NCBI GenBank assembly: GCA_031292625.1
Contig: JARLGU010000008.1
Coordinates: 1-64,000 of the forward strand
Direction of reading: 5' to 3'
Origin: Capsulimonadaceae bacterium
Lineage (GTDB): Bacteria > Armatimonadota > Armatimonadia > Armatimonadales > Capsulimonadaceae
DNA length: 64,000 nt
Shown piece after piece: positions 1 to 64,000 of the stretch. Each line of letters opens with the position of its first letter. Position 1 is the first letter of the stretch. Below the pieces are notes generated by a model. The model ran no database searches. It was not told the DNA's origin and saw only the letters and a list, made by a program, of their open reading frames with translations. A program made the translations under genes and the position numbers.

Positions 1-101
1 GTACTGGGCGACTTAAGCTGACAATATCGGGGGGATAGGGAGGGCGTTCCGGCGGGTCCGTGCCGCGGGAACTTCCGACTTAACAGCTTGCGACACAACC
101 C

Positions 102-143
102 GGCGGAGAGAATCCTTTGAAGATTCGCTCCGCCTTGTTTTGT
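102..143 (+). terminator. Rho-independent terminator of an off-window plus-strand gene
   Basis: A near-perfect hairpin (arms GGCGGAGAGAATC and GATTCGCTCCGCC around CTTTGAA, 102-134) is followed by TTGTTTTGT. It would end a plus-strand transcript entering from before base 1. Bases 1-101 contain no gene I can support; at most they hold the last few codons of such a gene. Confidence 0.75.
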
Positions 144-177
144 CGTCGCGCCTTAATCCAAGAGCCTTCTATAAAAG

Positions 178-422
178 TGTGTAAAGAATCGAAAGGCCTT
201 TTAAGACGGCTTCTCGGCCGCCGTGGCCGTTTTTAAAAAGGGGCCCTCACAGCGCTTTCACCGCGTAACGATAGGCGCTGAGATAGGGTGCTGGCGGCAA
301 AAGGCCGTACGCGTGTTGACGCGGCCTTATCGATCGACGCCGTGAACGAGGCGCGGACAAAAAGGTACCGCGGCGGCACGAGCCGTCCCGAATCTTTCTC
401 GCAGCGCCGATTAATGACACAT
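178..422 (-). repeat. Element A copy 1 (complete, minus orientation)
   Basis: Read on the minus strand it runs from a GTGTCATTAATCGG-like left end, through GATTCGGGACGGCTC and an internal ACACGCGTACGGCCTTTTG block, to AAGCCGTCTTAAAAGGCCTTTCG and TTTACACAC. The GC-rich ends are complementary. The left end begins about 3 nt after the stop codon of the phosphodiester glycosidase gene, in sense orientation. Confidence 0.85.
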
Positions 423-425
423 CTT

Positions 426-1406
426 CTAGCTTCGCGATCCCCAACGACCCGAATCGTCTTGCTCATGAGTCCGTGCTGTCAGGTTGACATCCTCCTGATA
501 GAACGCCGGGGTTTCCTCGCGCGGGCCTGGCGACGGCGCCAGCGGTTCTGACGGCGCAGCCGCGGGCGCGAGGGCGCGGGAAATCAGCGTGCCCGTAGCC
601 GGATCGGCGATTGCCTGGACTGCTAGAGACACCTTTCGATGGGCGTACGTCTCCCGCGGCCGATCCATGTAGACCAGCATGAGGTTCGTCAACCGGCACC
701 GCGGCTGAATGACGGTCCGTCCGTCCACATACAGCGCCATGCACGGGCCCGCATCAAGATTCATCGCATCCCATGCGCCAGCAGCCCGCAGAGCGCGCGC
801 CCAACGCGAGAGTGTAACGCGCTCCCGTGTGCTCACCAAGAGCAGTCTATTCCATCGGGTGAGTCCGACCCCTAACCGGGCGTTTGGCCGAGTGAGCGCA
901 GGGTCGTGAAATCCTTCCGCGCCCATGCGAACCTGCGGCGTGCCGTTGTTCACTAGGCGCGGCCCTGATCGGATCACAAACGAGTAGGGAGTCCAATCCA
1001 CATGGCGGTACTCCGGCGCCGTAACGAAACGAGCTCGGTTGTCCGCGCCAATGCACAACGCAGCGCCCTTGCCGCCGAAGTGGGCAAGCCGGCCATCGAT
1101 AAACAGATCGCCGACCGGCACATGGGATGCGACGTCGAAGTACGTTCCCGTGATGGCGACGAAGGGCCGGGTTCGGTGGATGAGGCTGGACCAGCTCTCC
1201 GCGTGGCCGGATCCGCCGCTGGCCATCGTGCCGGTGACGCGCGCGCCAGTCTGGTTGAGGTCGATCTCGACGATGATGACCGGAACCCCGGCGGCATAGT
1301 CGCGGTAGACATTAATGGGGGAAGCAGTACATCGCCATGGCATAAATGCCATGAACGTAATCGCTACAAAGGCAATCATCAAAGCGAACTTTGTTCGGGC
1401 TTCCAT
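426..1406 (-). CDS. Exported phosphodiester glycosidase (NAGPA/DUF2233) family protein
   Basis: A 326-residue protein that starts with a short basic N-terminus and a hydrophobic stretch (about residues 7-27) ending near CTAS, so it is probably exported or membrane-tethered. The body matches the NAGPA fold: ITGTYFD near residue 85, RPNARLGVG in the middle, and the DAMNLDAGPC signature about 100 residues before the C-terminus, where most homologues have NLDGGGS. Family members remove N-acetylglucosamine from phosphodiester-linked sugars or act on peptidoglycan and exopolysaccharide; the substrate here is unknown. The C-terminal 70 residues are proline/alanine rich and probably disordered. The four membrane-protein paralogues lie beyond uxaE, which suggests but does not prove a cell-surface glycan role. 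Confidence 0.75.
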   Translation of the reverse strand: MEARTKFALMIAFVAITFMAFMPWRCTASPINVYRDYAAGVPVIIVEIDLNQTGARVTGTMASGGSGHAESWSSLIHRTRPFVAITGTYFDVASHVPVGDLFIDGRLAHFGGKGAALCIGADNRARFVTAPEYRHVDWTPYSFVIRSGPRLVNNGTPQVRMGAEGFHDPALTRPNARLGVGLTRWNRLLLVSTRERVTLSRWARALRAAGAWDAMNLDAGPCMALYVDGRTVIQPRCRLTNLMLVYMDRPRETYAHRKVSLAVQAIADPATGTLISRALAPAAAPSEPLAPSPGPREETPAFYQEDVNLTARTHEQDDSGRWGSRS

Positions 1407-1837
1407 GTCGCACCTTGCCTTCCGCTATCTCCCTTTTCCGTGTCGCCATCCGACACGAATATTATCGGCCATTTACGCTACCATCCGCAGCCGGGATGGC
1501 TCAGTGTTCCCTTGGCCCTACGCCGTCAAAACATTATTCGCGCGACGCCCATCCGGCCTCAAATGATTATTGTGTCCTTAATGCGGCCGCCCATCTCCTC
1601 CCAGCATTTTGTCGATTTCGTCATTCAATGGGCGCACCGGATATCGTCGCGGTAAATATTTCGATACTAGCATAAATACTTATTCTCGATTTTCTGACCT
1701 TGATTCTCCGCGCCTCTACTTTCCTATTTCCATAACATCGCCATCAAGTGGACTGTTCCTGCGGAATTCTGGTAGGAATGCGTGTTAAGCACCTGAATGA
1801 AATGCTGGATTCTCGGTTTGGGACGGGCGAACGGCGC
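1407..1837. other. Intergenic, no gene seen
   Basis: About 430 bp between the glycosidase start and the LacI stop codon. The part around 1650-1750 is AT-rich and may hold the glycosidase promoter, but I could not fix a consensus -35/-10 pair. No coding potential, RNA gene or repeat copy was recognised. Confidence 0.5.
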
Positions 1838-2881
1838 CTACGTGGTTTGCCCAATGCGCAGCGTACTAGGGAGCACGATCTGTCGAGGCGGCCGGTCCGC
1901 TCCGAAGCCGTCGAGGCGCTCTCTGAGGATATCCATCGCGGATTCGATCAGACGCAGACCGGGGCTTTCGACGCTGGTGAGAGGCTTGTCGAGATACTGA
2001 CCTTCCTCGATGCCATCGAATCCCACGATCGCGATATCGTCGGGCACCGTGATTCCACCTCGTCGAAGGCCGTTGAAAAGCCCGATCGCCACCAGGTCGT
2101 TGTGGCACACGATGGCGTCGGGCATGTCAGATTTGGGTCGCGCGGCAATCGAAAGGCCCGTTGTAAGGCCCGCTTCCCGCAAACCGGCCTGCGTAATCGG
2201 GGAGTGCCGCATCTGCGTATTCAGGGTTTCAAGCGCGATCTTTTCCGGACAGACCCCAAACTCGCGGCAAAGCTGCTCGTAGACGATGTAGCGCGAATCC
2301 TCCGGCTGCAGATCGTGCCAGGGATACAAATAGGCGATACGCCGGTAGCCGCGTTCCCGGAGGTGCTCCATCGCCGTGCGCACGCCGCCCTCGCGATCGA
2401 TTGCGACGTAATCCGAGTCGTCATTGCGACGGTAGCCAAGGTAGACCACGGGGATGTTTTGCACCCACGGGCCGAGGAAGTCCGATAGCGAGCGATCGGG
2501 ATGCACCCAGATCAGGACGCCATCGACGGGCCAGCCGCTGAGCTTCCCCTCGGCGTTGAAGGCGGCGCGAAGCTGAAACGCGGAGTCCGGAAGAACGTCG
2601 CACCCATCGCGAAAGGCGCGCTCTTCCGCTGCTTCGAGGAGGCTGAGAAAGAAGGGGTTACGCAGTCCGGGTATCATCAAGCCAATGATATTGGTTCGGC
2701 CCTTGCCGAGCCCTTGCGCCAATCGATTGGGCCGGTATCCCAGTTCCGCGGCGGCAGTGCGAACTCGTTCTTGTGTTCGCGGCGAGATTCGCGCCTGAGC
2801 GGATCTGTTGTTGAGAACGCTGGAGACCGTTCCGCGGGCGACTCCCGCGCGAACCGCGACATCCGTGAGCGAAACCGGCAT
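1838..2881 (-). CDS. LacI-family transcriptional regulator (next to uxaE)
   Basis: A 347-residue protein. The ATG at 2881 is chosen because it begins the canonical helix-turn-helix (MPVSLTDVAVRAGVARGTVSSVLNN) and is preceded by AGAGAGG. Residues 1-60 are the LacI DNA-binding domain including the hinge region (LGYRPNRLAQGL). The remainder is a periplasmic-binding-protein-like sensor domain (IIGLMIPGLRNPFF near residue 65; PDAIVCHNDLVAIGLFNGL and DDIAIVGFDGIEEG in the second half). It is divergent from the tagaturonate epimerase gene, so by family precedent it probably represses that gene and itself in response to a hexuronate or related sugar. The inducer is an inference. Confidence 0.92.
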   Translation of the reverse strand: MPVSLTDVAVRAGVARGTVSSVLNNRSAQARISPRTQERVRTAAAELGYRPNRLAQGLGKGRTNIIGLMIPGLRNPFFLSLLEAAEERAFRDGCDVLPDSAFQLRAAFNAEGKLSGWPVDGVLIWVHPDRSLSDFLGPWVQNIPVVYLGYRRNDDSDYVAIDREGGVRTAMEHLRERGYRRIAYLYPWHDLQPEDSRYIVYEQLCREFGVCPEKIALETLNTQMRHSPITQAGLREAGLTTGLSIAARPKSDMPDAIVCHNDLVAIGLFNGLRRGGITVPDDIAIVGFDGIEEGQYLDKPLTSVESPGLRLIESAMDILRERLDGFGADRPPRQIVLPSTLRIGQTT

Positions 2882-2932
2882 TCGAGGATACCTCTCTGAG
2901 GGTCGGCGATGATTTCCGAACCGTGTAAGGTT

Positions 2933-2961
2933 ATAATATTTCGGTAATCGCTCAATGTCAA
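2933..2961 (-). promoter_or_regulatory. Sigma-70 promoter of the LacI gene
   Basis: On the minus strand TTGACA (2956-2961) and TATTAT (2933-2938) are separated by exactly 17 bp. The predicted start lies about 45 nt upstream of the ATG at 2881. Between them sits the inverted repeat AACC-GTGTAA-GGTT, with CCGAA/TTCGG arms further out, a possible but unproven operator for autoregulation. Confidence 0.75.
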
Positions 2962-3114
2962 GCTGCAAGAGGTTGGCATCGCGTCGAGCGGACGTCAGCG
3001 GGGGCGCATGCGGAGCCGGTGATCGCGTCTCGCGCTGGACGGCGCAAGAAAATGGCCCAAGCGGTCAAGGAGCGCATCCTGACTACCTATTTCTCCCTTA
3101 ACCAGGGTTCGTAT

Positions 3115-4368
3115 ATGACTCAACTTTCCAAATACTCGATCGGCGTCGGGGACCGCTTTGCTCGCCAAGCGGAAGCGCAGCTCGCCGCTTGCATCGCGGC
3201 GGCTCGTGTTGGGGTCGAGGTTATTCCCGTCTGGAACAAGTCGCATCGCGAACACACGATTATCGGTTCACGTCCCGAATCCGTGCGGAAGGCCGCGGAC
3301 TTCGCCGTGCGCAAACTCGGCTGGACGCTGCCATACCACGTTGACGCCGACCATATTCGCCTCGACACGGTCGACGATTTCATTGGCGCGAGCGATTTCT
3401 ACACGATCGACGTGGCGGACTCGATTGGCGTCCCGGCGGATGCCGCCGAACTCGACGCGTTCTGCCGCCGGCACGGTGAACTGGTCGGGAGGCTCTCCAT
3501 TCCGGGAATAGAGTCCGAGATCGAGATCGGCGAGGCGGATTTGCGATTGATCGCCGGCAAATATCTCAGCGCCGCCCAGATGGCTGGGCGTATCCAGGCA
3601 CATATCGAGGAGGCTCGGGGCGGAACGCCATTCATTACCGAGGTCTCGATGGACGAGACGGACAGCGCGCAAACTCCCGTCGAGCTGCTCGTCATCCTTG
3701 CCGCGCTTGCCGATCAGAAAGTCCCGCTCCAGACGATTGCCCCCAAGTTTACCGGACGCTTCAACAAGGGCGTCGATTATGCCGGCGATCTCCCAAGATT
3801 TGAGCGTGAGTTTATCGAAGACCTCGCCGTCGTCCGATTTGCCGTTTCACAATACGACCTCCCAGCCAATCTGAAGCTGAGCATCCATTCCGGAAGCGAC
3901 AAGTTTTCGCTCTACGGCCCCGTTCGCGCCGCTATTCGCGCGGCTGACGCCGGCATCCACCTGAAGACGGCTGGCACGACATGGCTGGAAGAGGTTATCG
4001 GGCTCGCGGAGGCCGACGGCAAAGGTCTTGCATTGGCGAAAGAGATCTACACGGAGGCGTTCGAGGCGCGGCAGGCACTATGCGCCCCCTATGCAACCGT
4101 CATCGACATCGATCCGGCTGCGTTGCCGTCTCCAGCGGACGTTTCCTCCTGGAGCGCCGCGCGGTTTACGGCGTCCCTCCGCCACGACCAAACCTGTCCC
4201 GAGTACAACCCGAGCCTTCGCCAGCTTATCCATGTCGGCTACAAGATCGCGGCTCACATGGGCGATCGCTACCTCTCGCTCATCGATCGGTTTGAGGCGG
4301 AAACGGTCGCGCGCAACGTCACCGCCAATCTATTCGAGCGCCATATCAAGCCGCTGTTTATCGATTGA
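3115..4368 (+). CDS. uxaE: Tagaturonate/fructuronate epimerase family protein (UxaE)
   Basis: A 417-residue protein from the ATG at 3115 (MTQLSKYSIGVGDRF). In-frame starts further upstream would add about 32 basic residues that do not look like part of the family. Full-length resemblance to UxaE: YSIGVGDRFARQAEAQL at the N-terminus, WNKSHREHTIIGS, LPYHVDADHIRLDTVDDFI, KFTGRFNKGVDYAGD, and a C-terminal HVGYKIAAHMGDRYL. UxaE interconverts D-tagaturonate and D-fructuronate, bridging galacturonate and glucuronate catabolism in the cytosol. No uxaC, uxaB or kdgK lies nearby, so the pathway partners are elsewhere. The divergent LacI regulator is the likely controller. Confidence 0.85.
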   Translation: MTQLSKYSIGVGDRFARQAEAQLAACIAAARVGVEVIPVWNKSHREHTIIGSRPESVRKAADFAVRKLGWTLPYHVDADHIRLDTVDDFIGASDFYTIDVADSIGVPADAAELDAFCRRHGELVGRLSIPGIESEIEIGEADLRLIAGKYLSAAQMAGRIQAHIEEARGGTPFITEVSMDETDSAQTPVELLVILAALADQKVPLQTIAPKFTGRFNKGVDYAGDLPRFEREFIEDLAVVRFAVSQYDLPANLKLSIHSGSDKFSLYGPVRAAIRAADAGIHLKTAGTTWLEEVIGLAEADGKGLALAKEIYTEAFEARQALCAPYATVIDIDPAALPSPADVSSWSAARFTASLRHDQTCPEYNPSLRQLIHVGYKIAAHMGDRYLSLIDRFEAETVARNVTANLFERHIKPLFID

Positions 4369-4400
4369 GCAGACCGCCTGTTCGCGCGGCTCGACAACCG

Positions 4401-6146
4401 TTAACGGATTGGGATAAAGATGAAACTACCGTCGTCGCTGACAACCGGCGTCGAACGGCAAAGCGCCACGGTTTGCTCGATCTGCGTTCGCGCCATCGGA
4501 GAGTACGAGAGATAGTTGCAGTCGATGAGGATTGCTCGAAAGCCCATCCGGCGAAGGTCGGCAACGGCCCTTGGCCCAGCGCCCGTAATTGCAGTTTCCC
4601 ACGCATCATCGTCCCTTCCGCGTAGATGACCGTAAGAATAACGTACATGCTGCGTGTGCAGGTAAGGCCGAATCTCGTCGTAGTCCCCGAGGCCGTACTT
4701 GATTCCCTCGGGAAACGAAACGCTTGGCAGATTAAAGATCATCGCCCCCGGCGGCAGAGTCGCATCGATGAGCTGGCCCAAACGCTCATCGCTCGCCCAG
4801 CGCGTTGCATAGGCGCGATCCGTCAGCGTAAACGTCCCCGGCCACTGATCCAATACTGCAAGCGACACGACAACCGCCCCCACGATCGCCAGGACGGCCG
4901 GACGCGCGCGCAATGCCGGCCGCTTGCGCACGACGGCCTCGACGACAAGCCCAACCGCACAGAGGCAGCAGAAGGCGATGAAGATCGAGATCCTGTTTGT
5001 CGAACGCAGCATCGTTCCCATCGGCAACAGCGTAAGCGCCGCGGACACGCCGCCGATGGTCGCCCAAAGAAACGCCGCGATCACCGTCGTCGAAAGTACG
5101 ATGTTCGAGCCAAGCATCTTGTGCAGCGGCTTGATGAAGGGCGCGCCGAGAAGCAAGAACAGCCCGATCGTCGCGGTCAGGCCCAAAGCCGCGTCGGCGT
5201 TTTCGGTCGCGATGTCCGGCAACATGTTCGCATCGAGCGCGCGCTGGACGTGCTCCAATGCGGCGATACGATGATGAGGGACCGGAAAAATCATCTGCGA
5301 GAGCGTCAAGCCAAACATCTCGACCTCCGCCGGTCGTCTGACGACGCTATGCGGCGGTCCGTGCTTGGCCCAGTACACGATGGTGGGAGCCGCGCACAGG
5401 CCGAGCGTGCCCGCGGCGATCGCGGCGAACGCCATGGCGGCGGTAAAGATCGAGATCCTCCGGCGGTCGAAGGCGCTGATGCCAGACACGGCGAGCAGGA
5501 GAAGACAGGCCATCAGGCAGTAATAAACACCGGCGAGGCCCGTGAGCACGGCAAGAGCCACATAACCCGCGCTCCGGCGGGTGAGCAGCGGACCGACCCG
5601 ATCCGCCGCGACATCGACAATAAGAAGCACGGAAAGCGGAACGATCATGTAGAGCGACAGAAGGATATGATGTTCGTAGCGCGTGAAATGATACGGCGCG
5701 AAGGCGTAAAGAATGCCGATCGCAACGCTCGTCGCGGGGGCCAGATCCAATCGGCGCGCCGCATAAGCGGCGGTTGCGGCGGTCATCGGAAAGGACAGGA
5801 TAAACGCGACGTTCAAAATGACGGCGTAATGGTTCGTGGCAAACCCGAGTATCTTAAAGAGTATCTGCGACACGAGTTCGAGGATCGGGAAATCGGCGAA
5901 CGTCTGACCGCCTGGCGCACCCAACGACGGATTGTGCAAGAACCATCCATGTTCCGTCATTCCCTTGATCATCGAGCCCGTTAACAACGCGTCGTACTGG
6001 TACTCGTATGGCACCGAGAGCCCGGCGAGGGTTGCTCCCGACATCAAGAGAAAGATCCCTAAGGCGATCGCCGCCGAAAGCGTCACAAGCACCCAGGTCG
6101 CGCACGGTCTGCAATTGGACAAATCTGATAACCTCACGTTGTGCAT
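4401..6146 (-). CDS. Polytopic membrane protein, GT-C-like, paralogue 1 of 4
   Basis: A 581-residue integral membrane protein, the last in transcription order of four tandem paralogues. It has a signal-anchor helix (about residues 17-45), then the large first external loop with the shared motif PYEYQYDALL...GMTEHGWFLHNPSLGAPGG, about ten further hydrophobic segments, and a soluble C-terminal domain of about 140 residues (GLGDYDEIRPYLHTQHVRYSYG ... FIFIPIR). An acidic pair in the first external loop and this topology resemble GT-C glycosyltransferases and YfhO-type proteins that use lipid-linked sugars. That assignment is inference and the substrate is unknown. No clear Shine-Dalgarno sequence precedes the ATG at 6146, so the start is uncertain. 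It is convergent with uxaE. Confidence 0.8.
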   Translation of the reverse strand: MHNVRLSDLSNCRPCATWVLVTLSAAIALGIFLLMSGATLAGLSVPYEYQYDALLTGSMIKGMTEHGWFLHNPSLGAPGGQTFADFPILELVSQILFKILGFATNHYAVILNVAFILSFPMTAATAAYAARRLDLAPATSVAIGILYAFAPYHFTRYEHHILLSLYMIVPLSVLLIVDVAADRVGPLLTRRSAGYVALAVLTGLAGVYYCLMACLLLLAVSGISAFDRRRISIFTAAMAFAAIAAGTLGLCAAPTIVYWAKHGPPHSVVRRPAEVEMFGLTLSQMIFPVPHHRIAALEHVQRALDANMLPDIATENADAALGLTATIGLFLLLGAPFIKPLHKMLGSNIVLSTTVIAAFLWATIGGVSAALTLLPMGTMLRSTNRISIFIAFCCLCAVGLVVEAVVRKRPALRARPAVLAIVGAVVVSLAVLDQWPGTFTLTDRAYATRWASDERLGQLIDATLPPGAMIFNLPSVSFPEGIKYGLGDYDEIRPYLHTQHVRYSYGHLRGRDDDAWETAITGAGPRAVADLRRMGFRAILIDCNYLSYSPMARTQIEQTVALCRSTPVVSDDGSFIFIPIR

Positions 6147-6211
6147 CGCACGTTTATCTGCCCGCGAGCAGTGAAGGCGTGCGTATTAGATCGAAATGCC
6201 ATGTAACACGG

Positions 6212-6358
6212 TTCCGCGATGCGCTTTGCAGCCGGACGTTAGCGGCAAAACGCTGCGCGCACGCGACGTGGCTTTGTCGATCGCCGCCGTGAACGAGGCG
6301 CGGGAAAAAAATGCACCGGCGGCGCGAGCCGTCCTGAATCTTTTCCTAGAATGACACA
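6212..6358 (-). repeat. Element A copy 2 (truncated, minus orientation)
   Basis: Contains the left half of the element (GATTCAGGACGGCTCGCGCCGCC, the T-run, CGCGCCTCGTTCACGGCG) and then degenerates. The GAAAGCGCTG segment and the right-hand stem are lost. It begins about 5 nt after the stop codon of paralogue 2, sense orientation. Confidence 0.75.
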
Positions 6359-6363
6359 GCCTA

Positions 6364-8124
6364 TTAGAAACCCCACGTCGCAGCCGGGCGAGCGTTGATC
6401 GGCATGAACACGAAATCGCCGTCGGCGCTGATCGTTGGCGTCGCGTGGCAGGCCTGCACGAGCGCATGCGTTTGTGCGGCCGTCCACGAACCGTTGGCCA
6501 GATAGCTCGCGTCGACAACAATCGCGCGAAAGCCAAGCCGCGCAAGCGTGTCAACGAGATCGCGGCCGTCTGTTGGAAGCTCACCCTGCCAATCGCTGGA
6601 CGCGGCTCCCCGAATGGTTCCATACGAGTAGCGGACGTGGTGCGTGTGCAGATACGGACGGAACTCGTCGTAGTCGCCAAGGCCATACGTGACGCCTTCG
6701 GGAAATGCGACGCTCGGCAGATTATAGACCATTGCCCCCGGCGGCAGAGTCGCATCGATGAGCTTGCCCAGGCGCTCGTCGCTCGCCCAGCGCGTCGCGT
6801 TGGCGCGATCCGTCAACGTAAACGTCCCCGGCCACTGATCCAATACCGCAAGGAAGACGACGACCGCCCCCACGATCGCCAGGACGGCCGGACGCGCGCG
6901 CAAGGCTGGCCGCCTGCGCACGACGGCCTCGACGGCCAGCCCCACCGCACAGAGGCAGCAGAAGGCGATGAAGATCGAGACCCTGTTCGTGGAGCGCAGC
7001 ATCGTCGCCATCGGGAGGAGGGTCATCGCCGCGGCGAATCCGCCGATCGTGGCCCACAAATACGCCGCGATCACCGTGTACGAAAGCACGATATTCGGAC
7101 CAAGCATCTTTCGTAGCGGCCTGATAAACGGCGCACCGAGCAAGACGAGCAGGCCGATTGTCGCGGTCAACCCAAGCGCGGCGTCGTCGTTCTCGGTGGT
7201 TATACCGGGCAACATGTTCGAGTCGAACTTGCGGCGGATGTCGTCAAATGCGGCAACGCGATGATGAGGGACCGGCAAAATCATCTGCGAGAGCGTCAGA
7301 CCGAACTTCTCGCTTTCGTCCGCGTGCCGTGTCAGACGGCGCGGTTGTCCGTGGCTCGACCAGTATGCGATATTGGGCGCGGCGCACAGGCCGAGCGTGC
7401 ACGCGGCGATCGCGGCGAACGCCATGGCGGTGGTAAAGATCGAGATCCTCCGGCGATCGAGCGCGCTCAGCGCGGCGACCGCGACCAGGAGGACGCAGGC
7501 TATCAGGCAATAATAGGCGCCGGCAAGTCCCGTGAGCACGGCAAGCGCCGCATAACCCGCGCACCGGCGGGCGAGCAGCGGACCGATCCGATCCGCCGCG
7601 ACATCGACAATAAGAAGCGCGGAAAGCGGAACGATCATGTAGAGCGACAAAAGGATGTGATGCTCGCATCGCATAAAGTGATAAGGCGCGAAGGCGTAAA
7701 GAATGCCGATTGCAACGCTCGTCGCGGGGGCAAGATTTAAGCGGCGCGCCGCATAAGCGGCCGTTGCGGCGGTCAGCGGAAAAGACAGGATGAACGCGAC
7801 GTTCACGATAACGGCGCAGTTGTTTGAAACCAGAGTGAGGAGCTTCAGAATCGCAAGAGACGCGAGGTCGAGCGACGGGAAATCGAAGAGCATTTGGCCG
7901 GCAGGCGCGCCGAGCGACGCGTTGCGCAGGATCCATCCGTGCTCCGCCATCCCCTTGATCAACGCATCGTAGAACAGCGCGTCGTACTGGTATTCGTACG
8001 GCACGAAGAGCCCCGCGATGGACGCTCGCGAGAGCAGCAGAAAGATCCCAAGGGTGATCGCCGCCGAAAGCGTCACAAGCGCCCAGGTCGCGCACGGTTT
8101 GCAGTTGGAGGAATCTGATGACAT
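6364..8124 (-). CDS. Polytopic membrane protein, GT-C-like, paralogue 2 of 4
   Basis: A 586-residue protein closely related to paralogue 1: N-terminal SNCKPCATWALVTLSAAITLGIFLLLS against SNCRPCATWVLVTLSAAIALGIFLLMS, the same loop motif PYEYQYDALFYDALIKGMAEHGWILRNASLGAPAG, the same YAFAPYHFMRCEHHILLSLYMIVPLS helices and the same C-terminal GLGDYDEFRPYLHTHHVRYSYG domain. Parts of the two genes are about 90% identical at DNA level (for example 6732-6960 against 4741-4980). The soluble C-terminal domain probably faces the periplasm. Function unknown beyond a GT-C-like guess. The start at 8124 lacks a clear ribosome-binding site. Confidence 0.8.
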   Translation of the reverse strand: MSSDSSNCKPCATWALVTLSAAITLGIFLLLSRASIAGLFVPYEYQYDALFYDALIKGMAEHGWILRNASLGAPAGQMLFDFPSLDLASLAILKLLTLVSNNCAVIVNVAFILSFPLTAATAAYAARRLNLAPATSVAIGILYAFAPYHFMRCEHHILLSLYMIVPLSALLIVDVAADRIGPLLARRCAGYAALAVLTGLAGAYYCLIACVLLVAVAALSALDRRRISIFTTAMAFAAIAACTLGLCAAPNIAYWSSHGQPRRLTRHADESEKFGLTLSQMILPVPHHRVAAFDDIRRKFDSNMLPGITTENDDAALGLTATIGLLVLLGAPFIRPLRKMLGPNIVLSYTVIAAYLWATIGGFAAAMTLLPMATMLRSTNRVSIFIAFCCLCAVGLAVEAVVRRRPALRARPAVLAIVGAVVVFLAVLDQWPGTFTLTDRANATRWASDERLGKLIDATLPPGAMVYNLPSVAFPEGVTYGLGDYDEFRPYLHTHHVRYSYGTIRGAASSDWQGELPTDGRDLVDTLARLGFRAIVVDASYLANGSWTAAQTHALVQACHATPTISADGDFVFMPINARPAATWGF

Positions 8125-8169
8125 TACATTATTCGCAAAACGCTCATCCAGATGCGAGCGGTTGTTGGA

Positions 8170-9942
8170 TCAAGGAACACTCGACGGCGCAGGCGCATTG
8201 ATCGGAATGAATACAAAGTTCGCGTCGGAGCTAATTGTCGGCGACGCATGGCATGCCCGCACGAGCGCCCGCGCTTGAGACAATGTCCAGGCGCTGCCGC
8301 CCAAATAGCGCGTGTCGATAATAATCGCCCGGAACCCCAGCTTCGAGAGCGCCGCAACGAAACCGGACACATCCGTTGGAAGAAGCCCCTGCCAGTCGTC
8401 AGCGCCCGTTCCTCGAATGGCGCCGTACGAATAGCGAACGTGATGCGTGTGCAAATACGGCCGGAACTCGTCATAGTCGCCAAGTCCGGCGACCGTCCCC
8501 TCGGGATACGGAATATACGGAAAGTTGTAGACCATCGCTCCCGGCGGCAGGCTCGCATCGATTACCCGTCCAAACTGCTCGTCCGAGAGGTATCGGCGCA
8601 CGTACGGATTAGGCGCTGCGAAACTCGCCGGGGACTGGTCGTACGCGCCTAGCACGACGATCGGGATCCATGCCAGCGCCGCCAAGAGCGGCTGCGCCCC
8701 TCGCTTTTCCCACATCGTGGCGAGCTGGTCGGCAACCATCCCCAACGCGCAGAGGCTGCAGAACGAGATGAAGATCGACACGCGATTGAGGGATCGGAGC
8801 AATCCGGCGGGCAGAAACACCGTCGATGTCGCGGAAAGCCCGCCGATCATGCACCAGAGCAGCGCGATATAAATCGCCACGCTCAGAATGAGCCTGCGGC
8901 GGAACGTGATTCTCAATGGACGCACGAGCGGCGCAGCAAGCAACAGAATGAAGCCTATCGTTCCCGCCGCGCCAAGCGCGGCACAGCCGTTCTCATTCGT
9001 AATGTCCGGCAGCATTGACTTATCGAACTTGTCTCGCAGCTTGGCGAGCGCCGCTATGCGGTGTCCGGTCACGGGCAAGACCATCTGCGCGATGGTCAGC
9101 CCGTACTTCTCAACCTCGTTTGGCTGACGGATTACGCTCTTCTCGACGCCATTCCTTGAGGTGTTTGTCAAATACGTCATCGAACAGACGGCAAGTGATG
9201 CAATCATTACCGCGCAAAAGACCAGAGCGCTGAGGAAGATCGTTACCCGCCGCGATCCCATTGCGGCGACCAGCGCGGATGCGCCGACAAGCACTGCTGT
9301 AATGCCGCAATAATAGACGCCATTTACCCCGCAGAGAACCGCCATAACGGCATATTCCACTGCCGACGATAGCGCGGGCCAGCCCCGCTCGCGGATCCGG
9401 CGAACGACATCAGCCCGTCCAGCTTGAATGTCGTGCAGCAAAAGAAATGTTAGCGGAACGGAATAATAGACGGACAAGCCTAGATGCCGTTCAAAACGCA
9501 GGAAATGGTATGGTGCGAACGCAAAAAGGATGCCGATGGCGGCGCTCGTCGCCGGGCGAAGCCCAAGTTTGAGAGCAACGTAAGTGCACACGCCTGCCGC
9601 GAGGGGAAAGGACAGTACGAAGAGCCAGTTCATCGCGAACGCTGGAACAGGATGCGCGGCAAGGAGCAGCCATATCACCAGGTTAGTCAGTCGATTCGTG
9701 ACCTGGAAATTGGGTACAGCGCAGGAGTTTTGCCCTGCGGGGATGCCAACATTCGGATTGAAATCGACCGAACCTGTCTCGACGAATCCTTTAAACTGAG
9801 ACAGTATGGCCAATGCGTCGTGTTGATATTCAAATGGCTTGTCGAACCCGGCCTGGAAAACACTCGTAAGGGCGGGCAGCGCCGCCAGTGCGACCATGCA
9901 CGAAAGGGTAATTGGCAAGAGAAATTTGCGGTGCGGAGCCAT
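8170..9942 (-). CDS. Polytopic membrane protein, GT-C-like, paralogue 3 of 4
   Basis: About 590 residues from the ATG at 9942 (MAPHRKFLLPITLSC), chosen because GGAG lies 9 nt upstream. An in-frame ATG at 9984, right after GAGAGGTATA, would give 604 residues. It shows the family pattern: signal anchor, loop motif PFEYQHDALAILSQFKG...DFNPNVGIPAGQ, hydrophobic segments with LFAFAPYHFLRFERHLGLSVYYSVPLTFLL, and the soluble C-terminal GLGDYDEFRPYLHTHHVRYSYGAIRG domain ending FVFIPIN. It forms a subpair with paralogue 4. The segment 8574-8870 is almost identical to 10493-10789, a likely gene-conversion tract. Confidence 0.8.
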   Translation of the reverse strand: MAPHRKFLLPITLSCMVALAALPALTSVFQAGFDKPFEYQHDALAILSQFKGFVETGSVDFNPNVGIPAGQNSCAVPNFQVTNRLTNLVIWLLLAAHPVPAFAMNWLFVLSFPLAAGVCTYVALKLGLRPATSAAIGILFAFAPYHFLRFERHLGLSVYYSVPLTFLLLHDIQAGRADVVRRIRERGWPALSSAVEYAVMAVLCGVNGVYYCGITAVLVGASALVAAMGSRRVTIFLSALVFCAVMIASLAVCSMTYLTNTSRNGVEKSVIRQPNEVEKYGLTIAQMVLPVTGHRIAALAKLRDKFDKSMLPDITNENGCAALGAAGTIGFILLLAAPLVRPLRITFRRRLILSVAIYIALLWCMIGGLSATSTVFLPAGLLRSLNRVSIFISFCSLCALGMVADQLATMWEKRGAQPLLAALAWIPIVVLGAYDQSPASFAAPNPYVRRYLSDEQFGRVIDASLPPGAMVYNFPYIPYPEGTVAGLGDYDEFRPYLHTHHVRYSYGAIRGTGADDWQGLLPTDVSGFVAALSKLGFRAIIIDTRYLGGSAWTLSQARALVRACHASPTISSDANFVFIPINAPAPSSVP

Positions 9943-10082
9943 CCGAGCATTCTCCATTGGAGGGTACCAAAGCTTGTCCGCCATTATACCTCTCTACATT
10001 GAGGTCCGCTGGACGGACGGCGCGAGCGCGGTTTGCAGTCTATCTAAACCGCGCAAGCCAGGCGGCAGATCAACGGAGCGGA

Positions 10083-11852
10083 TCAACGTAAACGCGCAGG
10101 CGCTTCAACAAGAGTATTAATCGGAATGAATACAAAGTTTGCGTCGGAACTGACGGTCGGCGATGCATGACATGCCTGTATGAGCGCTCGCGCTTGAGGC
10201 AATGTCCAGGCGCTGCCGACCAAGTAGCGCGTATCGAGAACGATCGCCCGAAATCCTAGCTTCGAGAGCGCCGCGACGAAACCGGACACATCGACCGGCA
10301 GCCGGCGCTGCCAGTCGTCAGCGCCGGTTTCCCGAATGGCGCCGTACGAATAGCGAACGTGATGCGTGTGCAAATACGGCCGGAACTCGTCATAGTCGCC
10401 GAGCCCCGTGATCGCTCCCTCCGGATATGGAACGTACGGAATGTTGTAGATCATTGCTCCCGGCGGCAGGCTTGCGTCGATCACCTGCCCAAACTGCTCG
10501 TCCGAGAGGTATCGGCGCACGTACGGATTAGGCGCTGCGAAACTCGCCGGGGACTGGTCGTACGCGCCTAGCACGACGATCGGGATCCATGCCAGCGCCG
10601 CCAAGAGCGGCCGCGCCCCTCGCTTTTCCCACATCGTGGCGAGCTGGTCGGCAACCATCCCCAACGCGCAGAGGCTGCAGAACGAGATGAAGATCGACAC
10701 GCGATTGAGGGATCGGAGCAGACCGGCGGGCAGAAACACCGTCGATGTCGCGGAAAGCCCGCCGATTGTGCACCAGAGCAGCGCGATATAGACGACCAGG
10801 CTCAGGATCATCCGCTTGCGGAAGACGATTTGCAGAGAACGCACGAATGGCGCAGCAAGCAACAGGATGAAGCCAATCGTTCCCGCCGCGCCAAGCGCGG
10901 CCATGCCATTCTCGTTCGTAATCTCCGGCAGCATCGACCGGTCGAACTTGTCGCGCAGCTTAGAGAGCGCCGCAATGCGGTGCGCGGGAGTCGGCAGGAT
11001 CATCTGCGCAATCGTCAACCCGTACTTCTCCACTTCGGTCGGCTTCCGAATCACCGTGTTCGCTACGGCGTGGCGGGCGGGGTTCGTGAGAAACGGAACG
11101 GAGCAAAGCCCAAGCGTCGCGACCATGATCACACTGAAGGTCAAGCCACTGAGAAAGACGCTGAGCTTGCGCGTGTCCAGGGCCGACACAAACGTCGTAC
11201 CGGCGATGAGAACCGTCGGGATCAGGCAGTAGTATATGCCGTTGATTCCGCAAAGGATCGCCAGCGCGACGTAGCCGAACGACGGAGCCAACGCTCCCCA
11301 GCCGCGCTCGCGGATCCTCGCGACGATGTCCGCGCGGCCGGACCGGATGTCGTAGAGCAAGAGAAACGTAAAAGGAACAGAGTAGTAGATCGATAGGAAA
11401 ATGTGCCGCTCGCAGCGCAAAAAATGATACGGCGCGAACGCAAAAAGGATGCCGATGGCGGCGCTTGTCGCGGGACGAAGTCCAAGTCTCAGGGCAACGA
11501 AGGTTGCCGTGCCGGCCGCCAGCGGAAACGATAGAATGAACAGCACGTTCAGCACGATCGCCGGGTTGGGATCAGTCGCGGCAATGAGCTTTTCGAGAAC
11601 GTAGTCCAGGTCGTCAACAAAAGGTAAGGAACGCAAGTTCTGGCCCGCGGGCGCTCCGACGTTCGGGTTATGCGTAACCCACCCAGTCTCGATCAAACCC
11701 TTATACTGCGCCAACATCGCGAGTGCGTCATGCTGGTACTCGATCGGCTTGTCGAGTCCCGCCTGGTATACGTTCGTAATGGCGGGCAGCAACAGCAGGG
11801 AGACGACGCATGAGAGAACGATTAAGTAGAGAAATGTGCGGCGCAAAGCCAT
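10083..11852 (-). CDS. Polytopic membrane protein, GT-C-like, paralogue 4 of 4
   Basis: About 589 residues from the ATG at 11852 (MALRRTFLYLIVLSC), which has GGAG 9 nt upstream. The alternative ATG at 11894 follows GGAGGTATA and gives 603 residues. The open frame continues upstream only because element A copy 3 happens to be open, so that extension is not real coding sequence. Loop motif PIEYQHDALAMLAQYKGLIETGW...NPNVGAPAGQ; helices with LFAFAPYHFLRCERHIFLSIYYSVP; soluble C-terminal domain with GLGDYDEFRPYLHTHHVRYSYGAIRE. First gene of the four-gene array in transcription order. Role unknown, probably transfer or flipping of a glycan or lipid-linked sugar at the envelope. Confidence 0.8.
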   Translation of the reverse strand: MALRRTFLYLIVLSCVVSLLLLPAITNVYQAGLDKPIEYQHDALAMLAQYKGLIETGWVTHNPNVGAPAGQNLRSLPFVDDLDYVLEKLIAATDPNPAIVLNVLFILSFPLAAGTATFVALRLGLRPATSAAIGILFAFAPYHFLRCERHIFLSIYYSVPFTFLLLYDIRSGRADIVARIRERGWGALAPSFGYVALAILCGINGIYYCLIPTVLIAGTTFVSALDTRKLSVFLSGLTFSVIMVATLGLCSVPFLTNPARHAVANTVIRKPTEVEKYGLTIAQMILPTPAHRIAALSKLRDKFDRSMLPEITNENGMAALGAAGTIGFILLLAAPFVRSLQIVFRKRMILSLVVYIALLWCTIGGLSATSTVFLPAGLLRSLNRVSIFISFCSLCALGMVADQLATMWEKRGARPLLAALAWIPIVVLGAYDQSPASFAAPNPYVRRYLSDEQFGQVIDASLPPGAMIYNIPYVPYPEGAITGLGDYDEFRPYLHTHHVRYSYGAIRETGADDWQRRLPVDVSGFVAALSKLGFRAIVLDTRYLVGSAWTLPQARALIQACHASPTVSSDANFVFIPINTLVEAPARLR

Positions 11853-11930
11853 TCGATCATTCTCCATTGGAGGGTACAGGCGCTTGCCCGACATTATACC
11901 TCCGCGGAATTCACCCGGTCGCCGGAAGCG

Positions 11931-12145
11931 TGTTTCAAGACGGCTCATGCCGCCGGGGCATTTTTTCGCGCGCGCCTCGGTCACGGCGGCGATCTACGAA
12001 GCCACGTCGACACGCGTACGGCCTTTTGCCGCCAGCGTCCGATCCCAGCACAGATCGTTAAGCGGTGAAAGCGCTGTGACGGCCCTTTTTCAAAAACGGC
12101 CACGGCGGCCGCGGAGCCTCTTACAAGACCTCCCGAATCTTACGC
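11931..12145 (+). repeat. Element A copy 3 (plus orientation)
   Basis: Runs from TTTCAAGACGGCTCATGCCGCC through ACACGCGTACGGCC, GAAAGCGCTGTGACGGCCC and the TTTTTCAAAAACGGCC hairpin to GCGGAGCCTCTTACAAGACC. It lies about 12 nt beyond the murG stop codon (murG is on the minus strand, so the element is antisense to it) and upstream of paralogue 4. Confidence 0.85.
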
Positions 12146-12157
12146 ACTCTCTAACGA

Positions 12158-13339
12158 TCAGCGGCCCGCCCGCGCGGTTTCGACGACTAGCTTCGCCAGG
12201 TCGCGCGCTGCATGCGGGCGTGCAAGGGTCCTTGCCGCTTCTCCCATTCTGCGAAGCTGGGCGGGATGGTCGAGCAGCTTGACGATCGCGTCGCGCAACG
12301 CGGGCCCGCTTAGCGAGTCCTGGGCGAGAATGGCTGCCGCGCCGGCATCCGCCAGGCGCTGCGCGTTTCGCCGCTGTTCGTCGCCGCCGGTCGGAACAAG
12401 GGGGATGAACAGGGCGGCCTTCCCGAGCGCGCAGACCTCGGCGACCGTTCCCGCGCCGCTGCGCGCCACGATCAGGTCAGCGAGGGCGTAGACGTCGCCG
12501 ATTTCCGGACCCACAAACTCCACCGCATGGTAGCGCGATCGCAGCTCTTCGGGAAGGGCCACGACCGTGGCGTTGAGCAAATCGATGTCCTGCTGATCGC
12601 CAGGCTGGCGGCCGCATTGATGGATCACCCGGCAATGGGCAAGCAGTTCTCCGGCGCACTCGCTCACGGCAACATTGATTACGCGCGAACCTTTCGCGCC
12701 GCCGGTTATGTAGATAGCCGGCAGATCGTGGTCGGCGGAGACGAACCCCGCCCAGGTCGCCGCGCGTTCAGCAATGCCGTCCATGAACCCGTCCGTTCGG
12801 ACGGGGTTTCCGGTCACGACGCTGCGCGCGCGTTGTGAGGGGCCAAGGCATTCCGCCGTTTCCGGGTACGAGAGCGCGATCCTGGCGGCGCGGGGCATGA
12901 CAATCTTGTTCGCCAGCCCAATCTGCACCGTCTGCTCGTGCGCCACGACGGGAATGCGTCTCGCCTGAGCCGCAAGGGCGGCTGGGACGCACACGTAGCC
13001 TCCCGTGGAGAATACGACGTTCGGACGAAAACGGGCGACCGCGCGAGCGGCCTGGTTGATGCCGATCGGAACGCGGGCGAGGTCGGCGATATTGGCGCGG
13101 TTGATCATGCGGACCGGATTGGCGCTGCGCCGGAGCTTGCCAGTCTTAATCGCCTCGAAATCGATGCCGGCTTCCTCGGCGAGTTTCTGCTCGACGCCGC
13201 TCTCGCTGCCGACATAGAGGAACACCGGCTTCCACGTGCCGTCTTCCAGGGCGAGTTCACGGATGGCCTTCGCGGTTGCGATCGCAGGGACTGCATGTCC
13301 GCCCGTGCCGCCGCCGGTTATAAGTATGCGTAAATCCAA
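12158..13339 (-). CDS. murG: UDP-GlcNAc:lipid I N-acetylglucosaminyltransferase MurG
   Basis: A 393-residue protein from a TTG start at 13339, preceded by GAAGAGG 7 nt upstream; no ATG or GTG is suitably placed, and the first residues give the canonical LDLRILITGGGTGGHAVPAIATA. Other landmarks are FSTGGYVCVPAALAA, VVAHEQ, the ITGGAKGSRVIN donor loop and the C-terminal ARSGAGTVAEVCALGKAALFIPLVPTGGDEQRRNA motif for UDP-GlcNAc binding. It completes lipid II on the cytoplasmic face. It is about 30 residues longer than typical MurG and is the last gene of this dcw segment. The usual murC/murB/ftsQ follow-on is absent: element A and the unrelated membrane array come next. Confidence 0.95.
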   Translation of the reverse strand: MDLRILITGGGTGGHAVPAIATAKAIRELALEDGTWKPVFLYVGSESGVEQKLAEEAGIDFEAIKTGKLRRSANPVRMINRANIADLARVPIGINQAARAVARFRPNVVFSTGGYVCVPAALAAQARRIPVVAHEQTVQIGLANKIVMPRAARIALSYPETAECLGPSQRARSVVTGNPVRTDGFMDGIAERAATWAGFVSADHDLPAIYITGGAKGSRVINVAVSECAGELLAHCRVIHQCGRQPGDQQDIDLLNATVVALPEELRSRYHAVEFVGPEIGDVYALADLIVARSGAGTVAEVCALGKAALFIPLVPTGGDEQRRNAQRLADAGAAAILAQDSLSGPALRDAIVKLLDHPAQLRRMGEAARTLARPHAARDLAKLVVETARAGR

Positions 13340-13380
13340 AACGATGCCTCTTCGAGGACGTTCGCGGCGATCCCGGCGCG

Positions 13381-14601
13381 TTACGGCTTTTGCCCGTACT
13401 CCGGTCGCGAAAGCGTTGTCCCGCGGTTCCATCGTCGATCGAAATCTCGCTCCGGCGCAGCATCCTCGCGCGCCGCGCGGCCGTCGTCGCGATCCGAGTA
13501 GCGATAGATGCTGAGCAAGATGCCGACGCAGACCAGGGACACGAACAGAGACGATCCGCCGAAAGAAATGAACGGAAGCGGCACGCCGGTTGCGGGGACC
13601 GAGCTGGTGACGACGCCGATGTTGAGCAGGGCTTGGACGCCAAATCCGGCCGAGATGCCGCCGGCGAGAATGGCGGCGAACGGATCTTTCGTGAGCGTGG
13701 CGATATGCAGGCCTCTTGTTACCAGGAGGCACAACAGAGCCAGGACGCTGATGCTGCCGATGAGGCCGCCCTCCTCCGCTACCGTGGCAAAGATAAAGTC
13801 CGTGTGAGCCTCCGGCAAGTAATATTTCTGAATGCCGTTGCCGACGCCCAGTCCTCCGATGCCGCCTGTTCCGAGAGCGATCATCGAGTGATAGACCTGA
13901 TAGCCCTCATCGGTGTGATTGCGGTCTGGGTGGAGGAAAACTTGCAGTCGCGCGCCGCGATAGCCGGGCGAGGCGTGACTGCCGCTCTTGAGCATCACCA
14001 CGCAGAGAATAAGCGCGCACGCAATCGCGCCGACGGCGAAGAAGTGGCTGATCCGCATGCCCGCGAAGAATAATGCTCCCAGCCCTGCGCCGACAACGAC
14101 GAGGCAGGTTCCAAGGTCTGGTTCGCGTTCGATCAAGAAGGCAAGCACGGCCAAGACCAGCAGCGGGATGAGCGGACCGCCGACGAAATCCTTCATGATC
14201 TTGGGCCGCCCCGCGCACAGCCGGGCGACGTAGAGCACGATCGCGAGTTTGGCAAGCTCGGATGGTTGAACGTGAAGAACCCACCGGCGCGCCCCTTTGA
14301 TTTCCTGTCCGATGTGCGGGATAAACACCGCGATGAGCCCCACGACGGTAATCATGATGAGCGGAAGCGCGGCGGTTTCCCACTTTCGGACGGGTATTCG
14401 CATGACCACGAGCATCACGGCGGTGCCAAGGATCGCGGAGAGCGCCTGTTGGCGAACGAATTTAAATGGGCTGATGTGAACCTGGAGCGCATGGACGTAA
14501 GAGGCATCGAAGACCATCAAAATGCCTATGCACGTCAGCAGCAGAACCACAGTCAGCAAGAAAAAATCCGTGTTCGATTTCGTCGATGCGCGCGTTGTCA
14601 T
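13381..14601 (-). CDS. ftsW: Lipid II polymerase/SEDS protein FtsW
   Basis: A 406-residue SEDS-family protein with about ten membrane spans. Landmarks: LLTCIGILMVFDAS in helix 1, GARRWVLHVQPSELAKLA, LIEREPDLGTCLVVV, GYQVYHSMIALGTGGIGGLGVGNGIQKYYLPEAHTDFIFATVAEEGG, and the C-terminal TGVPLPFISFGGSSL signature. It polymerises glycan strands at the division septum with its partner PBP (the penicillin-binding protein at 20153-22120). The start codon overlaps the murD stop by 4 nt (ATGA), and murG follows 41 nt downstream, consistent with one transcript. FtsW is preferred over RodA from its dcw position. Confidence 0.94.
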   Translation of the reverse strand: MTTRASTKSNTDFFLLTVVLLLTCIGILMVFDASYVHALQVHISPFKFVRQQALSAILGTAVMLVVMRIPVRKWETAALPLIMITVVGLIAVFIPHIGQEIKGARRWVLHVQPSELAKLAIVLYVARLCAGRPKIMKDFVGGPLIPLLVLAVLAFLIEREPDLGTCLVVVGAGLGALFFAGMRISHFFAVGAIACALILCVVMLKSGSHASPGYRGARLQVFLHPDRNHTDEGYQVYHSMIALGTGGIGGLGVGNGIQKYYLPEAHTDFIFATVAEEGGLIGSISVLALLCLLVTRGLHIATLTKDPFAAILAGGISAGFGVQALLNIGVVTSSVPATGVPLPFISFGGSSLFVSLVCVGILLSIYRYSDRDDGRAAREDAAPERDFDRRWNRGTTLSRPEYGQKP

Positions 14602-15923
14602 GTGTGCTCCTCGTCGAGAGCCGCCAGGTTGCGGACGAGTTGTTTAAACTGGTCGCCGCGATCCTCGAAATCGCGAAATTGATCGAACGATGCGCAAGCC
14701 GGATTCAGGATAACCGTGTCGCCCGTTCGGGACAGAGCCGACGCAGCCGCGAACGCCTCCGTCAGCGTCCCGGTTCGCTGCACGCGGTCGAACCCGCGCT
14801 CGCGAACGGCTTCCTCGAGCGCCGGAGCGGATCTGCCGAAAAGCACGAGTTGCCTGATTGAAGGGTCGCCGGTCGCGGCGTCGATCAGGTCCGTCATGTC
14901 GCCGCCCTTATAAACGCCGCCCGCGAGGACGATCTTTGGACCGGGAATGGCCTCCAGCGAGCGGGCGAACGCCACGTTATTGGTGCACATTGAATTGTTG
15001 ATATAGCGGACGCCGCTCACGCTCGCGACCCACTCAAGGCGGTGGATCACTCCGGCGAACGTCGTCGCGGCGCGCTGTATGGCATCCGGCGAGATCCCGG
15101 CGGCGCGAGCCATGCAGGAGGCCGCGAGGACGTTTTCAATATTGTGTTCGCCGGGCAGAAGGATCTCGTGCATCCATTCCTGGCGCGGTTCCTGGTCGAA
15201 ATAGATCGTTTCGGGACCCGAAGCGCTCATGGCGCCAATCGGCGGTTGGGGCACGTCGGACCGCAGCACGAGCACGTCCCCGTGGTTCTGGTGAGCGGCG
15301 ATGTTCCACTTGGCGCTGACATATTCATCCCACGTCTGCCGGTCCAGGTGGTCGATGGCGATATTAAGGATCGCGGAGACGCGCGGCCGGAAGGATGGCG
15401 TCCATTCGAGTTGAAACGACGAAATCTCGGCGACGATCAGAGCCTCGGGCGAGGCCTTGTCCGCCGCGTGGATCAACGGCATCGCGATGTCGCCCGCCGC
15501 AATATTGCCGGCGACGTACGTCTCGCGTCCGTCGGCGCGCGCCATCTCTCCCAGGAGCGCCGTCGTCGTCGTCTTGCCGTTCGTACCCGTGATCGCGAGG
15601 ATGGGCGCCTTGCTAATCCGGTAAGCCGCTTCAATTTCGCCCCAGATCGGAATGCCGCGCGCGTTGGCATCCACAAGCACCGCCGCCGTGCGGCGGACGC
15701 CGGGGCTGGTCACCACGATGTCCACGTCGCCGACCCGATCGGTTGCGGGATGCGCCGCGACGCGCGCATTCTTCGCCCACGCCAGCGCATCGGCCAGTTT
15801 CTCCGGCGCTCCGGAATCGTAGAGCGAAACATGCGCCCCGCGCGCCGCCAATACTTTGGCAGCGGCTAGTCCGCTGCGCGCCATGCCGATAACGGCTATT
15901 CGTTTGTTTTTGAACTGTTCCAT
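14598..15923 (-). CDS. murD: UDP-N-acetylmuramoylalanine--D-glutamate ligase MurD
   Basis: A 441-residue Mur ligase from the ATG at 15923 (MEQFKNKRIAVIGMARSG); a TTG start at 15962 would add 13 residues. It adds D-glutamate to UDP-MurNAc-L-Ala in the cytosol. Domain 1 has the Rossmann-like RIAVIGMARSGLAAA; the ATP-binding loop reads ITGTNGKTTTTALLGEM (about residue 110); NNSMCTNNVAFARSLEAIPGPKIVLAGG and VILNPACASFDQFRDFEDRGDQF are typical MurD signatures of the C-terminal domain. It sits between mraY and ftsW, overlapping ftsW by 4 nt, in conserved dcw order. Confidence 0.95.
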   Translation of the reverse strand: MEQFKNKRIAVIGMARSGLAAAKVLAARGAHVSLYDSGAPEKLADALAWAKNARVAAHPATDRVGDVDIVVTSPGVRRTAAVLVDANARGIPIWGEIEAAYRISKAPILAITGTNGKTTTTALLGEMARADGRETYVAGNIAAGDIAMPLIHAADKASPEALIVAEISSFQLEWTPSFRPRVSAILNIAIDHLDRQTWDEYVSAKWNIAAHQNHGDVLVLRSDVPQPPIGAMSASGPETIYFDQEPRQEWMHEILLPGEHNIENVLAASCMARAAGISPDAIQRAATTFAGVIHRLEWVASVSGVRYINNSMCTNNVAFARSLEAIPGPKIVLAGGVYKGGDMTDLIDAATGDPSIRQLVLFGRSAPALEEAVRERGFDRVQRTGTLTEAFAAASALSRTGDTVILNPACASFDQFRDFEDRGDQFKQLVRNLAALDEEHT

Positions 15924-15983
15924 CTCAGTGTAAGCATCCACTTCATGTGAAACGGGCGACAAGTCTCGCCTGCTTCGGTGGTC

Positions 15984-16985
15984 CTATCCGATAAACCGCT
16001 GCTCCGCCATCATTCCGAGCGCGAGCGCGATGACGCCCGCGATCCAGAAGCGCAGAACGATCTGGCTTTCGGTCCAGCCGAGTTTCTCGAAATGGTGATG
16101 CAGCGGAGACATCAGGAAGACCCGCTTGCCGGTTAGTTTGAACGACGCAACCTGGATAACCACGCTCATTCCTTCCGCGATGAAGACGAGCGAAAAAATC
16201 AAAAACACGACTTCCGAGTGCGCGAGGACAGCCATTGCGGTTAACGATGCGCCCAGCGCGAGGGAGCCGGTGTCGCCCATGAAAACGCGCGCGGGCTGCC
16301 CATTGTATACGAGAAAGCCCAGGAGAGCGCCGGACAACGCCCAACCGAAGGCGGCAATGCCGGGACATGTAAACGAAGCGTATCCGGCCAATCCGGCGGC
16401 CACCAGAATTGCGAGACCGGACGCAAGGCCATCCAAGCCGTCGGTCAGGTTCGTGAAGTTGGACATTGTGACCATCAGCAGCACGACCAGGACCGCGTAA
16501 ATGCCTTGCGGAACATGCACGATGCTTCCTGGCAGGAGCGCCAGTTCGTGCGGCAGATCCGCCGGGCTTGTCGCGACTACGTAGAGCGCGAACAGCGCGG
16601 CGAGCACGATCTGCGCGGCCATCTTGTGTCTGGCCTTAAGACCCAGGTTCTTACCCCGTTTGATGCTCAAGTAATCGTCGGTCAGGCCTATGCCGAAGTG
16701 CGCGATGAAAACGACTACGACGATAAGCTGGTCGCGGATGTCGCCGGATGCCCAGTTTCCGTAGAGCGGAACCGTCGCCAGCAGCGCGACGATCAGGCCG
16801 AATGCAAAAAGAATGCCTCCCATCGTTGGCGTCCCTTGCTTGGCCTGATGCTGCTGGACATACGTGTTGATGGTTTGCCCATATTTAAGCTGGCGAAGGA
16901 CTCCGATAACTTTGGGACCGGCAAGCAGGACGGTCAAGAATGCGGGAAAAAAACTGATAGACGCGACGAGTATGTTATGAATCAT
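15984..16985 (-). CDS. mraY: Phospho-N-acetylmuramoyl-pentapeptide transferase MraY
   Basis: A 333-residue integral membrane enzyme that transfers phospho-MurNAc-pentapeptide to undecaprenyl phosphate, forming lipid I. Diagnostic residues: QQHQAKQGTPTMGGILF near the N-terminus, IGLTDDYLSIKRGKNLGLKARHKM (the catalytic aspartate pair), NFTNLTDGLDGLASG, FMGDTGSLALG and the C-terminal PLHHHFEKLGW loop. Length and about ten hydrophobic segments match the family. Its ATG overlaps the murF stop by 4 nt, indicating translational coupling. Next downstream is murD. Confidence 0.96.
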   Translation of the reverse strand: MIHNILVASISFFPAFLTVLLAGPKVIGVLRQLKYGQTINTYVQQHQAKQGTPTMGGILFAFGLIVALLATVPLYGNWASGDIRDQLIVVVVFIAHFGIGLTDDYLSIKRGKNLGLKARHKMAAQIVLAALFALYVVATSPADLPHELALLPGSIVHVPQGIYAVLVVLLMVTMSNFTNLTDGLDGLASGLAILVAAGLAGYASFTCPGIAAFGWALSGALLGFLVYNGQPARVFMGDTGSLALGASLTAMAVLAHSEVVFLIFSLVFIAEGMSVVIQVASFKLTGKRVFLMSPLHHHFEKLGWTESQIVLRFWIAGVIALALGMMAEQRFIG

Positions 16986-18376
16986 GATACGGAACCGCCC
17001 CCAGCCGCCAAGAGCGCTTCCACAATCCGCTCCATCGCCATCGACCGTGAACCCTTCACAAGGACGAAGTCCCCCGCCGTCGGCGCAAGCTCTTGCGCGG
17101 CGAAGCGGGCGGCATCGACGGATGTCTCAAATTTGCGTTTCGCGTTGCCGGCGACGCGTCCGAAATCCTGGCCGACGACATACAGCTCGGTCAGTCCCAG
17201 TTCCCAGGCGCGGCGTGCAATGTCTTCGTGCATCTGCAGCGAGTGCGAGCCGAGTTCCTTCATGTCACCCAGGATAGCGATCTTGCGGCCGGTCGCTTTG
17301 CCGGCTGCCAGCGTGTCCAGCGCAGCGCGCATCGATGTCGGCGCGGCGTTGTAGCAGTCGCTCAGGATCGATGCTCCGCTGGGCGTGGACAGGATCTCCA
17401 TGCGCATCGGACCGGTCCGGTACGCGTCGATACCGCGCGCGGCGTCTTCGGGCGACACTCCGGCTGCAACGGCAACCGCGACCGCGCCGAGAGCGTTCAC
17501 GAGATCGTGTCTTGCAGGGGATGCGACTTGCAGCTCAAATACCACGCCGCCCGGTCCGGATGCCGTGCCTCCCCAGCCATTGGCGGCCCGCCGCGCATCG
17601 ATCAGCCGGAAGTCCGCGCAACTATCGGGGAAGGCTTCGGAGTCGACGAATGTCATCATTCGCTTACCCGCGGTTTCGCCAAGAACCGATGCGTAATCGT
17701 CGCCCGCGTTGAACACGGCCACCCCGTGCGATCCGGCAAGCCATTCAAACAGCTCGGATTTGGCGTCGGCGATCGCATCGCGCGAGCCCAGAAGCTCGAT
17801 ATGACTCTCTCCGATCAGCGTAATCACGCCAATCGTTGGTTCGGCGATCCGTGTGAGATCCTGGATTTGCCCCGCGGCCCGCATGCCCATCTCGACAACC
17901 GCGGCGCGGTGCTTTTCGGTGAGGCGAAGGAGCGTTTTCGGGAGCCCGATTTCGTTGTTCTCATTCCGATCCGTTCGCAGTACCGGTCCCAAGGGTTTCA
18001 ATGCGCAGGCAATAAGCTCCTTGGTGCTCGTCTTGCCGACGCTTCCGGTGACCGCGATCACCGGAATATCGAACTCACGCCGCCACGATCGGGCGATCTG
18101 ACTGAGCGCGGCGAGCGTGTTCGATACGACGAGAAGGGAGTCTGGACGCACTCCGAATGGAACGCGGCTGACGACGGCAGCCGCCGCCCCGGCAGCCAGC
18201 GACGCCGCGACGAACTCATGTCCATCGAATCGCTCGCCGCTAAGCGCGAGAAACAGGTCGCCGGGACGCAAAGACCGGGTATCCGTCGATAATCCCGTGA
18301 CTTCCGTTGCCGCCAGCGCTTCGCCGGGCATCTGCGCGCCGATCGCGCCAGCGATCCGCCGAATACTCATCCGCAT
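16982..18376 (-). CDS. murF: UDP-MurNAc-tripeptide--D-Ala-D-Ala ligase MurF
   Basis: A 464-residue Mur ligase that completes the cytoplasmic pentapeptide precursor. Visible motifs: N-terminal TGLSTDTRSLRPGDLFLALSGERFDGHEF, ATP-binding VIAVTGSVGKTSTKELI (about residue 105), the NENNEIGLPKTLL region, VVEMGMRAAGQIQDL, ILSDCYNAAPTSMRAALDTLA and ILGDMKELGSHS. It overlaps murE by 10 nt at its 5' end and mraY by 4 nt at its 3' end, so it lies within one tightly packed transcription unit. Confidence 0.95.
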   Translation of the reverse strand: MRMSIRRIAGAIGAQMPGEALAATEVTGLSTDTRSLRPGDLFLALSGERFDGHEFVAASLAAGAAAAVVSRVPFGVRPDSLLVVSNTLAALSQIARSWRREFDIPVIAVTGSVGKTSTKELIACALKPLGPVLRTDRNENNEIGLPKTLLRLTEKHRAAVVEMGMRAAGQIQDLTRIAEPTIGVITLIGESHIELLGSRDAIADAKSELFEWLAGSHGVAVFNAGDDYASVLGETAGKRMMTFVDSEAFPDSCADFRLIDARRAANGWGGTASGPGGVVFELQVASPARHDLVNALGAVAVAVAAGVSPEDAARGIDAYRTGPMRMEILSTPSGASILSDCYNAAPTSMRAALDTLAAGKATGRKIAILGDMKELGSHSLQMHEDIARRAWELGLTELYVVGQDFGRVAGNAKRKFETSVDAARFAAQELAPTAGDFVLVKGSRSMAMERIVEALLAAGGGSVS

Positions 18377-19890
18377 GAATCGATCTCCTCACGCGCAACC
18401 TTGCGGTCGTCAAAATCGTGAACGACGCTCCCGATGATCTGGTAGGTTTCGTGGCCCTTGCCGGCTATGACGATCAGGTCTCCCTCTTGAGCTTCTTCGC
18501 AAACGGCGATCCGGATCGCTCGACGCCTGTCGGGTTCAATGCGGGTTTTGGCCCGCCCGCCCGCCTGGTCTACGCCGGCGAGTATCTCCTTGATAATGGC
18601 GTCAGGCTGCTCGCTGCGCGGATTGTCGCTCGTAACAATGACCCGATCGGCCAACTCGGCCGCGATTCGCCCCATAATCGGCCGCTTCGTGCGGTCCCGG
18701 TCGCCGCCGCAGCCGAAAACGCACACGAGACGCGTGGGCTTCAGCGCGCGCGCGCTTGCGAGAACGTTCTCCACTCCGTCCGGCGTATGTGCGTAATCGA
18801 CGAGAACATGGTACCCCTTGCCCTTCGTATCGACGGGCTCGAAGCGGCCTGGGACGCATGGGAGGCTGGACAGACCCGCGCACACGGCATCGATGCGCAC
18901 GCCGCGAGCACGAGCGGCGCCGATTGCGGCAAGCGCATTGCGGACGTTGAACAGCCCGCCGACGCGAAGGCTGACTGGGTACGATTCGCCGCCTGATTCG
19001 GTGACCGTGAATGAGGTGCCGGCGGGGCTGACATTAAGGTTCGTAGCGCGCAGGCGCGCATCGCCGGCATCGACCGCGTATGTCCAGCAGTCGCGTCCCG
19101 CCGCTTTGGACAGCGCCGCGAAATCGCGGCCGGTCTCGTCATCGACGTTGATGCTCACGTGGAAGTCTTGCTTGGCGTAGCGTCTGGCGTACTCGTCGAA
19201 CAGACGGCTTTTGACGTCGCGGTACGCCTGCATGGTCTTGTGGTAGTCGAGGTGGTCCTGCGTGAGATTGGTGAACACCCCTGTATCGAAGGCGCACCAG
19301 GCGGTACGCTCTTGATCGATCGCGTGCGAACTCACCTCCATGATGACTTCGTCGACGCCTTCATCGACCATGCGCGCCAATAACTCTTGAAGCTCCGTTG
19401 CTTCCGGCGTGGTCGACACTGACCAGTGCGTCTCGACATCGACGCCGCCGATTTTCACGCCTGTGGTTCCGATCACCGCAGTCTTCTTGCCCGCCGCTCG
19501 AAAGATACGGTCGAGCATATAGGTCACCGTCGTTTTGCCGTTGGTGCCCGTGACTCCCGTAAGGCCGAGCTTTTCCGAGGGGCGTCCGTAGAGAACCGCC
19601 GCCAGGGCGGGCAGCGCGGCGCGCGTGTCCGCCAAATGCAGCCAGGGCGAAGAGTGGGGAGGCGCGGCCGAGTCGCTTACGGCAAGTGCGACCGCCCCGC
19701 TTTCGAGCGCCTGCGCAATAAAGGCGTGCCCATCCGAGTGGCCGCCCTTGATGCAGACAAACAGGCTTCCAGGCCGCACTTGCCGCGAGTCGTGCGTGAC
19801 GTGCGTGATCTCAGTATCGAGATCGCCGCCAGCCGTCAATTCTTTTGCGAATTCAAGCGGCAAAGCAGCCGCGAGTTCCTGTAGCTTCAT
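18367..19890 (-). CDS. murE: UDP-MurNAc-tripeptide synthetase MurE (meso-DAP type)
   Basis: A 507-residue ligase from the ATG at 19890 (MKLQELAAALPLEF); the in-frame GTG at 19935 would add 15 residues, and neither start has a strong ribosome-binding site. Walker-type loop GVTGTNGKTTVTYML at residues 112-125; HDSRQVRPGSLFVCIKGGHSDGH near the N-terminus; SSHAIDQERTAWCAFDTGVFTNLTQDHLDYHKTM centrally. In the C-terminal domain the DNPRSEQP motif indicates meso-diaminopimelate specificity by comparison with characterised MurE enzymes, consistent with the asd-dapA pair in this window. It is separated from the upstream PBP gene by element A copy 4, the only large gap inside this dcw cluster. Confidence 0.95.
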   Translation of the reverse strand: MKLQELAAALPLEFAKELTAGGDLDTEITHVTHDSRQVRPGSLFVCIKGGHSDGHAFIAQALESGAVALAVSDSAAPPHSSPWLHLADTRAALPALAAVLYGRPSEKLGLTGVTGTNGKTTVTYMLDRIFRAAGKKTAVIGTTGVKIGGVDVETHWSVSTTPEATELQELLARMVDEGVDEVIMEVSSHAIDQERTAWCAFDTGVFTNLTQDHLDYHKTMQAYRDVKSRLFDEYARRYAKQDFHVSINVDDETGRDFAALSKAAGRDCWTYAVDAGDARLRATNLNVSPAGTSFTVTESGGESYPVSLRVGGLFNVRNALAAIGAARARGVRIDAVCAGLSSLPCVPGRFEPVDTKGKGYHVLVDYAHTPDGVENVLASARALKPTRLVCVFGCGGDRDRTKRPIMGRIAAELADRVIVTSDNPRSEQPDAIIKEILAGVDQAGGRAKTRIEPDRRRAIRIAVCEEAQEGDLIVIAGKGHETYQIIGSVVHDFDDRKVAREEIDSCG

Positions 19891-19944
19891 ATTATTGATA
19901 CGCTTTATGTGAGCGTGCGTAATCGACGGGCGCACCGAGAATCA

Positions 19945-20150
19945 GATTCAGGACGGCTCGTGCCGCCGGGGCAATTTTTTGCCCGCGCCTCGTTCACGGC
20001 GGTGATTTACGATGCTTCGTCAACACGCGTACGGCCTTTTGTAGCTAGCATCCGATTCCAACGCACATCGCTAATCGGTGAAAGCGCTGTGACGGCCCTT
20101 TATCAAAAACGGCCACGGCGGCCGGGGAGCCGTCTAACAAGACCTTTCTT
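19945..20150 (+). repeat. Element A copy 4 (inside dcw cluster)
   Basis: Begins GATTCAGGACGGCTCGTGCC, contains TTTGCCCGCGCCTCGTTCACGG, ACACGCGTACGGCC and GAAAGCGCTGTGACGG, and ends GGAGCCGTCTAACAAGACC. It lies 2 nt past the PBP stop codon, antisense to it, and about 55 nt before murE. A dcw transcript would have to read through its long stem. Confidence 0.88.
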
Positions 20151-20152
20151 TT

Positions 20153-22120
20153 TTAGGCCGTTTTATGGTGCGTCTTCGCGTGAGATCGATGCTCCCGCGG
20201 CTGATCGGGCTTGGTCGTTTTCTCTGGTTCGGTTGTCTTCTCTTGTTTTACCGGAGCGACGGCTGCAGGCGCGTTGTCATCCGTTTTGACTTTATTCCGG
20301 TCCGCATAGTCGAGCTTGCCGGGAGCGTCCCGCACAACGTTCATGTACCAGAGGGACTGCTGGGCGACATCGTGGACGACAGGCGCGGCGACGACCGCGC
20401 CCCAGTGGACGCCCTGCGGCTTGTTGACGGTACACAGAATGACCAATCTCGGATTGTTGAGCGGGGCGATACCGCAGAAGGAACCGATGTATTCTCCGCC
20501 ATAGTGTCCGTGTTCCGCAACCTGCGCGCTACCGGTTTTGCCGCCGATATTGTAGCCCTCAATCTGCGCCGGCTTGCCTGTGCCTTCCTCGACTACGGTT
20601 TGCAGCATTGAAAGAAGCGCCTTGGCGACCTCAGGTTTGATGATTCGTTTGGGCGGATCCTGCGGCAGCATGCCCTTTACAATATGCGGCGTGATGTGCA
20701 TTCCCCCATTCGCGAACGTGCAGTATGCCGCGGCGAGCTGGACTGGGGTCACGGAGATGCCCTGGCCGAATCCGACGTTGGCAAGCTGGATGAGCGACCA
20801 CGGCTTGACATCCGGCGAGCGAAGGTGGCTATGCTGTACGCCAGGCAGACCGATCTGCGGCCTGTCCAAGAAGCCGAATGCCTTTTCGTATTCGTAAAGC
20901 TTATTCGCGCCCAGGTGCATTGCATATTGCGCGGCGCCGATGTTGCAGGAGTTCTTGAGCACGGCCCGCATGTCCTCGTCGCCGTGGACGCCATAGGTCG
21001 GCGGGTCCTTTGCGCAGTGCACGACGTGGTTGCCGATCTGAATCTGGCCCGAGCAATGCACATGGTGGTTCTGCATGTCGAGCCCCTGAGCGTCCAGAAC
21101 GGCAGCGAGCGTCACCGATTTGAGCGTCGATCCTGGTTCGTAGAGATCGGAAACCGCACGATTATCCCATTGCTGGTACGTGGTGCCTTTCAAGACGTTG
21201 GGATTAAAGACCGGCATGTTGGCGATCGCGAGGACCTCCCCGGTCTTCGGATCGATTACGACGCAGCTTCCGCTTTCCGCGTGGTGGTCGGTGACTGACT
21301 TCGCCAACGCTTGCTCGGCATAACGTTGAATGTTCACGTCGATCGTCAGCTGAATGTCATCGCCATTCTTGGCGTCGACGCGCCGGATTTCGGTCCCCGG
21401 GATGTCGCGCCGGTGCGCATCGGTTGTGGTTACCGTGTAGCCGTCATGTCCGGCAAGGGCGGCGTTCATCGATTTTTCGATGCCGTATTCGCCAACGTCG
21501 AGGCCGTTTTGCTTTGTTAGGAACCCCACAGTGTGGCAGGCGAGCGTTCCTTTCGGGTAGCTGCGGACCCACCGGGTAACGACGGACGATCCGGTGAGGT
21601 TGACAGGTTGCTTGGCATCCTTGATATGCGCGGCCTTTTCCGCCGCGAATTGGTCCTGGTACTGCTGGATGTGCTCATATGAGACGCCATGCGCGAGCAT
21701 GATGAAGCGGATCTTTTTGCCGGCGGGGGTTGTGCGCTGCTGTGCGCCCGCGATCCGAGCGGCGATGGCGTCCGCGGCCTGGCCTGGGAGGAACTTGACG
21801 ATGTCGGCAGCGAACGCCGCGGGATCCTTTATGACGAGAGGGTCGGCCGCGACATCGCCGACAGCGACATTGATCGCCAGGGGGACGCCATTGCGGTCGA
21901 CGATGATTCCGCGCTGACTGAGCAAGATCGTCTTGTGGTCGCGGATTTTCTTCGCTTCTGCTTGATAGTAACCGTGCTTGACGACTTGAATGTACGCCAG
22001 TCTGAGCGCAAGCGCCACAAACAAGCAGGTTACTATAAAAAATCCAAACCGGACGCGCTGACGGATAATATTCCGATGCAGGCGCATCCGGTCGGATGCA
22101 TAATCAATTCTTACACTCAT
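20153..22120 (-). CDS. Penicillin-binding protein 2/FtsI-type division transpeptidase
   Basis: A 655-residue class B PBP. The ATG at 22120 has GGGAG 6 nt upstream. It has a basic N-terminus and one membrane anchor (about residues 24-46), a PBP dimerisation domain (about 65-250), and a transpeptidase domain with SxxK as S331-T-L-K334, SxN as S391-C-N393 and KTGS at 528-531. The C-terminal 35 residues are lysine/proline/histidine rich; no PASTA domains are present. It cross-links septal peptidoglycan in the periplasm with FtsW. Position between ftsL and murE is standard for ftsI/spoVD. Element A copy 4 begins immediately after its stop codon. Confidence 0.93.
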   Translation of the reverse strand: MSVRIDYASDRMRLHRNIIRQRVRFGFFIVTCLFVALALRLAYIQVVKHGYYQAEAKKIRDHKTILLSQRGIIVDRNGVPLAINVAVGDVAADPLVIKDPAAFAADIVKFLPGQAADAIAARIAGAQQRTTPAGKKIRFIMLAHGVSYEHIQQYQDQFAAEKAAHIKDAKQPVNLTGSSVVTRWVRSYPKGTLACHTVGFLTKQNGLDVGEYGIEKSMNAALAGHDGYTVTTTDAHRRDIPGTEIRRVDAKNGDDIQLTIDVNIQRYAEQALAKSVTDHHAESGSCVVIDPKTGEVLAIANMPVFNPNVLKGTTYQQWDNRAVSDLYEPGSTLKSVTLAAVLDAQGLDMQNHHVHCSGQIQIGNHVVHCAKDPPTYGVHGDEDMRAVLKNSCNIGAAQYAMHLGANKLYEYEKAFGFLDRPQIGLPGVQHSHLRSPDVKPWSLIQLANVGFGQGISVTPVQLAAAYCTFANGGMHITPHIVKGMLPQDPPKRIIKPEVAKALLSMLQTVVEEGTGKPAQIEGYNIGGKTGSAQVAEHGHYGGEYIGSFCGIAPLNNPRLVILCTVNKPQGVHWGAVVAAPVVHDVAQQSLWYMNVVRDAPGKLDYADRNKVKTDDNAPAAVAPVKQEKTTEPEKTTKPDQPREHRSHAKTHHKTA

Positions 22121-22189
22121 GTGCGGCTCCCGGCGCCGTTATCGTGCGATTGTGCGACGGGTTGTAACACCCTGTCTGAACAGTGCGTG

Positions 22190-22792
22190 TCAGTTCTCTC
22201 CTGGCGACCCGGGTCCCGAGTCCGTTGGAACCTGAGCCACCGTGTCCGAGTTCGTTTCGGCCGGTTGCCGCGCGGGAGAGCTTTGGACGGTGACGTAATC
22301 GGCTTTCTCACCCATCACCATACCCATTTTCTCCGCTGCCTGGGCAATGCGAGCCGGACTTTCGAGCTGTCCGATCTCGTTAATCAGAGCGTGCTGCCTG
22401 GCGACCTCGATCGTCCTCTCAACCTGCAGACCGGTGATGACACGACCTTGGTAAGCGACGCGCATATAAGCAGCCAGATAGATTACTCCAAGGACACAAA
22501 CGCATGCCGCGCCTGCCAGCAGCGCGGAGATCAGCATCGTTTCGCCTTGGGACCAGCGGTTGGCCTGCGCCATTCGACCTGCCCGCGGCCGGGTTGCGGT
22601 AGCGGACGAGAGGGCAGGGCGGTCCGCCTTGGTTCGCCTGCTCGTCGTCCGGACCTCGTCGTGCTGAGGTTCCGCATAACGCAGCTTTGCTCCCGCTGGA
22701 ATGGAAAGCCGTCCGGCGGAATTCCGTATGGCGGCGGATTCCGCCGTTTCAGCGGGAGCTGCTCGCAGTTTTGTCGGTCTCTCAGCGATCAT
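22190..22792 (-). CDS. ftsL: FtsL-like bitopic division protein
   Basis: A 200-residue protein with a long basic, low-complexity cytoplasmic N-terminus (about 80 residues), one membrane span (about residues 86-108, MLISALLAGAACVCVLGVIYLAAY) and a short extracytoplasmic heptad region with EVARQHALINEIGQLESPARIAQAAEKMGM, typical of FtsL/DivIC. Sequence conservation of FtsL is weak; the assignment rests on topology and on position between rsmH and the division PBP. The ATG at 22792 has AAGGGG 7 nt upstream. The extended N-terminus and a proline/serine-rich tail are unusual. Confidence 0.75.
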   Translation of the reverse strand: MIAERPTKLRAAPAETAESAAIRNSAGRLSIPAGAKLRYAEPQHDEVRTTSRRTKADRPALSSATATRPRAGRMAQANRWSQGETMLISALLAGAACVCVLGVIYLAAYMRVAYQGRVITGLQVERTIEVARQHALINEIGQLESPARIAQAAEKMGMVMGEKADYVTVQSSPARQPAETNSDTVAQVPTDSGPGSPGEN

Positions 22793-22806
22793 TGCATGTC
22801 CCCTTT

Positions 22807-23781
22807 TCAGGTAGCCCTCTTTTGGAGCTTTAGTCGTTCCGCGATTCGAAGTTTGGCGCTTCTGGCTCTTGCGTTGTCTGCGATCTCGGAACTGGTTGGT
22901 ACGATCGGCTTGCGCGTAACCAACATTATTTGAGGCGACGATGCCTCACAAGTGCAGTACGGTTGATGCGGCGGGCACGAGCATTTGCCCGAGAGCGTCG
23001 AAAATGTTTGCTTCACGATGCGGTCTTCGCCGCTGTGATAGGAGATCACAGCGATCCGTCCGCCCGGCTTGAGCAGATCGATGAATTGGCGAAGGGCCTT
23101 TTCGAGCGATTCAAATTCGTGGTTCACCGCGATCCGTAAAGCCTGGAACGTCCGCGTGGCGGGATTGATATCCTTCGGCCTCGCGGCCGCCGGGATCGCC
23201 GCCAGAACGGTATCGATGAGCTGACCGGTAGTTCGATACAGCGCCCCATTGCGCCGCTCAACGACAAACTTCGCAATTCGCGAGGCCCAACGCTCATCAG
23301 CGTAATCGCGAAGAACTCGAACGAGCTCCCCCTCCGGGAGATCGTTGAGCAGATCGGCCGCGGTCAGCTCCATCGATCCTTGATCCATCCGCATGTCCAG
23401 AGGCGCGTTTGGATCTCTAAACGAAAAACCTCTCTCGGACGCGTCAAGCTGGTGTGACGAGACGCCCAAGTCAAGCAGAACGGCATCGATTTCACTGAGC
23501 CTCAGCCGGACGACATTGTCCGCGCCGAGGTCGTAGCGGCTGTGGATCAGATCGATCCTCGGCCGGGATGCTTCCGGAATGGCATCCAGCCTCGCCTGAC
23601 CCGCATCGATTGCTTGCTTATCGCGATCAATGCCAATCAGATGACCATTCCCGCCGATCGCTTCGGCCATTAGGGCCGAGTGGCCTCCGCCCCCCAACGT
23701 TGCGTCCACCACCGTCATCCCGGGCTCAAGCTTCAGCCCGTCAATCACTTCCTTCGCCAGAACCGGCACATGGTAGGTCAT
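22807..23781 (-). CDS. rsmH: 16S rRNA m4C1402 methyltransferase RsmH (MraW)
   Basis: A 324-residue SAM-dependent methyltransferase from the ATG at 23781 (MTYHVPVLAKEVIDGL). It methylates N4 of C1402 in 16S rRNA. Motifs: TVVDATLGGGGHSALMAEAI (SAM loop), LIGIDRDKQAID, DAVLLDLGVSSHQLDASERGFSFRDPNAPLDMRMD, RTFQALRIAVNHEFESLEKAL and ISYHSGEDRIVKQTF. The partner 2'-O-methylase of the same nucleotide, rsmI, is also in this window at 25658-26494. Second gene of the dcw cluster. Confidence 0.96.
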   Translation of the reverse strand: MTYHVPVLAKEVIDGLKLEPGMTVVDATLGGGGHSALMAEAIGGNGHLIGIDRDKQAIDAGQARLDAIPEASRPRIDLIHSRYDLGADNVVRLRLSEIDAVLLDLGVSSHQLDASERGFSFRDPNAPLDMRMDQGSMELTAADLLNDLPEGELVRVLRDYADERWASRIAKFVVERRNGALYRTTGQLIDTVLAAIPAAARPKDINPATRTFQALRIAVNHEFESLEKALRQFIDLLKPGGRIAVISYHSGEDRIVKQTFSTLSGKCSCPPHQPYCTCEASSPQIMLVTRKPIVPTSSEIADNARARSAKLRIAERLKLQKRAT

Positions 23782-23875
23782 CGGTCGGGCACGGTTCCCT
23801 CCGGTGCGCACGTTTGTGCGCCGGGGCGTTGCGTCGAGAAGTCTCCCCTTGGGATACGACTGCTAAACAAAATTG

Positions 23876-24331
23876 CTATGCGTGGAACAGACCCTTGCCA
23901 ACGCCTGTCGCTTCCGCCGAAGCCATCAGGCTCTCTTCGGAGATTCCGCGAACGAACTCGGACCAGCGCTTCTTGTTCCAGATCTCAACGTGATTGGTCA
24001 TTCCGACAATGGACACATCGCTCTGGGTTTCGATCATTGCCCAATCACGTAAATGCGGCGAGAGTGCTACCCGGCCCTGGTTGTCCAGGTTCGCATCGAT
24101 CGCTTCCGCGCAGAAAAAGCGCTGAAGCATTATGGAGTTCTTATCGAGGAAGGGCTGCGCTTTGAACTTCTCATCGAAGAAGGTACGAAAATCTTCTTCG
24201 GTGAGGACAAAGAGACAGTGGTCCAGGCCCTTGGTAATAATAAATTTCTCCCCAAGTTGCGGTCTGAATTTGGAAGGGATGATGACCCTTCCTTTATCGT
24301 CCACTGTATGTTCAAATCCCCCCCAGTACAC
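23876..24331 (-). CDS. mraZ: Transcriptional regulator MraZ
   Basis: A 151-residue protein from a GTG start at 24331, with GGGAG 7 nt upstream. It consists of two SpoVT/AbrB-like swapped-hairpin domains, each with the conserved DxxGR element (VDDKGRVIIPSKFR near residue 10; LDNQGRVALSPHLRDWA near residue 82). MraZ is a ring-forming repressor of the dcw operon that binds short direct repeats upstream of its own gene. Three such repeats are present here, between promoter and start codon, so autoregulation is well supported. Confidence 0.95.
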   Translation of the reverse strand: MYWGGFEHTVDDKGRVIIPSKFRPQLGEKFIITKGLDHCLFVLTEEDFRTFFDEKFKAQPFLDKNSIMLQRFFCAEAIDANLDNQGRVALSPHLRDWAMIETQSDVSIVGMTNHVEIWNKKRWSEFVRGISEESLMASAEATGVGKGLFHA

Positions 24332-24343
24332 ATTAATCTCCCG

Positions 24344-24368
24344 CCACTAGAAACCACTTCGCACCACT
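24344..24368 (-). promoter_or_regulatory. MraZ operator: three AGTGG direct repeats
   Basis: On the minus strand AGTGG occurs at 24364-24368, 24354-24358 and 24344-24348, a precise 10-bp period (5-bp box, 5-bp spacer). This matches the known MraZ-box architecture, with AGTGG in place of the enterobacterial TGGG core. The boxes lie downstream of the -10 element and end just before the mraZ ribosome-binding site, a position fit for repression. Confidence 0.85.
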
Positions 24369-24375
24369 GGCTACC

Positions 24376-24404
24376 ATATTAACGCATTCAGCCCCCATTG
24401 TCAA
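24376..24404 (-). promoter_or_regulatory. Sigma-70 promoter of the dcw cluster
   Basis: Consensus TTGACA (24399-24404) and TAATAT (24376-24381) with a 17-bp spacer on the minus strand, about 45 bp upstream of the mraZ GTG. It is the only strong promoter seen ahead of the cluster. Confidence 0.85.
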
Positions 24405-24757
24405 GCCGTAATTTGGATTTTGATCGGAGTTATTTTGAGCGTGCATCCGTTCGTGACCGTCGGCGGCAGGCAGATAGACGGGCCACGGCGGCAACAGACA
24501 TTTTCGTGAAAAATGGGCAAATGTAGCCGATATTGCGTGTGCGCACGCACGATCCGGCGCGATTTAACGGCGCAGGGACGGGCGTTGCGCGAGCCATTGG
24601 GGGCGTGGTGGGGCGTCGTGGGGGGAGATGCCGGGGATTCGGGCAATTCCCCACCTGCCGCCACTTTCGGCGGCAAACGAAAACGAAGGCCCAGCCGGTA
24701 TTGGGGCCTCTTCGACGGATTCAAGTCACGGCTAACGCCGCGCGCGTGTGCGAAGGA
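24405..24757. other. Non-coding gap between mraZ and the small unknown gene
   Basis: About 350 bp with no supported gene. It contains a TGCCGCC-ACTTT-CGGCGGCA hairpin near 24656 and a terminator at 24685-24712. Short open frames here are proline/arginine rich and not convincing. Confidence 0.5.
24685..24712 (-). terminator. Terminator of the 24758-25132 gene
   Basis: Minus-strand hairpin with AGGCCC/GGGCCT arms around a 10-12-nt loop, followed by GTTTTCGTTT. It lies 45 nt after the stop codon of the small unknown gene. Confidence 0.55.
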
Positions 24758-25132
24758 CTAGCGCGCGTTCGCCAACGCATGCTCGGCGGCTTCGATTTCT
24801 CGCCTGCGCTGGCGCTGTACGAGAACCGGCTGCTGGTCGACGCAACGGACGAGCGGGGTCAAGCCGCTCCCCTGGGCCATTTCGACGAGGCGCGGGGCCA
24901 GCGTGTACTCGATAAAATCCGCGTACAACTCTGAGTAGTGCGTCAGGGAAACGGATGCGCTCCAGGTCGTCGCAAGCGAGCGATCGGTAGACGGGGCGTA
25001 AACGACGGAGGGGCCAGATCCCGTGCTCCAGTCGATTGCAACCTTTTGGGCTCCCGCAGTCTTCCATTCGCCGAGTTTGGCGCGGTAGTCATCGAAATCG
25101 AATTCTGGTTCGTGAAGAAGTTTGTTTTCCAT
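24758..25132 (-). CDS. Hypothetical protein, 124 residues
   Basis: Starts at the ATG at 25132 (MENKLLHEPEFDFDDYRAKLGEW) with CGGAG 6 nt upstream; further upstream the frame runs into element A copy 5 and is not coding. The protein is soluble and acidic at the N-terminus, has a central STGSGPSVVYAPSTDRSLATTWSASVSLTHYSELYADFIEYTLAPRLVEMAQG and a basic, helical C-terminus (QRQRRREIEAAEHALANAR). No signal peptide or membrane segment. I do not recognise a family. A terminator-like hairpin follows it. Confidence 0.55.
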   Translation of the reverse strand: MENKLLHEPEFDFDDYRAKLGEWKTAGAQKVAIDWSTGSGPSVVYAPSTDRSLATTWSASVSLTHYSELYADFIEYTLAPRLVEMAQGSGLTPLVRCVDQQPVLVQRQRRREIEAAEHALANAR

Positions 25133-25163
25133 GGGTGCTCCGAAGTGTCTCGCCAGTAAGCAT

Positions 25164-25405
25164 GTGTGTAATATACTGGCGTATTGCGAGAAGGATTCAG
25201 GACGGCTCATGCCGCCGTGGCATTCTTTCGCTCGCGCCTCGTTCACGGCGGTGATTCACGATGCCTCGTCAACACGCGTACGGCCTTTTGTCGGCGGCGT
25301 CCGGACCCAGCGCACATCGTGAAGCAGTGAAAGCGCTGTGACGGCCCTTTTTCAAAAACGGCCCCGGCGGCCGGGGAGCCGTCTTACAAGACTTTTCGAT
25401 TTTTC
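25164..25405 (+). repeat. Element A copy 5 (complete)
   Basis: Complete copy with the extended left end GTGTGTAATATACTGGCG, GATTCAGGACGGCTCATGCC, ACACGCGTACGGCC, GAAAGCGCTGTGACGGCCC, the TTTTTCAAAAACGGCC hairpin and GGAGCCGTCTTACAAGAC. It is followed after about 100 bp by deleted copy 6, so it is the distal member of a tandem pair. Confidence 0.88.
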
Positions 25406-25503
25406 TAAGATTCATTCTCGAATATTATAGCGCGCGTTTGCCTCTTCTGACAATAGGATGACCAAAGACCGTGGGGCGATCGCGCTCGGAACGCTTCTCG
25501 GAT

Positions 25504-25650
25504 TGTGTGTAATAAACTGGCGTATTGCGAGAAGGATTCAGGACGGCTCGTGCCGCCGGGGCAATTTTTTGCCCGCGCCTCGTTCACGGCGGTGATTTGC
25601 GTTGCCTCGTCAACCGGGGAGGCGTCTTACAAGACTTTTCGATTATTTCA
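25504..25650 (+). repeat. Element A copy 6 (internal deletion)
   Basis: The left end (TGTGTAATAAACTGGCGTAT to GCCTCGTCAACC) is fused directly to the right end (GGGGAGGCGTCTTACAAGAC); about 100-130 bp of the interior is missing. The right end lies about 7 nt past the rsmI stop codon, antisense. Confidence 0.85.
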
Positions 25651-25657
25651 CGCGCTC

Positions 25658-26494
25658 TCACTCGGCCTTCGCCTCTTCCTTGAGCCGGACGATTGCCTGG
25701 TAGAGGTCTTTGCGGTCGAGGCCGGTCTCCTTAGCGAGGCGTTTGATAAGGTCCTTCCAGTCGCCGCCCTCGCCAGTTGAAAAGGCCAGGTCGCGCGCCG
25801 CGGCATCGCCTTCTGCATCGCGGCCGTGGATGACGATGCAGCATTCGCCGCGCGGCGGCTGGGCCATGTAATGCGCCAAAATGTCCGCAAGCGTGCCGCG
25901 GCGGTATTCTTCGTGAATCTTCGTCAGCTCGCGCGCGACGCAAGCGAGCCGGTCAGGGCCTAGGATACGGGCCATTTCTTCGATCGTGGCGACGAGGCGT
26001 TGCGGGGACTCGAAGAATATCAGCGTGCGCGTTTGGGCGGCGAGGGCTTCGAGACGCTCATACCGGGGGCCGCGCGTCCTCGGCAAAAAGCCCTCGAAGA
26101 GAAACCGGGCCGTCGGGAGACCGGACGCGATAAGAGCCGCAATCGGCGTCGATGCGCCTGGCAGAGGCGAGACGGCGACGCCAGCGTCGATTGCCGCGCG
26201 GACGAGGTCCACGCCTGGGTCCGATATGCCAGGGGTCCCGGCGTCGGTGACCAGGGCGACGCTTTGTCCCTCCTCCGCCATCTTGCGCACGAGGGCGGTC
26301 GTGGCGGCCTCTCCGCTGTGCTCGTGATAGGCGACGAGGCGCGTCCCGATGCCGAAGTGAGTCAACAGCTTGCGCGTCTGACGCGTGTCCTCGGCGGCGA
26401 CGATGTCGACCTCCTTGAGCAGACGAAGGGCTCTCAGCGTGATATCTTCAAGGTTTCCAATGGGGGTCGCGACAAGATAAAGCGTTGCCGCCAT
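25658..26494 (-). CDS. rsmI: 16S rRNA 2'-O-methyltransferase RsmI (C1402)
   Basis: A 278-residue tetrapyrrole-methylase-fold enzyme that 2'-O-methylates C1402 of 16S rRNA. Characteristic blocks: LYLVATPIGNLEDITLRALRLLKEVDIVAAEDTRQTRKLL at the N-terminus, LVTDAGTPGISDPG, SPLPGASTPIAALIASGLPT, FEGFLPR, FFESPQRLVATIEEM, and a C-terminal ELTKIHEEYRRGTL. Its ATG overlaps the stop codon of the SLH/Wzi-like gene by one base (TAATG), implying translational coupling. It modifies the same nucleotide as RsmH of the dcw cluster. Confidence 0.95.
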   Translation of the reverse strand: MAATLYLVATPIGNLEDITLRALRLLKEVDIVAAEDTRQTRKLLTHFGIGTRLVAYHEHSGEAATTALVRKMAEEGQSVALVTDAGTPGISDPGVDLVRAAIDAGVAVSPLPGASTPIAALIASGLPTARFLFEGFLPRTRGPRYERLEALAAQTRTLIFFESPQRLVATIEEMARILGPDRLACVARELTKIHEEYRRGTLADILAHYMAQPPRGECCIVIHGRDAEGDAAARDLAFSTGEGGDWKDLIKRLAKETGLDRKDLYQAIVRLKEEAKAE

Positions 26495-28083
26495 TAGAAT
26501 GTCACCTGATAAGTTGCGTCCACTTCCTGCGTTCTGATTCGCGTTCCGTAGTTGGACATGGACAGCGGGACATTGCCGCCAACCGGCAGGGCGCTGAGCT
26601 TAGCCGTAAACGGATCCTGGCGATAGTCGACGTATTGGATGCCGATCGATTGGCGGCTGTCGAGTTTGTAGTACGGCCCGGCGCTGATCTCGCGCGACGC
26701 AGGTTCCGGGAAGCTGTTGTCGTGGCGCAGGCGGTTGCGGTAGCTTACGGCGAGCCTGAGGCGTTCTCCAAGGTCCTGGCCAAATACGCCGGAAAGCTCC
26801 TGCGTGTTCGGCCCATTGGGCATGCCGATATAGCTGTAAAGTCCTCGCTCCCAGGCCGCGTTGTTGTTCTGGAATACGTTTGATGTCGGGTCCGCGAAAG
26901 CGTACTCGACCGTCAGGCTGGTTCCGGTTCCCGTATGGGTGCTTGCGCCGAACAGGTAGCCGATTCTCCTCGGGGTTTGGCTGTTCGAGTGCCCAAGGGA
27001 GAGGCCGAGAAAGTCGCCGGCGAGCGGCGAGCGGAAATCGTCGATAAAATATTGCGTGTAGAGCCGGGTGTCGGGACCGGCGGAGTAGTTAAGCCCAAGA
27101 GCGGCGTTGTAATTGAATTGGCTGTCCAAATAATCGAGGTTCGTCCCTTTGAAGACCAGAAAGGGCATCGGGGTTGCGGCGAGAGATCCCGAATACGACG
27201 ACTTAAACGCTTCCTCGTAGTCGACATTCCAGAGTTGGCTGAATTCGTATTCGATCCGTCGACCCTCAAAGTAGCGTTTGCCTTCGTAGTCGTTGAAAGT
27301 GGAGGCGAATTGCGTATATCGCCAGTTCTTTCCAAGCATCGCCCCCAGGCTAAAGGGAAATGCGACTTTGATCTCATCGTATGCAGGAACGTTGTCCGAA
27401 ATCAGCTCGGCCCCGCGCATCGCCGGCCCCCATCGCTCGAACATGCGACCTGCCGAGATTTCCAGGCCGTTGCCGCCGCTGTACTGGATGTATCCTTCGT
27501 TGAGGCCCTGGAAACTGTGTGCGCCGACGTCGTTGTACGTATTTCGCCGCCAGTCTTGCGCCCAGTTCGATGCGGATAGGGTCCAGGACCAATGCGGGGA
27601 AAGCGCTTCGCCGGTTACGGCCCGGTAGATCAGCATCGATCCGGTTCGCGCCGTGCCGCCGCTCTTGATCCGCTCTTCCGGCTGCAGGGTTCCCGTGTAT
27701 CCTATCGCCCCAGTCTTCTTGCCCAAGTGGATGGACGAGAGCAATGCGTCGATATCCACATCTTGTTCAATGAGTTCGCTGCGAAGATCGTTTACCGCGA
27801 GATCCGCGAGCGCGACGGAAGACGCGTCGCCTCGGAGCTGATCCGCGCCATCGCAATCGATCAGGCCGGTCTTCAGGATTTTTGCGAGCTGAGCCCTCGT
27901 GTGGAGCAAGTCCGCCGTGAAATCGTTGGGATGGACGGAGTCGCCAAGATAACCTCTAGCGGCAAGAGCAGCCACATAGTCGTTCAGTGCGGCTCCCTGG
28001 GGCACAATGTCGGTAGGCGCGGCAAAAACTGCCGATGCGCCAAGGATCAGCAAGGCGGCGGCAAGAGAGAGTCGTTTGATCAA
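26494..28083 (-). CDS. SLH-domain outer-membrane beta-barrel protein, Wzi-like
   Basis: A 529-residue protein from a TTG start at 28083 (GGAG 7 nt upstream). It has a signal peptide (residues 1-21, ending AVFAA), then one S-layer-homology-like segment (about 28-75, LNDYVAALAARGYLGD...TRAQLAKIL), then a long beta-rich barrel with alternating aromatic and polar strands and a terminal phenylalanine (DATYQVTF), the usual outer-membrane insertion signal. The central EISAGRMFERWGPAMRGAELISDNVPAYDEIKVAFPF resembles Wzi/capsule-assembly proteins. By analogy with SLH porins of didermic bacteria, the SLH part may bind peptidoglycan while the barrel sits in the outer membrane. Solute or glycan partner unknown. 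Confidence 0.78.
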   Translation of the reverse strand: MIKRLSLAAALLILGASAVFAAPTDIVPQGAALNDYVAALAARGYLGDSVHPNDFTADLLHTRAQLAKILKTGLIDCDGADQLRGDASSVALADLAVNDLRSELIEQDVDIDALLSSIHLGKKTGAIGYTGTLQPEERIKSGGTARTGSMLIYRAVTGEALSPHWSWTLSASNWAQDWRRNTYNDVGAHSFQGLNEGYIQYSGGNGLEISAGRMFERWGPAMRGAELISDNVPAYDEIKVAFPFSLGAMLGKNWRYTQFASTFNDYEGKRYFEGRRIEYEFSQLWNVDYEEAFKSSYSGSLAATPMPFLVFKGTNLDYLDSQFNYNAALGLNYSAGPDTRLYTQYFIDDFRSPLAGDFLGLSLGHSNSQTPRRIGYLFGASTHTGTGTSLTVEYAFADPTSNVFQNNNAAWERGLYSYIGMPNGPNTQELSGVFGQDLGERLRLAVSYRNRLRHDNSFPEPASREISAGPYYKLDSRQSIGIQYVDYRQDPFTAKLSALPVGGNVPLSMSNYGTRIRTQEVDATYQVTF

Positions 28084-28419
28084 TTTGAGGCTCCAGGACT
28101 AAATAGATGGATGCGAATACCCAGCGCCGCACCCGCTGTTCATACATAGGATTGCAGCTGGAGGCATGATACTCCAATCCGGTGCTAGAGATCAATCCGC
28201 GTGCGAAATCTCGTCATTTCGTGCCCGAACGCGGCAAGCTTGACGATTCAAGTGAGCATGCCGCCGGAGCGTCCACAAGCACGACGGTGCAATTCGCTGC
28301 CATGGGACGCAGGAAAATCGACAAGAGAGCTAGAACCAATTCGCCAATGGCTGTGGAAAAATGCCAGCAGCCACATGTTAAGTGATCGACTAGTCTCTGG
28401 ATTGAAAGGAACTCGTCTT
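28084..28419. other. Divergent intergenic region
   Basis: About 335 bp between the Wzi-like gene and the small exported protein. It must hold both promoters, but none fits consensus well enough to place. No RNA gene or repeat was recognised. Confidence 0.45.
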
Positions 28420-28983
28420 GTGAAGGTCTTAGCCTCTCTGCTTTTGATTGGCATTGTTGCGGTTGGCGCGGTTTCCGTTGCGCAAGCTCAAGCTGGCGGG
28501 AATGGACCGAACGGAACCGGCATTCCGGAACCGATCGTTTTGCGCCTCGGAGTCGAGTGGCCAAACGATGCTGCTACTCGCACTTGGGCCGGCTACGCGC
28601 CGGTGTACGCGGGGATCGATTACGCGATCGGTCAGACGGGACCGGTCGGAACAAGCATCTCGTCGCTCTACCTGGATTATTGGGGCGGCGCTGTCAACGG
28701 CGGCGACGTCAACGTCTATGGCTTTGGTCTGTCGGACCGCGTGTACGCGACTCCGGCGGGCGGGACCCCTGGTCAGACCGGGCAGCAGTACTTCACGGGC
28801 GGCGGTTTTGGAGCCTACCAGATTTCGGACTCCAATGGCAACGGGACTGTGTTTGGCGTAAAGTTGTTCGGCGGGGTCGAGTTCAGCCAGAAGGTGATCT
28901 TGCAACTCGGCTACAATTTGCTTCCGGCGAAGACGGGACTGAATCCGAGTGGGTTCAACCTGCAACTCGGCTTGCGAATGTAG
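28420..28983 (+). CDS. Small exported protein, probable outer-membrane barrel
   Basis: A 187-residue protein from a GTG at 28420, chosen because AAAGGA lies 9 nt upstream and the next residues form a clean signal peptide (KVLASLLLIGIVAVGAVSVAQA). An ATG at 28375 would put a charged extension in front of it. The mature part is glycine/asparagine rich with alternating strands, including a GVEFSQKVILQLGYNLLPAKTGLNPSGFNLQLGLRM C-terminus, compatible with an 8-strand barrel. No family recognised with confidence. It is divergent from the SLH/Wzi-like gene. Confidence 0.65.
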   Translation: MKVLASLLLIGIVAVGAVSVAQAQAGGNGPNGTGIPEPIVLRLGVEWPNDAATRTWAGYAPVYAGIDYAIGQTGPVGTSISSLYLDYWGGAVNGGDVNVYGFGLSDRVYATPAGGTPGQTGQQYFTGGGFGAYQISDSNGNGTVFGVKLFGGVEFSQKVILQLGYNLLPAKTGLNPSGFNLQLGLRM

Positions 28984-29019
28984 CGCTCGTAGGGAATACG
29001 AAGGTGCGCGACGCTGGCC

Positions 29020-29727
29020 TTACGCAAGGCCGGCGTTCGCATCGTAAGAGTCGAAGATCGTGACCCCGGCGGACGTGCCAATCCGGTTAGCGCCGGCGTT
29101 GAGCAACGTGACCGCCTGTTCCACCGTCTTGATCCCCCCCGATGCTTTGACGCCCATGGTAGTCGGGCCGATCGCGCGGCGAATTAGCCTGATGTCGTCG
29201 GCGACAGCTCCTCCGCAACCGGTGCCCGTGGATGTCTTGATGAAATCCGCCCCGGCATCCCGTACGATACGGGAGGCAACTTCCTTTTCCGAATCGCTTA
29301 GCACCCCGGTTTCGATAATCACCTTCAGCAGGACGCGGCGCGAATCGTGCAGGCCCGCGGTTGACGTGATCGCATCGACGCTCTCGCTGATGTCGCGGCT
29401 CACGCCGTCGAAGTCGCCTGACTTGAACTTCGATAGGTTCATGACCATGTCGACTTCCTTGGCGCCATTGGCGATTGCGTTGCGGATTGCGAAAACCTTG
29501 GCGGAACGAGTGTCCGCCCCGAAGGGAAAGGAGATCACCGTACACACCTTGACGTCCGACTCCTGAAGCGCCCGCGCCGCGGTCCCTACCCAACAGGGAA
29601 ATATGCAGACCGAGGCGAAATGTCGCTGCGCCGCTTCGTCGCAGGCCCGCAATATGTCGTCGCGCGTCGCCAATGGCCGCAGGATCGTATGATCGATCAT
29701 CTTTGCGAACTGTTCTCGGCTATACAT
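29020..29727 (-). CDS. deoC: Deoxyribose-phosphate aldolase DeoC
   Basis: A 235-residue class I aldolase from the ATG at 29727 (MYSREQFAKMIDHTILRP). It cleaves 2-deoxyribose-5-phosphate to glyceraldehyde-3-phosphate and acetaldehyde. Conserved features: DHTILRPLATRDDI, FASVCIFPCWV, CTVISFPFGADTRSAKVFAI, AKEVDMVMNLSKFKSGDF, LLKVIIETGVL, and the Schiff-base lysine in GADFIKTSTGTGCGGA. The start codon lies inside the trpA coding region (8-nt overlap), so it is translationally coupled to tryptophan synthase alpha, an unexpected pairing of nucleoside catabolism with amino-acid synthesis. Confidence 0.94.
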   Translation of the reverse strand: MYSREQFAKMIDHTILRPLATRDDILRACDEAAQRHFASVCIFPCWVGTAARALQESDVKVCTVISFPFGADTRSAKVFAIRNAIANGAKEVDMVMNLSKFKSGDFDGVSRDISESVDAITSTAGLHDSRRVLLKVIIETGVLSDSEKEVASRIVRDAGADFIKTSTGTGCGGAVADDIRLIRRAIGPTTMGVKASGGIKTVEQAVTLLNAGANRIGTSAGVTIFDSYDANAGLA

Positions 29728-30544
29728 GGTTCTCTTTCGTAGTCGTGCCGCTTTTCCATTCGCTAACCATCTTACGGATCGTCGTCTCCCATTCGGCCGA
29801 TCCGGCATTGGATCGGAGGGCCTCGACCAGTCTGCTGCCAATTACGACGCCGTCGCTAATTGAGGAGACCTGCTTCACATGTTCGCGAGTGGATATTCCG
29901 AACCCGACGCATACCGGCAAGTTCGTTTTGTTCTTAATGGAAGTCACGAGCCGGTGTAGATCTTCCGGTACGTCGCGTTGCACGCCAGTAACGCCCGTGC
30001 GGGAGACGCAGTACACGAAGCCTGAGTTCATGTCCGAGACCACGGCGTCGATCCGCTCCGGCGTGCTGGTCGGCGCGAGCAGGAAAATGGTTGCGATCTT
30101 CCGTGCGTCGGCTTCCGTCTTCCAGGGGTCGGCCTCTTCGGGCGGCAGGTCGCTGAGAATGACTCCGTCCGCGCCCGCGTCGGCCATCTCCTGCGCAAAG
30201 CGTGCGAGGCCGATCCTGAGGACGTTGTTGTAATAGCCCATCAGGACGATCGGCGTCTGGCTTTCGCGGCGAACGCGGCGGACGACATCGAAAACGAAGG
30301 GGGGATTGACGCCGGCGTCGAGGGCGCGCTGCGTGGCCGCCTGGATGGTGGGACCATCCGCCATCGGGTCCGAGTAAGGGATGCCCAGTTCAACGACATC
30401 CGCTCCCGCTTCGGCGAGAGCCAATACAACGCGTGCGGTCTTCTCGACCGTGGGAAATGGATCGCCCGCGGCGACATATGTGACGAGAGCGGCTTCGCGT
30501 CGTGCTTTGAGCGCGGCAAATGTGGCATCGAGACGGTTTGGCAT
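29720..30544 (-). CDS. trpA: Tryptophan synthase alpha subunit
   Basis: A 274-residue TIM barrel from the ATG at 30544 (MPNRLDATFAALKARREAALVTYVAAGDP). It converts indole-3-glycerol phosphate to indole and G3P and channels indole to TrpB. Family motifs: VELGIPYSDPMADGPTIQAA (with the catalytic Glu), GADGVILSDLPPEEADPW (catalytic Asp), FVYCVSRTGVTGVQRDV, LPVCVGFGISTREHV and GVVIGSRLVEAL. trpB lies upstream on the same strand, but element A copy 7 (about 245 bp) separates the two genes, which are usually adjacent or overlapping. Confidence 0.95.
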   Translation of the reverse strand: MPNRLDATFAALKARREAALVTYVAAGDPFPTVEKTARVVLALAEAGADVVELGIPYSDPMADGPTIQAATQRALDAGVNPPFVFDVVRRVRRESQTPIVLMGYYNNVLRIGLARFAQEMADAGADGVILSDLPPEEADPWKTEADARKIATIFLLAPTSTPERIDAVVSDMNSGFVYCVSRTGVTGVQRDVPEDLHRLVTSIKNKTNLPVCVGFGISTREHVKQVSSISDGVVIGSRLVEALRSNAGSAEWETTIRKMVSEWKSGTTTKENHV

Positions 30545-30682
30545 CAGTTGGTTCTTACCGGGCTTTCGGTTTGTGATTGCAGATGAACGAGATTGCATCA
30601 TCGGCGTTCAGAAGATGTATCTCGCTTGCGCCGCGCATTTCCGTGGGCGACGGCGGGAAATCGCTACATACGCAGATGACAA

Positions 30683-30926
30683 GGTTTGTAATAAACTGGC
30701 GTGTTGCAAAAAAGATTCAGGACGGCTCGTGCCGCCGGGGCAATTTTTTGCCCGCGCCTCGTTCACTGCGGTGATTTACGTTGCTTCGTCAACACGCGTA
30801 CGGCGTTTGTAGCTAACGTCCGATAGCAGCACGTATCGCGAATTCACGAAAGCGCTGCGCCTGCCCTTTTTCAAAAACGGCCCCGGCGGCCGGGGAGCCG
30901 TCTTACAAGGCCTTTCGATTTTTTCA
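30683..30926 (+). repeat. Element A copy 7 (between trpB and trpA)
   Basis: Complete ends: GTTTGTAATAAACTGGCG, GATTCAGGACGGCTCGTGCC, then GGAGCCGTCTTACAAGGCCTTTCG. A 1-2-nt deletion after ACACGCGTACGGC disrupts the frame seen in other copies. The right end is about 7 nt past the trpB stop codon, antisense to it. Confidence 0.88.
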
Positions 30927-30933
30927 CGCTTTC

Positions 30934-32172
30934 TTAGATTTTGAGCAGCTCGGCGACGGTGTCGACATCCTTATCGCCGCGTCCGGATAGGCTTACGAGA
31001 ACGATTTGGTCCTTGGGCAGATTGGGCGCAAACTTGCGCACGTACGCAAGGGCGTGCGAGGATTCCAGGGCAGGGATGATGCCTTCCATCCTTGCGGTCC
31101 ACTGGAATGCGTCGAGCGCCTCTTGGTCCGTAACGGTAACGTACGACGCGCGTCCGATCTCTTTCCAGTAGGCGTGCTCCGGTCCAACGCCCGGATAGTC
31201 CAGTCCGGCGCTTACTGAATGCGTCGGCATGACCTGTCCGTACTCATCTTGGAGGACGAACGAATGCGATCCGTGCAGGACGCCCTCGCTGCCAGCGGTG
31301 AGCGTTGCCGCATGCTCGCCGGTCTCGATCCCGCGTCCGGCGGCCTCGACGCCGATCAGCTTGACGGATTCATCGCGTACGAACGGATAGAACATGCCCA
31401 TGGCGTTGGATCCGCCGCCAACGCAGGCGATGACGTGATCCGGGAGGCGCCCTTCGTCGTTCAATATCTGTTTGCGCGCTTCCTCGCCAATGACCGCCTG
31501 AAAGTCCCGGACCATTACGGGATATGGGTGCGGTCCCGCGACGGTCCCGATGATGTAATGCGTGTTGCGAATATTGGTGACCCAGTCGCGCATCGCCTCA
31601 TTCAGCGCGTCCTTGAGGGTTTTGGTGCCGCTTTCGACGCTCACGACCGTAGCGCCCAGAAGGCGCATGCGGACGACGTTGAGGTGCTGGCGGATGATGT
31701 CTTCCGCGCCCATGTAAACGACGCACTCGCAGCCGAAGCGGGCGCAGACGGTTGCCGTCGCAACGCCGTGCTGGCCAGCGCCGGTCTCCGCGATAATGCG
31801 CGGTTTGTTCATGCGGCGCGCGAGCAGGATTTGGCCAAGCGCATTATTGATCTTGTGGGCGCCCGTATGCGCGAGATCCTCTCGCTTGAGGTAAATCTTC
31901 GCGCCGCCCAGTTCGGCGGTCATTTTCTCGGCGAAATAAAGGGGAGTGGGACGGCCAACATAGTGCGCCGCGATGAAGTTGAACTCTTTCCAAAATTCGC
32001 GATCGCTGCGCGCTTCCTCGTAGACGGCCGTTAGCTCGTCCAGGGCGGGAACGAGAGTTTCGGGAACGAAGCGGCCTCCGAAACGACCGCCAAACCGGCC
32101 CAGTTGATCGGGAGCGTACTCATCCTCGGCAACCTGAGCGGCGCCGCTCGCGTTCTCTGCTTTCACACTCAT
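30934..32172 (-). CDS. trpB: Tryptophan synthase beta subunit
   Basis: A 412-residue PLP enzyme joining indole and serine. PLP lysine motif [20 protein letters not shown], then [40 protein letters not shown], the phosphate-binding [13 protein letters not shown], and a C-terminal [15 protein letters not shown]. The N-terminal 20 residues form an extra alanine/glutamate-rich tail before [20 protein letters not shown], where the usual GRFGPFGGRF is replaced by a triple GRFG-like repeat. SD-like AGAGGG precedes the ATG. Element A copy 7 lies just beyond the stop codon and before trpA. Confidence 0.96.
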
Positions 32173-32373
32173 TCCAAGTTCACCCTCTTAAGGCATTGTA
32201 ACACGCGCTAATCTCCAAAGTCAATCAACGGCTGCCTGCCTGAACCGAACCGCGCGTCCTGATGGAGGCCTCCACGAAGCTCGCCGTGCAGGAATATCGT
32301 CTGGCGGCGGGCAATTTAGGCCTGGAACAGGCTTTTCCCCAGCGCGTGGGAAAGGCGTAGGAATACGATTGGG

Positions 32374-34350
32374 ATGAACGGAATGACACTCTTGCCCCCT
32401 ACCACTCTGCCAGCCGCGCTCGACGATGCCTATGCGCGTCTCGACGGCGATCTTCTCGTAACCGGCAACTCGTTGATCGAACGCCGCTGGCGGCTGCGCG
32501 GGGGCGTTCTCGAAACCGCCGCGATCGTCGACAAGGCGCGGGGCGTCTCGTGGACGCGGCCATTGGGCGATGCTGCCACGCAAAGCAAGATGGCGGCCTC
32601 TTTCGCCGTTGAGCTCGGGCAGCAAACAGCCGTCTCATCGCCGAGCCTGACCGTGGCCGTCGATCTAGCGATCGCCGCGTATCGGATCGAGGTGTTTCCT
32701 GGCGTCCCGTCGATCGTGACGAGCGCAACGCGGGCGAACGCGGCGGCCGTTGGCGGCGAACTCCTGCCGGAAGCCGCTCCGACAGGGATCGAGACCGCGT
32801 CCGTGACCGAGGAGCTCGCCGACGATAACGATATTGCCGACCTGTTCACGCTGAACGATCGCAACGCGCGGTTAAAGCATGTTGTCTTTGCCGACAGGAC
32901 GGACGGGCACAATGAGCTCGTGTTGGAGAGCTCGTATCGCCTTCACTGGAGCGAATCCCGGCTCGTCCTCTCCGGGAATCTTTTCGCCATCGAGCTTATT
33001 CTCTCGCGTGGAGGGCTGGCGTTTCTGAAGCTTGCGCCTCTGCCGCACGCTCGGCCTGACAAAACGCCGTTCGACCTTTCGATCGCACACGGACGCAATG
33101 TCGTCGTGAGCGCATTGGCGGGCGGAGACCGGTGCGCGACGCTGACGTACGATGGAACCCAGGAGGGTTTGACAAGAGCGTTGCACGGCTTGCAGAGGGC
33201 GTTTCGCGGCTACGAAGAAGGCCGCGACGGACTATTCGTAAGCAATACCTGGGGCGATCGCGGGCAGGACGGGCGGGTGAGCGAATCGTTTTTGCTTCGC
33301 GAGATCGACGTCGCGCGCCGGGTCGGCGTGGATGTCGTCCAGATCGATGACGGCTGGCAGGCGGGACGGACATCAAACTCAGTCGAGGCAGGCGGGATTT
33401 GGGAAGGCTTTCAGGCGGACAAGGGCTTCTGGAAGGCGCATCGTGAGCGCTTTCCACGCGGGCTTGCACCCGTGGTCGCCGCGGCGCGCGCGGCGGGATT
33501 GTCGATAGGTCTCTGGTTCGCGCCGGATTCGTCCTCGGATTTTGCACACTGGCGAGCCGACGCCGACACGCTGCTCGATATCCATCGGACGATGGGGATT
33601 AGCGCGTTTAAGATTGACGGCGTCGAATTACGCTCGCGGCTCGGCGCGGAGCGCTTGCACGAGTTCCTGCGGGCCGTTCGGGAAGAGTCTGCCGGGCGGA
33701 TCGTCTGTGACCTCGATGTGACGGCGCAGACGCGTCCCGGTTATTTTGGCGCTCCCGAGGCCGGTCCGGTTTTTGTCGAGAACCGTTATACCGATACGCC
33801 AAGCTACTATCCTCATGCGACGTTGCGCAATCTCTGGAGCCTTGCTCAATACATTGATCCGATCCGCTTGCGCATCGAACTGCTCAACAATGCGCGCAAT
33901 GCCGCTAAGTACGGCGACGATCCGCTTGCGCCCGTGCACTACGATCCTGCGTACCTGTTCGCGTCCGCCATGCTGGCGTCGCCGCTTGGCTGGTTCGAGC
34001 TGACCGGGCTCTCCGAGGCGTACGTGGCGCGCGTTACGCCTCTCGTCGCCTTGTGGCGGACACATCGCGACGAGTTGCGGCGGGGCGTGGCGCTGCCTGC
34101 GGGCGAGCAGCCGGACGGCGGCGCATGGACGGGCTTCGTGGTGGAAGCACAGGGCAAGGACGCGCTCCATGTGCTCGCCTTCCGCGAGCTGAATGACCGG
34201 CCGTCAACGACGTTTACGCTGCCGCTCGGCGCGGATGGTTGGAAGACGGAAGTTCTCTTCGGCGACGGCGTCGTGCACGTGAGCGGCAGACAGGCAAAGA
34301 TTGAGCTGCCGTCGCCGTTGTCGTTTGTTTGGGCCAGGGTGAGCGCGTGA
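32374..34350 (+). CDS. Alpha-galactosidase-like glycoside hydrolase (GH36/melibiase clan)
   Basis: A 658-residue protein with no signal peptide, so cytoplasmic. Residues 1-290 form a beta-rich supersandwich domain. Residues 290-560 are a TIM barrel with VDVVQIDDGWQAGR, GLSIGLWFAPD, ISAFKIDGVELRSR (probable nucleophile Asp415) and VCDLDVTAQTRPGYF. A C-terminal beta domain follows. Clan-D members hydrolyse alpha-galactosides or related alpha-glycosides. The acid/base residue could not be placed by eye and the exact sugar is uncertain. It is divergent from trpB and 65 nt upstream of an isomerase-like gene, probably one operon. Confidence 0.8.
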   Translation: MNGMTLLPPTTLPAALDDAYARLDGDLLVTGNSLIERRWRLRGGVLETAAIVDKARGVSWTRPLGDAATQSKMAASFAVELGQQTAVSSPSLTVAVDLAIAAYRIEVFPGVPSIVTSATRANAAAVGGELLPEAAPTGIETASVTEELADDNDIADLFTLNDRNARLKHVVFADRTDGHNELVLESSYRLHWSESRLVLSGNLFAIELILSRGGLAFLKLAPLPHARPDKTPFDLSIAHGRNVVVSALAGGDRCATLTYDGTQEGLTRALHGLQRAFRGYEEGRDGLFVSNTWGDRGQDGRVSESFLLREIDVARRVGVDVVQIDDGWQAGRTSNSVEAGGIWEGFQADKGFWKAHRERFPRGLAPVVAAARAAGLSIGLWFAPDSSSDFAHWRADADTLLDIHRTMGISAFKIDGVELRSRLGAERLHEFLRAVREESAGRIVCDLDVTAQTRPGYFGAPEAGPVFVENRYTDTPSYYPHATLRNLWSLAQYIDPIRLRIELLNNARNAAKYGDDPLAPVHYDPAYLFASAMLASPLGWFELTGLSEAYVARVTPLVALWRTHRDELRRGVALPAGEQPDGGAWTGFVVEAQGKDALHVLAFRELNDRPSTTFTLPLGADGWKTEVLFGDGVVHVSGRQAKIELPSPLSFVWARVSA

Positions 34351-34415
34351 GATAGGTGAGGATCTAGAAAACCTCCCGGGCCGCTTCATTCAGCCGCAAT
34401 AGATAGAAGATAAAA

Positions 34416-35777
34416 ATGCCACTAAATGTTCTGATCATCGTACTTAAAGCCGCTGCGCCGTCTGAGCATGTTCGCAACGCTATTAACGCCTCGATGCGCC
34501 AGCTGCTGCAAGCGGACGATCACTGGGAAATCGGCGGGGTTGAGCGCGTTGGCGATGCCAACGGGTGGGACCTCGCGGTCGTCTGGGACCCCGTAGGTTG
34601 GCACGCGGCCGCCAGGCCGCTGGCGGAAACGCGGATCCCGTGCTTTGCGATGACGCACAGGTTAGTGTTTCACCCATACTTCGCGGCATTCATGCGCGAG
34701 GTGGACGAACGCGGGGGGCGCTTGCTGCCCGCGGGCGAGCCCGGCGAAATCGCGGCATCGATCGATGCGGTTCGTGCGGCGCAATCCCTATCCGAGACTC
34801 GCCTCCTCGTGATCGATGACAACGAGGGCAACGAGCGCGCGGAGCAGGTTGCGCGGTTTTCGCGGAACAGTCGCGAGCGCCTTGGCGTGGAAATCGAGCG
34901 CCGTCCCGTTGCCGAACTGCTCGACCTTGCGGCAAAGCAGCCGGTCGCGGCTGTGGAGGAGGAGTGGCGTCGCTGGCTGGACCGGCTTCTGGTCGACGCC
35001 GGCGAAATGAGCATCGAGCACATGATGCAAGTCGTCCGGCTCTATCTAGCCGAGCGTCAGATGCTGTCGGACTGCGGCGCACATGGCGTGACGGTGGATG
35101 ATATCGGGGCGTTCTTGCTGGCGAAAGCGAATCGTGTCATGCCAAACGTTACGTACGGTCTGCTCGCCAGCGACGGATTTCTCGCGTGTGAGGAGGGCGA
35201 CATCGAGGTGTTGACTACGGAGGCGATCCTGCGCGCGGGACTTGGCGCTCATCCCGCCATGAGCAATATCTATATGGCGTACCGGGATGAATTGGCAAAC
35301 CTTGAGCCGGGGGCGCATTACACGGCGGATCTTGAACGGAAAGATTTTCTGCAGTGTTTGGCTGACAATCATCTCGTCGCATCCCATTTTAGCACGGCCG
35401 GCGTGTTGCCTCCGAACATGATGCGCGAAGAGCGCTACCGGGTCGTTGAGACGCTTCCTTCGTGGCCAGGGCAGTGCATGACGTCGTCGACGCCGCGCCA
35501 GGGGCCGGTCGTTCTCGGGCGCCTCGCGCCGGATGCGTCGCGCGTTCACCTCGTGTCAGGCGAGGTCGACGAATGCCATAACGACGAGCGGATCAGTTGG
35601 TATCGAGGGCGCTGGATGATCCGTGTTCCAAGCGCCAAGGGATTTACGGAGAACTGTCTGCATCACCACTACGCGATCGGACCGGAGAACGGGCGGAGCG
35701 CGGTTCTCGACACGCTGACGGGCCGGATCCTGGGGTTGGGGCGGTTCGATGCCGGGAATTTCCGGGCAGGCGGTTAG
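34416..35777 (+). CDS. L-fucose/L-arabinose isomerase-like protein
   Basis: A 453-residue cytosolic protein. The N-terminal half has alternating Rossmann-like segments (LNVLIIVLKA, WDLAVVWDP, ETRLLVIDDNEG). The C-terminal half carries PNVTYGLLASDGFLACEEGDIEVLTTEAILR, a CLADNHLVASHFSTAGVLPPNMM metal-site-like region and HLVSGEVDECHNDER...CLHHHYAIGPEN, resembling the fucose/arabinose isomerase fold. These enzymes interconvert aldoses and ketoses with Mn2+. Adjacency to the alpha-galactosidase-like gene suggests that glycoside cleavage feeds an isomerisation step; no kinase or transporter is next to them. Element A copy 8 begins 3 nt after the stop codon. Confidence 0.65.
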   Translation: MPLNVLIIVLKAAAPSEHVRNAINASMRQLLQADDHWEIGGVERVGDANGWDLAVVWDPVGWHAAARPLAETRIPCFAMTHRLVFHPYFAAFMREVDERGGRLLPAGEPGEIAASIDAVRAAQSLSETRLLVIDDNEGNERAEQVARFSRNSRERLGVEIERRPVAELLDLAAKQPVAAVEEEWRRWLDRLLVDAGEMSIEHMMQVVRLYLAERQMLSDCGAHGVTVDDIGAFLLAKANRVMPNVTYGLLASDGFLACEEGDIEVLTTEAILRAGLGAHPAMSNIYMAYRDELANLEPGAHYTADLERKDFLQCLADNHLVASHFSTAGVLPPNMMREERYRVVETLPSWPGQCMTSSTPRQGPVVLGRLAPDASRVHLVSGEVDECHNDERISWYRGRWMIRVPSAKGFTENCLHHHYAIGPENGRSAVLDTLTGRILGLGRFDAGNFRAGG

Positions 35778-35780
35778 AGC

Positions 35781-35916
35781 GTGTAATACATCGAAAGGCC
35801 TTTTAAGACGGCTCCTCGGCCGCCGTGGCCGTTTTTGAAAAAGGGCCGTCAGAGCGTTCGCGGCTTCACGATGTGCGCTGGGATCGGACGATGGCGGCAA
35901 AAGGCCGTACGCGTGT
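35781..35916 (-). repeat. Element A copy 8 (truncated, minus orientation)
   Basis: Its right-hand half is intact (GTGTAATACATCGAAAGGCC, the GAGCCGTC-containing stem, GGCCGTTTTTGAAAAAGGGCCG, and the block up to GTACGCGTG). The left half is missing. The intact terminus sits 3 nt past the stop codon of the isomerase-like gene, antisense. Bases 35917-36032 hold nothing recognisable apart from GGGACC-type short repeats. Confidence 0.82.
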
Positions 35917-36032
35917 GGTTGCCGCGTGTATCGCAAGAAGAGACCCCTCCACCCAGGATGGGACCTGTCATCCTCGGCGGGAAGGTGGGCTTCGCTCGAA
36001 GCGCGTTGCGACGAGGTCGTTGACTACGTAAT

Positions 36033-37679
36033 CTACTTGGCGATGGTCGCCGAGACGATCGTGTCGCCGACTTGCAGCCTATCGGCGATGTCCAGGCCCT
36101 TGATAACCTGCCCAAACACGGCGTAGTTGCCATCGAGGAACGGGACGGGATCGATGCAAATGTAGAATTGGCTTCCAGCGGAATTCGGCTCGTTGGTGCG
36201 CGCCATGGCGACGGCGCCTTTGGTGTGCCTGAGCGGATTGTCGACGCCGTTGGACGTAAACTCACCCTTGATCGTCCAACCGGGTCCGCCCGAACCATCA
36301 CCCCTGGGATCGCCGCCCTGGACGATTTTGCACGTTTCGTGCTGCGGATCGAGGTTGGTAATCCTGTGAAACGTCAGGCCGTTGTAGAACTTATTACTGA
36401 CGAGCCTCAGGTAGTTGGCCGTCGAGATCGGCGCTTGCTTCGGGAAAAGCTCGATCAGTATTTTGCCGAGCGGCTCGCCGTTATGGGCCACAGCAAGCGC
36501 CACGACGGGATTGCCGTCGACTGCGGTAGGGTACGGTTCAGGCGATTCGTTAGGCTGCTGGGGTTGCGGCAACCTGTCGAGAGAGAAATCGAGCGTCGCA
36601 TTGCCGCCTCGCGATAGCGTGACTTGCTTGGCGCGCGTCTCGTAACCCGCAGCCGAAACATCGACTTCGACCGTCTTGCTCTTAGCCTCGCCGAGATCCA
36701 GTGTAACGGTTGACCCCGCAGTCGCAGAGCGGCCGTCGACAAGGACTTTTGCGCCAGGAGTTGCGCAGGACACGGTCAGTGTCGCGGTCGTCGCAATATC
36801 CGTGATTATGGGCGTTGTTGCATTCGCGACTGGCACGAAGTAAAAGTTATCGTTAAGCAAGCCGTCATAATCGAATGGATACTGGTCGTGATTGCTGCGG
36901 TCGTAAACCGAAGCGCGCGTGTTCTGGAACACCTGATGAATGTTGAGACCAGGCGTTTTCAGGTTCTTGAGGAGTTCCTGCGTAAAGAGACCGTTCGATT
37001 CTCCGGGGTTATCCGAGGCGGTCTTGCCTTCGGCCGTCGCGTAGGAGATGTACACCCCCTGGGCTTCCAAGCGGCCCAAGCCTCGGCCGCCCCAGGCGCG
37101 GGTGCCCTCGAATGGATTGTTGCGGCAGGCGTCGAGGATGACGATGTTCACTCGAGCGCCCGCGGACTGCATTTCGTCGAGCGCCTTCTGAGCCGAATAC
37201 GCGTAATCGTCAACGTCTTGTTTGTTCTTGAGGCCCTCGAACCCAATCGGGATTAAATAGTTCTTTCCGTCGACCTGCATCCCGTGGCCAGAGTAATAGA
37301 ACAACGCCACCGTGCCGGATCCGGACTGACTGACCGCGCCGCTGAAGTCGTGAACCGAATCCCTGATGTTCTCTCGGGTGGCATCGAGTACCAATGTGAC
37401 CGTGAAGCCCAACGATTGCAGCGTCCGGGCCACGGCTTTGGCATCGTTTTCGGGATTCGTGAGCTCGTTTGCGCCGCCGTAGTGAGTGTTGCCGATCACG
37501 AGCGCAAAGCGATGCTCGCCAGTGACCGGCGAGGCTACTCCGCTCAACACGATGCGGCGCGCCGGGGACTGTGCAAACGCCGTAAGCGGCGCAAGCAGGA
37601 GCGCGATGCAACAGCCTAACGCAACTAACGCCCAACCAGATAGGCTGAGCGTTAGAGGTTTAATCGCCTTATTCGACAT
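36033..37679 (-). CDS. Exported caspase-like (C14) - PEGA - cyclophilin fusion protein
   Basis: A 548-residue protein with an N-terminal hydrophobic export segment (about 15-36, ending AFAQ). A caspase-fold domain (about 55-285) has RFALVIGNTHYGGANELTNPENDA, the catalytic His132 in FYYSGHGMQ and Cys185 in ILDACRNNPF, so both dyad residues are intact. A PEGA-type beta domain (about 300-368, TLTVSCATPGAKVLVDGRSATAGSTVTLDLGEAKSKTVEV) and a proline-rich linker (371-388) lead into a complete cyclophilin peptidyl-prolyl isomerase domain (391-548, FHRI, GSGGPGWTIKGEF, AGSQFYICIDPVPFLDGNYAVFGQV). The last domain is strongly similar to the stand-alone cyclophilin next door, so it probably arose by duplication and fusion. 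Presumed periplasmic or surface located; substrate unknown. Confidence 0.88.
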   Translation of the reverse strand: MSNKAIKPLTLSLSGWALVALGCCIALLLAPLTAFAQSPARRIVLSGVASPVTGEHRFALVIGNTHYGGANELTNPENDAKAVARTLQSLGFTVTLVLDATRENIRDSVHDFSGAVSQSGSGTVALFYYSGHGMQVDGKNYLIPIGFEGLKNKQDVDDYAYSAQKALDEMQSAGARVNIVILDACRNNPFEGTRAWGGRGLGRLEAQGVYISYATAEGKTASDNPGESNGLFTQELLKNLKTPGLNIHQVFQNTRASVYDRSNHDQYPFDYDGLLNDNFYFVPVANATTPIITDIATTATLTVSCATPGAKVLVDGRSATAGSTVTLDLGEAKSKTVEVDVSAAGYETRAKQVTLSRGGNATLDFSLDRLPQPQQPNESPEPYPTAVDGNPVVALAVAHNGEPLGKILIELFPKQAPISTANYLRLVSNKFYNGLTFHRITNLDPQHETCKIVQGGDPRGDGSGGPGWTIKGEFTSNGVDNPLRHTKGAVAMARTNEPNSAGSQFYICIDPVPFLDGNYAVFGQVIKGLDIADRLQVGDTIVSATIAK

Positions 37680-37752
37680 AAAGAACCTACTCGTGTGTCC
37701 GCAATACGAACGTCGTATGCACCGCGTCCATCCAGGGATGTGAGCGATCGAC

Positions 37753-38337
37753 CTACTTGGCGACAGTCGCCGTTACGATCTTATCGCCAACCGCAAGCTT
37801 GTTCGCGATGTCCAGGCCTTTGATAACCTGCCCGAACACGGCGTAGTTGCCATCGAGGAACGGGACGGCATCGACGCAGATGTAGAATTGGCTTCCCGCG
37901 GAGTTTGGCTCGCCGGTGCGCGCCATTGCGACTGCGCCCTTTTTGTGCTTGAGCGGGTTGTTGACGCCGTTGGACGTAAACTCGCCCTTGATCGTCCAGC
38001 CGGGCCCGCCCGATCCATCGCCCTTGGGATCGCCGCCCTGGACGATCTTGCCGGCGCCGTGTTGCTCATCGAGGTTGGCAATCCGGTGGAACGTCAGGCC
38101 GTTGTAGAACTTGTTGTTGACGAGCTTCAGGTAGTTGGCCGTCGAGATCGGCGCTTGCTTCGGGAAAAGCTCGATCAGTATTGTGCCTAACGGCTTGCCT
38201 TCATGAGCGACATTTAAGATTACGACAGGGTTCGACGCGGTCTTCGTTTTGGCGGCGGCTGCCGGCTGAGACACGACGGTCGCAACGGCGCACAAGACGG
38301 CAACGCTTGTCGCAATGGAGCGGAACAAATCCTTCAA
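37753..38337 (-). CDS. Exported cyclophilin-type peptidyl-prolyl cis-trans isomerase
   Basis: A 194-residue protein with a signal peptide (about residues 1-28, ending QPAAAA) followed by a single-domain bacterial cyclophilin: KPLGTILIELFPKQAPISTANYLKLVNNKFYNGLTFHRI, KIVQGGDPKGDGSGGPGWTIKGEF, GAVAMARTGEPNSAGSQFYICVDAVPFLDGNYAVFGQVIKGLD. The arginine in FHRI and the QGGDP, SQFYI and FGQV elements are typical of active enzymes. It should assist folding of exported proteins. It is 73 bp upstream of, and co-directional with, the caspase-PEGA-cyclophilin gene, whose C-terminal domain it matches almost residue for residue. Confidence 0.93.
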   Translation of the reverse strand: MKDLFRSIATSVAVLCAVATVVSQPAAAAKTKTASNPVVILNVAHEGKPLGTILIELFPKQAPISTANYLKLVNNKFYNGLTFHRIANLDEQHGAGKIVQGGDPKGDGSGGPGWTIKGEFTSNGVNNPLKHKKGAVAMARTGEPNSAGSQFYICVDAVPFLDGNYAVFGQVIKGLDIANKLAVGDKIVTATVAK

Positions 38338-38384
38338 AATCGATCTCCTTTGAAATCAGATAGCCTCGGCGGCAACCTTCCGGA

Positions 38385-40100
<1,716 letters not shown>

Positions 40101-40117
40101 CAGGCGGAAGGCAAATC

Positions 40118-40338
40118 AGGGCGATCGCATCTACAACTGTTAGCAGCGGCGCGAGTCCGGTCCTGAAAGGGCCGGCCTGTGTTGAGAAAGCCCGTGAACG
40201 GGCCTAATCGGTAGACGGCCTGCATTTTGTAAGGCGGCAGCCCCATTGATGGAGCTTGACATCTCAGGACGGTCGTTAACGGCCGGAAACCGCGCCAATA
40301 TCGGTGACAATCGTTGATATTAGTATATGCGGTCCCCC
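40118..40338 (+). mobile_element. Element B copy 1 (221-bp MITE-like element)
   Basis: Begins AGGGCGATCGCATCTA and ends in a diverged inverted copy. It contains the shared hairpins CCGGTCCTGAAAGGGCCGG and GCCCGTGAACGGGC and ends near an AATATC/GATATT stem. It is flanked by GGAAGGCAAAT (11 of 13 positions match, 40105-40117 and 40339-40351), read as a target-site duplication. It carries no transposase. Confidence 0.88.
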
Positions 40339-40353
40339 TGGAAGGCAAATAAG

Positions 40354-40386
40354 AAGGCCGCCGGGCAAGCATTGCACGGCGGCCTT
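40354..40386 (-). terminator. Terminator of the chemoreceptor gene
   Basis: Perfect 10-bp stem (AAGGCCGCCG / CGGCGGCCTT) with a 13-nt loop; on the minus strand it is followed by CTTATTTGCC. It lies 14 nt past the chemoreceptor stop codon. Element B copy 1 is inserted at the end of its T-rich tail. Confidence 0.8.
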
Positions 40387-40399
40387 CAAGGGATGTTCG

Positions 40400-42685
40400 T
40401 TAGAACTCGTCCATTGTGCGGGTGACGGCTCCGCCGCCCACAACTTTCAGCGTGGCGGCATGGCTGCTTCCCGTACGAGGCTTTGGCGCACGGACGCCGC
40501 GCTTCTCGACCGGCTTTGCCGGAGCCGTCGCAAGAGCCGCGCCGAGCAGTCGCTCGTCGACTTTGAACTTGCGGACAAGATCGCGCAATTCGTGGGCCTG
40601 CGCCGACATCTCTTCGCTCGACGAAGCCGCCTCCTCGACGAGGGCCGCGTTTTGCTGGGTGATCTCGTCCATCTGAAGGACCGCCTTGTTCACCTGGTCG
40701 ATCCCGGCGGCCTGCTCCTGCGACGCGGCGCAAATCGCGGATACGATTTCCGCGACTGTGTTGCCGGATTCGACGATCTGGCGCAGCTGTTCGCCGCTCT
40801 TGTTGACCAGCTCGGAGCCCGATTCCACCTTGTTGACGCTGTCCTTGACGAGCGCCTTAATCTCCTTGGCTGCCGTGGAAGAGCGTCCGGCAAGGTTGCG
40901 CACTTCCGACGCCACGACCGCGAATCCCCGGCCTTGCTCGCCGACGCGCGCGGCTTCGACCGCGGCGTTCAAGGCAAGCAGGTTCGTCTGGAAGGCGATC
41001 TCATCGATGACTGAGATGATGTCGCTGATGTGCTTGCTGGATTCGTTGATCCCGCGCATTGCCTCGACGGCCTGCGCGACCACCTCGCCGCCAGCGAGGG
41101 CGAGCGAGCGCGAGTGCGTGGCGACATCGTTTGCATGCAGCGCATTCTCCGCGTTCTGCTTGACGATGCTTGTCATCTGCTCCATGCTTGCGGCCGTCTC
41201 TTCCAGGCTCGACGCCTGTTCGGCCGTTCGGGCCGAAAGGTCTTCGTTGCCGGAGGCGAGCTGAGTGGATGCCGCGGCGATGGCTTCGGATGCGCCGAGA
41301 GCATGGCCGATCAGTTCGCTGAGCGAAGAGCGCGCGGCGATGAACGCGTCGGCCATTGTCGCCGTGCCGTCGTAGATCGTGTTGAATGAGTCGGCGAGGC
41401 TGGCAAAGTCGCCCTTGCTTGCGATATTTACCTGATCCGCTCTTGGGGGCAGACTAGCAGTCAGATCGCCCTCGGCGAGCGATTCCATGCATGAGGCAAG
41501 ATCCGCCGACGACACGCTGATCCCTTTTGCGGCAGCGTTGGCCTGGCCAACGAGGGTGCTTAAAGAGCGCTGCGCGTTCTGGAATTCGTTCGTAATGTGG
41601 TCGTTGCTATCGTAGATATTGCTGAACGACGCCGCGAGCGCCGCAAAATCGCCCTTGCCGTCGATTTCAACGCGCGCACTGTTGGATTCGATATTTACCC
41701 CGAGGTTGCCGTCCGCGAACTGCTGCATTCCGGACGCAAGCTGAGCGGAGGATTCCGAGATGGCGCGGGCAGCCGTTTCGGCTTGGCCGATGACATTTCC
41801 CAGCGACCGTTGCGTTTCGGTCAAACCCACGGTTGCGTCCTTCCCTGCGCCGATCATTTCGTCGAAGACGCGCGCCAGGTCGCCGAATTCGTCTTTGCGC
41901 GACCAGTTGAGGGATTGCGTGTGCTTGATCGCCTTGGGCGTCAGGTCCCCATTGCCCATAGACTGGAGATTCGCCGCGAGGCTGACGAAGGTTTCGCGCA
42001 GGTCCATTACGCTTTTCGTGACTCCCGCGAGCAACGACGTAACGGTATGGGTGATGAGCCACGCGACGAGGAAGCCGATAACGATAGCGGCAATGAGCAG
42101 AACGATCATGATATTGCGCGCCATGCGGTACGTGCCCGCTGCGTCGGCCGCGAGCTGCTGTGCACGCGTCGTGTTCCACTTGATCATCGACGTAACGGCT
42201 TCACGAGCCGCGGCGAAGAAGGGCTCCGCTTGATAGTTGATCAGCTTGTTGCATGCGGCGGCATTGTGGGCGCGAGTTGCGGCGGTAATGGCCGGTTCGA
42301 GCGCAAGAGCTTGTTGCCAAGCAGTGTTGAACGCCGCAAGATTAGCCCGGTCCGTTGAGTCCGTGGCGATTTTGTCATAGGCCTGCAAATCCGCTGCCAC
42401 TTCCGCTTTTCTTTCGTTCATGCTCTGGATCCGCTCTTCGACCATCTTGGGGTCGAGGGCGATGACGGAGCGGAACTGTTGAACGCGGTATTGCCGGAAA
42501 TCGCCTGTTAGATTGGCGGCGATTACGGTTTCGGCTTGGGCCTGCGTAACAATCGTGTTTGTTCGTTCGTTCATCACGCTCATCCGGCTAATTGCGGCAA
42601 TCGTGGAGATGAGCGTTAGCAGAAGACATACGCCAAATCCAAGGATGAGTTTCGTAGAGACGCGGAGATTATCGAAGACTGACAT
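40400..42685 (-). CDS. Methyl-accepting chemotaxis protein with multiple HAMP-like segments
   Basis: A 761-residue chemoreceptor. Membrane span 1 is at about residues 13-33, a helical periplasmic 4HB-type sensor at about 35-185, span 2 at about 190-212. Then a HAMP domain and at least two further HAMP-like repeats ([22 protein letters not shown]..., [20 protein letters not shown]...) connect to the signalling domain, whose hairpin tip reads [42 protein letters not shown]. The C-terminus (TRTMDEF) is not the NWETF-type CheR tether. SD AAAGGA precedes the ATG by 7 nt. Ligand unknown. It fits with the motility genes further along. Confidence 0.94.
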
Positions 42686-43185
42686 TTTCGATTCCTTTTC
42701 GCTGACGCCGGCGTGGATAGCCTTAGGTCCGCGGTGCGAGATTCGTTGGGTTACAGAACCAAATGGTCGGTAGGTTAAGGTTGCATCTTGAGGCGAATAA
42801 GCGGGAATAATTGCGAGATAAGTTATGAATTGGGATTTATTACGTCGAAAATAAACTGTCGTTCCAATTTGAAATTTACGCTAACACGAGCTAGATATGC
42901 AAGAACGCTCAATTCGTCGTGACGTACGGATTTCCGGTTTGAGAAGAGCGTGGAATGGGCTTGTTGTATGGATAGACGAGTCCCTTTGAAGAACAGGATT
43001 TCTCGCGACCAACGGCAAGGCGAATTCGTCGCTCCTACCCGCAAACGCGCACGCTTCCGCATGGATCAACCGATTTCGGGCAGGAACGTGTCATACTAAG
43101 AGATCGAGAATGCATGACGGTGGGAAGCGCCCGGAAAGGTGACGTCGTCTCGTCTGCCGTGCTGAATTGTAAGGAATAGGGTCTC
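42686..43185. other. Divergent intergenic region, no gene seen
   Basis: 500 bp between the chemoreceptor and asd. The AT-rich part (42775-42900) probably holds the chemoreceptor promoter; a TGTCATACT extended -10-like sequence near 43088 could serve asd. Short open frames here show no family resemblance. Confidence 0.45.
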
Positions 43186-44220
43186 ATGTCCAAGTACGAA
43201 GTGGCCGTCGTCGGCGTCGGGGCGGTTGGCGAAGAGATGCTCAGGGTTCTATCCGAGCACAATTTTCCGGCGAGCAACATTCGGGTTCTTGCGCGAAGCG
43301 AGCGCACAATTTCGGTTGACGGACGCACTTATCAGGTTCAGGCGACCACGCCGGAGGCCTTTGATGGGGTCGACGTGGCGCTGTTCGCGGGGACCGAAGG
43401 CGAGAAGGGCGCGGCGGTGACGTTTGGCGAAGAGGCGGTCCGCCGGGGCGCTGTCGTGATCGACAACGGCGCGGACTTCCGAATGCGCGCCGACGTTCCG
43501 TTAGTGGTGCCGGAAGTGAATGGCGAGGCGCTGCGCAACCATAAGGGCATCATCGCCAATCCCAACTGTTCGACGGCGCAGCTCGTTATGGCCCTTAAGC
43601 CGCTGCACGATTTCGGGAAGTTGACGCGCGTACTCGTGAGCACTTACCAGGCCGTTTCCGGCGCAGGCAGCGGCGGAGTTGCTGAGTTGAAGGCGCAGAC
43701 CAAGGCGCTGGCAGCCGGCGAACCTATTGCGCCGCCGTCGACATTTTCCACGCAGATCGCGGCGAACGTCATCCCGCAGATCGGCGGATTCGACGACCTG
43801 GGTTACACATCGGAAGAGATGAAGCTGGTCCACGAGACGCATAAGATCCTGGGCGACTCGACGATCCAGATCACGCCGATGATCACGGCGCGCGTCCCAG
43901 TCGTGTTGGGCCATTCCGAGGCGGTTTACGTCGAGACCGAGCGGCCAATTTCGACCTATGAGGCACGCCGCCTGTGGGGGGATTTCCCTGGCGTTGTCGT
44001 ACTTGACGAGATCCACGGCAAGAATGTTGCGCAAGCCTATCCGACGCCGCTGCAAGCGGCGGGCAGCGATATGACGTTCATCGGCCGGATCCGGCAAGAT
44101 GTCAGCCGTCCCAATGGGCTGGTTTTCTGGGTTGTCTCGGACAACCTGCGAAAGGGCGCGGCATCCAATGCGGTGCAGATTGCCGAGAAGCTGGTGGAGC
44201 TGGACCTGCTGCGAAGATAA
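43186..44220 (+). CDS. asd: Aspartate-semialdehyde dehydrogenase
   Basis: A 344-residue NADP-dependent enzyme reducing aspartyl phosphate to aspartate semialdehyde, the branch-point for lysine/DAP, threonine and methionine. The NADP fold is VAVVGVGAVGEEMLRVL; the catalytic Cys128 sits in NPNCSTAQLVMALKPLHD. STYQAVSGAGSGGV, ARVPVVLGHSEAVYVE and the C-terminal WVVSDNLRKGAASNAVQIAEKLVE are Asd rather than ArgC signatures. SD AAGGA lies upstream of the ATG. dapA follows 21 nt later, forming a two-gene DAP unit that supplies the meso-DAP used by MurE. Confidence 0.95.
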   Translation: MSKYEVAVVGVGAVGEEMLRVLSEHNFPASNIRVLARSERTISVDGRTYQVQATTPEAFDGVDVALFAGTEGEKGAAVTFGEEAVRRGAVVIDNGADFRMRADVPLVVPEVNGEALRNHKGIIANPNCSTAQLVMALKPLHDFGKLTRVLVSTYQAVSGAGSGGVAELKAQTKALAAGEPIAPPSTFSTQIAANVIPQIGGFDDLGYTSEEMKLVHETHKILGDSTIQITPMITARVPVVLGHSEAVYVETERPISTYEARRLWGDFPGVVVLDEIHGKNVAQAYPTPLQAAGSDMTFIGRIRQDVSRPNGLVFWVVSDNLRKGAASNAVQIAEKLVELDLLRR

Positions 44221-44241
44221 TCAATAACGATCGAGAAATGT

Positions 44242-45153
44242 ATGTCTAACGGACCCTATTTCGGGCGCGTCGTCACTGCAATGGCGACGCCCTTCGATGA
44301 GAACCGGCGCGTCGATGAACCGCAGGCGGCGGCGTTGGCCCGCTGGCTGGTGGAAAACGGCTCTGACGGCCTGGTGATCGCCGGTACGACCGGCGAATCG
44401 GCCACCCTGAGCCATGATGAGAAAGTGTCTCTGTTCACGCTGGTTAAGAATGCCGTCGGCGACGGCGCCTGTCTGATCGCCAATACCGGAACAAACGATA
44501 CTCGCGAAAGCATTGATCTCACGAGGGCGGCTGAGGATACGGGCGTCGACGGAATTTTACTCGTCGCGCCGTACTACAACAAACCGACGCAGGAAGGGCT
44601 CTATCAGCACTTCAAAGCGATCGCGAGTTCTACGAAACTGCCGGTGTTGCTGTACAACGTCCCGGGCCGGACGATTACGAACATTTTGCCCGCGACGGTC
44701 AAGCGTCTCGCGTGCGACGTCCCCAACATTTTGGGGATTAAAGAGGCCAGCTCCGACTTGGCGCAGATTTCGCAGATCGCGCGTGACGCCGGTCGAGGCT
44801 TTGAGGTCTACAGCGGCGAAGACGGCGTGACGCTGCCGATCTTGTCGATTGGCGGGGTGGGGGTTATATCGGTAACATCCCACGTGATTGGCAATGATAT
44901 TCGTGCGATGCACGATGCTTTTTTCGCAGGGGATATGGACACCGCTCGCGAATTGCATCTTAAAGCATTGCCGCTGACCAAGGCTCTGTTCAGTACGACG
45001 AGTCCGTCGCCCGTGAAATACGCACTCGAGCGCATGGGCGTGATTAAAAGCGGGCGTGTCCGCCTGCCGTTGGTCGAGTTGAACGCCGACGAGCGACGCG
45101 TCGTGGATGCGGCGCTGGCGGAGTACGGCGTAGCACGCGCCCAGCGTGTTTGA
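44242..45153 (+). CDS. dapA: 4-hydroxy-tetrahydrodipicolinate synthase
   Basis: A 303-residue TIM-barrel lyase condensing pyruvate with aspartate semialdehyde, the first committed step to diaminopimelate and lysine. Motifs: GTTGESATLSHDEK, VAPYYNKPTQEGLYQHF (catalytic Tyr), LYNVPGRT, and the Schiff-base lysine in ILGIKEASSDL, plus SGEDGVTLPILSIGGVGVISVTSHV. It sits directly behind asd in the same operon. A CCCTTCT/AGAAGGG hairpin about 25-50 nt after the stop may attenuate or end the transcript before hldD. Confidence 0.95.
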   Translation: MSNGPYFGRVVTAMATPFDENRRVDEPQAAALARWLVENGSDGLVIAGTTGESATLSHDEKVSLFTLVKNAVGDGACLIANTGTNDTRESIDLTRAAEDTGVDGILLVAPYYNKPTQEGLYQHFKAIASSTKLPVLLYNVPGRTITNILPATVKRLACDVPNILGIKEASSDLAQISQIARDAGRGFEVYSGEDGVTLPILSIGGVGVISVTSHVIGNDIRAMHDAFFAGDMDTARELHLKALPLTKALFSTTSPSPVKYALERMGVIKSGRVRLPLVELNADERRVVDAALAEYGVARAQRV

Positions 45154-45323
45154 AAACCTCTTTGTCCGAGGGTGGAATTCCCTTCTCCCCCAAGAAGGGA
45201 GACGAAGAAGACGGGATTTTTCGCTGCCTGGCGATCCAGGCGCCCAATTTATGGCGGCCTACGAAGTGGGATGGCTGGATTCCGTGAGGGTTGCGGAACC
45301 GGCGTGCTAATGGATTAATCACT

Positions 45324-46286
45324 ATGATAGCAGTCACTGGCGGCGCTGGTTTTATTGGGAGCGTATTGGTTCAGGCGCTCCTGGATTGCGGCGACAAAGT
45401 TATCGTTGTCGATACGCTTGGCTCCGGTCCAAAGTTTAAGAACCTGCGTGCGAAGGCGTTTCGGGATATCGTCTCGCCATCCGATTTTCTGGTCGGTCTT
45501 GGCAACGGCGCATACCGTCCGGATGCGGTTGTCCACCTTGGCGCTCGAACGGATACGACCGATCCGGATGCCGACTTCCTGCTGCGCAACAATACGCACT
45601 ACACACGCAACCTGACGCGGCTGTGCATCGACCACGACGTGCGGCTTGTTTACGCATCGTCCGCGAGCGTTTACGGCGATGGCGATCTGGGGTTTAGCGA
45701 TGACGACGAGTTGACGCCGAGTCTGCTGCCGCTCAATCCTTATGGATTTTCGAAGTGGCTATTCGACGCCGAGGCGATCCGGGCCGGCTGGAACCAAAAG
45801 ATCGCGGGCCTTCGCTTCTTCAACGTTTTCGGCCCGAACGAGTACCACAAGGGCAAAATGGCATCGGTTGTCTGGCACGCGTTCCGCCAGATTCAAGAGA
45901 CGGGCAAGCTGAGCCTGTTCCAATCGCATCGCAAGGAGTATGCGGACGGCGATCAGAAGCGGGATTTTATTTTCGTGGACGATGTCGTTCGCGTCATCAA
46001 CTGGTTTCTGGATCATCCGGAATCCAACGGCATTTACAATCTCGGCACGGGCGAAGCGCGTACGTTCAATGATCTCGCCGCCGCGGTTTTCGACTCGCTC
46101 GATGCGCCGCGCCGGATCGAGTACATTCCGACGCCCGAGAACATTCGCGCCTCTTACCAGTACTTTACGCAGGCGGACCTAACAAAGCTGCGGGAGGCTG
46201 GATGCGACGTGGAGTTTACACCGCTTGAAGACGCGGTAGAAGAATATATTCAGTCCTATCTCACGAAGCCGAATCCGTATGTTTGA
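45324..46286 (+). CDS. hldD: ADP-L-glycero-D-manno-heptose 6-epimerase
   Basis: A 320-residue short-chain dehydrogenase/epimerase from the ATG at 45324, which begins the NAD-binding MIAVTGGAGFIGSVLVQAL. The active-site YxxxK is in NPYGFSKWLFD. FFNVFGPNEYHKGKMASVVWHAFRQI and the C-terminal YQYFTQADLTKLREAG are specific to the HldD/RfaD family. It inverts C-6 of ADP-heptose for the inner core of lipopolysaccharide, which argues for an LPS-bearing outer membrane. The gene lies alone between dapA and RNase J; related heptose genes are not in the window. Confidence 0.93.
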   Translation: MIAVTGGAGFIGSVLVQALLDCGDKVIVVDTLGSGPKFKNLRAKAFRDIVSPSDFLVGLGNGAYRPDAVVHLGARTDTTDPDADFLLRNNTHYTRNLTRLCIDHDVRLVYASSASVYGDGDLGFSDDDELTPSLLPLNPYGFSKWLFDAEAIRAGWNQKIAGLRFFNVFGPNEYHKGKMASVVWHAFRQIQETGKLSLFQSHRKEYADGDQKRDFIFVDDVVRVINWFLDHPESNGIYNLGTGEARTFNDLAAAVFDSLDAPRRIEYIPTPENIRASYQYFTQADLTKLREAGCDVEFTPLEDAVEEYIQSYLTKPNPYV

Positions 46287-46376
46287 GAGGGCTACAGACC
46301 CGCGCGGCGCGCAGGTCTGGCGCTTGCCCAGTTATCCGCCGGACGGACTTGGCCTCGGACGGACACCCACTAACCT

Positions 46377-48140
46377 ATGACAGCAACCACGATTACTACC
46401 CAAGCCTCCATCGAAATTTCCGCCGGCTCCGTGCAAGGCACGGCTGAGGCGCCGGCCACGACCACTGAGTTGCCTTCGGGCACCGATCGACTTCATATCA
46501 TTCCCCTTGGGGGCATCGGCGAGATCGGCAAGAACATGACCGCCGTCGCCTGTGGCGACGAAATCGTCGTGATCGACTGCGGGCTCGCTTTTCCCAACGC
46601 CGACATGCTCGGCGTGGATTTGGTCATTCCAGACGTTAGCTACCTGATTGCTAACAAGAGCAACGTCAAAGCGATCATTCTGACGCACGGCCACGAGGAC
46701 CACATCGGCGCTCTTGCGTGGGTTCTCCGCGAATTGCAGGGCGTCCCAGTTTACGGAACGCCGCTGACATTGGGCTTCACGAAGTCCAAGCTGCAGGAGT
46801 ATAAGCAGCTCTCCACGGCGGTGCTGAAAGAGTTCAAGGCTGGCGACTACGTCAACATCGGCAAGAACTTCGATGTCGAGCCGGTTCGCGTCGCGCACTC
46901 GATACCCGATGCCGTCGCCTTGGCGATTCATACGCCGGCCGGTACGATCGTTCACACAGGCGACTTTAAGTTTGACCAGACGCCCGTTGACGGACAACTC
47001 TTCGATATCGCGCGCATGTCGCGGATCGGGGAGGAGGGAGTCCTGATCCTGCTGTCGGACTGCACGAACGTGGAGCGGGCGGGGTTTGTGCCCAGCGAAC
47101 GAATCGTGGGCGAGACGTTCGATACCGTGTTCCGCGAGGCCAAAAAGCGGGTCATCATCGCCTGCTTCGCCTCTAACGTTCACCGGGTCCAACAAGCCGT
47201 CGACAAGTGCGTCAAATATAAGCGAAAGATCGCTCTCTTGGGCCGCTCGATGGAGCGGAACATGGACGTCGCCCAACAACTCGGGCATCTCCGGATTCCG
47301 GATGGGTTGCGGATCAAGCCGGACGAAATCGAAAGCCTGCCGCCGCACGAAGTTTGCGTCGTGACGACCGGCGCGCAGGGCGAGCCGATGGCATCGTTGT
47401 CGCGGATGGCGATCGACGACCATAAGAGCATCAAGATCAAGGAAGGCGATACGGTCATCGTCTCCGCCACGCCGATCCCGGGCAACGAGGATGCCGTTTG
47501 GCGCACCGTGAACCATCTGTTCTCGCGCGGCGCTAACGTCATCTACGATCCATTGATGAAGGTTCACGTCTCCGGTCACGCCTATCAGGAGGAGCTGAGG
47601 TTGATGCTCAATCTGGTCAACCCGCGCTTCGTGATGCCGGTTCATGGCGAATACCGCATGCTCTCGCGCTACGCCGCGATGGCTGAGGAGATGGGCTGGC
47701 CCAAGTCGGACATCATCCGCACCGAGATCGGCGATATCGTCGAGGTGACCGAGGATACCGCTGGCGTCATCGGCCGCGCTCCGCACGGCAAGATCCTCAT
47801 CGACGGGACCGGGGTGGGCGACGTGAGCGAAGTCGTCTTGCGCGATCGCCTGCATCTGGGGAACGACGGCTTCCTGGTGATCGTGGTCGGTCTCGACCGC
47901 GATACGAGCGAGGTGGTGGTCGGTCCCGAGGTGACCAGCCGCGGATTCGTTTTCATGGACGAATCCGAGGTGCTGATCGAAGAGATCAAGACCCGCGCCA
48001 ACGAGATTCTCGGCGCGCTGGAACAGGTCGAACCGGACATCCCGGCGATCGCGACGAACTTGCGCAACGCGATCGGCAAGATGCTCTACAAGAAGACATC
48101 CCGCCGCCCGCTGATTATGCCGCTGATCCTGGATCTGTAA
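46377..48140 (+). CDS. rnj: Ribonuclease J
   Basis: A 587-residue metallo-beta-lactamase/beta-CASP ribonuclease, with 5' exo- and endonuclease activity in characterised members. About 37 threonine/alanine-rich residues precede the core, which begins RLHIIPLGGIGEIGKNMTAVACGDEIVVIDCG. The metal-binding motif THGHEDH is at 103-109; HTGDFKFDQTPVDG follows; the beta-CASP domain has IACFASNVHRVQQAVD, GAQGEPMASLSRM and HVSGHA. The C-terminal MPVHGEYRML and RPLIMPLILDL complete the family. Such an enzyme could process the structured element A transcripts that flank its own 3' end (copies 9 and 10), but that is speculation. Confidence 0.96.
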   Translation: MTATTITTQASIEISAGSVQGTAEAPATTTELPSGTDRLHIIPLGGIGEIGKNMTAVACGDEIVVIDCGLAFPNADMLGVDLVIPDVSYLIANKSNVKAIILTHGHEDHIGALAWVLRELQGVPVYGTPLTLGFTKSKLQEYKQLSTAVLKEFKAGDYVNIGKNFDVEPVRVAHSIPDAVALAIHTPAGTIVHTGDFKFDQTPVDGQLFDIARMSRIGEEGVLILLSDCTNVERAGFVPSERIVGETFDTVFREAKKRVIIACFASNVHRVQQAVDKCVKYKRKIALLGRSMERNMDVAQQLGHLRIPDGLRIKPDEIESLPPHEVCVVTTGAQGEPMASLSRMAIDDHKSIKIKEGDTVIVSATPIPGNEDAVWRTVNHLFSRGANVIYDPLMKVHVSGHAYQEELRLMLNLVNPRFVMPVHGEYRMLSRYAAMAEEMGWPKSDIIRTEIGDIVEVTEDTAGVIGRAPHGKILIDGTGVGDVSEVVLRDRLHLGNDGFLVIVVGLDRDTSEVVVGPEVTSRGFVFMDESEVLIEEIKTRANEILGALEQVEPDIPAIATNLRNAIGKMLYKKTSRRPLIMPLILDL

Positions 48141-48147
48141 GGATCGC

Positions 48148-48465
48148 GTGTAATAGCTCTGCATGGTGTGAGGAGATTTCAGGACGGCTCGTGCCGCCGG
48201 GGCATTTTTTTGCCCGCGCCTCGTTCACGGCGTCGATCAACAATGCTTCGTCAACACGCGTACGGCCTTTTGCCGCCATCGTCGGCCGGTCACGGACCGG
48301 TCTCGCTCGCGCCTCGTTTATGGCGGTGATTTACGATGCCTCGCCAACACGCGCACATCGTTTTGCCGCCATCGTCCGATTCCACCGCACATCGTTAAGC
48401 AGTGAAAGCGCTGTGCCGACCCTTTCCCAAAAACGGCCACGGCGGCCGGGGAGCCGTCTTAAAGG
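48148..48465 (+). repeat. Element A copy 9 (with internal duplication)
   Basis: Starts GTGTAATAGCTC 7 nt after the RNase J stop codon, sense orientation. The segment CGCGCCTCGTTCACGG through GCCGCCATCGTC is present twice (about 48213-48282 and 48310-48380), making this copy about 95 bp longer than normal. It ends GGAGCCGTCTTAAAGGG. Confidence 0.88.
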
Positions 48466-48480
48466 GCAGCTGAGAAAGCG

Positions 48481-48718
48481 AGCCATCAATCGGCATTGCG
48501 AGAAAGATTCAGGACGGCTCGTGCCGCCGGGGCATTTTTTCGCCCGCGCCTCGTTCACGGCGGTGATATACGATGCCTCGTCAACCCGCGTACGGCCCTT
48601 TGCCGCCATCGTCCGATTCCAGCGCACATCGTTAAGCAGTGAAAGCGCTGTGCCGACCCTTTTCCAAAAACGGCCACGGCGGCCGGGGAGCCGTCTTAAA
48701 AGGCCTTTCGATTTCTTT
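48481..48718 (+). repeat. Element A copy 10 (complete)
   Basis: Tandem to copy 9. It has the extended left end CATCAATCGGCATTGCGAG and intact terminal complementary arms (GACGGCTC with GAGCCGTC; GCCGCCG with CGGCGGC), and is taken as the reference copy. Confidence 0.9.
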
Positions 48719-48894
48719 ATGCTCGTTTTCAGCGCGAGAAGATTACGAGGGTCGCACACCACGTTTTGCAATGAAGCGCCGTCTTCGGCGAGCGAAAAAC
48801 GGCCAGCCCGGCCATAAGAGGGGATCCTGAATCGTACAAAGTGCAATCCCCCCGCAATGAGAGGTCCGCGCCATCTCCAGGACGTCGGTTGGCA

Positions 48895-48903
48895 TGATAT
48901 AAT
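48895..48903 (+). promoter_or_regulatory. Extended -10 promoter for the methyltransferase pair
   Basis: TGATATAAT gives a TGn extended -10 followed by perfect TATAAT (48898-48903), about 55 nt before the small gene at 48959. No convincing -35 hexamer is visible, as expected for an extended -10 promoter. Confidence 0.55.
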
Positions 48904-48958
48904 CAGCTAATCCCGCATAGCAGAAACTCGATGAATATTGGATGTTCTAACCAGAGAT

Positions 48959-49120
48959 ATGGCGCAGGCTGCGGAGATCCCTCGCCCTTACACGAACTTA
49001 AATACTTACCTCGCATACAAGACAGCAGGCGTCGAAACGCTCAAGGCCAATGTTGCTGAAATACAAGCGCTTGCCGAGGACGATACGCAGGTTGCTGGAA
49101 GCGCGGACGAGGACGAATAA
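48959..49120 (+). CDS. Small acidic protein coupled to a DNA methyltransferase
   Basis: A 53-residue frame (MAQAAEIPRPYTNLNTYLAYKTAG...), with a possible TTG start 21 nt earlier. It is soluble, with one predicted helix (TYLAYKTAGVETLKANVAEIQALAE) and a strongly acidic tail (ADEDE). No recognised family. Its TAA overlaps the methyltransferase ATG (TAATG), so translation is probably coupled. It could be an accessory or regulatory partner, or a remnant of a longer gene. A promoter-like sequence precedes it. Confidence 0.55.
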   Translation: MAQAAEIPRPYTNLNTYLAYKTAGVETLKANVAEIQALAEDDTQVAGSADEDE

Positions 49121-50019
49121 TGCCGCCAATTGTTCCGCCAATCAAGTGTCAGGGCATCAAAACAAAGTTGGTTAACGACATTAAGGCGACGGTTCAATTT
49201 CCCATTCAGGGAAAATGGATCGAACCATTCTGTGGTTCCTGCGTTGTTGTCCTCAACGTCCAACCACAAAGAGCCCTTTTAGCCGACTGCAACGTTCACA
49301 TCATTTCCCTGTACCGAGACATTCAGTCAGGCGCAGTTACCGGGCAGATGGCTAAAGCGTATTTGAGCGAACAGGGCGAATTGCTGCGATCCGTCGGCGA
49401 AGCACATTACTACGCGATAAGAGATCGATTTAATCGCGAGGGAAGTAGCCTGGATTTCCTTTTTCTCAACAGGTCATGCTTCAACGGAGTCATGCGCTTC
49501 AACAAAAAGGGTCATTTCAATGTCCCGTTTTGCCGCAAGCCCGACCGCTTTGCGCATGCCCTGGTAACCAAAATCACTAATCAGATCACCAATCTTGCGC
49601 TTGTCATGCGCGACAAAGACTGGCAATTCGAGGTCGCCAACTTTAGAGACGCGCTGTCGCGAGCGGAGCCAGGAGACGTCGTATACGCCGATCCTCCGTA
49701 CGCGGGCAGGCATGTCGATTATTACAATTCGTGGAGCGACGGAGACGAATTGGACCTTACGGAACGCCTCAAAAACCTGCCGTGCCAGTTTATACTTTCA
49801 ACATGGATTAAAAACGTATACCGGGAAAATCCGCTAATCGAGGCCCACTGGCGAAGCAGCGATTACGAGATATTATCTATTAACCATTTTTACCACGTTG
49901 GCTCGTCGGAGGATCTGCGACATTCCATGGAGGAAGGCATTATTACAAATGCGCGTATTCGCGAGCGCCATCAAACGGCTATGGGCCCCATCGAACAGCT
50001 CAACTTGCTGCCGACCTGA
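49120..50019 (+). CDS. D12-class DNA adenine N6-methyltransferase
   Basis: A 299-residue alpha-class (Dam/DpnM-like) methyltransferase. Motif I reads WIEPFCGSCVVVLNVQP (residues 33-47), with Cys at positions usually occupied by Gly or Ala. LADCNVHIISLYRDIQSG follows, then FLNRSCFNGVMRFNKKGHFNVPF (target-recognition region) and catalytic D191-P-P-Y194 in YADPPYAG. Its DNA looks lower in GC than the neighbouring genes, suggesting acquisition. No restriction endonuclease lies beside it, so it is either an orphan (for example GATC-type) enzyme or a remnant of a restriction-modification or phage locus. The target site cannot be read from sequence. Confidence 0.88.
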   Translation: MPPIVPPIKCQGIKTKLVNDIKATVQFPIQGKWIEPFCGSCVVVLNVQPQRALLADCNVHIISLYRDIQSGAVTGQMAKAYLSEQGELLRSVGEAHYYAIRDRFNREGSSLDFLFLNRSCFNGVMRFNKKGHFNVPFCRKPDRFAHALVTKITNQITNLALVMRDKDWQFEVANFRDALSRAEPGDVVYADPPYAGRHVDYYNSWSDGDELDLTERLKNLPCQFILSTWIKNVYRENPLIEAHWRSSDYEILSINHFYHVGSSEDLRHSMEEGIITNARIRERHQTAMGPIEQLNLLPT

Positions 50020-50055
50020 CCTCCAGCGGACATCCGATATGCTGGCCGCCGCTCG

Positions 50056-51726
50056 TTACGGGCCGCTAACCTCCACATCCGACGGCCAGTGCTTGGCGTC
50101 GCCAAGATACTGGCACTGCGCAATGTAGCTTTCGCTGGATGGAAGGAGCGCTCGCCAGCGGCCGTCAGCGCCGGTCGTAGCGGACGGGATCGGGATATCG
50201 GGGACGTCGAACGGGATCGTAATCCGCTTCACCTCCTTCTTGTCGCCGAGGAAAATAAGTGCGAAGTAGCCTGTACGCGCGCAAGAGCTCGGGATCGTCG
50301 CGCGAACCTGAAAGCGGTATGCGCCGGTCGATGTAACCGGGACCGGGACCGAATTGAGCATGAGCGTCTTGCTCTTGTCGATATTCAGGCGCAAGACTCC
50401 GTTCTCGATCAGCGCGCTTGCGCCCGTTGCGGTCGCTCCTAGACCTACCCAAGGGTCCGCGTCCGAAGGGGATGCAAACGTTCGCACGACGGGTTCCTGT
50501 CCGTCGGCCTCGAAGCGCATCTCCGTCGCCGTGACATTGCAATCGCCGGGGTCCGCACCCTCCATGTTGACGCGGATGCCAAGAACGGCCATCAACGCGC
50601 CCTTGGGGATACCTCCCGTTGCCGTATAGGTTGCGAGCTTCCCGGGCGACGATCGCGAATATAGCGTTACGCCGATCTTCGCCTGCGACACGGGCTTTCC
50701 GCGCTGATCGACCAATCGTCCGGCGATTTCTCCGCGGCCAAGCGACGCGGAGAGCCGGGTTGGATTGCCGAAGTATTCGTTGATTAGCGATGTAAACCCA
50801 TCCCGATCCGTCTCCGGCAGGAGCTTGCGCGGATTCGGATTCCACGACTGGAAAATCACGATGTCGGGAGATCCCAACGCTGCTTCGCACCGAGCCATAT
50901 TGCGCCGGGCCGATTGCATCCACGACGCATCGTCGTCGTCGCGTCCGTCGCCGTTGTAGATGATGCCAAACGGAAGGTTGCGCGAGTGGACCATATCGCG
51001 CATGGCCGCAAGGCGGCTGAGGACACCGGGCGAGCGCCAATCCTGATCGGCGTCGAAAAACGCGAGAGGCTTGCCGAGGACGCGGGCGAATGCATCGATT
51101 CCATCGCGGTACCGTTCGACGAGCTGATCGTCCGTGAGCCCCTGAGCCGTTGTTCCGACGACTGGCTCGATGTCGCCGATTTGAACACCTGGAAACTCGC
51201 TCCAGAGCGCCTTAATGTTAACGGCCGCGTTTTGGACGACATCCTCGACGCTTGCGCGACAAGCGTTTCGTCCCGCGTACACTGTCCCGAAGAAGATCGG
51301 TTCGTCCATCGCGATAAAGCGCAACTCGCCGCCATCGTCGCGGATCCTCTGCGCGGCCTTAAGAAGTCCCTGGCCGCCATACCCCTCCACGCCTTTTCCA
51401 CAGTCGCCGCTCGCGGTCAGCGCGCCGTACTCGAGCGCCAGCGCGATATGGCGGCGCTTGAGGTCGGCGAACTGAGTTCGCAGATCGGCGTCGGTCGCGG
51501 CGCGTATCCATTGGGGATAGATCTTAAAGACGTTCACGCGGGCCGCCGCATCGGCCCACGGCGCATTGGGCGTAAATAAGTCCATGTAACCTGGAGCGCC
51601 GCCATAGCCAACGCCGCGAATCAGAGGGTCCAGCGGGCAGAACCAGATCGCCGGCTTAGCCGCGCAAGCTGGCAAAGCGCTAAACGCCAGGGAGAGACCG
51701 GCAAGCAACATTGCAGTGAGACGCAT
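50056..51726 (-). CDS. Secreted TIM-barrel (glycoside-hydrolase-like) protein with C-terminal beta domain
   Basis: A 556-residue protein with a signal peptide (1-22, ending PACA). Residues 30-340 look like a TIM barrel: VNVFKIYPQWI, ELRFIAMDEPIFFGTVY, QIGDIEPVV, KPLAFFDADQDW, LPFGIIYNGDGRDDDDASWMQSAR and IVIFQSWNPNPRKLLPE, with acidic residues at strand ends as in glycoside hydrolases. Residues 345-420 resemble a carboxypeptidase-regulatory-like fold (EIAGRLVDQRGKPVSQAKIGVTLYSR); the remaining 140 form beta-rich jelly-roll sequence. I do not recognise a numbered GH family. It is convergent with the methyltransferase. Probably acts on external polysaccharide. Confidence 0.65.
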   Translation of the reverse strand: MRLTAMLLAGLSLAFSALPACAAKPAIWFCPLDPLIRGVGYGGAPGYMDLFTPNAPWADAAARVNVFKIYPQWIRAATDADLRTQFADLKRRHIALALEYGALTASGDCGKGVEGYGGQGLLKAAQRIRDDGGELRFIAMDEPIFFGTVYAGRNACRASVEDVVQNAAVNIKALWSEFPGVQIGDIEPVVGTTAQGLTDDQLVERYRDGIDAFARVLGKPLAFFDADQDWRSPGVLSRLAAMRDMVHSRNLPFGIIYNGDGRDDDDASWMQSARRNMARCEAALGSPDIVIFQSWNPNPRKLLPETDRDGFTSLINEYFGNPTRLSASLGRGEIAGRLVDQRGKPVSQAKIGVTLYSRSSPGKLATYTATGGIPKGALMAVLGIRVNMEGADPGDCNVTATEMRFEADGQEPVVRTFASPSDADPWVGLGATATGASALIENGVLRLNIDKSKTLMLNSVPVPVTSTGAYRFQVRATIPSSCARTGYFALIFLGDKKEVKRITIPFDVPDIPIPSATTGADGRWRALLPSSESYIAQCQYLGDAKHWPSDVEVSGP

Positions 51727-52097
51727 GATGATACCTTCCTTGCGAGCGACCCGCTTGAATTGGAATGCGGATGCCTACGCGTAATCAGAGCGAAATATGC
51801 GGCTGCACGAATAAAAGCGAAACGACGACACATTCATTGTAGACGATCTTGCGCCGCCGCATGTTCACACACATAGCCATCGGCATTCGCGAGACGCTCC
51901 CCCCGCTGCGACACGCACCGGATGCTGGGGCGAGCCGCAAAGATCGACCGCGATCTTTGCAGGCAACGACAGCATTGCGGGCCCGGCGATCCAGGCAGCG
52001 GTTGCGTGGGCGTTTTCAGTTTAGCAAGCTTTCGACCGGGCGTCCAGTACATGTAAAGCAAGCGAGATCCCTATTAATGAGCAATTCAATTGATCTC
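51727..52097. other. Intergenic, no gene seen
   Basis: Upstream region of the secreted TIM-barrel gene up to the target-site duplication of element B copy 2. No coding frame or RNA gene is supported. The promoter is probably within 51740-51850 but not assignable. Confidence 0.4.
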
Positions 52098-52109
52098 TCC
52101 ATCACGACC

Positions 52110-52330
52110 AGGGCGATCGCATCTATACCTGTTAGCAGCGGCGCGAATCCGGTCCTGAAAGGGCCGGCCTGTGTTGAGAAAGCCCGTGAACGGGCCTCAT
52201 CGGTAGACGGCCAGCGTTTTCGTGAGCCGGCAGCCCGATTGATGGGACTTGATATCTCAGGTTGGTCGTTCACGGCCGCAAACCGCACAAATATCGGTGA
52301 CAATCGTCGATATGAGTAGATGCGATTACC
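52110..52330 (+). mobile_element. Element B copy 2
   Basis: 221 bp. The left terminus AGGGCGATCGCATCTA and the right terminus TAGATGCGATTACC are inverted repeats. It is flanked by TCCATCACGACC at 52098-52109 and 52333-52344, a 12-bp direct repeat interpreted as the target duplication. It has the same internal hairpins as copy 1 and is about 90% identical to copy 3. Confidence 0.92.
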
Positions 52331-52344
52331 CTTCCATCACGACC

Positions 52345-52598
52345 AAGGCGACTGGCGACTGGCAAACCCGACGGCGTCTCCGCTCCGATTGCGCTCCCGG
52401 CGCATTGTATTGCAACGGCTCGTTGGCGGTAGACGCGGTCCGGACCGCCGTGCTCTACGAAGCTTCGTCGAATTTCTGCGGGCGCAATCGAACGCTGGTT
52501 AGTTTCGGGTAACCTTCTGATCAGCGGCTTCTTCACGCTGAACGCCTTACGCGGCGGTTATAGGGTTCGACAAGCCTTGCTTGTCGCTCAATATGCGC
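52345..52598. other. Spacer between the two element B copies
   Basis: About 250 bp with no supported gene. A CGACAAG-CCTTG-CTTGTCG hairpin lies just before copy 3 (about 52568-52586). Confidence 0.4.
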
Positions 52599-52611
52599 TG
52601 GGCATAACGCC

Positions 52612-52832
52612 AGGGCGATCGCATCTATACCTGTTAGCAGCGGCGCGAATCCGGTCCTGAAAGGGCCGGCCTGTGTTGAGAAAGCCCGTGAACGGGCCTC
52701 ATCGGTAGACGGCCAGCGTTTTCGTGAGCCGGCAGCCCGATTGATGGGGCTTGACATCTCAGGACGGTCGTTCACGGCCGGAAACCGAGCCAATATCGGT
52801 GACAATCGTTGATATTAGTAGATGCGATTACC
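52612..52832 (+). mobile_element. Element B copy 3
   Basis: 221 bp with the same terminal inverted repeats as copy 2. It is flanked by a perfect 13-bp direct repeat, TGGGCATAACGCC (52599-52611 and 52833-52845), which fixes the element boundaries precisely. Confidence 0.94.
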
Positions 52833-52940
52833 TGGGCATAACGCCGTCAACATGTTCCAGAAGACCGCCATGCGGGTTGAGGTAGAGCGCACTTAGGTTG
52901 GCTCGTCATCCTCAATCCGGAAAATAGGATTGCGCCAACC

Positions 52941-54731
52941 ATGACTTCCCGCCTCGTTCTCGCGTTCGTCTGCCTCCCGCTTGCCGTGTCGTTCTCAAAT
53001 GCCAAACCGCTCGTTATTGTCTCAAATCATGCGTCGCCGTATGTGATCGAGATAGCTCCCGGCGCATCGCCGGCAATCCGCGCGGCCGCGGATGAGCTTG
53101 CGGATGTGATCGAGCAATCGACCGGCGTCCGTCTGCCGGTGGCGCCCGACGCGGGTGGGCGGCCAGCTCTTCGCGTCGGAGAGACGAAAATGTTCACTGG
53201 CGATGTTGTCGCGCCGCGCCCGGAGAATTATCGATTGGAAGAGATCTCAATCTTCCCGCATAATCGGGACATTCAGATCGGGAATGACGCGGATCGCAGC
53301 GCGCTCTATTCCGTTCATCGCTTCCTCGAGTTGAGCGTTGGCGCGCGATGGTACGCGCCTGACGAGATCGTCATCCCTCGCCGCGAGATGCTGAGCGCGC
53401 CGGAGAATGCCGTTTCCGAGATGCCCGCCTTCACCTACCGCGACACCGATATCTTCGAGGCGATGCGCTCGCCCTCGTTCGATGCGCACCTGCGACTGAA
53501 CGGCGTGAGCTGCCCGGATTTGCGTGCGTTCGGCGGGGCGAACCGGGACTTCGCTGGCGACGAGAACTTCCACGAACTTTTGCCGCCGTCCAAATATTTC
53601 GCGGAGCACCCGGAGTACTTTAGCCTGATCGACGGCAAACGGCGCGGCGATGGTTCGGCCCAGTTATGCCTGACGAACCCCGACGTGTTTCAGATTATCG
53701 TCGACAAGCTGGTCGCGCGAGCACAGGCCGACCCAGCGCTGACGACGCTGCCGCTCTCGCCCAACGATGCGGTGGGCGGCGCGTGTCAATGCCCCGGCTG
53801 CAAGGCGTCCGATGAGATCCTGGGAGGCCCTGCCGGGACCGAACTTGCCTTCGTTAATCGCGTGGCGGCCGCCGTGGACAAGGCGCTGCCGCAGCGGCAT
53901 TTAAAGGTGATGACGCTTGCGTATCAGTATTTGGAAGCGGCGCCGGACACTGTTCGACCGGCGGACAATGTGCTGATCTGTTTTTGCCCGATCTACGCGT
54001 GCGTGGGCCACGGTCTACAGGAGGACGCCACGGCGACAAACGTGCGGGCTCGCAAGAACCTCGAGGCGTGGAACGCTATTACAAAGCCAGGAAACCTCTA
54101 TATCTGGCACTACGCGGCGAACTTCCGCAGCTATCTGCAGCCAGTGCCGGATTGGAACGAGCTCTCCGCTGACATTAAGTATTACAGGAACCTTGGCGTT
54201 GGCGGGATCTTCGTCGAGGGGGACTACCAGTCGATTGGAGAGATGAACGCGTTGCGCACATGGCTGCTCGGCAAGTTGCTCTGGAACCCCGGCCAGCCGG
54301 TCTGGCCGCTGATCGAGGAGTTTTGCGCGGCATACTACGGCGCCGCCGGTCCCGATATCGTCGCGTACCTTCACGCGCTTGCGGCTCCGCTGGCGACGCC
54401 GGGCGTGCACCTGCGCATCTATCAGAGCGCCCGCGAAGGGGTGCTTACTGACGACGCATTGCGAAACGCGGATGCTGCGCTTACCCGTGCGGAAGCGCAT
54501 GCCGTCGACGATAAGACCCGCCGCCGCGTCGCCCTGGTCCGCCTTAGCCTGCGCGAGGTGGATATCGAGCGGAGCGTGCCCGGAAAGAAAGCAAGCGACG
54601 CGGAGAAGACTGCGTACCGCGAAAAGCTCGCTGCGTTTATTGGAGACGCCAAGAAGGATGGCATCGCACGGTTGCGGGAAGGGGCGTCGACGGATCAGTA
54701 TGCCGCGCAGATGCTTGCGATGGTTAAGTAA
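52941..54731 (+). CDS. Secreted DUF4838 protein (alpha-glucuronidase-like N-domain)
   Basis: A 596-residue protein with a signal peptide (1-21, ending SNA). Residues 25-140 resemble the GH67-type N-terminal domain (AIRAAADELADVIEQSTGVRLPV, RSALYSVHRFLELSVGARWYAPDE). Residues 150-470 fit DUF4838: DAHLRLNGV, YFSLIDGKRRGDGSAQLCLTNPDVFQIIVDKL, LSPNDAVGGACQCPGCKA, LYIWHYAANFRSYLQPVPDW. A helical C-terminal part follows. The family occurs in polysaccharide-degrading bacteria; its substrate is unestablished. It is a single gene behind the two element B copies. Confidence 0.78.
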   Translation: MTSRLVLAFVCLPLAVSFSNAKPLVIVSNHASPYVIEIAPGASPAIRAAADELADVIEQSTGVRLPVAPDAGGRPALRVGETKMFTGDVVAPRPENYRLEEISIFPHNRDIQIGNDADRSALYSVHRFLELSVGARWYAPDEIVIPRREMLSAPENAVSEMPAFTYRDTDIFEAMRSPSFDAHLRLNGVSCPDLRAFGGANRDFAGDENFHELLPPSKYFAEHPEYFSLIDGKRRGDGSAQLCLTNPDVFQIIVDKLVARAQADPALTTLPLSPNDAVGGACQCPGCKASDEILGGPAGTELAFVNRVAAAVDKALPQRHLKVMTLAYQYLEAAPDTVRPADNVLICFCPIYACVGHGLQEDATATNVRARKNLEAWNAITKPGNLYIWHYAANFRSYLQPVPDWNELSADIKYYRNLGVGGIFVEGDYQSIGEMNALRTWLLGKLLWNPGQPVWPLIEEFCAAYYGAAGPDIVAYLHALAAPLATPGVHLRIYQSAREGVLTDDALRNADAALTRAEAHAVDDKTRRRVALVRLSLREVDIERSVPGKKASDAEKTAYREKLAAFIGDAKKDGIARLREGASTDQYAAQMLAMVK

Positions 54732-55017
54732 CGCGGCAAAGGAGAAGCGGACGCGGGGTATATCGAGGCTTTGACGCGCCCGCGAAAATTGATTTGCGGA
54801 AGGAATTGTACGCGATCTCGCCTAATTAGCACGCCGGGTGGGCAAGGGGACCTGCGGACTCCTCATCAAGGATGAATATGTTTGTCGGCGAAAAAGTCGA
54901 TAATACGGCCAAGATCATCCGTTAGGAGGAGTTCGTTTGGAATGACGTACAGCATAATCATTAAAGAAGGTTCTCTTCGGAAAACGAATCGCAACAGGGG
55001 ACCTAAGGAGACAGGAA
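54732..55017. other. Leader region of the DGC gene with two micro-frames
   Basis: Contains a 17-codon frame (54872-54925, MNMFVGEKVDNTAKIIR) and a 28-codon frame (54942-55028) that starts 11 nt after TAGGAGGAG and overlaps the start of the next gene. Either might be a leader peptide; neither is supported by homology. AAGGAGACAGGAA immediately precedes the ATG at 55018. Confidence 0.35.
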
Positions 55018-55392
55018 ATGGCTGGTGAGAAGACGAACCCCGAGATCGTAATCTACGCGTGTGGCGGAGCTACGAACGTTGGGCAAATTGGGAATGACGC
55101 CGTTCGAGCGCTCGACCAACTTGGACACGCAACAATGGCTTGTCCTCTCGCGATCGCAGCAAAGCATCCGACGGCAATCGCTCAGGCGGCAAACGCGGCC
55201 AAGCGAGTGATCGTGGATGGATGCGAGAACTGCTGCTTGTCGAAGGAGTTCGAGGCCGCGGGGCTGCCCGTGGATGTCCATTTTACCGTGACGGATCTTG
55301 GCGTGGAAAAAATCCACAAGTTCAACTACGCCGAAGAGCAGGTCGCGGCCGTCGCAAGCGCAATACGCGCGAAGATTCGCGAAGCCAAATAG
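55018..55392 (+). CDS. DGC-domain putative zinc-binding protein
   Basis: A 124-residue cytosolic protein from the ATG at 55018 with a strong AAGGAG ribosome-binding site. The conserved cysteines match the DGC family: IYACGGATNVGQIGNDA at the N-terminus, MACPLAIA, and VDGCENCCLSKEFEAAGLPVDVHFTVTDLGVEK (the DGC motif followed by CC). The family is predicted to bind zinc; its role is unknown. It is monocistronic, with a very strong terminator 25 nt downstream. Confidence 0.82.
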   Translation: MAGEKTNPEIVIYACGGATNVGQIGNDAVRALDQLGHATMACPLAIAAKHPTAIAQAANAAKRVIVDGCENCCLSKEFEAAGLPVDVHFTVTDLGVEKIHKFNYAEEQVAAVASAIRAKIREAK

Positions 55393-55416
55393 CCTGGCGG
55401 GGCGCGACCTTATGGA

Positions 55417-55454
55417 AAGGCCCCAGTTCGACACCGGTGTCGGGCTGGGGCCTT
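55417..55454 (+). terminator. Strong Rho-independent terminator after the DGC gene
   Basis: A 10-bp stem AAGGCCCCAG / CTGGGGCCTT encloses the nested perfect palindrome CGACACCGGTGTCG; TTCTTG follows. It lies between convergent genes and could work for both strands. Confidence 0.88.
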
Positions 55455-55488
55455 CTTGCGTATATCTGAGTGGTCGTTTGTTGGGCGT

Positions 55489-55884
55489 CTAGAGCGCCCT
55501 GTCGATAAACCGCGGTATCGTTTTGTCCAACCGGAAATCGTAGCCGCTCGTGCCGATGGGCGTGAACCGCCGATAGGCATGTCTGGCCTGCTTGTAGCTC
55601 TGAGCCGTATTCAGCTTGGTTTTGATCTCGTTGAGCAGGACGTTCAACTTTTCCTGCGCCTCAATCTCGCTTGCCTTGAGCCTTTCAATGATCGTCTCCA
55701 GGCTGGGATCGGCCTTAATGAGCTCGGCGGGATCCGCAAGGCTCTCGATGATCGAACCTTTGGCTAGCAGAATCTGGTCAAACGCATGCATATCATTGCG
55801 TTCGATTGCCCGTATCTGCTCCTGCGAGAGCTGCAGCAGGTAAGTGTATTTGGCTCTTTCGCTCAAGTTTCGTGTGATGGCCAT
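55489..55884 (-). CDS. FliT/FlgN-like flagellar export chaperone
   Basis: A 131-residue all-helical protein (QIRAIERNDMHAFDQILLAKGSIIESLADPAELI...IIERLKASEIEAQEKLNVLLNEIKTKLNTAQSYKQARHAYRR). The fold and position suit the FlgN/FliT chaperone family; the tail residues TAQSYKQARHAYRRF recall FlgN proteins. It is the last gene of the filament operon, directly after fliS, where FliT (the FliD chaperone) is commonly encoded. Assignment rests mainly on context and helix pattern. Confidence 0.7.
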   Translation of the reverse strand: MAITRNLSERAKYTYLLQLSQEQIRAIERNDMHAFDQILLAKGSIIESLADPAELIKADPSLETIIERLKASEIEAQEKLNVLLNEIKTKLNTAQSYKQARHAYRRFTPIGTSGYDFRLDKTIPRFIDRAL

Positions 55885-55956
55885 TGTCTTGCTTTCTTCG
55901 TCGCCGGTCTCTTCCGCGCGGACTTTAGCGTCCGTCTGCGTGTCCAGCGGCTTCCA

Positions 55957-56388
55957 TCAGGCTGCGAATGACAGATCCATTTTGTCCGTGGACGACTTGT
56001 CTTGAGGCGTGGATGCTGCCTTCATTCGCTCCACCTGTTCCCAAGCGTCCCGAATCGACCGAATATGCCCGATAATTTCGCGCGCGATCGACGCATCTTC
56101 CATGGCGTTGGCATAGAGGATACGCTGGAGACAGTAGATATAGATCTGTCCCAGGTTCTGCGCGATCTCGCCGGTATCCGGCCTGACGCTTGAACTGAGG
56201 TGACTTATAATTTCCGTCGCCTTGTTATAATGGCTCGCCATCTTTTCAAGGTCGCGGGCTTCCGTGGCCGTGGCCGCCTGTTGCAATGCGCGAATCGCGC
56301 CGTCGTGCAGCATGATGATCAGCTTCATCTGGCTAGCCGTGACCGCCTGAGTTTGCCGGTATTGTGCATATGGATTTGGTAGGCTCAT
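55957..56388 (-). CDS. fliS: Flagellin export chaperone FliS
   Basis: A 143-residue four-helix protein that binds flagellin's C-terminus before export. Family features: NPYAQYRQTQAVTASQMKLIIMLHDGAIRALQQA near the N-terminus, then KATEIISHLSSSVRPDTGEIAQNLGQIYIYCLQRILYANAMEDASIAREIIGHIRSIRDAWEQV. It lies between fliD and the FliT-like gene on the minus strand, in the usual flaG-fliD-fliS order. The C-terminal 20 residues are polar and probably disordered. Confidence 0.93.
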   Translation of the reverse strand: MSLPNPYAQYRQTQAVTASQMKLIIMLHDGAIRALQQAATATEARDLEKMASHYNKATEIISHLSSSVRPDTGEIAQNLGQIYIYCLQRILYANAMEDASIAREIIGHIRSIRDAWEQVERMKAASTPQDKSSTDKMDLSFAA

Positions 56389-56473
56389 GGTCGTTCTCGG
56401 AGCGCAACCGATCCTTCCGTTTAGGCTTTCGCCTGCAACGAAGCCGGATCAGCGTAGCTACTTGTATCCTTTA

Positions 56474-58870
56474 CTATAGGTTATTGCTCTTATTTCCGCC
56501 GCCCCCGCCGCCCGACGAACCGCCATTCGCGGCGAGTTCGGCATTCAGCGCCTTTCCTTGCGCGTGGAGCGTATTGACCCTTGATTCCATGTCGTTGAAT
56601 TGATTCGTGAGTTGGTCAGTATACTTTTGCATTTGGGTCTGCATTTGATCGACGTGATGATCGATGTCGCTTATTTGGCTGTTAATCGCGTCTTCGGCCG
56701 ACCCAACCTGGCTCATCTTGCCCTGGGTGGTCTGTTCGATCAGCTTGGAGAGCGTATCGGCCAGTCCGTGCGTGACGGTAACCGCGCCATAAGCGCCGGG
56801 CGCCGTCGCGCTGACGTTAAGCACGAGCCCCGCAGTCGTTTTGTTATTGGAATTCCCCGAAAGCGACTGCCCGATCCCCGTCGCCGCTTCTCCGTTGATC
56901 GTGCCGCGCACATCTTGCCCTGCCGCGCTCAGTTCGGTCGTTCCGAGCCCCGAATTGGACGTGCTGGCCTTCTGGTCGCTATAGACCGCGAACGAGTTGC
57001 TCGAACCGAACCCCTTGGCCGTTAGATGCAGCTTGCCCGTTTCCGCGTCCTTTGACGCATAGACGAACTGGCTGACCGTGCTGTCCCCGTTAATCAGGTC
57101 GATGATGTCCTGCTGCGTGCTGCCTGTCGGGATCGTAAGGACAGCATGCGTTCCAGAAAAAACCTTGCCGCCAAACGTCAGCGTTTCCGCGGTTGTGCTT
57201 GGCCCGCCTTGCGCTTCCGTTGCGGCGATTTGAGCGGAACTCGCGGCTTGAGTAATGTTGACCGCGTATCCCGCGCCGGTAGCATCGCGCGTTGCGGTGG
57301 TGGCGCTGACGAAGGCGACGTTCGGGTCGCTTGGCTTGCCGCTCACCCCGAACAGCGCGTAGACGGACTGCGGGTCCGCCTCGATGGCCGCGGAGAGCTT
57401 GGCGGTATCGACAGTGATCTGACCGGTTGCGTCGTTCGTGATCCCGATGCTCGTCAGCGTTTTGCCGTTGACCGAGTTGCTGAATACGCGCTGCAACTGC
57501 TGTTGGACGCTAATCAGCGAGTAGTCTCCAAAGAGGGGCGGCGATGCGTCCTGTGTTCCCTTCGGACCCTTCGACGGCGTGAACTTGTTCTGCGCGTTGA
57601 CGAAATCGTTGACCTTTTGATACGAGGCGACCAACGCCTGGATGTGCGCGACTGCCGCGTCGGTCTTGCCGGCGACCGTTATGTTCGTTGTGCCTGGTTC
57701 TTTATCGGTTCCGATTGATGCCAGGGTTATGGCAACGTTTGGAATAACGTCCGACACCGTATTCGACGAGCGCGAGTAGGCGATGTTATCGAGCGTGAAG
57801 CTGGCGTCTTGCGCGGCCGTGGCCTGGTTTTTGTACTGCGCTTGGACGAGCCCGAGGCTGGCAAGGACGGACTTGTTGTCGGTTACGCTGATCGGTCCCG
57901 CATTCGACGCGATCTGGAGCTGCTTCTTGCTCTGCGGCGTAACAGCTCCCGTCGCATCCGGGATGCTGACGACCTTGGCGGTTACGCCGGCGGTGGACCC
58001 GTTGATCGCGCTGGCTACATCGTTGAGCGACATCTTCGCCATGTCGATATCGATCTTCGCGCCATTGATTTGAACAGTACCGGCGAGGGGTGCGCCGACC
58101 GAGCCGCCGATCAACGTGCTCAGCCTGGCGGATGCGCTGGAGAGGGCGATCGAGTTCGACGTGGCTCCGGCTTCGGACTTCGCCGGCTGGCGCGGCGCGG
58201 TCGCCGCGTCGCTTGCGACGATGCCGAGTTTCTGCAGGACGGCGCCTTCGCCTATGTCGGTTGCGGAGATTGCGTTGACGGCGCCGCTCTGGTTGGCCGA
58301 AATGCTTAGCTGAACGTTGCCGGCGGAAATTGAAAGGACCTTGGCCGTGACGCCGGCGCCGGCGCTATTGATCGACGACGCGATATTGTCGAGGCTATCG
58401 CCCGCGGACACGGAAACGCTTTTGCCGTTGACGAGAAAGGATCCAACGAGCCCCAGTGGATTGGAAGCGCCCGCCTGGGCGTCGGACAGAACCTGGTTGT
58501 TCTGCGCGAGCGCCTTGACGTTCAAGGCGTGTTCGCCGATTGCGGCTCCCGCGGACGATGTGACGGTGGCTGCCAGGACGTTCGACGACGTTGCGGTCGT
58601 GCCCTTGAAGGTCGCCTCCGTGCGCAAGTCGGAAGTGGTCGCTTGAAGCGTTGTGAGCAGGCTATTGAACTGCTGCCACGCGCCAAGTTTTTCCTTGAGC
58701 GATCCTTCCCTCACAGCGGCGTTTTTGATCTGGTTGTTTTCCGCGCTTGTAAGCGCGCTGATCACGCCGGCAGTGTCCAGGCCGGAAGCCATTCCGGAAA
58801 TTACCACACGTCCGGAATTCGTGCTATTTGTTGTATTGTTGGCGCTGCCCGATACGCCACTGGTTGCCAT
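56474..58870 (-). CDS. fliD: Flagellar hook-associated protein 2 (filament cap) FliD
   Basis: A 798-residue cap protein, much longer than the 450-550 residues of well-studied FliD. The N-terminal domain has GRVVISGMASGLDTAGVISALTSAENNQIKNAAVREGSLKEKLGAWQQFNSLLTTL. The middle holds repeated beta-rich insert domains (VNGKSVSVSAGDSLDNIASSINSAGAGVTAKV and a second related segment VQINGAKIDIDMAKMSLNDVASAINGSTAGVTAKV). The C-terminal coiled coil reads QISDIDHHVDQMQTQMQKYTDQLTNQFNDMESRVNTL. It caps the growing filament and folds flagellin. The duplicated insert probably explains the length. Confidence 0.93.
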   Translation of the reverse strand: MATSGVSGSANNTTNSTNSGRVVISGMASGLDTAGVISALTSAENNQIKNAAVREGSLKEKLGAWQQFNSLLTTLQATTSDLRTEATFKGTTATSSNVLAATVTSSAGAAIGEHALNVKALAQNNQVLSDAQAGASNPLGLVGSFLVNGKSVSVSAGDSLDNIASSINSAGAGVTAKVLSISAGNVQLSISANQSGAVNAISATDIGEGAVLQKLGIVASDAATAPRQPAKSEAGATSNSIALSSASARLSTLIGGSVGAPLAGTVQINGAKIDIDMAKMSLNDVASAINGSTAGVTAKVVSIPDATGAVTPQSKKQLQIASNAGPISVTDNKSVLASLGLVQAQYKNQATAAQDASFTLDNIAYSRSSNTVSDVIPNVAITLASIGTDKEPGTTNITVAGKTDAAVAHIQALVASYQKVNDFVNAQNKFTPSKGPKGTQDASPPLFGDYSLISVQQQLQRVFSNSVNGKTLTSIGITNDATGQITVDTAKLSAAIEADPQSVYALFGVSGKPSDPNVAFVSATTATRDATGAGYAVNITQAASSAQIAATEAQGGPSTTAETLTFGGKVFSGTHAVLTIPTGSTQQDIIDLINGDSTVSQFVYASKDAETGKLHLTAKGFGSSNSFAVYSDQKASTSNSGLGTTELSAAGQDVRGTINGEAATGIGQSLSGNSNNKTTAGLVLNVSATAPGAYGAVTVTHGLADTLSKLIEQTTQGKMSQVGSAEDAINSQISDIDHHVDQMQTQMQKYTDQLTNQFNDMESRVNTLHAQGKALNAELAANGGSSGGGGGGNKSNNL

Positions 58871-58915
58871 AATTGTGTGTCCAACTCTTAGCGGCTGTGA
58901 AAGGCGCTTTTATCT

Positions 58916-59290
58916 TCAAGCTTGCTCGTCGATCATCGCTCCCGGCGCGACGCGTTCCCCGTTTTTAGCGGCATCGTTGAGGCTTGCAATCAAGCTTAAC
59001 ACGGTCTCCGTCGGGATCTGAAACTCGACTCGATGTGTTTGTTGATCAACGTAGCGCAGGACAATGAAGCCGTTTGCTCTGTTCTCAATTTCGGCATGAA
59101 TACCAGTTTTCTGTAGGGCTTCCTGAAGCTTAGCGTCGAGCTGTGCGGCCGATGCGGCTGCGGCGTGCTGTGCCGCGACCGGATCCGGCGCTGGTTGAGG
59201 TTGGGCGGGAGCGGGCTGGGCGGCCTGAGGCGCTGGCGTTGGCTGGCTGAGACCGGGGCTTCCTATTGAGTTGTTTATTGCGATCGACAT
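58916..59290 (-). CDS. flaG: FlaG family protein
   Basis: A 124-residue protein from the ATG at 59290 (MSIAINNSIGSPGLSQP). It has a proline/alanine/glutamine-rich first half (about residues 14-50) and a FlaG domain (LDAKLQEALQKTGIHAEIENRANGFIVLRYVDQQTHRVEFQIPTETVLSLIASLNDAAKNGERVAPGAMIDEQA) with the typical V.D..T.EV..QIP core. FlaG influences filament length in species studied. It lies between flagellin and fliD, as in many flagellar operons. Confidence 0.88.
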   Translation of the reverse strand: MSIAINNSIGSPGLSQPTPAPQAAQPAPAQPQPAPDPVAAQHAAAASAAQLDAKLQEALQKTGIHAEIENRANGFIVLRYVDQQTHRVEFQIPTETVLSLIASLNDAAKNGERVAPGAMIDEQA

Positions 59291-59437
59291 GGAATGCCGC
59301 CAATCATTTCCAGGGAGAGTTAACCCTGGATGGCCGATGAATCTTACGATCATCTCTTCGCCCTGGAGGTTCCGGGACCATACAACGTTCGATGGTCACC
59401 GAAAACTCCAGGAAGCGATGCCCTTCTTGCCTTACTC

Positions 59438-60913
59438 CTACTGCAGCAGCTTAAGCACTGCCTGCGGCTGCTGGTTGGCATAAGACAGAGCCGATGTTGC
59501 CGACTGGACGAGAATGGAGTCCTTCGTGTACTGTACCACGGTAGACGCCAGGTCCGCATCGGTAATCGTGCTCTTGGACGAGCTGAGGTTCTGCGACGCA
59601 ACGTTCAGCGAATTGGAGTTCGACTGAAGGATGTTGGTCTGGAAAGCGCCCAGGTTCGCCCGGATTGTCGAGATGTCGGAGATCGCCTTGTCGATGACGG
59701 CGACCGAGTCTTGCGCACCCTTGAAGGTCGTGACGTTGATGTCCGAGATTGAGTCGGTAGCGACGACCTGCTTGTTGCCGTTGGCATCGGTGTAGGTCCC
59801 CGCGTTCAGACCGATCTGATCGGCTGCGGTGCTCTGGATGCTGACGGATGTGGTCTGGCCCTGATTGGCTCCGATTTGGAACTGCAGGTCCGTACCGCGA
59901 GTCGATGCACCGGCTTTGCCCGTGATCGACGCACCCGTTAGAACGCCCGCTTTGTCGGTCGCGTTGACTACGGCGCCATTCGTAAACACGTACGAGTTGG
60001 TTCCGTCGCCGTTCGTGATCGTGGACGCGCTCTTGAGCACGTGGCCTTTGCCATCGTCGAGCGTCAGCGAAGCGTCGGTTCCTTGCGTGACCGTCGCATT
60101 GCCGACATCCTTGCCGCCTGCCTTCAGAAGGCTGGTGTCGATCGTCTGTGAAGAGTTCAGCGCGCCGGTCTGACCCGAAGTCAGGACGAGCTGGCCCTTC
60201 TGGACAGTCGCAACGTAACCGCTGGCCTGGATCTTGGTATTAACGGTCGCCAGATCGATGCCGGTTGCACCAAGATCATAGGACGTGCCATTGATCGTGA
60301 TCTTTCCGGAGAGCAGCGAGTCGGCCTTGACGCCGCCCACGGTGCCCATCGCGCTGGTGGACGCGTTGACGGTGATCTTGTTGTAATCGAAGGCGTTGCC
60401 CGAGTTCCAACGTCCCTGCGAAGCAAGAACCACGCCCGCGCCGCCGACGCTGGCGGAACCCGTGGTCGTTGTGACCGAGGATGTCGCCGAACCATCCAGC
60501 AGTTTCTTCGTGCCGAACTGAGTCGTATCCGAGATCCGGTTGATCGACTTGATTGCCGAGTTGATCTCTTCCTGATCCGCGGAAACGTCAGTGGAGTCGT
60601 TGACGCCTTGGTTCGAGGCATTCACGGCGAGTTGCCGCATGGTCATAAGAAGCGACTGGACTTCGCCGAGGGCGTTTTCAGCCGTCTTTACTTCGTTGAT
60701 GGCATCGTTAGTATTGCTCGTGGCCTGCGTCAAGCCGACCAACTGAGCGTTCATGTTCTGCGAGATTACGAGACCAGCTGCGTCGTCCGCTGCACTGTTG
60801 ATGCGTAGACCGGTCGATAGTCGCTGAATGTCAGTGCTCTCATGGTCGCTGTTGACGTTCAGGTTGCGTGACGCCATTACGGCAGTCGTGTTCGTATTGA
60901 TACGAGTGGACAT
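59438..60913 (-). CDS. fliC: Flagellin
   Basis: A 491-residue filament protein from the ATG at 60913 (GGAGG 6 nt upstream). The conserved N-terminal D0/D1 region reads MSTRINTNTTAVMASRNLN...RLSTGLRINSAADDAAGLVISQNMNAQ...LMTMRQLAVNASNQGVND. The variable centre (about 150-400) is glycine/threonine/serine rich. The C-terminal D1/D0 part has ISTIRANLGAFQTNILQSNSNSLNVASQNLSSSKSTITDADLASTVVQYTKDSILVQSATSALSYANQQPQAVLKLLQ. First gene of the filament operon, behind a sigma-28 promoter and a leader of about 220 nt. Confidence 0.96.
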   Translation of the reverse strand: MSTRINTNTTAVMASRNLNVNSDHESTDIQRLSTGLRINSAADDAAGLVISQNMNAQLVGLTQATSNTNDAINEVKTAENALGEVQSLLMTMRQLAVNASNQGVNDSTDVSADQEEINSAIKSINRISDTTQFGTKKLLDGSATSSVTTTTGSASVGGAGVVLASQGRWNSGNAFDYNKITVNASTSAMGTVGGVKADSLLSGKITINGTSYDLGATGIDLATVNTKIQASGYVATVQKGQLVLTSGQTGALNSSQTIDTSLLKAGGKDVGNATVTQGTDASLTLDDGKGHVLKSASTITNGDGTNSYVFTNGAVVNATDKAGVLTGASITGKAGASTRGTDLQFQIGANQGQTTSVSIQSTAADQIGLNAGTYTDANGNKQVVATDSISDINVTTFKGAQDSVAVIDKAISDISTIRANLGAFQTNILQSNSNSLNVASQNLSSSKSTITDADLASTVVQYTKDSILVQSATSALSYANQQPQAVLKLLQ

Positions 60914-61140
60914 TGATTTCCTCCGTGAATCTAATAACGTACAGCCCGCCGGCCGCTCAAACGAGCTCGGCGGTCCTTTGCTTTGGGCATCCTGCACAGG
61001 CAAAGGTATTCAGTTGTGGCCCGGTTCTCGTCCCGCTGACAGTCTCTTTATTGGCAGCGATCTAAGTATCAGGAGGCGGACTTACTGGAGTCTTTCCAGT
61101 TAAGACTGCACCGGGTGGTGAGTGCTTCCGGACAATCAGA

Positions 61141-61167
61141 TTATCGGAGACCAGCGAGCGTTCTTTA
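61141..61167 (-). promoter_or_regulatory. Sigma-28 (FliA) promoter of the flagellin operon
   Basis: On the minus strand TAAA (61164-61167), a 15-bp spacer, then TCCGATAA (61141-61148), differing from the FliA consensus GCCGATAA by one base. Transcription would start near 61133, leaving a leader of about 220 nt before the flagellin ATG. That leader contains overlapping hairpins (ACTGGA/TCCAGT and GTCTT/AAGAC). Confidence 0.85.
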
Positions 61168-61503
61168 CCCTGTTAACATTACTAGTTTTGCATTTCGTTG
61201 GTTAATTTCGCCTCGGCGTGTGGACCGGGGTAGCAGACGGGCATATGAAGGGCAATCGCAACGTAGCAAGTGAGCGCGAAATCCCGGTGTCTGGGTGACA
61301 GGGATGAAGCTCCGCCCCAGTCAACCGAGCCGGTTGAAGGTGCGAGCAACCGGCTTTGGCAGCCAGAGGATTTCAATGACGTCGCGGAGTGCCTTGGCCC
61401 GCGTTGGTTGCGATACCCATCATCAAATCGCGCCTCGATGATGGCGACGACCATCCTGGCGCGAGAGGCGGATTGAGGGAGCAAGCGAATACGCGCATTT
61501 TTC
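61168..61503. other. Intergenic with a strong hairpin
   Basis: About 335 bp. It holds the perfect stem AGCCGGTTG / CAACCGGCT with a 10-nt loop (about 61328-61356). Open frames of about 70-100 codons exist on both strands but match no family I know. The hairpin may end the prepilin-like transcript. Confidence 0.4.
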
Positions 61504-62376
61504 CTAAATCGAATTGAAAGTGAGCACTACCCGCGCAGGAGACGCGCACCCCGCCGTCGGACATTGCGACATCGCGCCGACCGAGCTGAGCAGATTCGTC
61601 GAGCCGATCCCAATCGCGCCCGGCGTCGAATTGAAATAGCCGACGCTCACGTTCGTAGCTGTCAGCCACTTCACGTGCCCATCCATGGCGCAATAATTCG
61701 ACCCATTTGAATGCCGGCCGTACTGCCCGTTGAAAGCGGCCGTGCTGCTGGCCTGTGTGTATCCGACAGCCCATCCCGTATCGAGCAAAACGCTCTTCAA
61801 ACCGTTGTCCCAATGCGGTCCGATTACGCCGAGCCCGTTGGTTACGAACGAAACATTGTCCGTGCGCGGCGTCTGGCTGATTTGCGCTAGCGACTGCCCG
61901 GTTACTTCGCAGAACGCGACCGTTAAGCTGCTGGCCGTTAGTTTCGAATAGAGCCCGGGCGTGCCAATGGTAGCGCCAGCCGAACACGATGCGGTTAACG
62001 GCACCACGCCGCTCGCGGAAATGTAGTTGTAGGCGTAGGAAATGCTCGGCGAGACCGTCTGGTCGTCGGGACACGTGTAAACGTCCGCGCTCTTGACGTA
62101 TGGGTAGATCTGCCCCGCCCAGCCAACTCCGGCGGCGATTGCTTGACAGTATCCGGCCGACGGGGAGACGCCCATCGGTAAGGTTTCATCGTAGTCCTGG
62201 ACATATTGTACGAGCGCGATGCCAAGTTGCTTCATGTTCGACGCGCAGGACGTCTGGCGCGATTTCTCACGCGCCGTCGCATATACCGGGAATAAAATCG
62301 CTGCTAATATAGTAATTATAACAATAACAACGAGTAATTCAATAAGCGTAAATCCTTGAGAGCTTCTTTCCTGCAT
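61504..62376 (-). CDS. Type IV-pilin/pseudopilin-like DUF1559-type protein
   Basis: A 290-residue protein with a prepilin cleavage and methylation motif (SSQGFTLIELLVVIVIITILAAILFPVYATAREKSRQTSCASNMKQLGIALVQYVQDYDETLPM), then a globular domain and the H-X9-DG-like motif GRHSNGSNYCAMDGHVKWL near the C-terminus. Such proteins are abundant and multiplied in Planctomycetes and Armatimonadota and are presumed exported by a type II/IV pilus system; their function is unknown. SD GGAGG lies 7 nt before the ATG and inside the last codons of the LacI gene, so the two are coupled. Confidence 0.9.
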   Translation of the reverse strand: MQERSSQGFTLIELLVVIVIITILAAILFPVYATAREKSRQTSCASNMKQLGIALVQYVQDYDETLPMGVSPSAGYCQAIAAGVGWAGQIYPYVKSADVYTCPDDQTVSPSISYAYNYISASGVVPLTASCSAGATIGTPGLYSKLTASSLTVAFCEVTGQSLAQISQTPRTDNVSFVTNGLGVIGPHWDNGLKSVLLDTGWAVGYTQASSTAAFNGQYGRHSNGSNYCAMDGHVKWLTATNVSVGYFNSTPGAIGIGSTNLLSSVGAMSQCPTAGCASPARVVLTFNSI

Positions 62377-62379
62377 TGT

Positions 62380-63519
62380 TCAGCCTCCTTGAGTCCGTTG
62401 CTCGACATCGAGAGTCGACGCTCGCGCGACCAAGTCCGATAGTAGACAAATCTGCTTACGCGCCTTTTGGCGCCGGCACATCTTCAGGATTAAGTCCGCC
62501 GCTTCTCGTCCCATTGCTTCACGCGGTGGACGGAGGGTGGTCAATCCCTCGAATCGCGCTTCCGGCATATCGTCGAACCCCATCACGGCAAAATCGGCCG
62601 CGCGCCCGGCTGCGCGCACGACGTCGAGAAACGCAAGCGCGGCTTCGTCGTTGAGCGCGATCACGGCGGGAGCGATTTGTCCGCTTACAATACCGGCTTC
62701 CGCGATCGTTCGGACCGCGCCGGCGTACCCGTCCGCGGTCGTCCAAAGTTGCGCCGGCGTGCATTGCGGCCGCTCGCCTGGATATACGTTAAGTGTGTCT
62801 GGCGGCAAGCGAAATGCGCGGATTGCGTCGGCGACCCCTTCAATGCGCGCGCTCGCCCAATCGGGATCGACGGGGGCGAGAAACGTGATTCCGCGGTGTC
62901 CCATTTCGATAAGATGCATGCCCGCCGCAAATCCGGCTGCGCGGTTATCATAATAGATGTTTGCAACCGGTGCGCTCAATGCATGAGGCGACACGAACAC
63001 ATAAGGCACTCCCGCCGCCTCGAACACCGGGATTTGGTCAGTGAGGAGCGTGCTTGGGCCGAAATAGACGAGCACGAGAGCGTCAACGTTTTTCGATAAG
63101 AGAGCCGACGCTGCCTCGTCAACGGGAACAGGCGGTGCGTTCGGAACGCGGCGGTTAAAATAGCTTACTCGCGCCGCCCCTTGCTCGGACAGTTTGAGTT
63201 CAAGCGCAGTCGACACATCATGACCCCACGGATTTCGCTCGCCAGCAGGGCTGCTCAGCGCGGCATCGTACTCTGTAATCACGCCGACATGCAGCAGGCG
63301 CCTCTTTGGGCCGACGCCCGCCTCCCCGCCGGAACCGTGGCCGCGCTTTTCGTAGCCGAGCGTCCGCGCCGCCGCCCAGATCCGATCGCTGGTCGCCTTG
63401 GGCACGCGCGTGCTGTTTGTCAGGCCCGACAAGACCGTCGACGTCGAAGCGATCGAGACGTTGGCGAGCTCGGCGACATGCCGGAGGGTGACTCGTTCGG
63501 TTGTATTTTTTCCGGGCAT
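62380..63519 (-). CDS. LacI-family transcriptional regulator (autoregulated, probably leaderless)
   Basis: A 379-residue regulator from the ATG at 63519 (MPGKNTTERVTLRHVAELANVSIASTSTVLSGLTNSTRVPKATSDRIWAAARTLGYEKRG). N-terminal helix-turn-helix, then a sensor domain with LHVGVITEYD, GPSTLLTDQIPVFEAAGVPYVFVS, YYDNRAAGFAAGMHLIEMGHRGITFLAPVDPDWASARIEGVADAIRAF and FAVMGFDDMPEARFEGLTTL. Its ATG lies 6 nt from a consensus -10, so the mRNA should have almost no leader. Palindromic sites overlap the promoter. The prepilin-like gene follows 3 nt after its stop. The effector is unknown. Confidence 0.92.
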   Translation of the reverse strand: MPGKNTTERVTLRHVAELANVSIASTSTVLSGLTNSTRVPKATSDRIWAAARTLGYEKRGHGSGGEAGVGPKRRLLHVGVITEYDAALSSPAGERNPWGHDVSTALELKLSEQGAARVSYFNRRVPNAPPVPVDEAASALLSKNVDALVLVYFGPSTLLTDQIPVFEAAGVPYVFVSPHALSAPVANIYYDNRAAGFAAGMHLIEMGHRGITFLAPVDPDWASARIEGVADAIRAFRLPPDTLNVYPGERPQCTPAQLWTTADGYAGAVRTIAEAGIVSGQIAPAVIALNDEAALAFLDVVRAAGRAADFAVMGFDDMPEARFEGLTTLRPPREAMGREAADLILKMCRRQKARKQICLLSDLVARASTLDVEQRTQGG

Positions 63520-63525
63520 ACAGAT

Positions 63526-63576
63526 ATTATAGAACAGTTGATGAAAACTGTCAATATCATTGATGAAATTCATCAA
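63526..63576 (-). promoter_or_regulatory. Consensus promoter and candidate LacI operators
   Basis: Minus strand: TTGACA (63549-63554), 17-bp spacer, TATAAT (63526-63531), both perfect consensus. Upstream lies the near-perfect palindrome TTGATGAAATTCATCAA (63560-63576, plus strand). A second TTGATGAAA half-site at 63538-63546 falls inside the spacer, 22 bp (two helical turns) away. Confidence 0.85.
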
Positions 63577-63605
63577 ACTGAAAGATGGGTTCCCCTATCG
63601 CCAAA

Positions 63606-63642
63606 AAGGCCCCGTCCGAGCGAGATGCTCGAATGGGGCCTT
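63606..63642 (-). terminator. Terminator of pckA
   Basis: An 8-bp stem AAGGCCCC / GGGGCCTT with an inner CGAGC/GCTCG stem; on the minus strand TTTTTGG follows. It lies about 22 nt past the pckA stop codon. Confidence 0.88.
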
Positions 63643-63664
63643 CAGGATGCTATAAGCCGGCAGC

Positions 63665-64000
63665 TTACGCCTTAGGACCTGCATTCCGGACCTGATCCGG
63701 AACGGGCTCATACTTCTTGAAGTTCTCGACGAACTTGCTCGCCAGTTTCTTGGCCGTGGCATCGTACGCCGCCTTGTCTGCCCAGGTGTTGCGCGGCTGG
63801 AGAACGTCGTCCGGAACGCCGTCGATGTGGACCGGGATGTGCAGGCCAAAGATCGGGTCCTGCTTGGTCTCGACATTGTCAAGGGCGCCGCTGACGGCCG
63901 CGGTAACCATCGCGCGGGTCAGGGAGAGCTTCATTCGCTTGCCGACGCCGTAGGGGCCGCCGCTCCAACCGGTGTTCACCAGGTAAGCGGTCGCTCCGTG
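63665..64000 (-). CDS. pckA: Phosphoenolpyruvate carboxykinase (ATP), C-terminal fragment
   Basis: Only the last 111 residues are in the window; the gene runs off the right edge. The fragment begins [73 protein letters not shown], matching the C-terminal region of ATP-dependent PEPCK, including the conserved LVNTGW and the adenine-site region [12 protein letters not shown]. The enzyme converts oxaloacetate to PEP in gluconeogenesis. A strong terminator follows the stop codon. Confidence 0.93.

Follow-up and report, generated by a model that had tools for sequence, protein, structure and literature searches.

A predicted exported orthocaspase-PEGA-cyclophilin fusion encoded beside the apparent parental cyclophilin gene in a Capsulimonadaceae bacterium

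A minus-strand gene of a Capsulimonadaceae bacterium (36033..37679; coordinates refer to the window, that is, the whole 64-kb stretch of DNA that was analyzed) encodes a 548-residue fusion of a putative exported orthocaspase, a PEGA domain, and a cyclophilin. A history in which a cyclophilin gene was duplicated in tandem and one copy was joined to a caspase-PEGA gene, as an earlier sequence-only reading of the locus had proposed, is well supported by the comparisons given below. As to function, we tentatively favor an exported orthocaspase cutting after Arg or Lys, with the cyclophilin as a tethered module that would bind or fold its clients and PEGA as a positioning domain. Little is known of what bacterial caspases do, and a foldase domain with a traceable adjacent donor provides a concrete lead; with the donor gene, the junction, and the product still side by side, the locus is also a well-preserved case of domain gain by an orthocaspase.

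Structure of the fusion gene

The fusion is encoded by a single uninterrupted frame of 548 codons, free of internal stops, and all its parts lie on the minus strand. Residues 1-36 (37572..37679), with their lysines, a hydrophobic run, and an AFA-Q cleavage motif, were read from the sequence as a predicted Sec signal sequence. The p20 caspase domain follows (residues 57-278, 36846..37511), recognized by the Pfam Peptidase_C14 profile (E 5.7e-40, 137.9 bits against a cut-off of 21.4) and by comparison with MALT1. The dyad residues His132 (37284-37286) and Cys185 (37125-37127), named earlier for the intact caspase fold, are present at these positions and invariant in alignment A2.

Past residue 285 the chain consists of PEGA and then cyclophilin, both in Pfam and in the AlphaFold2 model. 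The PEGA match (residues 299-368, 36576..36785) is marginal (23.1 bits; cut-off, 20.8); the assignment is supported by the beta strands of the model and by 54% identity to the PEGA domain of a caspase encoded on contig C59 of the same genome. Next come Arg369 and a proline-rich linker, predicted to be disordered (residues 369-390, 36510..36575); the linker contains neither Lys nor Arg, and Arg369 is the sole basic residue at its edge, on the N-terminal side. The cyclophilin module (residues 390-548 and the stop codon, 36033..36512) was delimited by Pfam, alignment, tree, dN/dS, and BLASTN. It contains a Pro_isomerase match at residues 401-540 (E 1.4e-35) and appears complete, as judged by Pfam, by similarity to the solved structure 2mvz (E 3e-27), and by the strands and helices of the model. 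The PEGA domain and full cyclophilin that had been noticed by inspection of the letters are thus both matched by Pfam in one continuous frame.

A frameshift or assembly error near residue 385, which had been named as one possible refutation of the fusion, left no sign. Although the assembly is fragmented into 65 contigs, an assembly error or a decaying pseudogene at the junction is extremely improbable, and an artifact of assembly or frameshift was rejected as a candidate explanation: no break occurs in the frame, the cyclophilin part of the fusion is intact and evolves under purifying selection, the homology with the neighboring cyclophilin starts past the proline-rich linker, and 73 of the 480 sites differ between the two copies, ruling out a collapsed or chimeric duplicate in either.

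Origin of the cyclophilin module

The stand-alone exported cyclophilin described earlier as lying 73 bp upstream was found at 37753..38337, on the same strand. This twin encodes 194 residues, has a TTG start preceded by an AAAGGAG site, and was assigned by its Pfam cyclophilin match, gene order, and tree position; its end is separated by 73 bp from the start of the fusion. The close match between the C-terminus of the fusion and the twin is a single ungapped block of 160 codons that starts at Asn390, directly after the linker, and runs exactly to the stop codon. Within the block the nucleotide identity is 84.8%, with 102 identical codons, 33 synonymous changes, and 25 amino-acid changes, and the BLASTN match within the window has E 2e-155, far beyond chance.

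A maximum-likelihood tree of 44 cyclophilins from the phylum groups the two copies as sisters (support 100/99) inside a family-level clade, and they share a 5-residue insertion (AHNGEPL/AHEGKPL) that the orthologues lack. In a relative (G001), pyrG is likewise followed by the orthologous cyclophilin gene, both having the same orientation. Since this gene order is conserved, the twin is, on comparative grounds, the parental copy, and the fused cyclophilin derives from the gene next door. Phylogeny, DNA identity, and selection therefore all bear out the originally proposed tandem duplication and fusion. Two further tandem duplications are present in the window (4630-6140 with 6620-8130, 82% identical DNA; 8197-9992 with 10116-11902, 77%), indicating that duplication of gene-length segments is common in this stretch.

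The divergence between the copies (dN 0.10, dS 0.45, dN/dS about 0.22) implies that the fused one is old enough to have decayed, yet it is intact, and by this measure it is under purifying selection since the duplication. When changes were polarized with five orthologues, 10 amino-acid changes fell to the fusion and 5 to the twin, with 10 unresolved; the somewhat larger number in the fusion would agree with either an altered role or a relaxed constraint. The branch lengths (0.15 vs 0.015) suggest that the fused copy evolved ten times faster, but these counts do not uphold this. Recent gene conversion is no more than suggested by a stretch of 18 identical codons in a row (p 0.009 in a shuffling test).

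The caspase and PEGA domains

Among proteins of solved structure, the closest relatives of the p20 domain by sequence are the MALT1 paracaspases (E 1.1e-12), and the best fold match is again to MALT1, whose caspase domain aligns over 221 residues (Z 27.8, rmsd 3.0, 24% identity). MALT1 residues Asp365, Asp462, and Glu500 form a pocket for Arg (PMC4357240), and they are aligned with Asp79, Asp183, and Asp223 of the fusion. As all three acidic S1 residues are kept, the predicted cleavage by the fusion protease is on the C-terminal side of Arg or Lys, the specificity of orthocaspases in general (PMC5756287, PMC6426788). In MALT1, too, the caspase domain is followed by a small beta domain (Ig3), but the match of this second domain is loose (rmsd 7.6-8 in the two-domain alignment), and the fusion is an exported bacterial protein with PEGA in place of the Ig and death domains; Pfam found in it none of the death and Ig domains of the type I paracaspase MALT1.

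With bacterial orthocaspases (MEROPS C14, p20 only) the fusion shares the p20 domain, the DACR motif, the His/Cys dyad, the acidic S1 pocket, and the C-terminal placement of an extra domain; it differs from them in its cyclophilin partner, absent in the relatives and literature examined. It is probably an active exported caspase of the p20-only (orthocaspase) type.

The caspase-PEGA part has a composite history of its own. In the p20 tree the fusion belongs to a widespread clade in which Pseudomonadota, Desulfobacterota, and Bacteroidota are represented, and it is separated from the caspases of the same genome on contigs C59 and C48 (100/99); within the clade, its sister relationships are weakly supported, and several of the branches are long. 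Compared with the C59 caspase (L094), the PEGA domain is 54% identical and the p20 domain only 28%. In the other caspase-PEGA proteins that were compared, conservation of PEGA does not clearly exceed that of p20: the identities to the fusion are 43% (p20) and 25% (PEGA) for L107, 39% and 37% for L113, and 27% and 32% for L118. Judged from these identities, the fusion gene is a three-way mosaic whose caspase-PEGA part is itself mosaic, and the simplest reading would be recombination between caspase genes, either before or after the cyclophilin was added.

A C14 domain followed by PEGA or a PEGA-like domain is also found in the exported proteins L107 (genome G591), L094, which represents the caspase-PEGA chassis in the same genome, and L093 (G008). 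L094 and L093 continue into a further C-terminal part, as does the fusion. In place of cyclophilin, however, the C-terminal module of these proteins is absent, unassigned, or, in L093 (caspase/PEGA-like/FGE-sulfatase), an FGE-sulfatase. L107 (G591:C96:14800-17800), from a Desulfobacterota sample genome, is a compact exported caspase-PEGA protein of 373 residues with a strong PEGA match (E 6.8e-20).

Eight C14 matches were found in this genome, against a single match in one of the six other genomes of the family, pointing to an expansion of caspases in this lineage. A remnant on contig C25 (L095, about 12300-12580) consists of a signal sequence and the start of a p20 domain very similar to those of the fusion (SPVTGKYRLALVIGNSRYDGANELVNP), after which the frame breaks. 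The surrounding region (G000:C25, about 12300-15080 and 18400 onwards) is rich in caspases: after the remnant come a papain-like gene and several caspase genes, of which one has WD40-like repeats. The genome also encodes three exported caspases that belong to a single subfamily, L094 on C59 (G000:C59, 1060-2958) and two adjacent genes of L096 on C48 (G000:C48, 3031-4731 and 4913-6433); their N-termini are similar, and their C-terminal regions differ.

The cyclophilin pocket and the linker

Alignment with solved cyclophilins places the human cyclophilin A (CypA) residues Arg55, Gln63, Gln111, and Leu122 at Arg439, Gln454, Gln504, and Leu515 of the fusion. CypA Phe113, Trp121, and His126 correspond to Tyr506, Phe514, and Tyr519, replacements of a kind that occurs in bacterial cyclophilins. 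The positions of Phe60 and Met61 are occupied by Lys451 and Ile452, and Lys451 adjoins a seven-residue loop insertion. Thus the domain resembles the exported PpiA-like cyclophilins in its complete fold and in the four conserved residues (Geobacillus cyclophilin 2mvz is 38% identical in the fold match), but differs from them by the loop insertion and Phe60->Lys, which the twin and most family orthologues also have, and by its attachment to a protease.

Both changes are common to the twin and, among the six other genomes of the family, to the orthologues in five, while the Phe60 equivalent is kept as Phe in G004 and outgroups. The lysine hence predates the fusion and is uninformative about it. 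Lys451 could weaken isomerase catalysis, and since both copies carry the replacement, isomerase activity cannot be assumed. The orthologues L087, L088, L089, L091, and L092 represent this family-level loop insertion with Phe60->Lys as a natural variant.

In the AlphaFold2 model, built from the 18-row alignment A4, pLDDT is mostly 80-95 in p20, about 75 in the beta-rich PEGA domain, and mostly 70-96 in the cyclophilin. The linker, for which a structure prediction had been suggested, is predicted to be disordered at residues 371-387 (pLDDT below 50); given these values and a pTM of 0.50, the relative placement of the domains is undefined. The model contains no contact between domains and gives no support to a cyclophilin docked rigidly on the protease.

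A disordered linker between folded domains suggests a tether. In the proposed scheme, the neighboring exported cyclophilin gene was duplicated, and the copy was joined in frame, via the proline-rich linker, to the 3' end of a caspase-PEGA gene. The product would be an exported orthocaspase cutting after Arg or Lys, which PEGA may position in the cell envelope; the cyclophilin would bind or fold proline-containing or partly unfolded secreted proteins and deliver them to the protease. The appendage points to folding, or to proline-containing envelope proteins as substrates. Against this tethering view, Lys451 could weaken catalysis despite the four conserved pocket residues, the model places no domain in contact with another, many bacterial C14 proteins carry accessory domains without a demonstrated role, and the arrangement was seen in only one of the genomes searched.

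The same linker is compatible with a less probable but serious possibility, that the attached cyclophilin is either a passenger or an additional supply of a secreted foldase, the halves acting independently and the caspase perhaps releasing the cyclophilin at Arg369. The length, disorder, and Lys/Arg-free composition of the linker, with Arg369 at its N-terminal edge, and the identical pocket residues of the fused and free copies agree with this, as does the fact that fusion after tandem duplication can be neutral. On the other hand, the fused copy has remained intact, with purifying selection acting across a dS of about 0.45; the polarized counts, as noted above, are open to either a changed role or weaker constraint.

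Two other possibilities involve catalysis by the cyclophilin. The domain may act on the protease itself, isomerization of prolines in the linker or caspase switching the enzyme on; the linker is indeed proline-rich, and AvrRpt2, a protease of a plant pathogen, needs a cyclophilin that licenses its autoproteolysis (PMC11475232). We consider this unlikely, since AvrRpt2 is of another peptidase family (C70), related orthocaspases without a cyclophilin keep an intact dyad, Phe60 of the pocket is replaced by Lys, and no conserved proline site can be defined from one sequence. Quite unlikely, too, is an isomer-selective envelope protease in a single chain, in which the cyclophilin would isomerize prolines of the substrate or of the protein itself before the caspase cuts; the presence of Phe60->Lys throughout the clade and a disordered linker without defined packing weigh on such proline-isomer-dependent cleavage, which the sequence-only reading had offered alongside a substrate-binding role for the isomerase. 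If the isomerase did control cleavage, the fusion would couple prolyl isomerization to proteolysis in compact form.

Distribution of the architecture

The sequence-only reading knew of no characterized protein with this domain order, and none was found here in the searched genomes, plasmids, or literature. A scan of contigs from about 85,000 species genomes with six peptide patterns produced, among the matches listed, 40 loci, all of which encode C14 proteins without a cyclophilin in frame. Among the matches listed, the C14-PEGA-cyclophilin order occurred in none of the 290 other genomes of the phylum, 297 sampled Desulfobacterota genomes, or 385 sampled Alphaproteobacteria genomes, in searches that scored three to four candidates per genome and were not exhaustive; several long open frames with a cyclophilin from the phylum search were checked by Pfam. 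Nor did any of 72,556 plasmids, among the matches listed, cover 80% of the fusion query. The architecture, which could have proved widespread, is so far a single case. The words isomerase and PEGA are absent from the main text of two surveys of prokaryotic metacaspases. An apparent PEGA-cyclophilin intermediate in G005 (match to 283-547) was rejected, its upstream part being of low complexity and overlapping another, longer open frame.

Orthocaspases typically carry variable C-terminal accessory domains (PMC5756287; PMC3501461), and in the larger of the two surveys, 33 of the 71 Pfam domain types found with the prokaryotic metacaspase domain were seen once (PMC3501461), so that a one-off accessory domain is the usual pattern. 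The caspase-PEGA-cyclophilin order, absent from all other genomes searched, fits the one-off C-terminal domains that orthocaspases often have; the same frequency of singletons also agrees with a passenger cyclophilin. Other multidomain proteins of the phylum end in a cyclophilin, with Cu_amine_oxidN1, PD40, SurA/parvulin, and Big_2 as partners (L098 1790-3712, L099 2063-4132, L101 2597-5248, and L104 1470-2936), and appending a cyclophilin is thus a recurrent solution there.

Genomic context and repeats

Upstream of the twin, pyrG, encoding CTP synthase (38385..40058, minus strand, Pfam), is separated from it by 47 bp. The three codirectional genes pyrG, twin, and fusion could form a single transcription unit; no sigma70-like promoter was found at the locus, and neither a promoter nor a clear terminator splits or joins the genes.

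Caspase-like proteases occur in some defense systems, and the generic caspase model of PADLOC matches the fusion (E 2.4e-18). Nevertheless, an effector of cell death or anti-phage defense with the cyclophilin as a sensor is very unlikely, because the protein has an export signal, its gene adjoins the housekeeping pyrG, a scan of the adjacent genes turned up no defense gene, and the PADLOC match may reflect the shared caspase fold alone.

A dispersed repeat about 240 bp long is represented directly after the stop codon of the fusion by a partial copy (35790..35916, minus strand), with a terminator-like hairpin inside, reported on the plus strand. Copies 80-90% identical were found at 168-416, 11934-12152, 19915-20166, 25164-25404, 30684-30938, and 48303-48729, and another partial copy at 25505-25647; across the genome, at least 51 matches were scored from 239 first-look candidates. 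No Rfam match was obtained anywhere in the window. Another repeat family, with copies of about 220 bp that are 89-95% identical, occupies 40117-40339, just upstream of pyrG, as well as 52100-52332 and 52603-52832.
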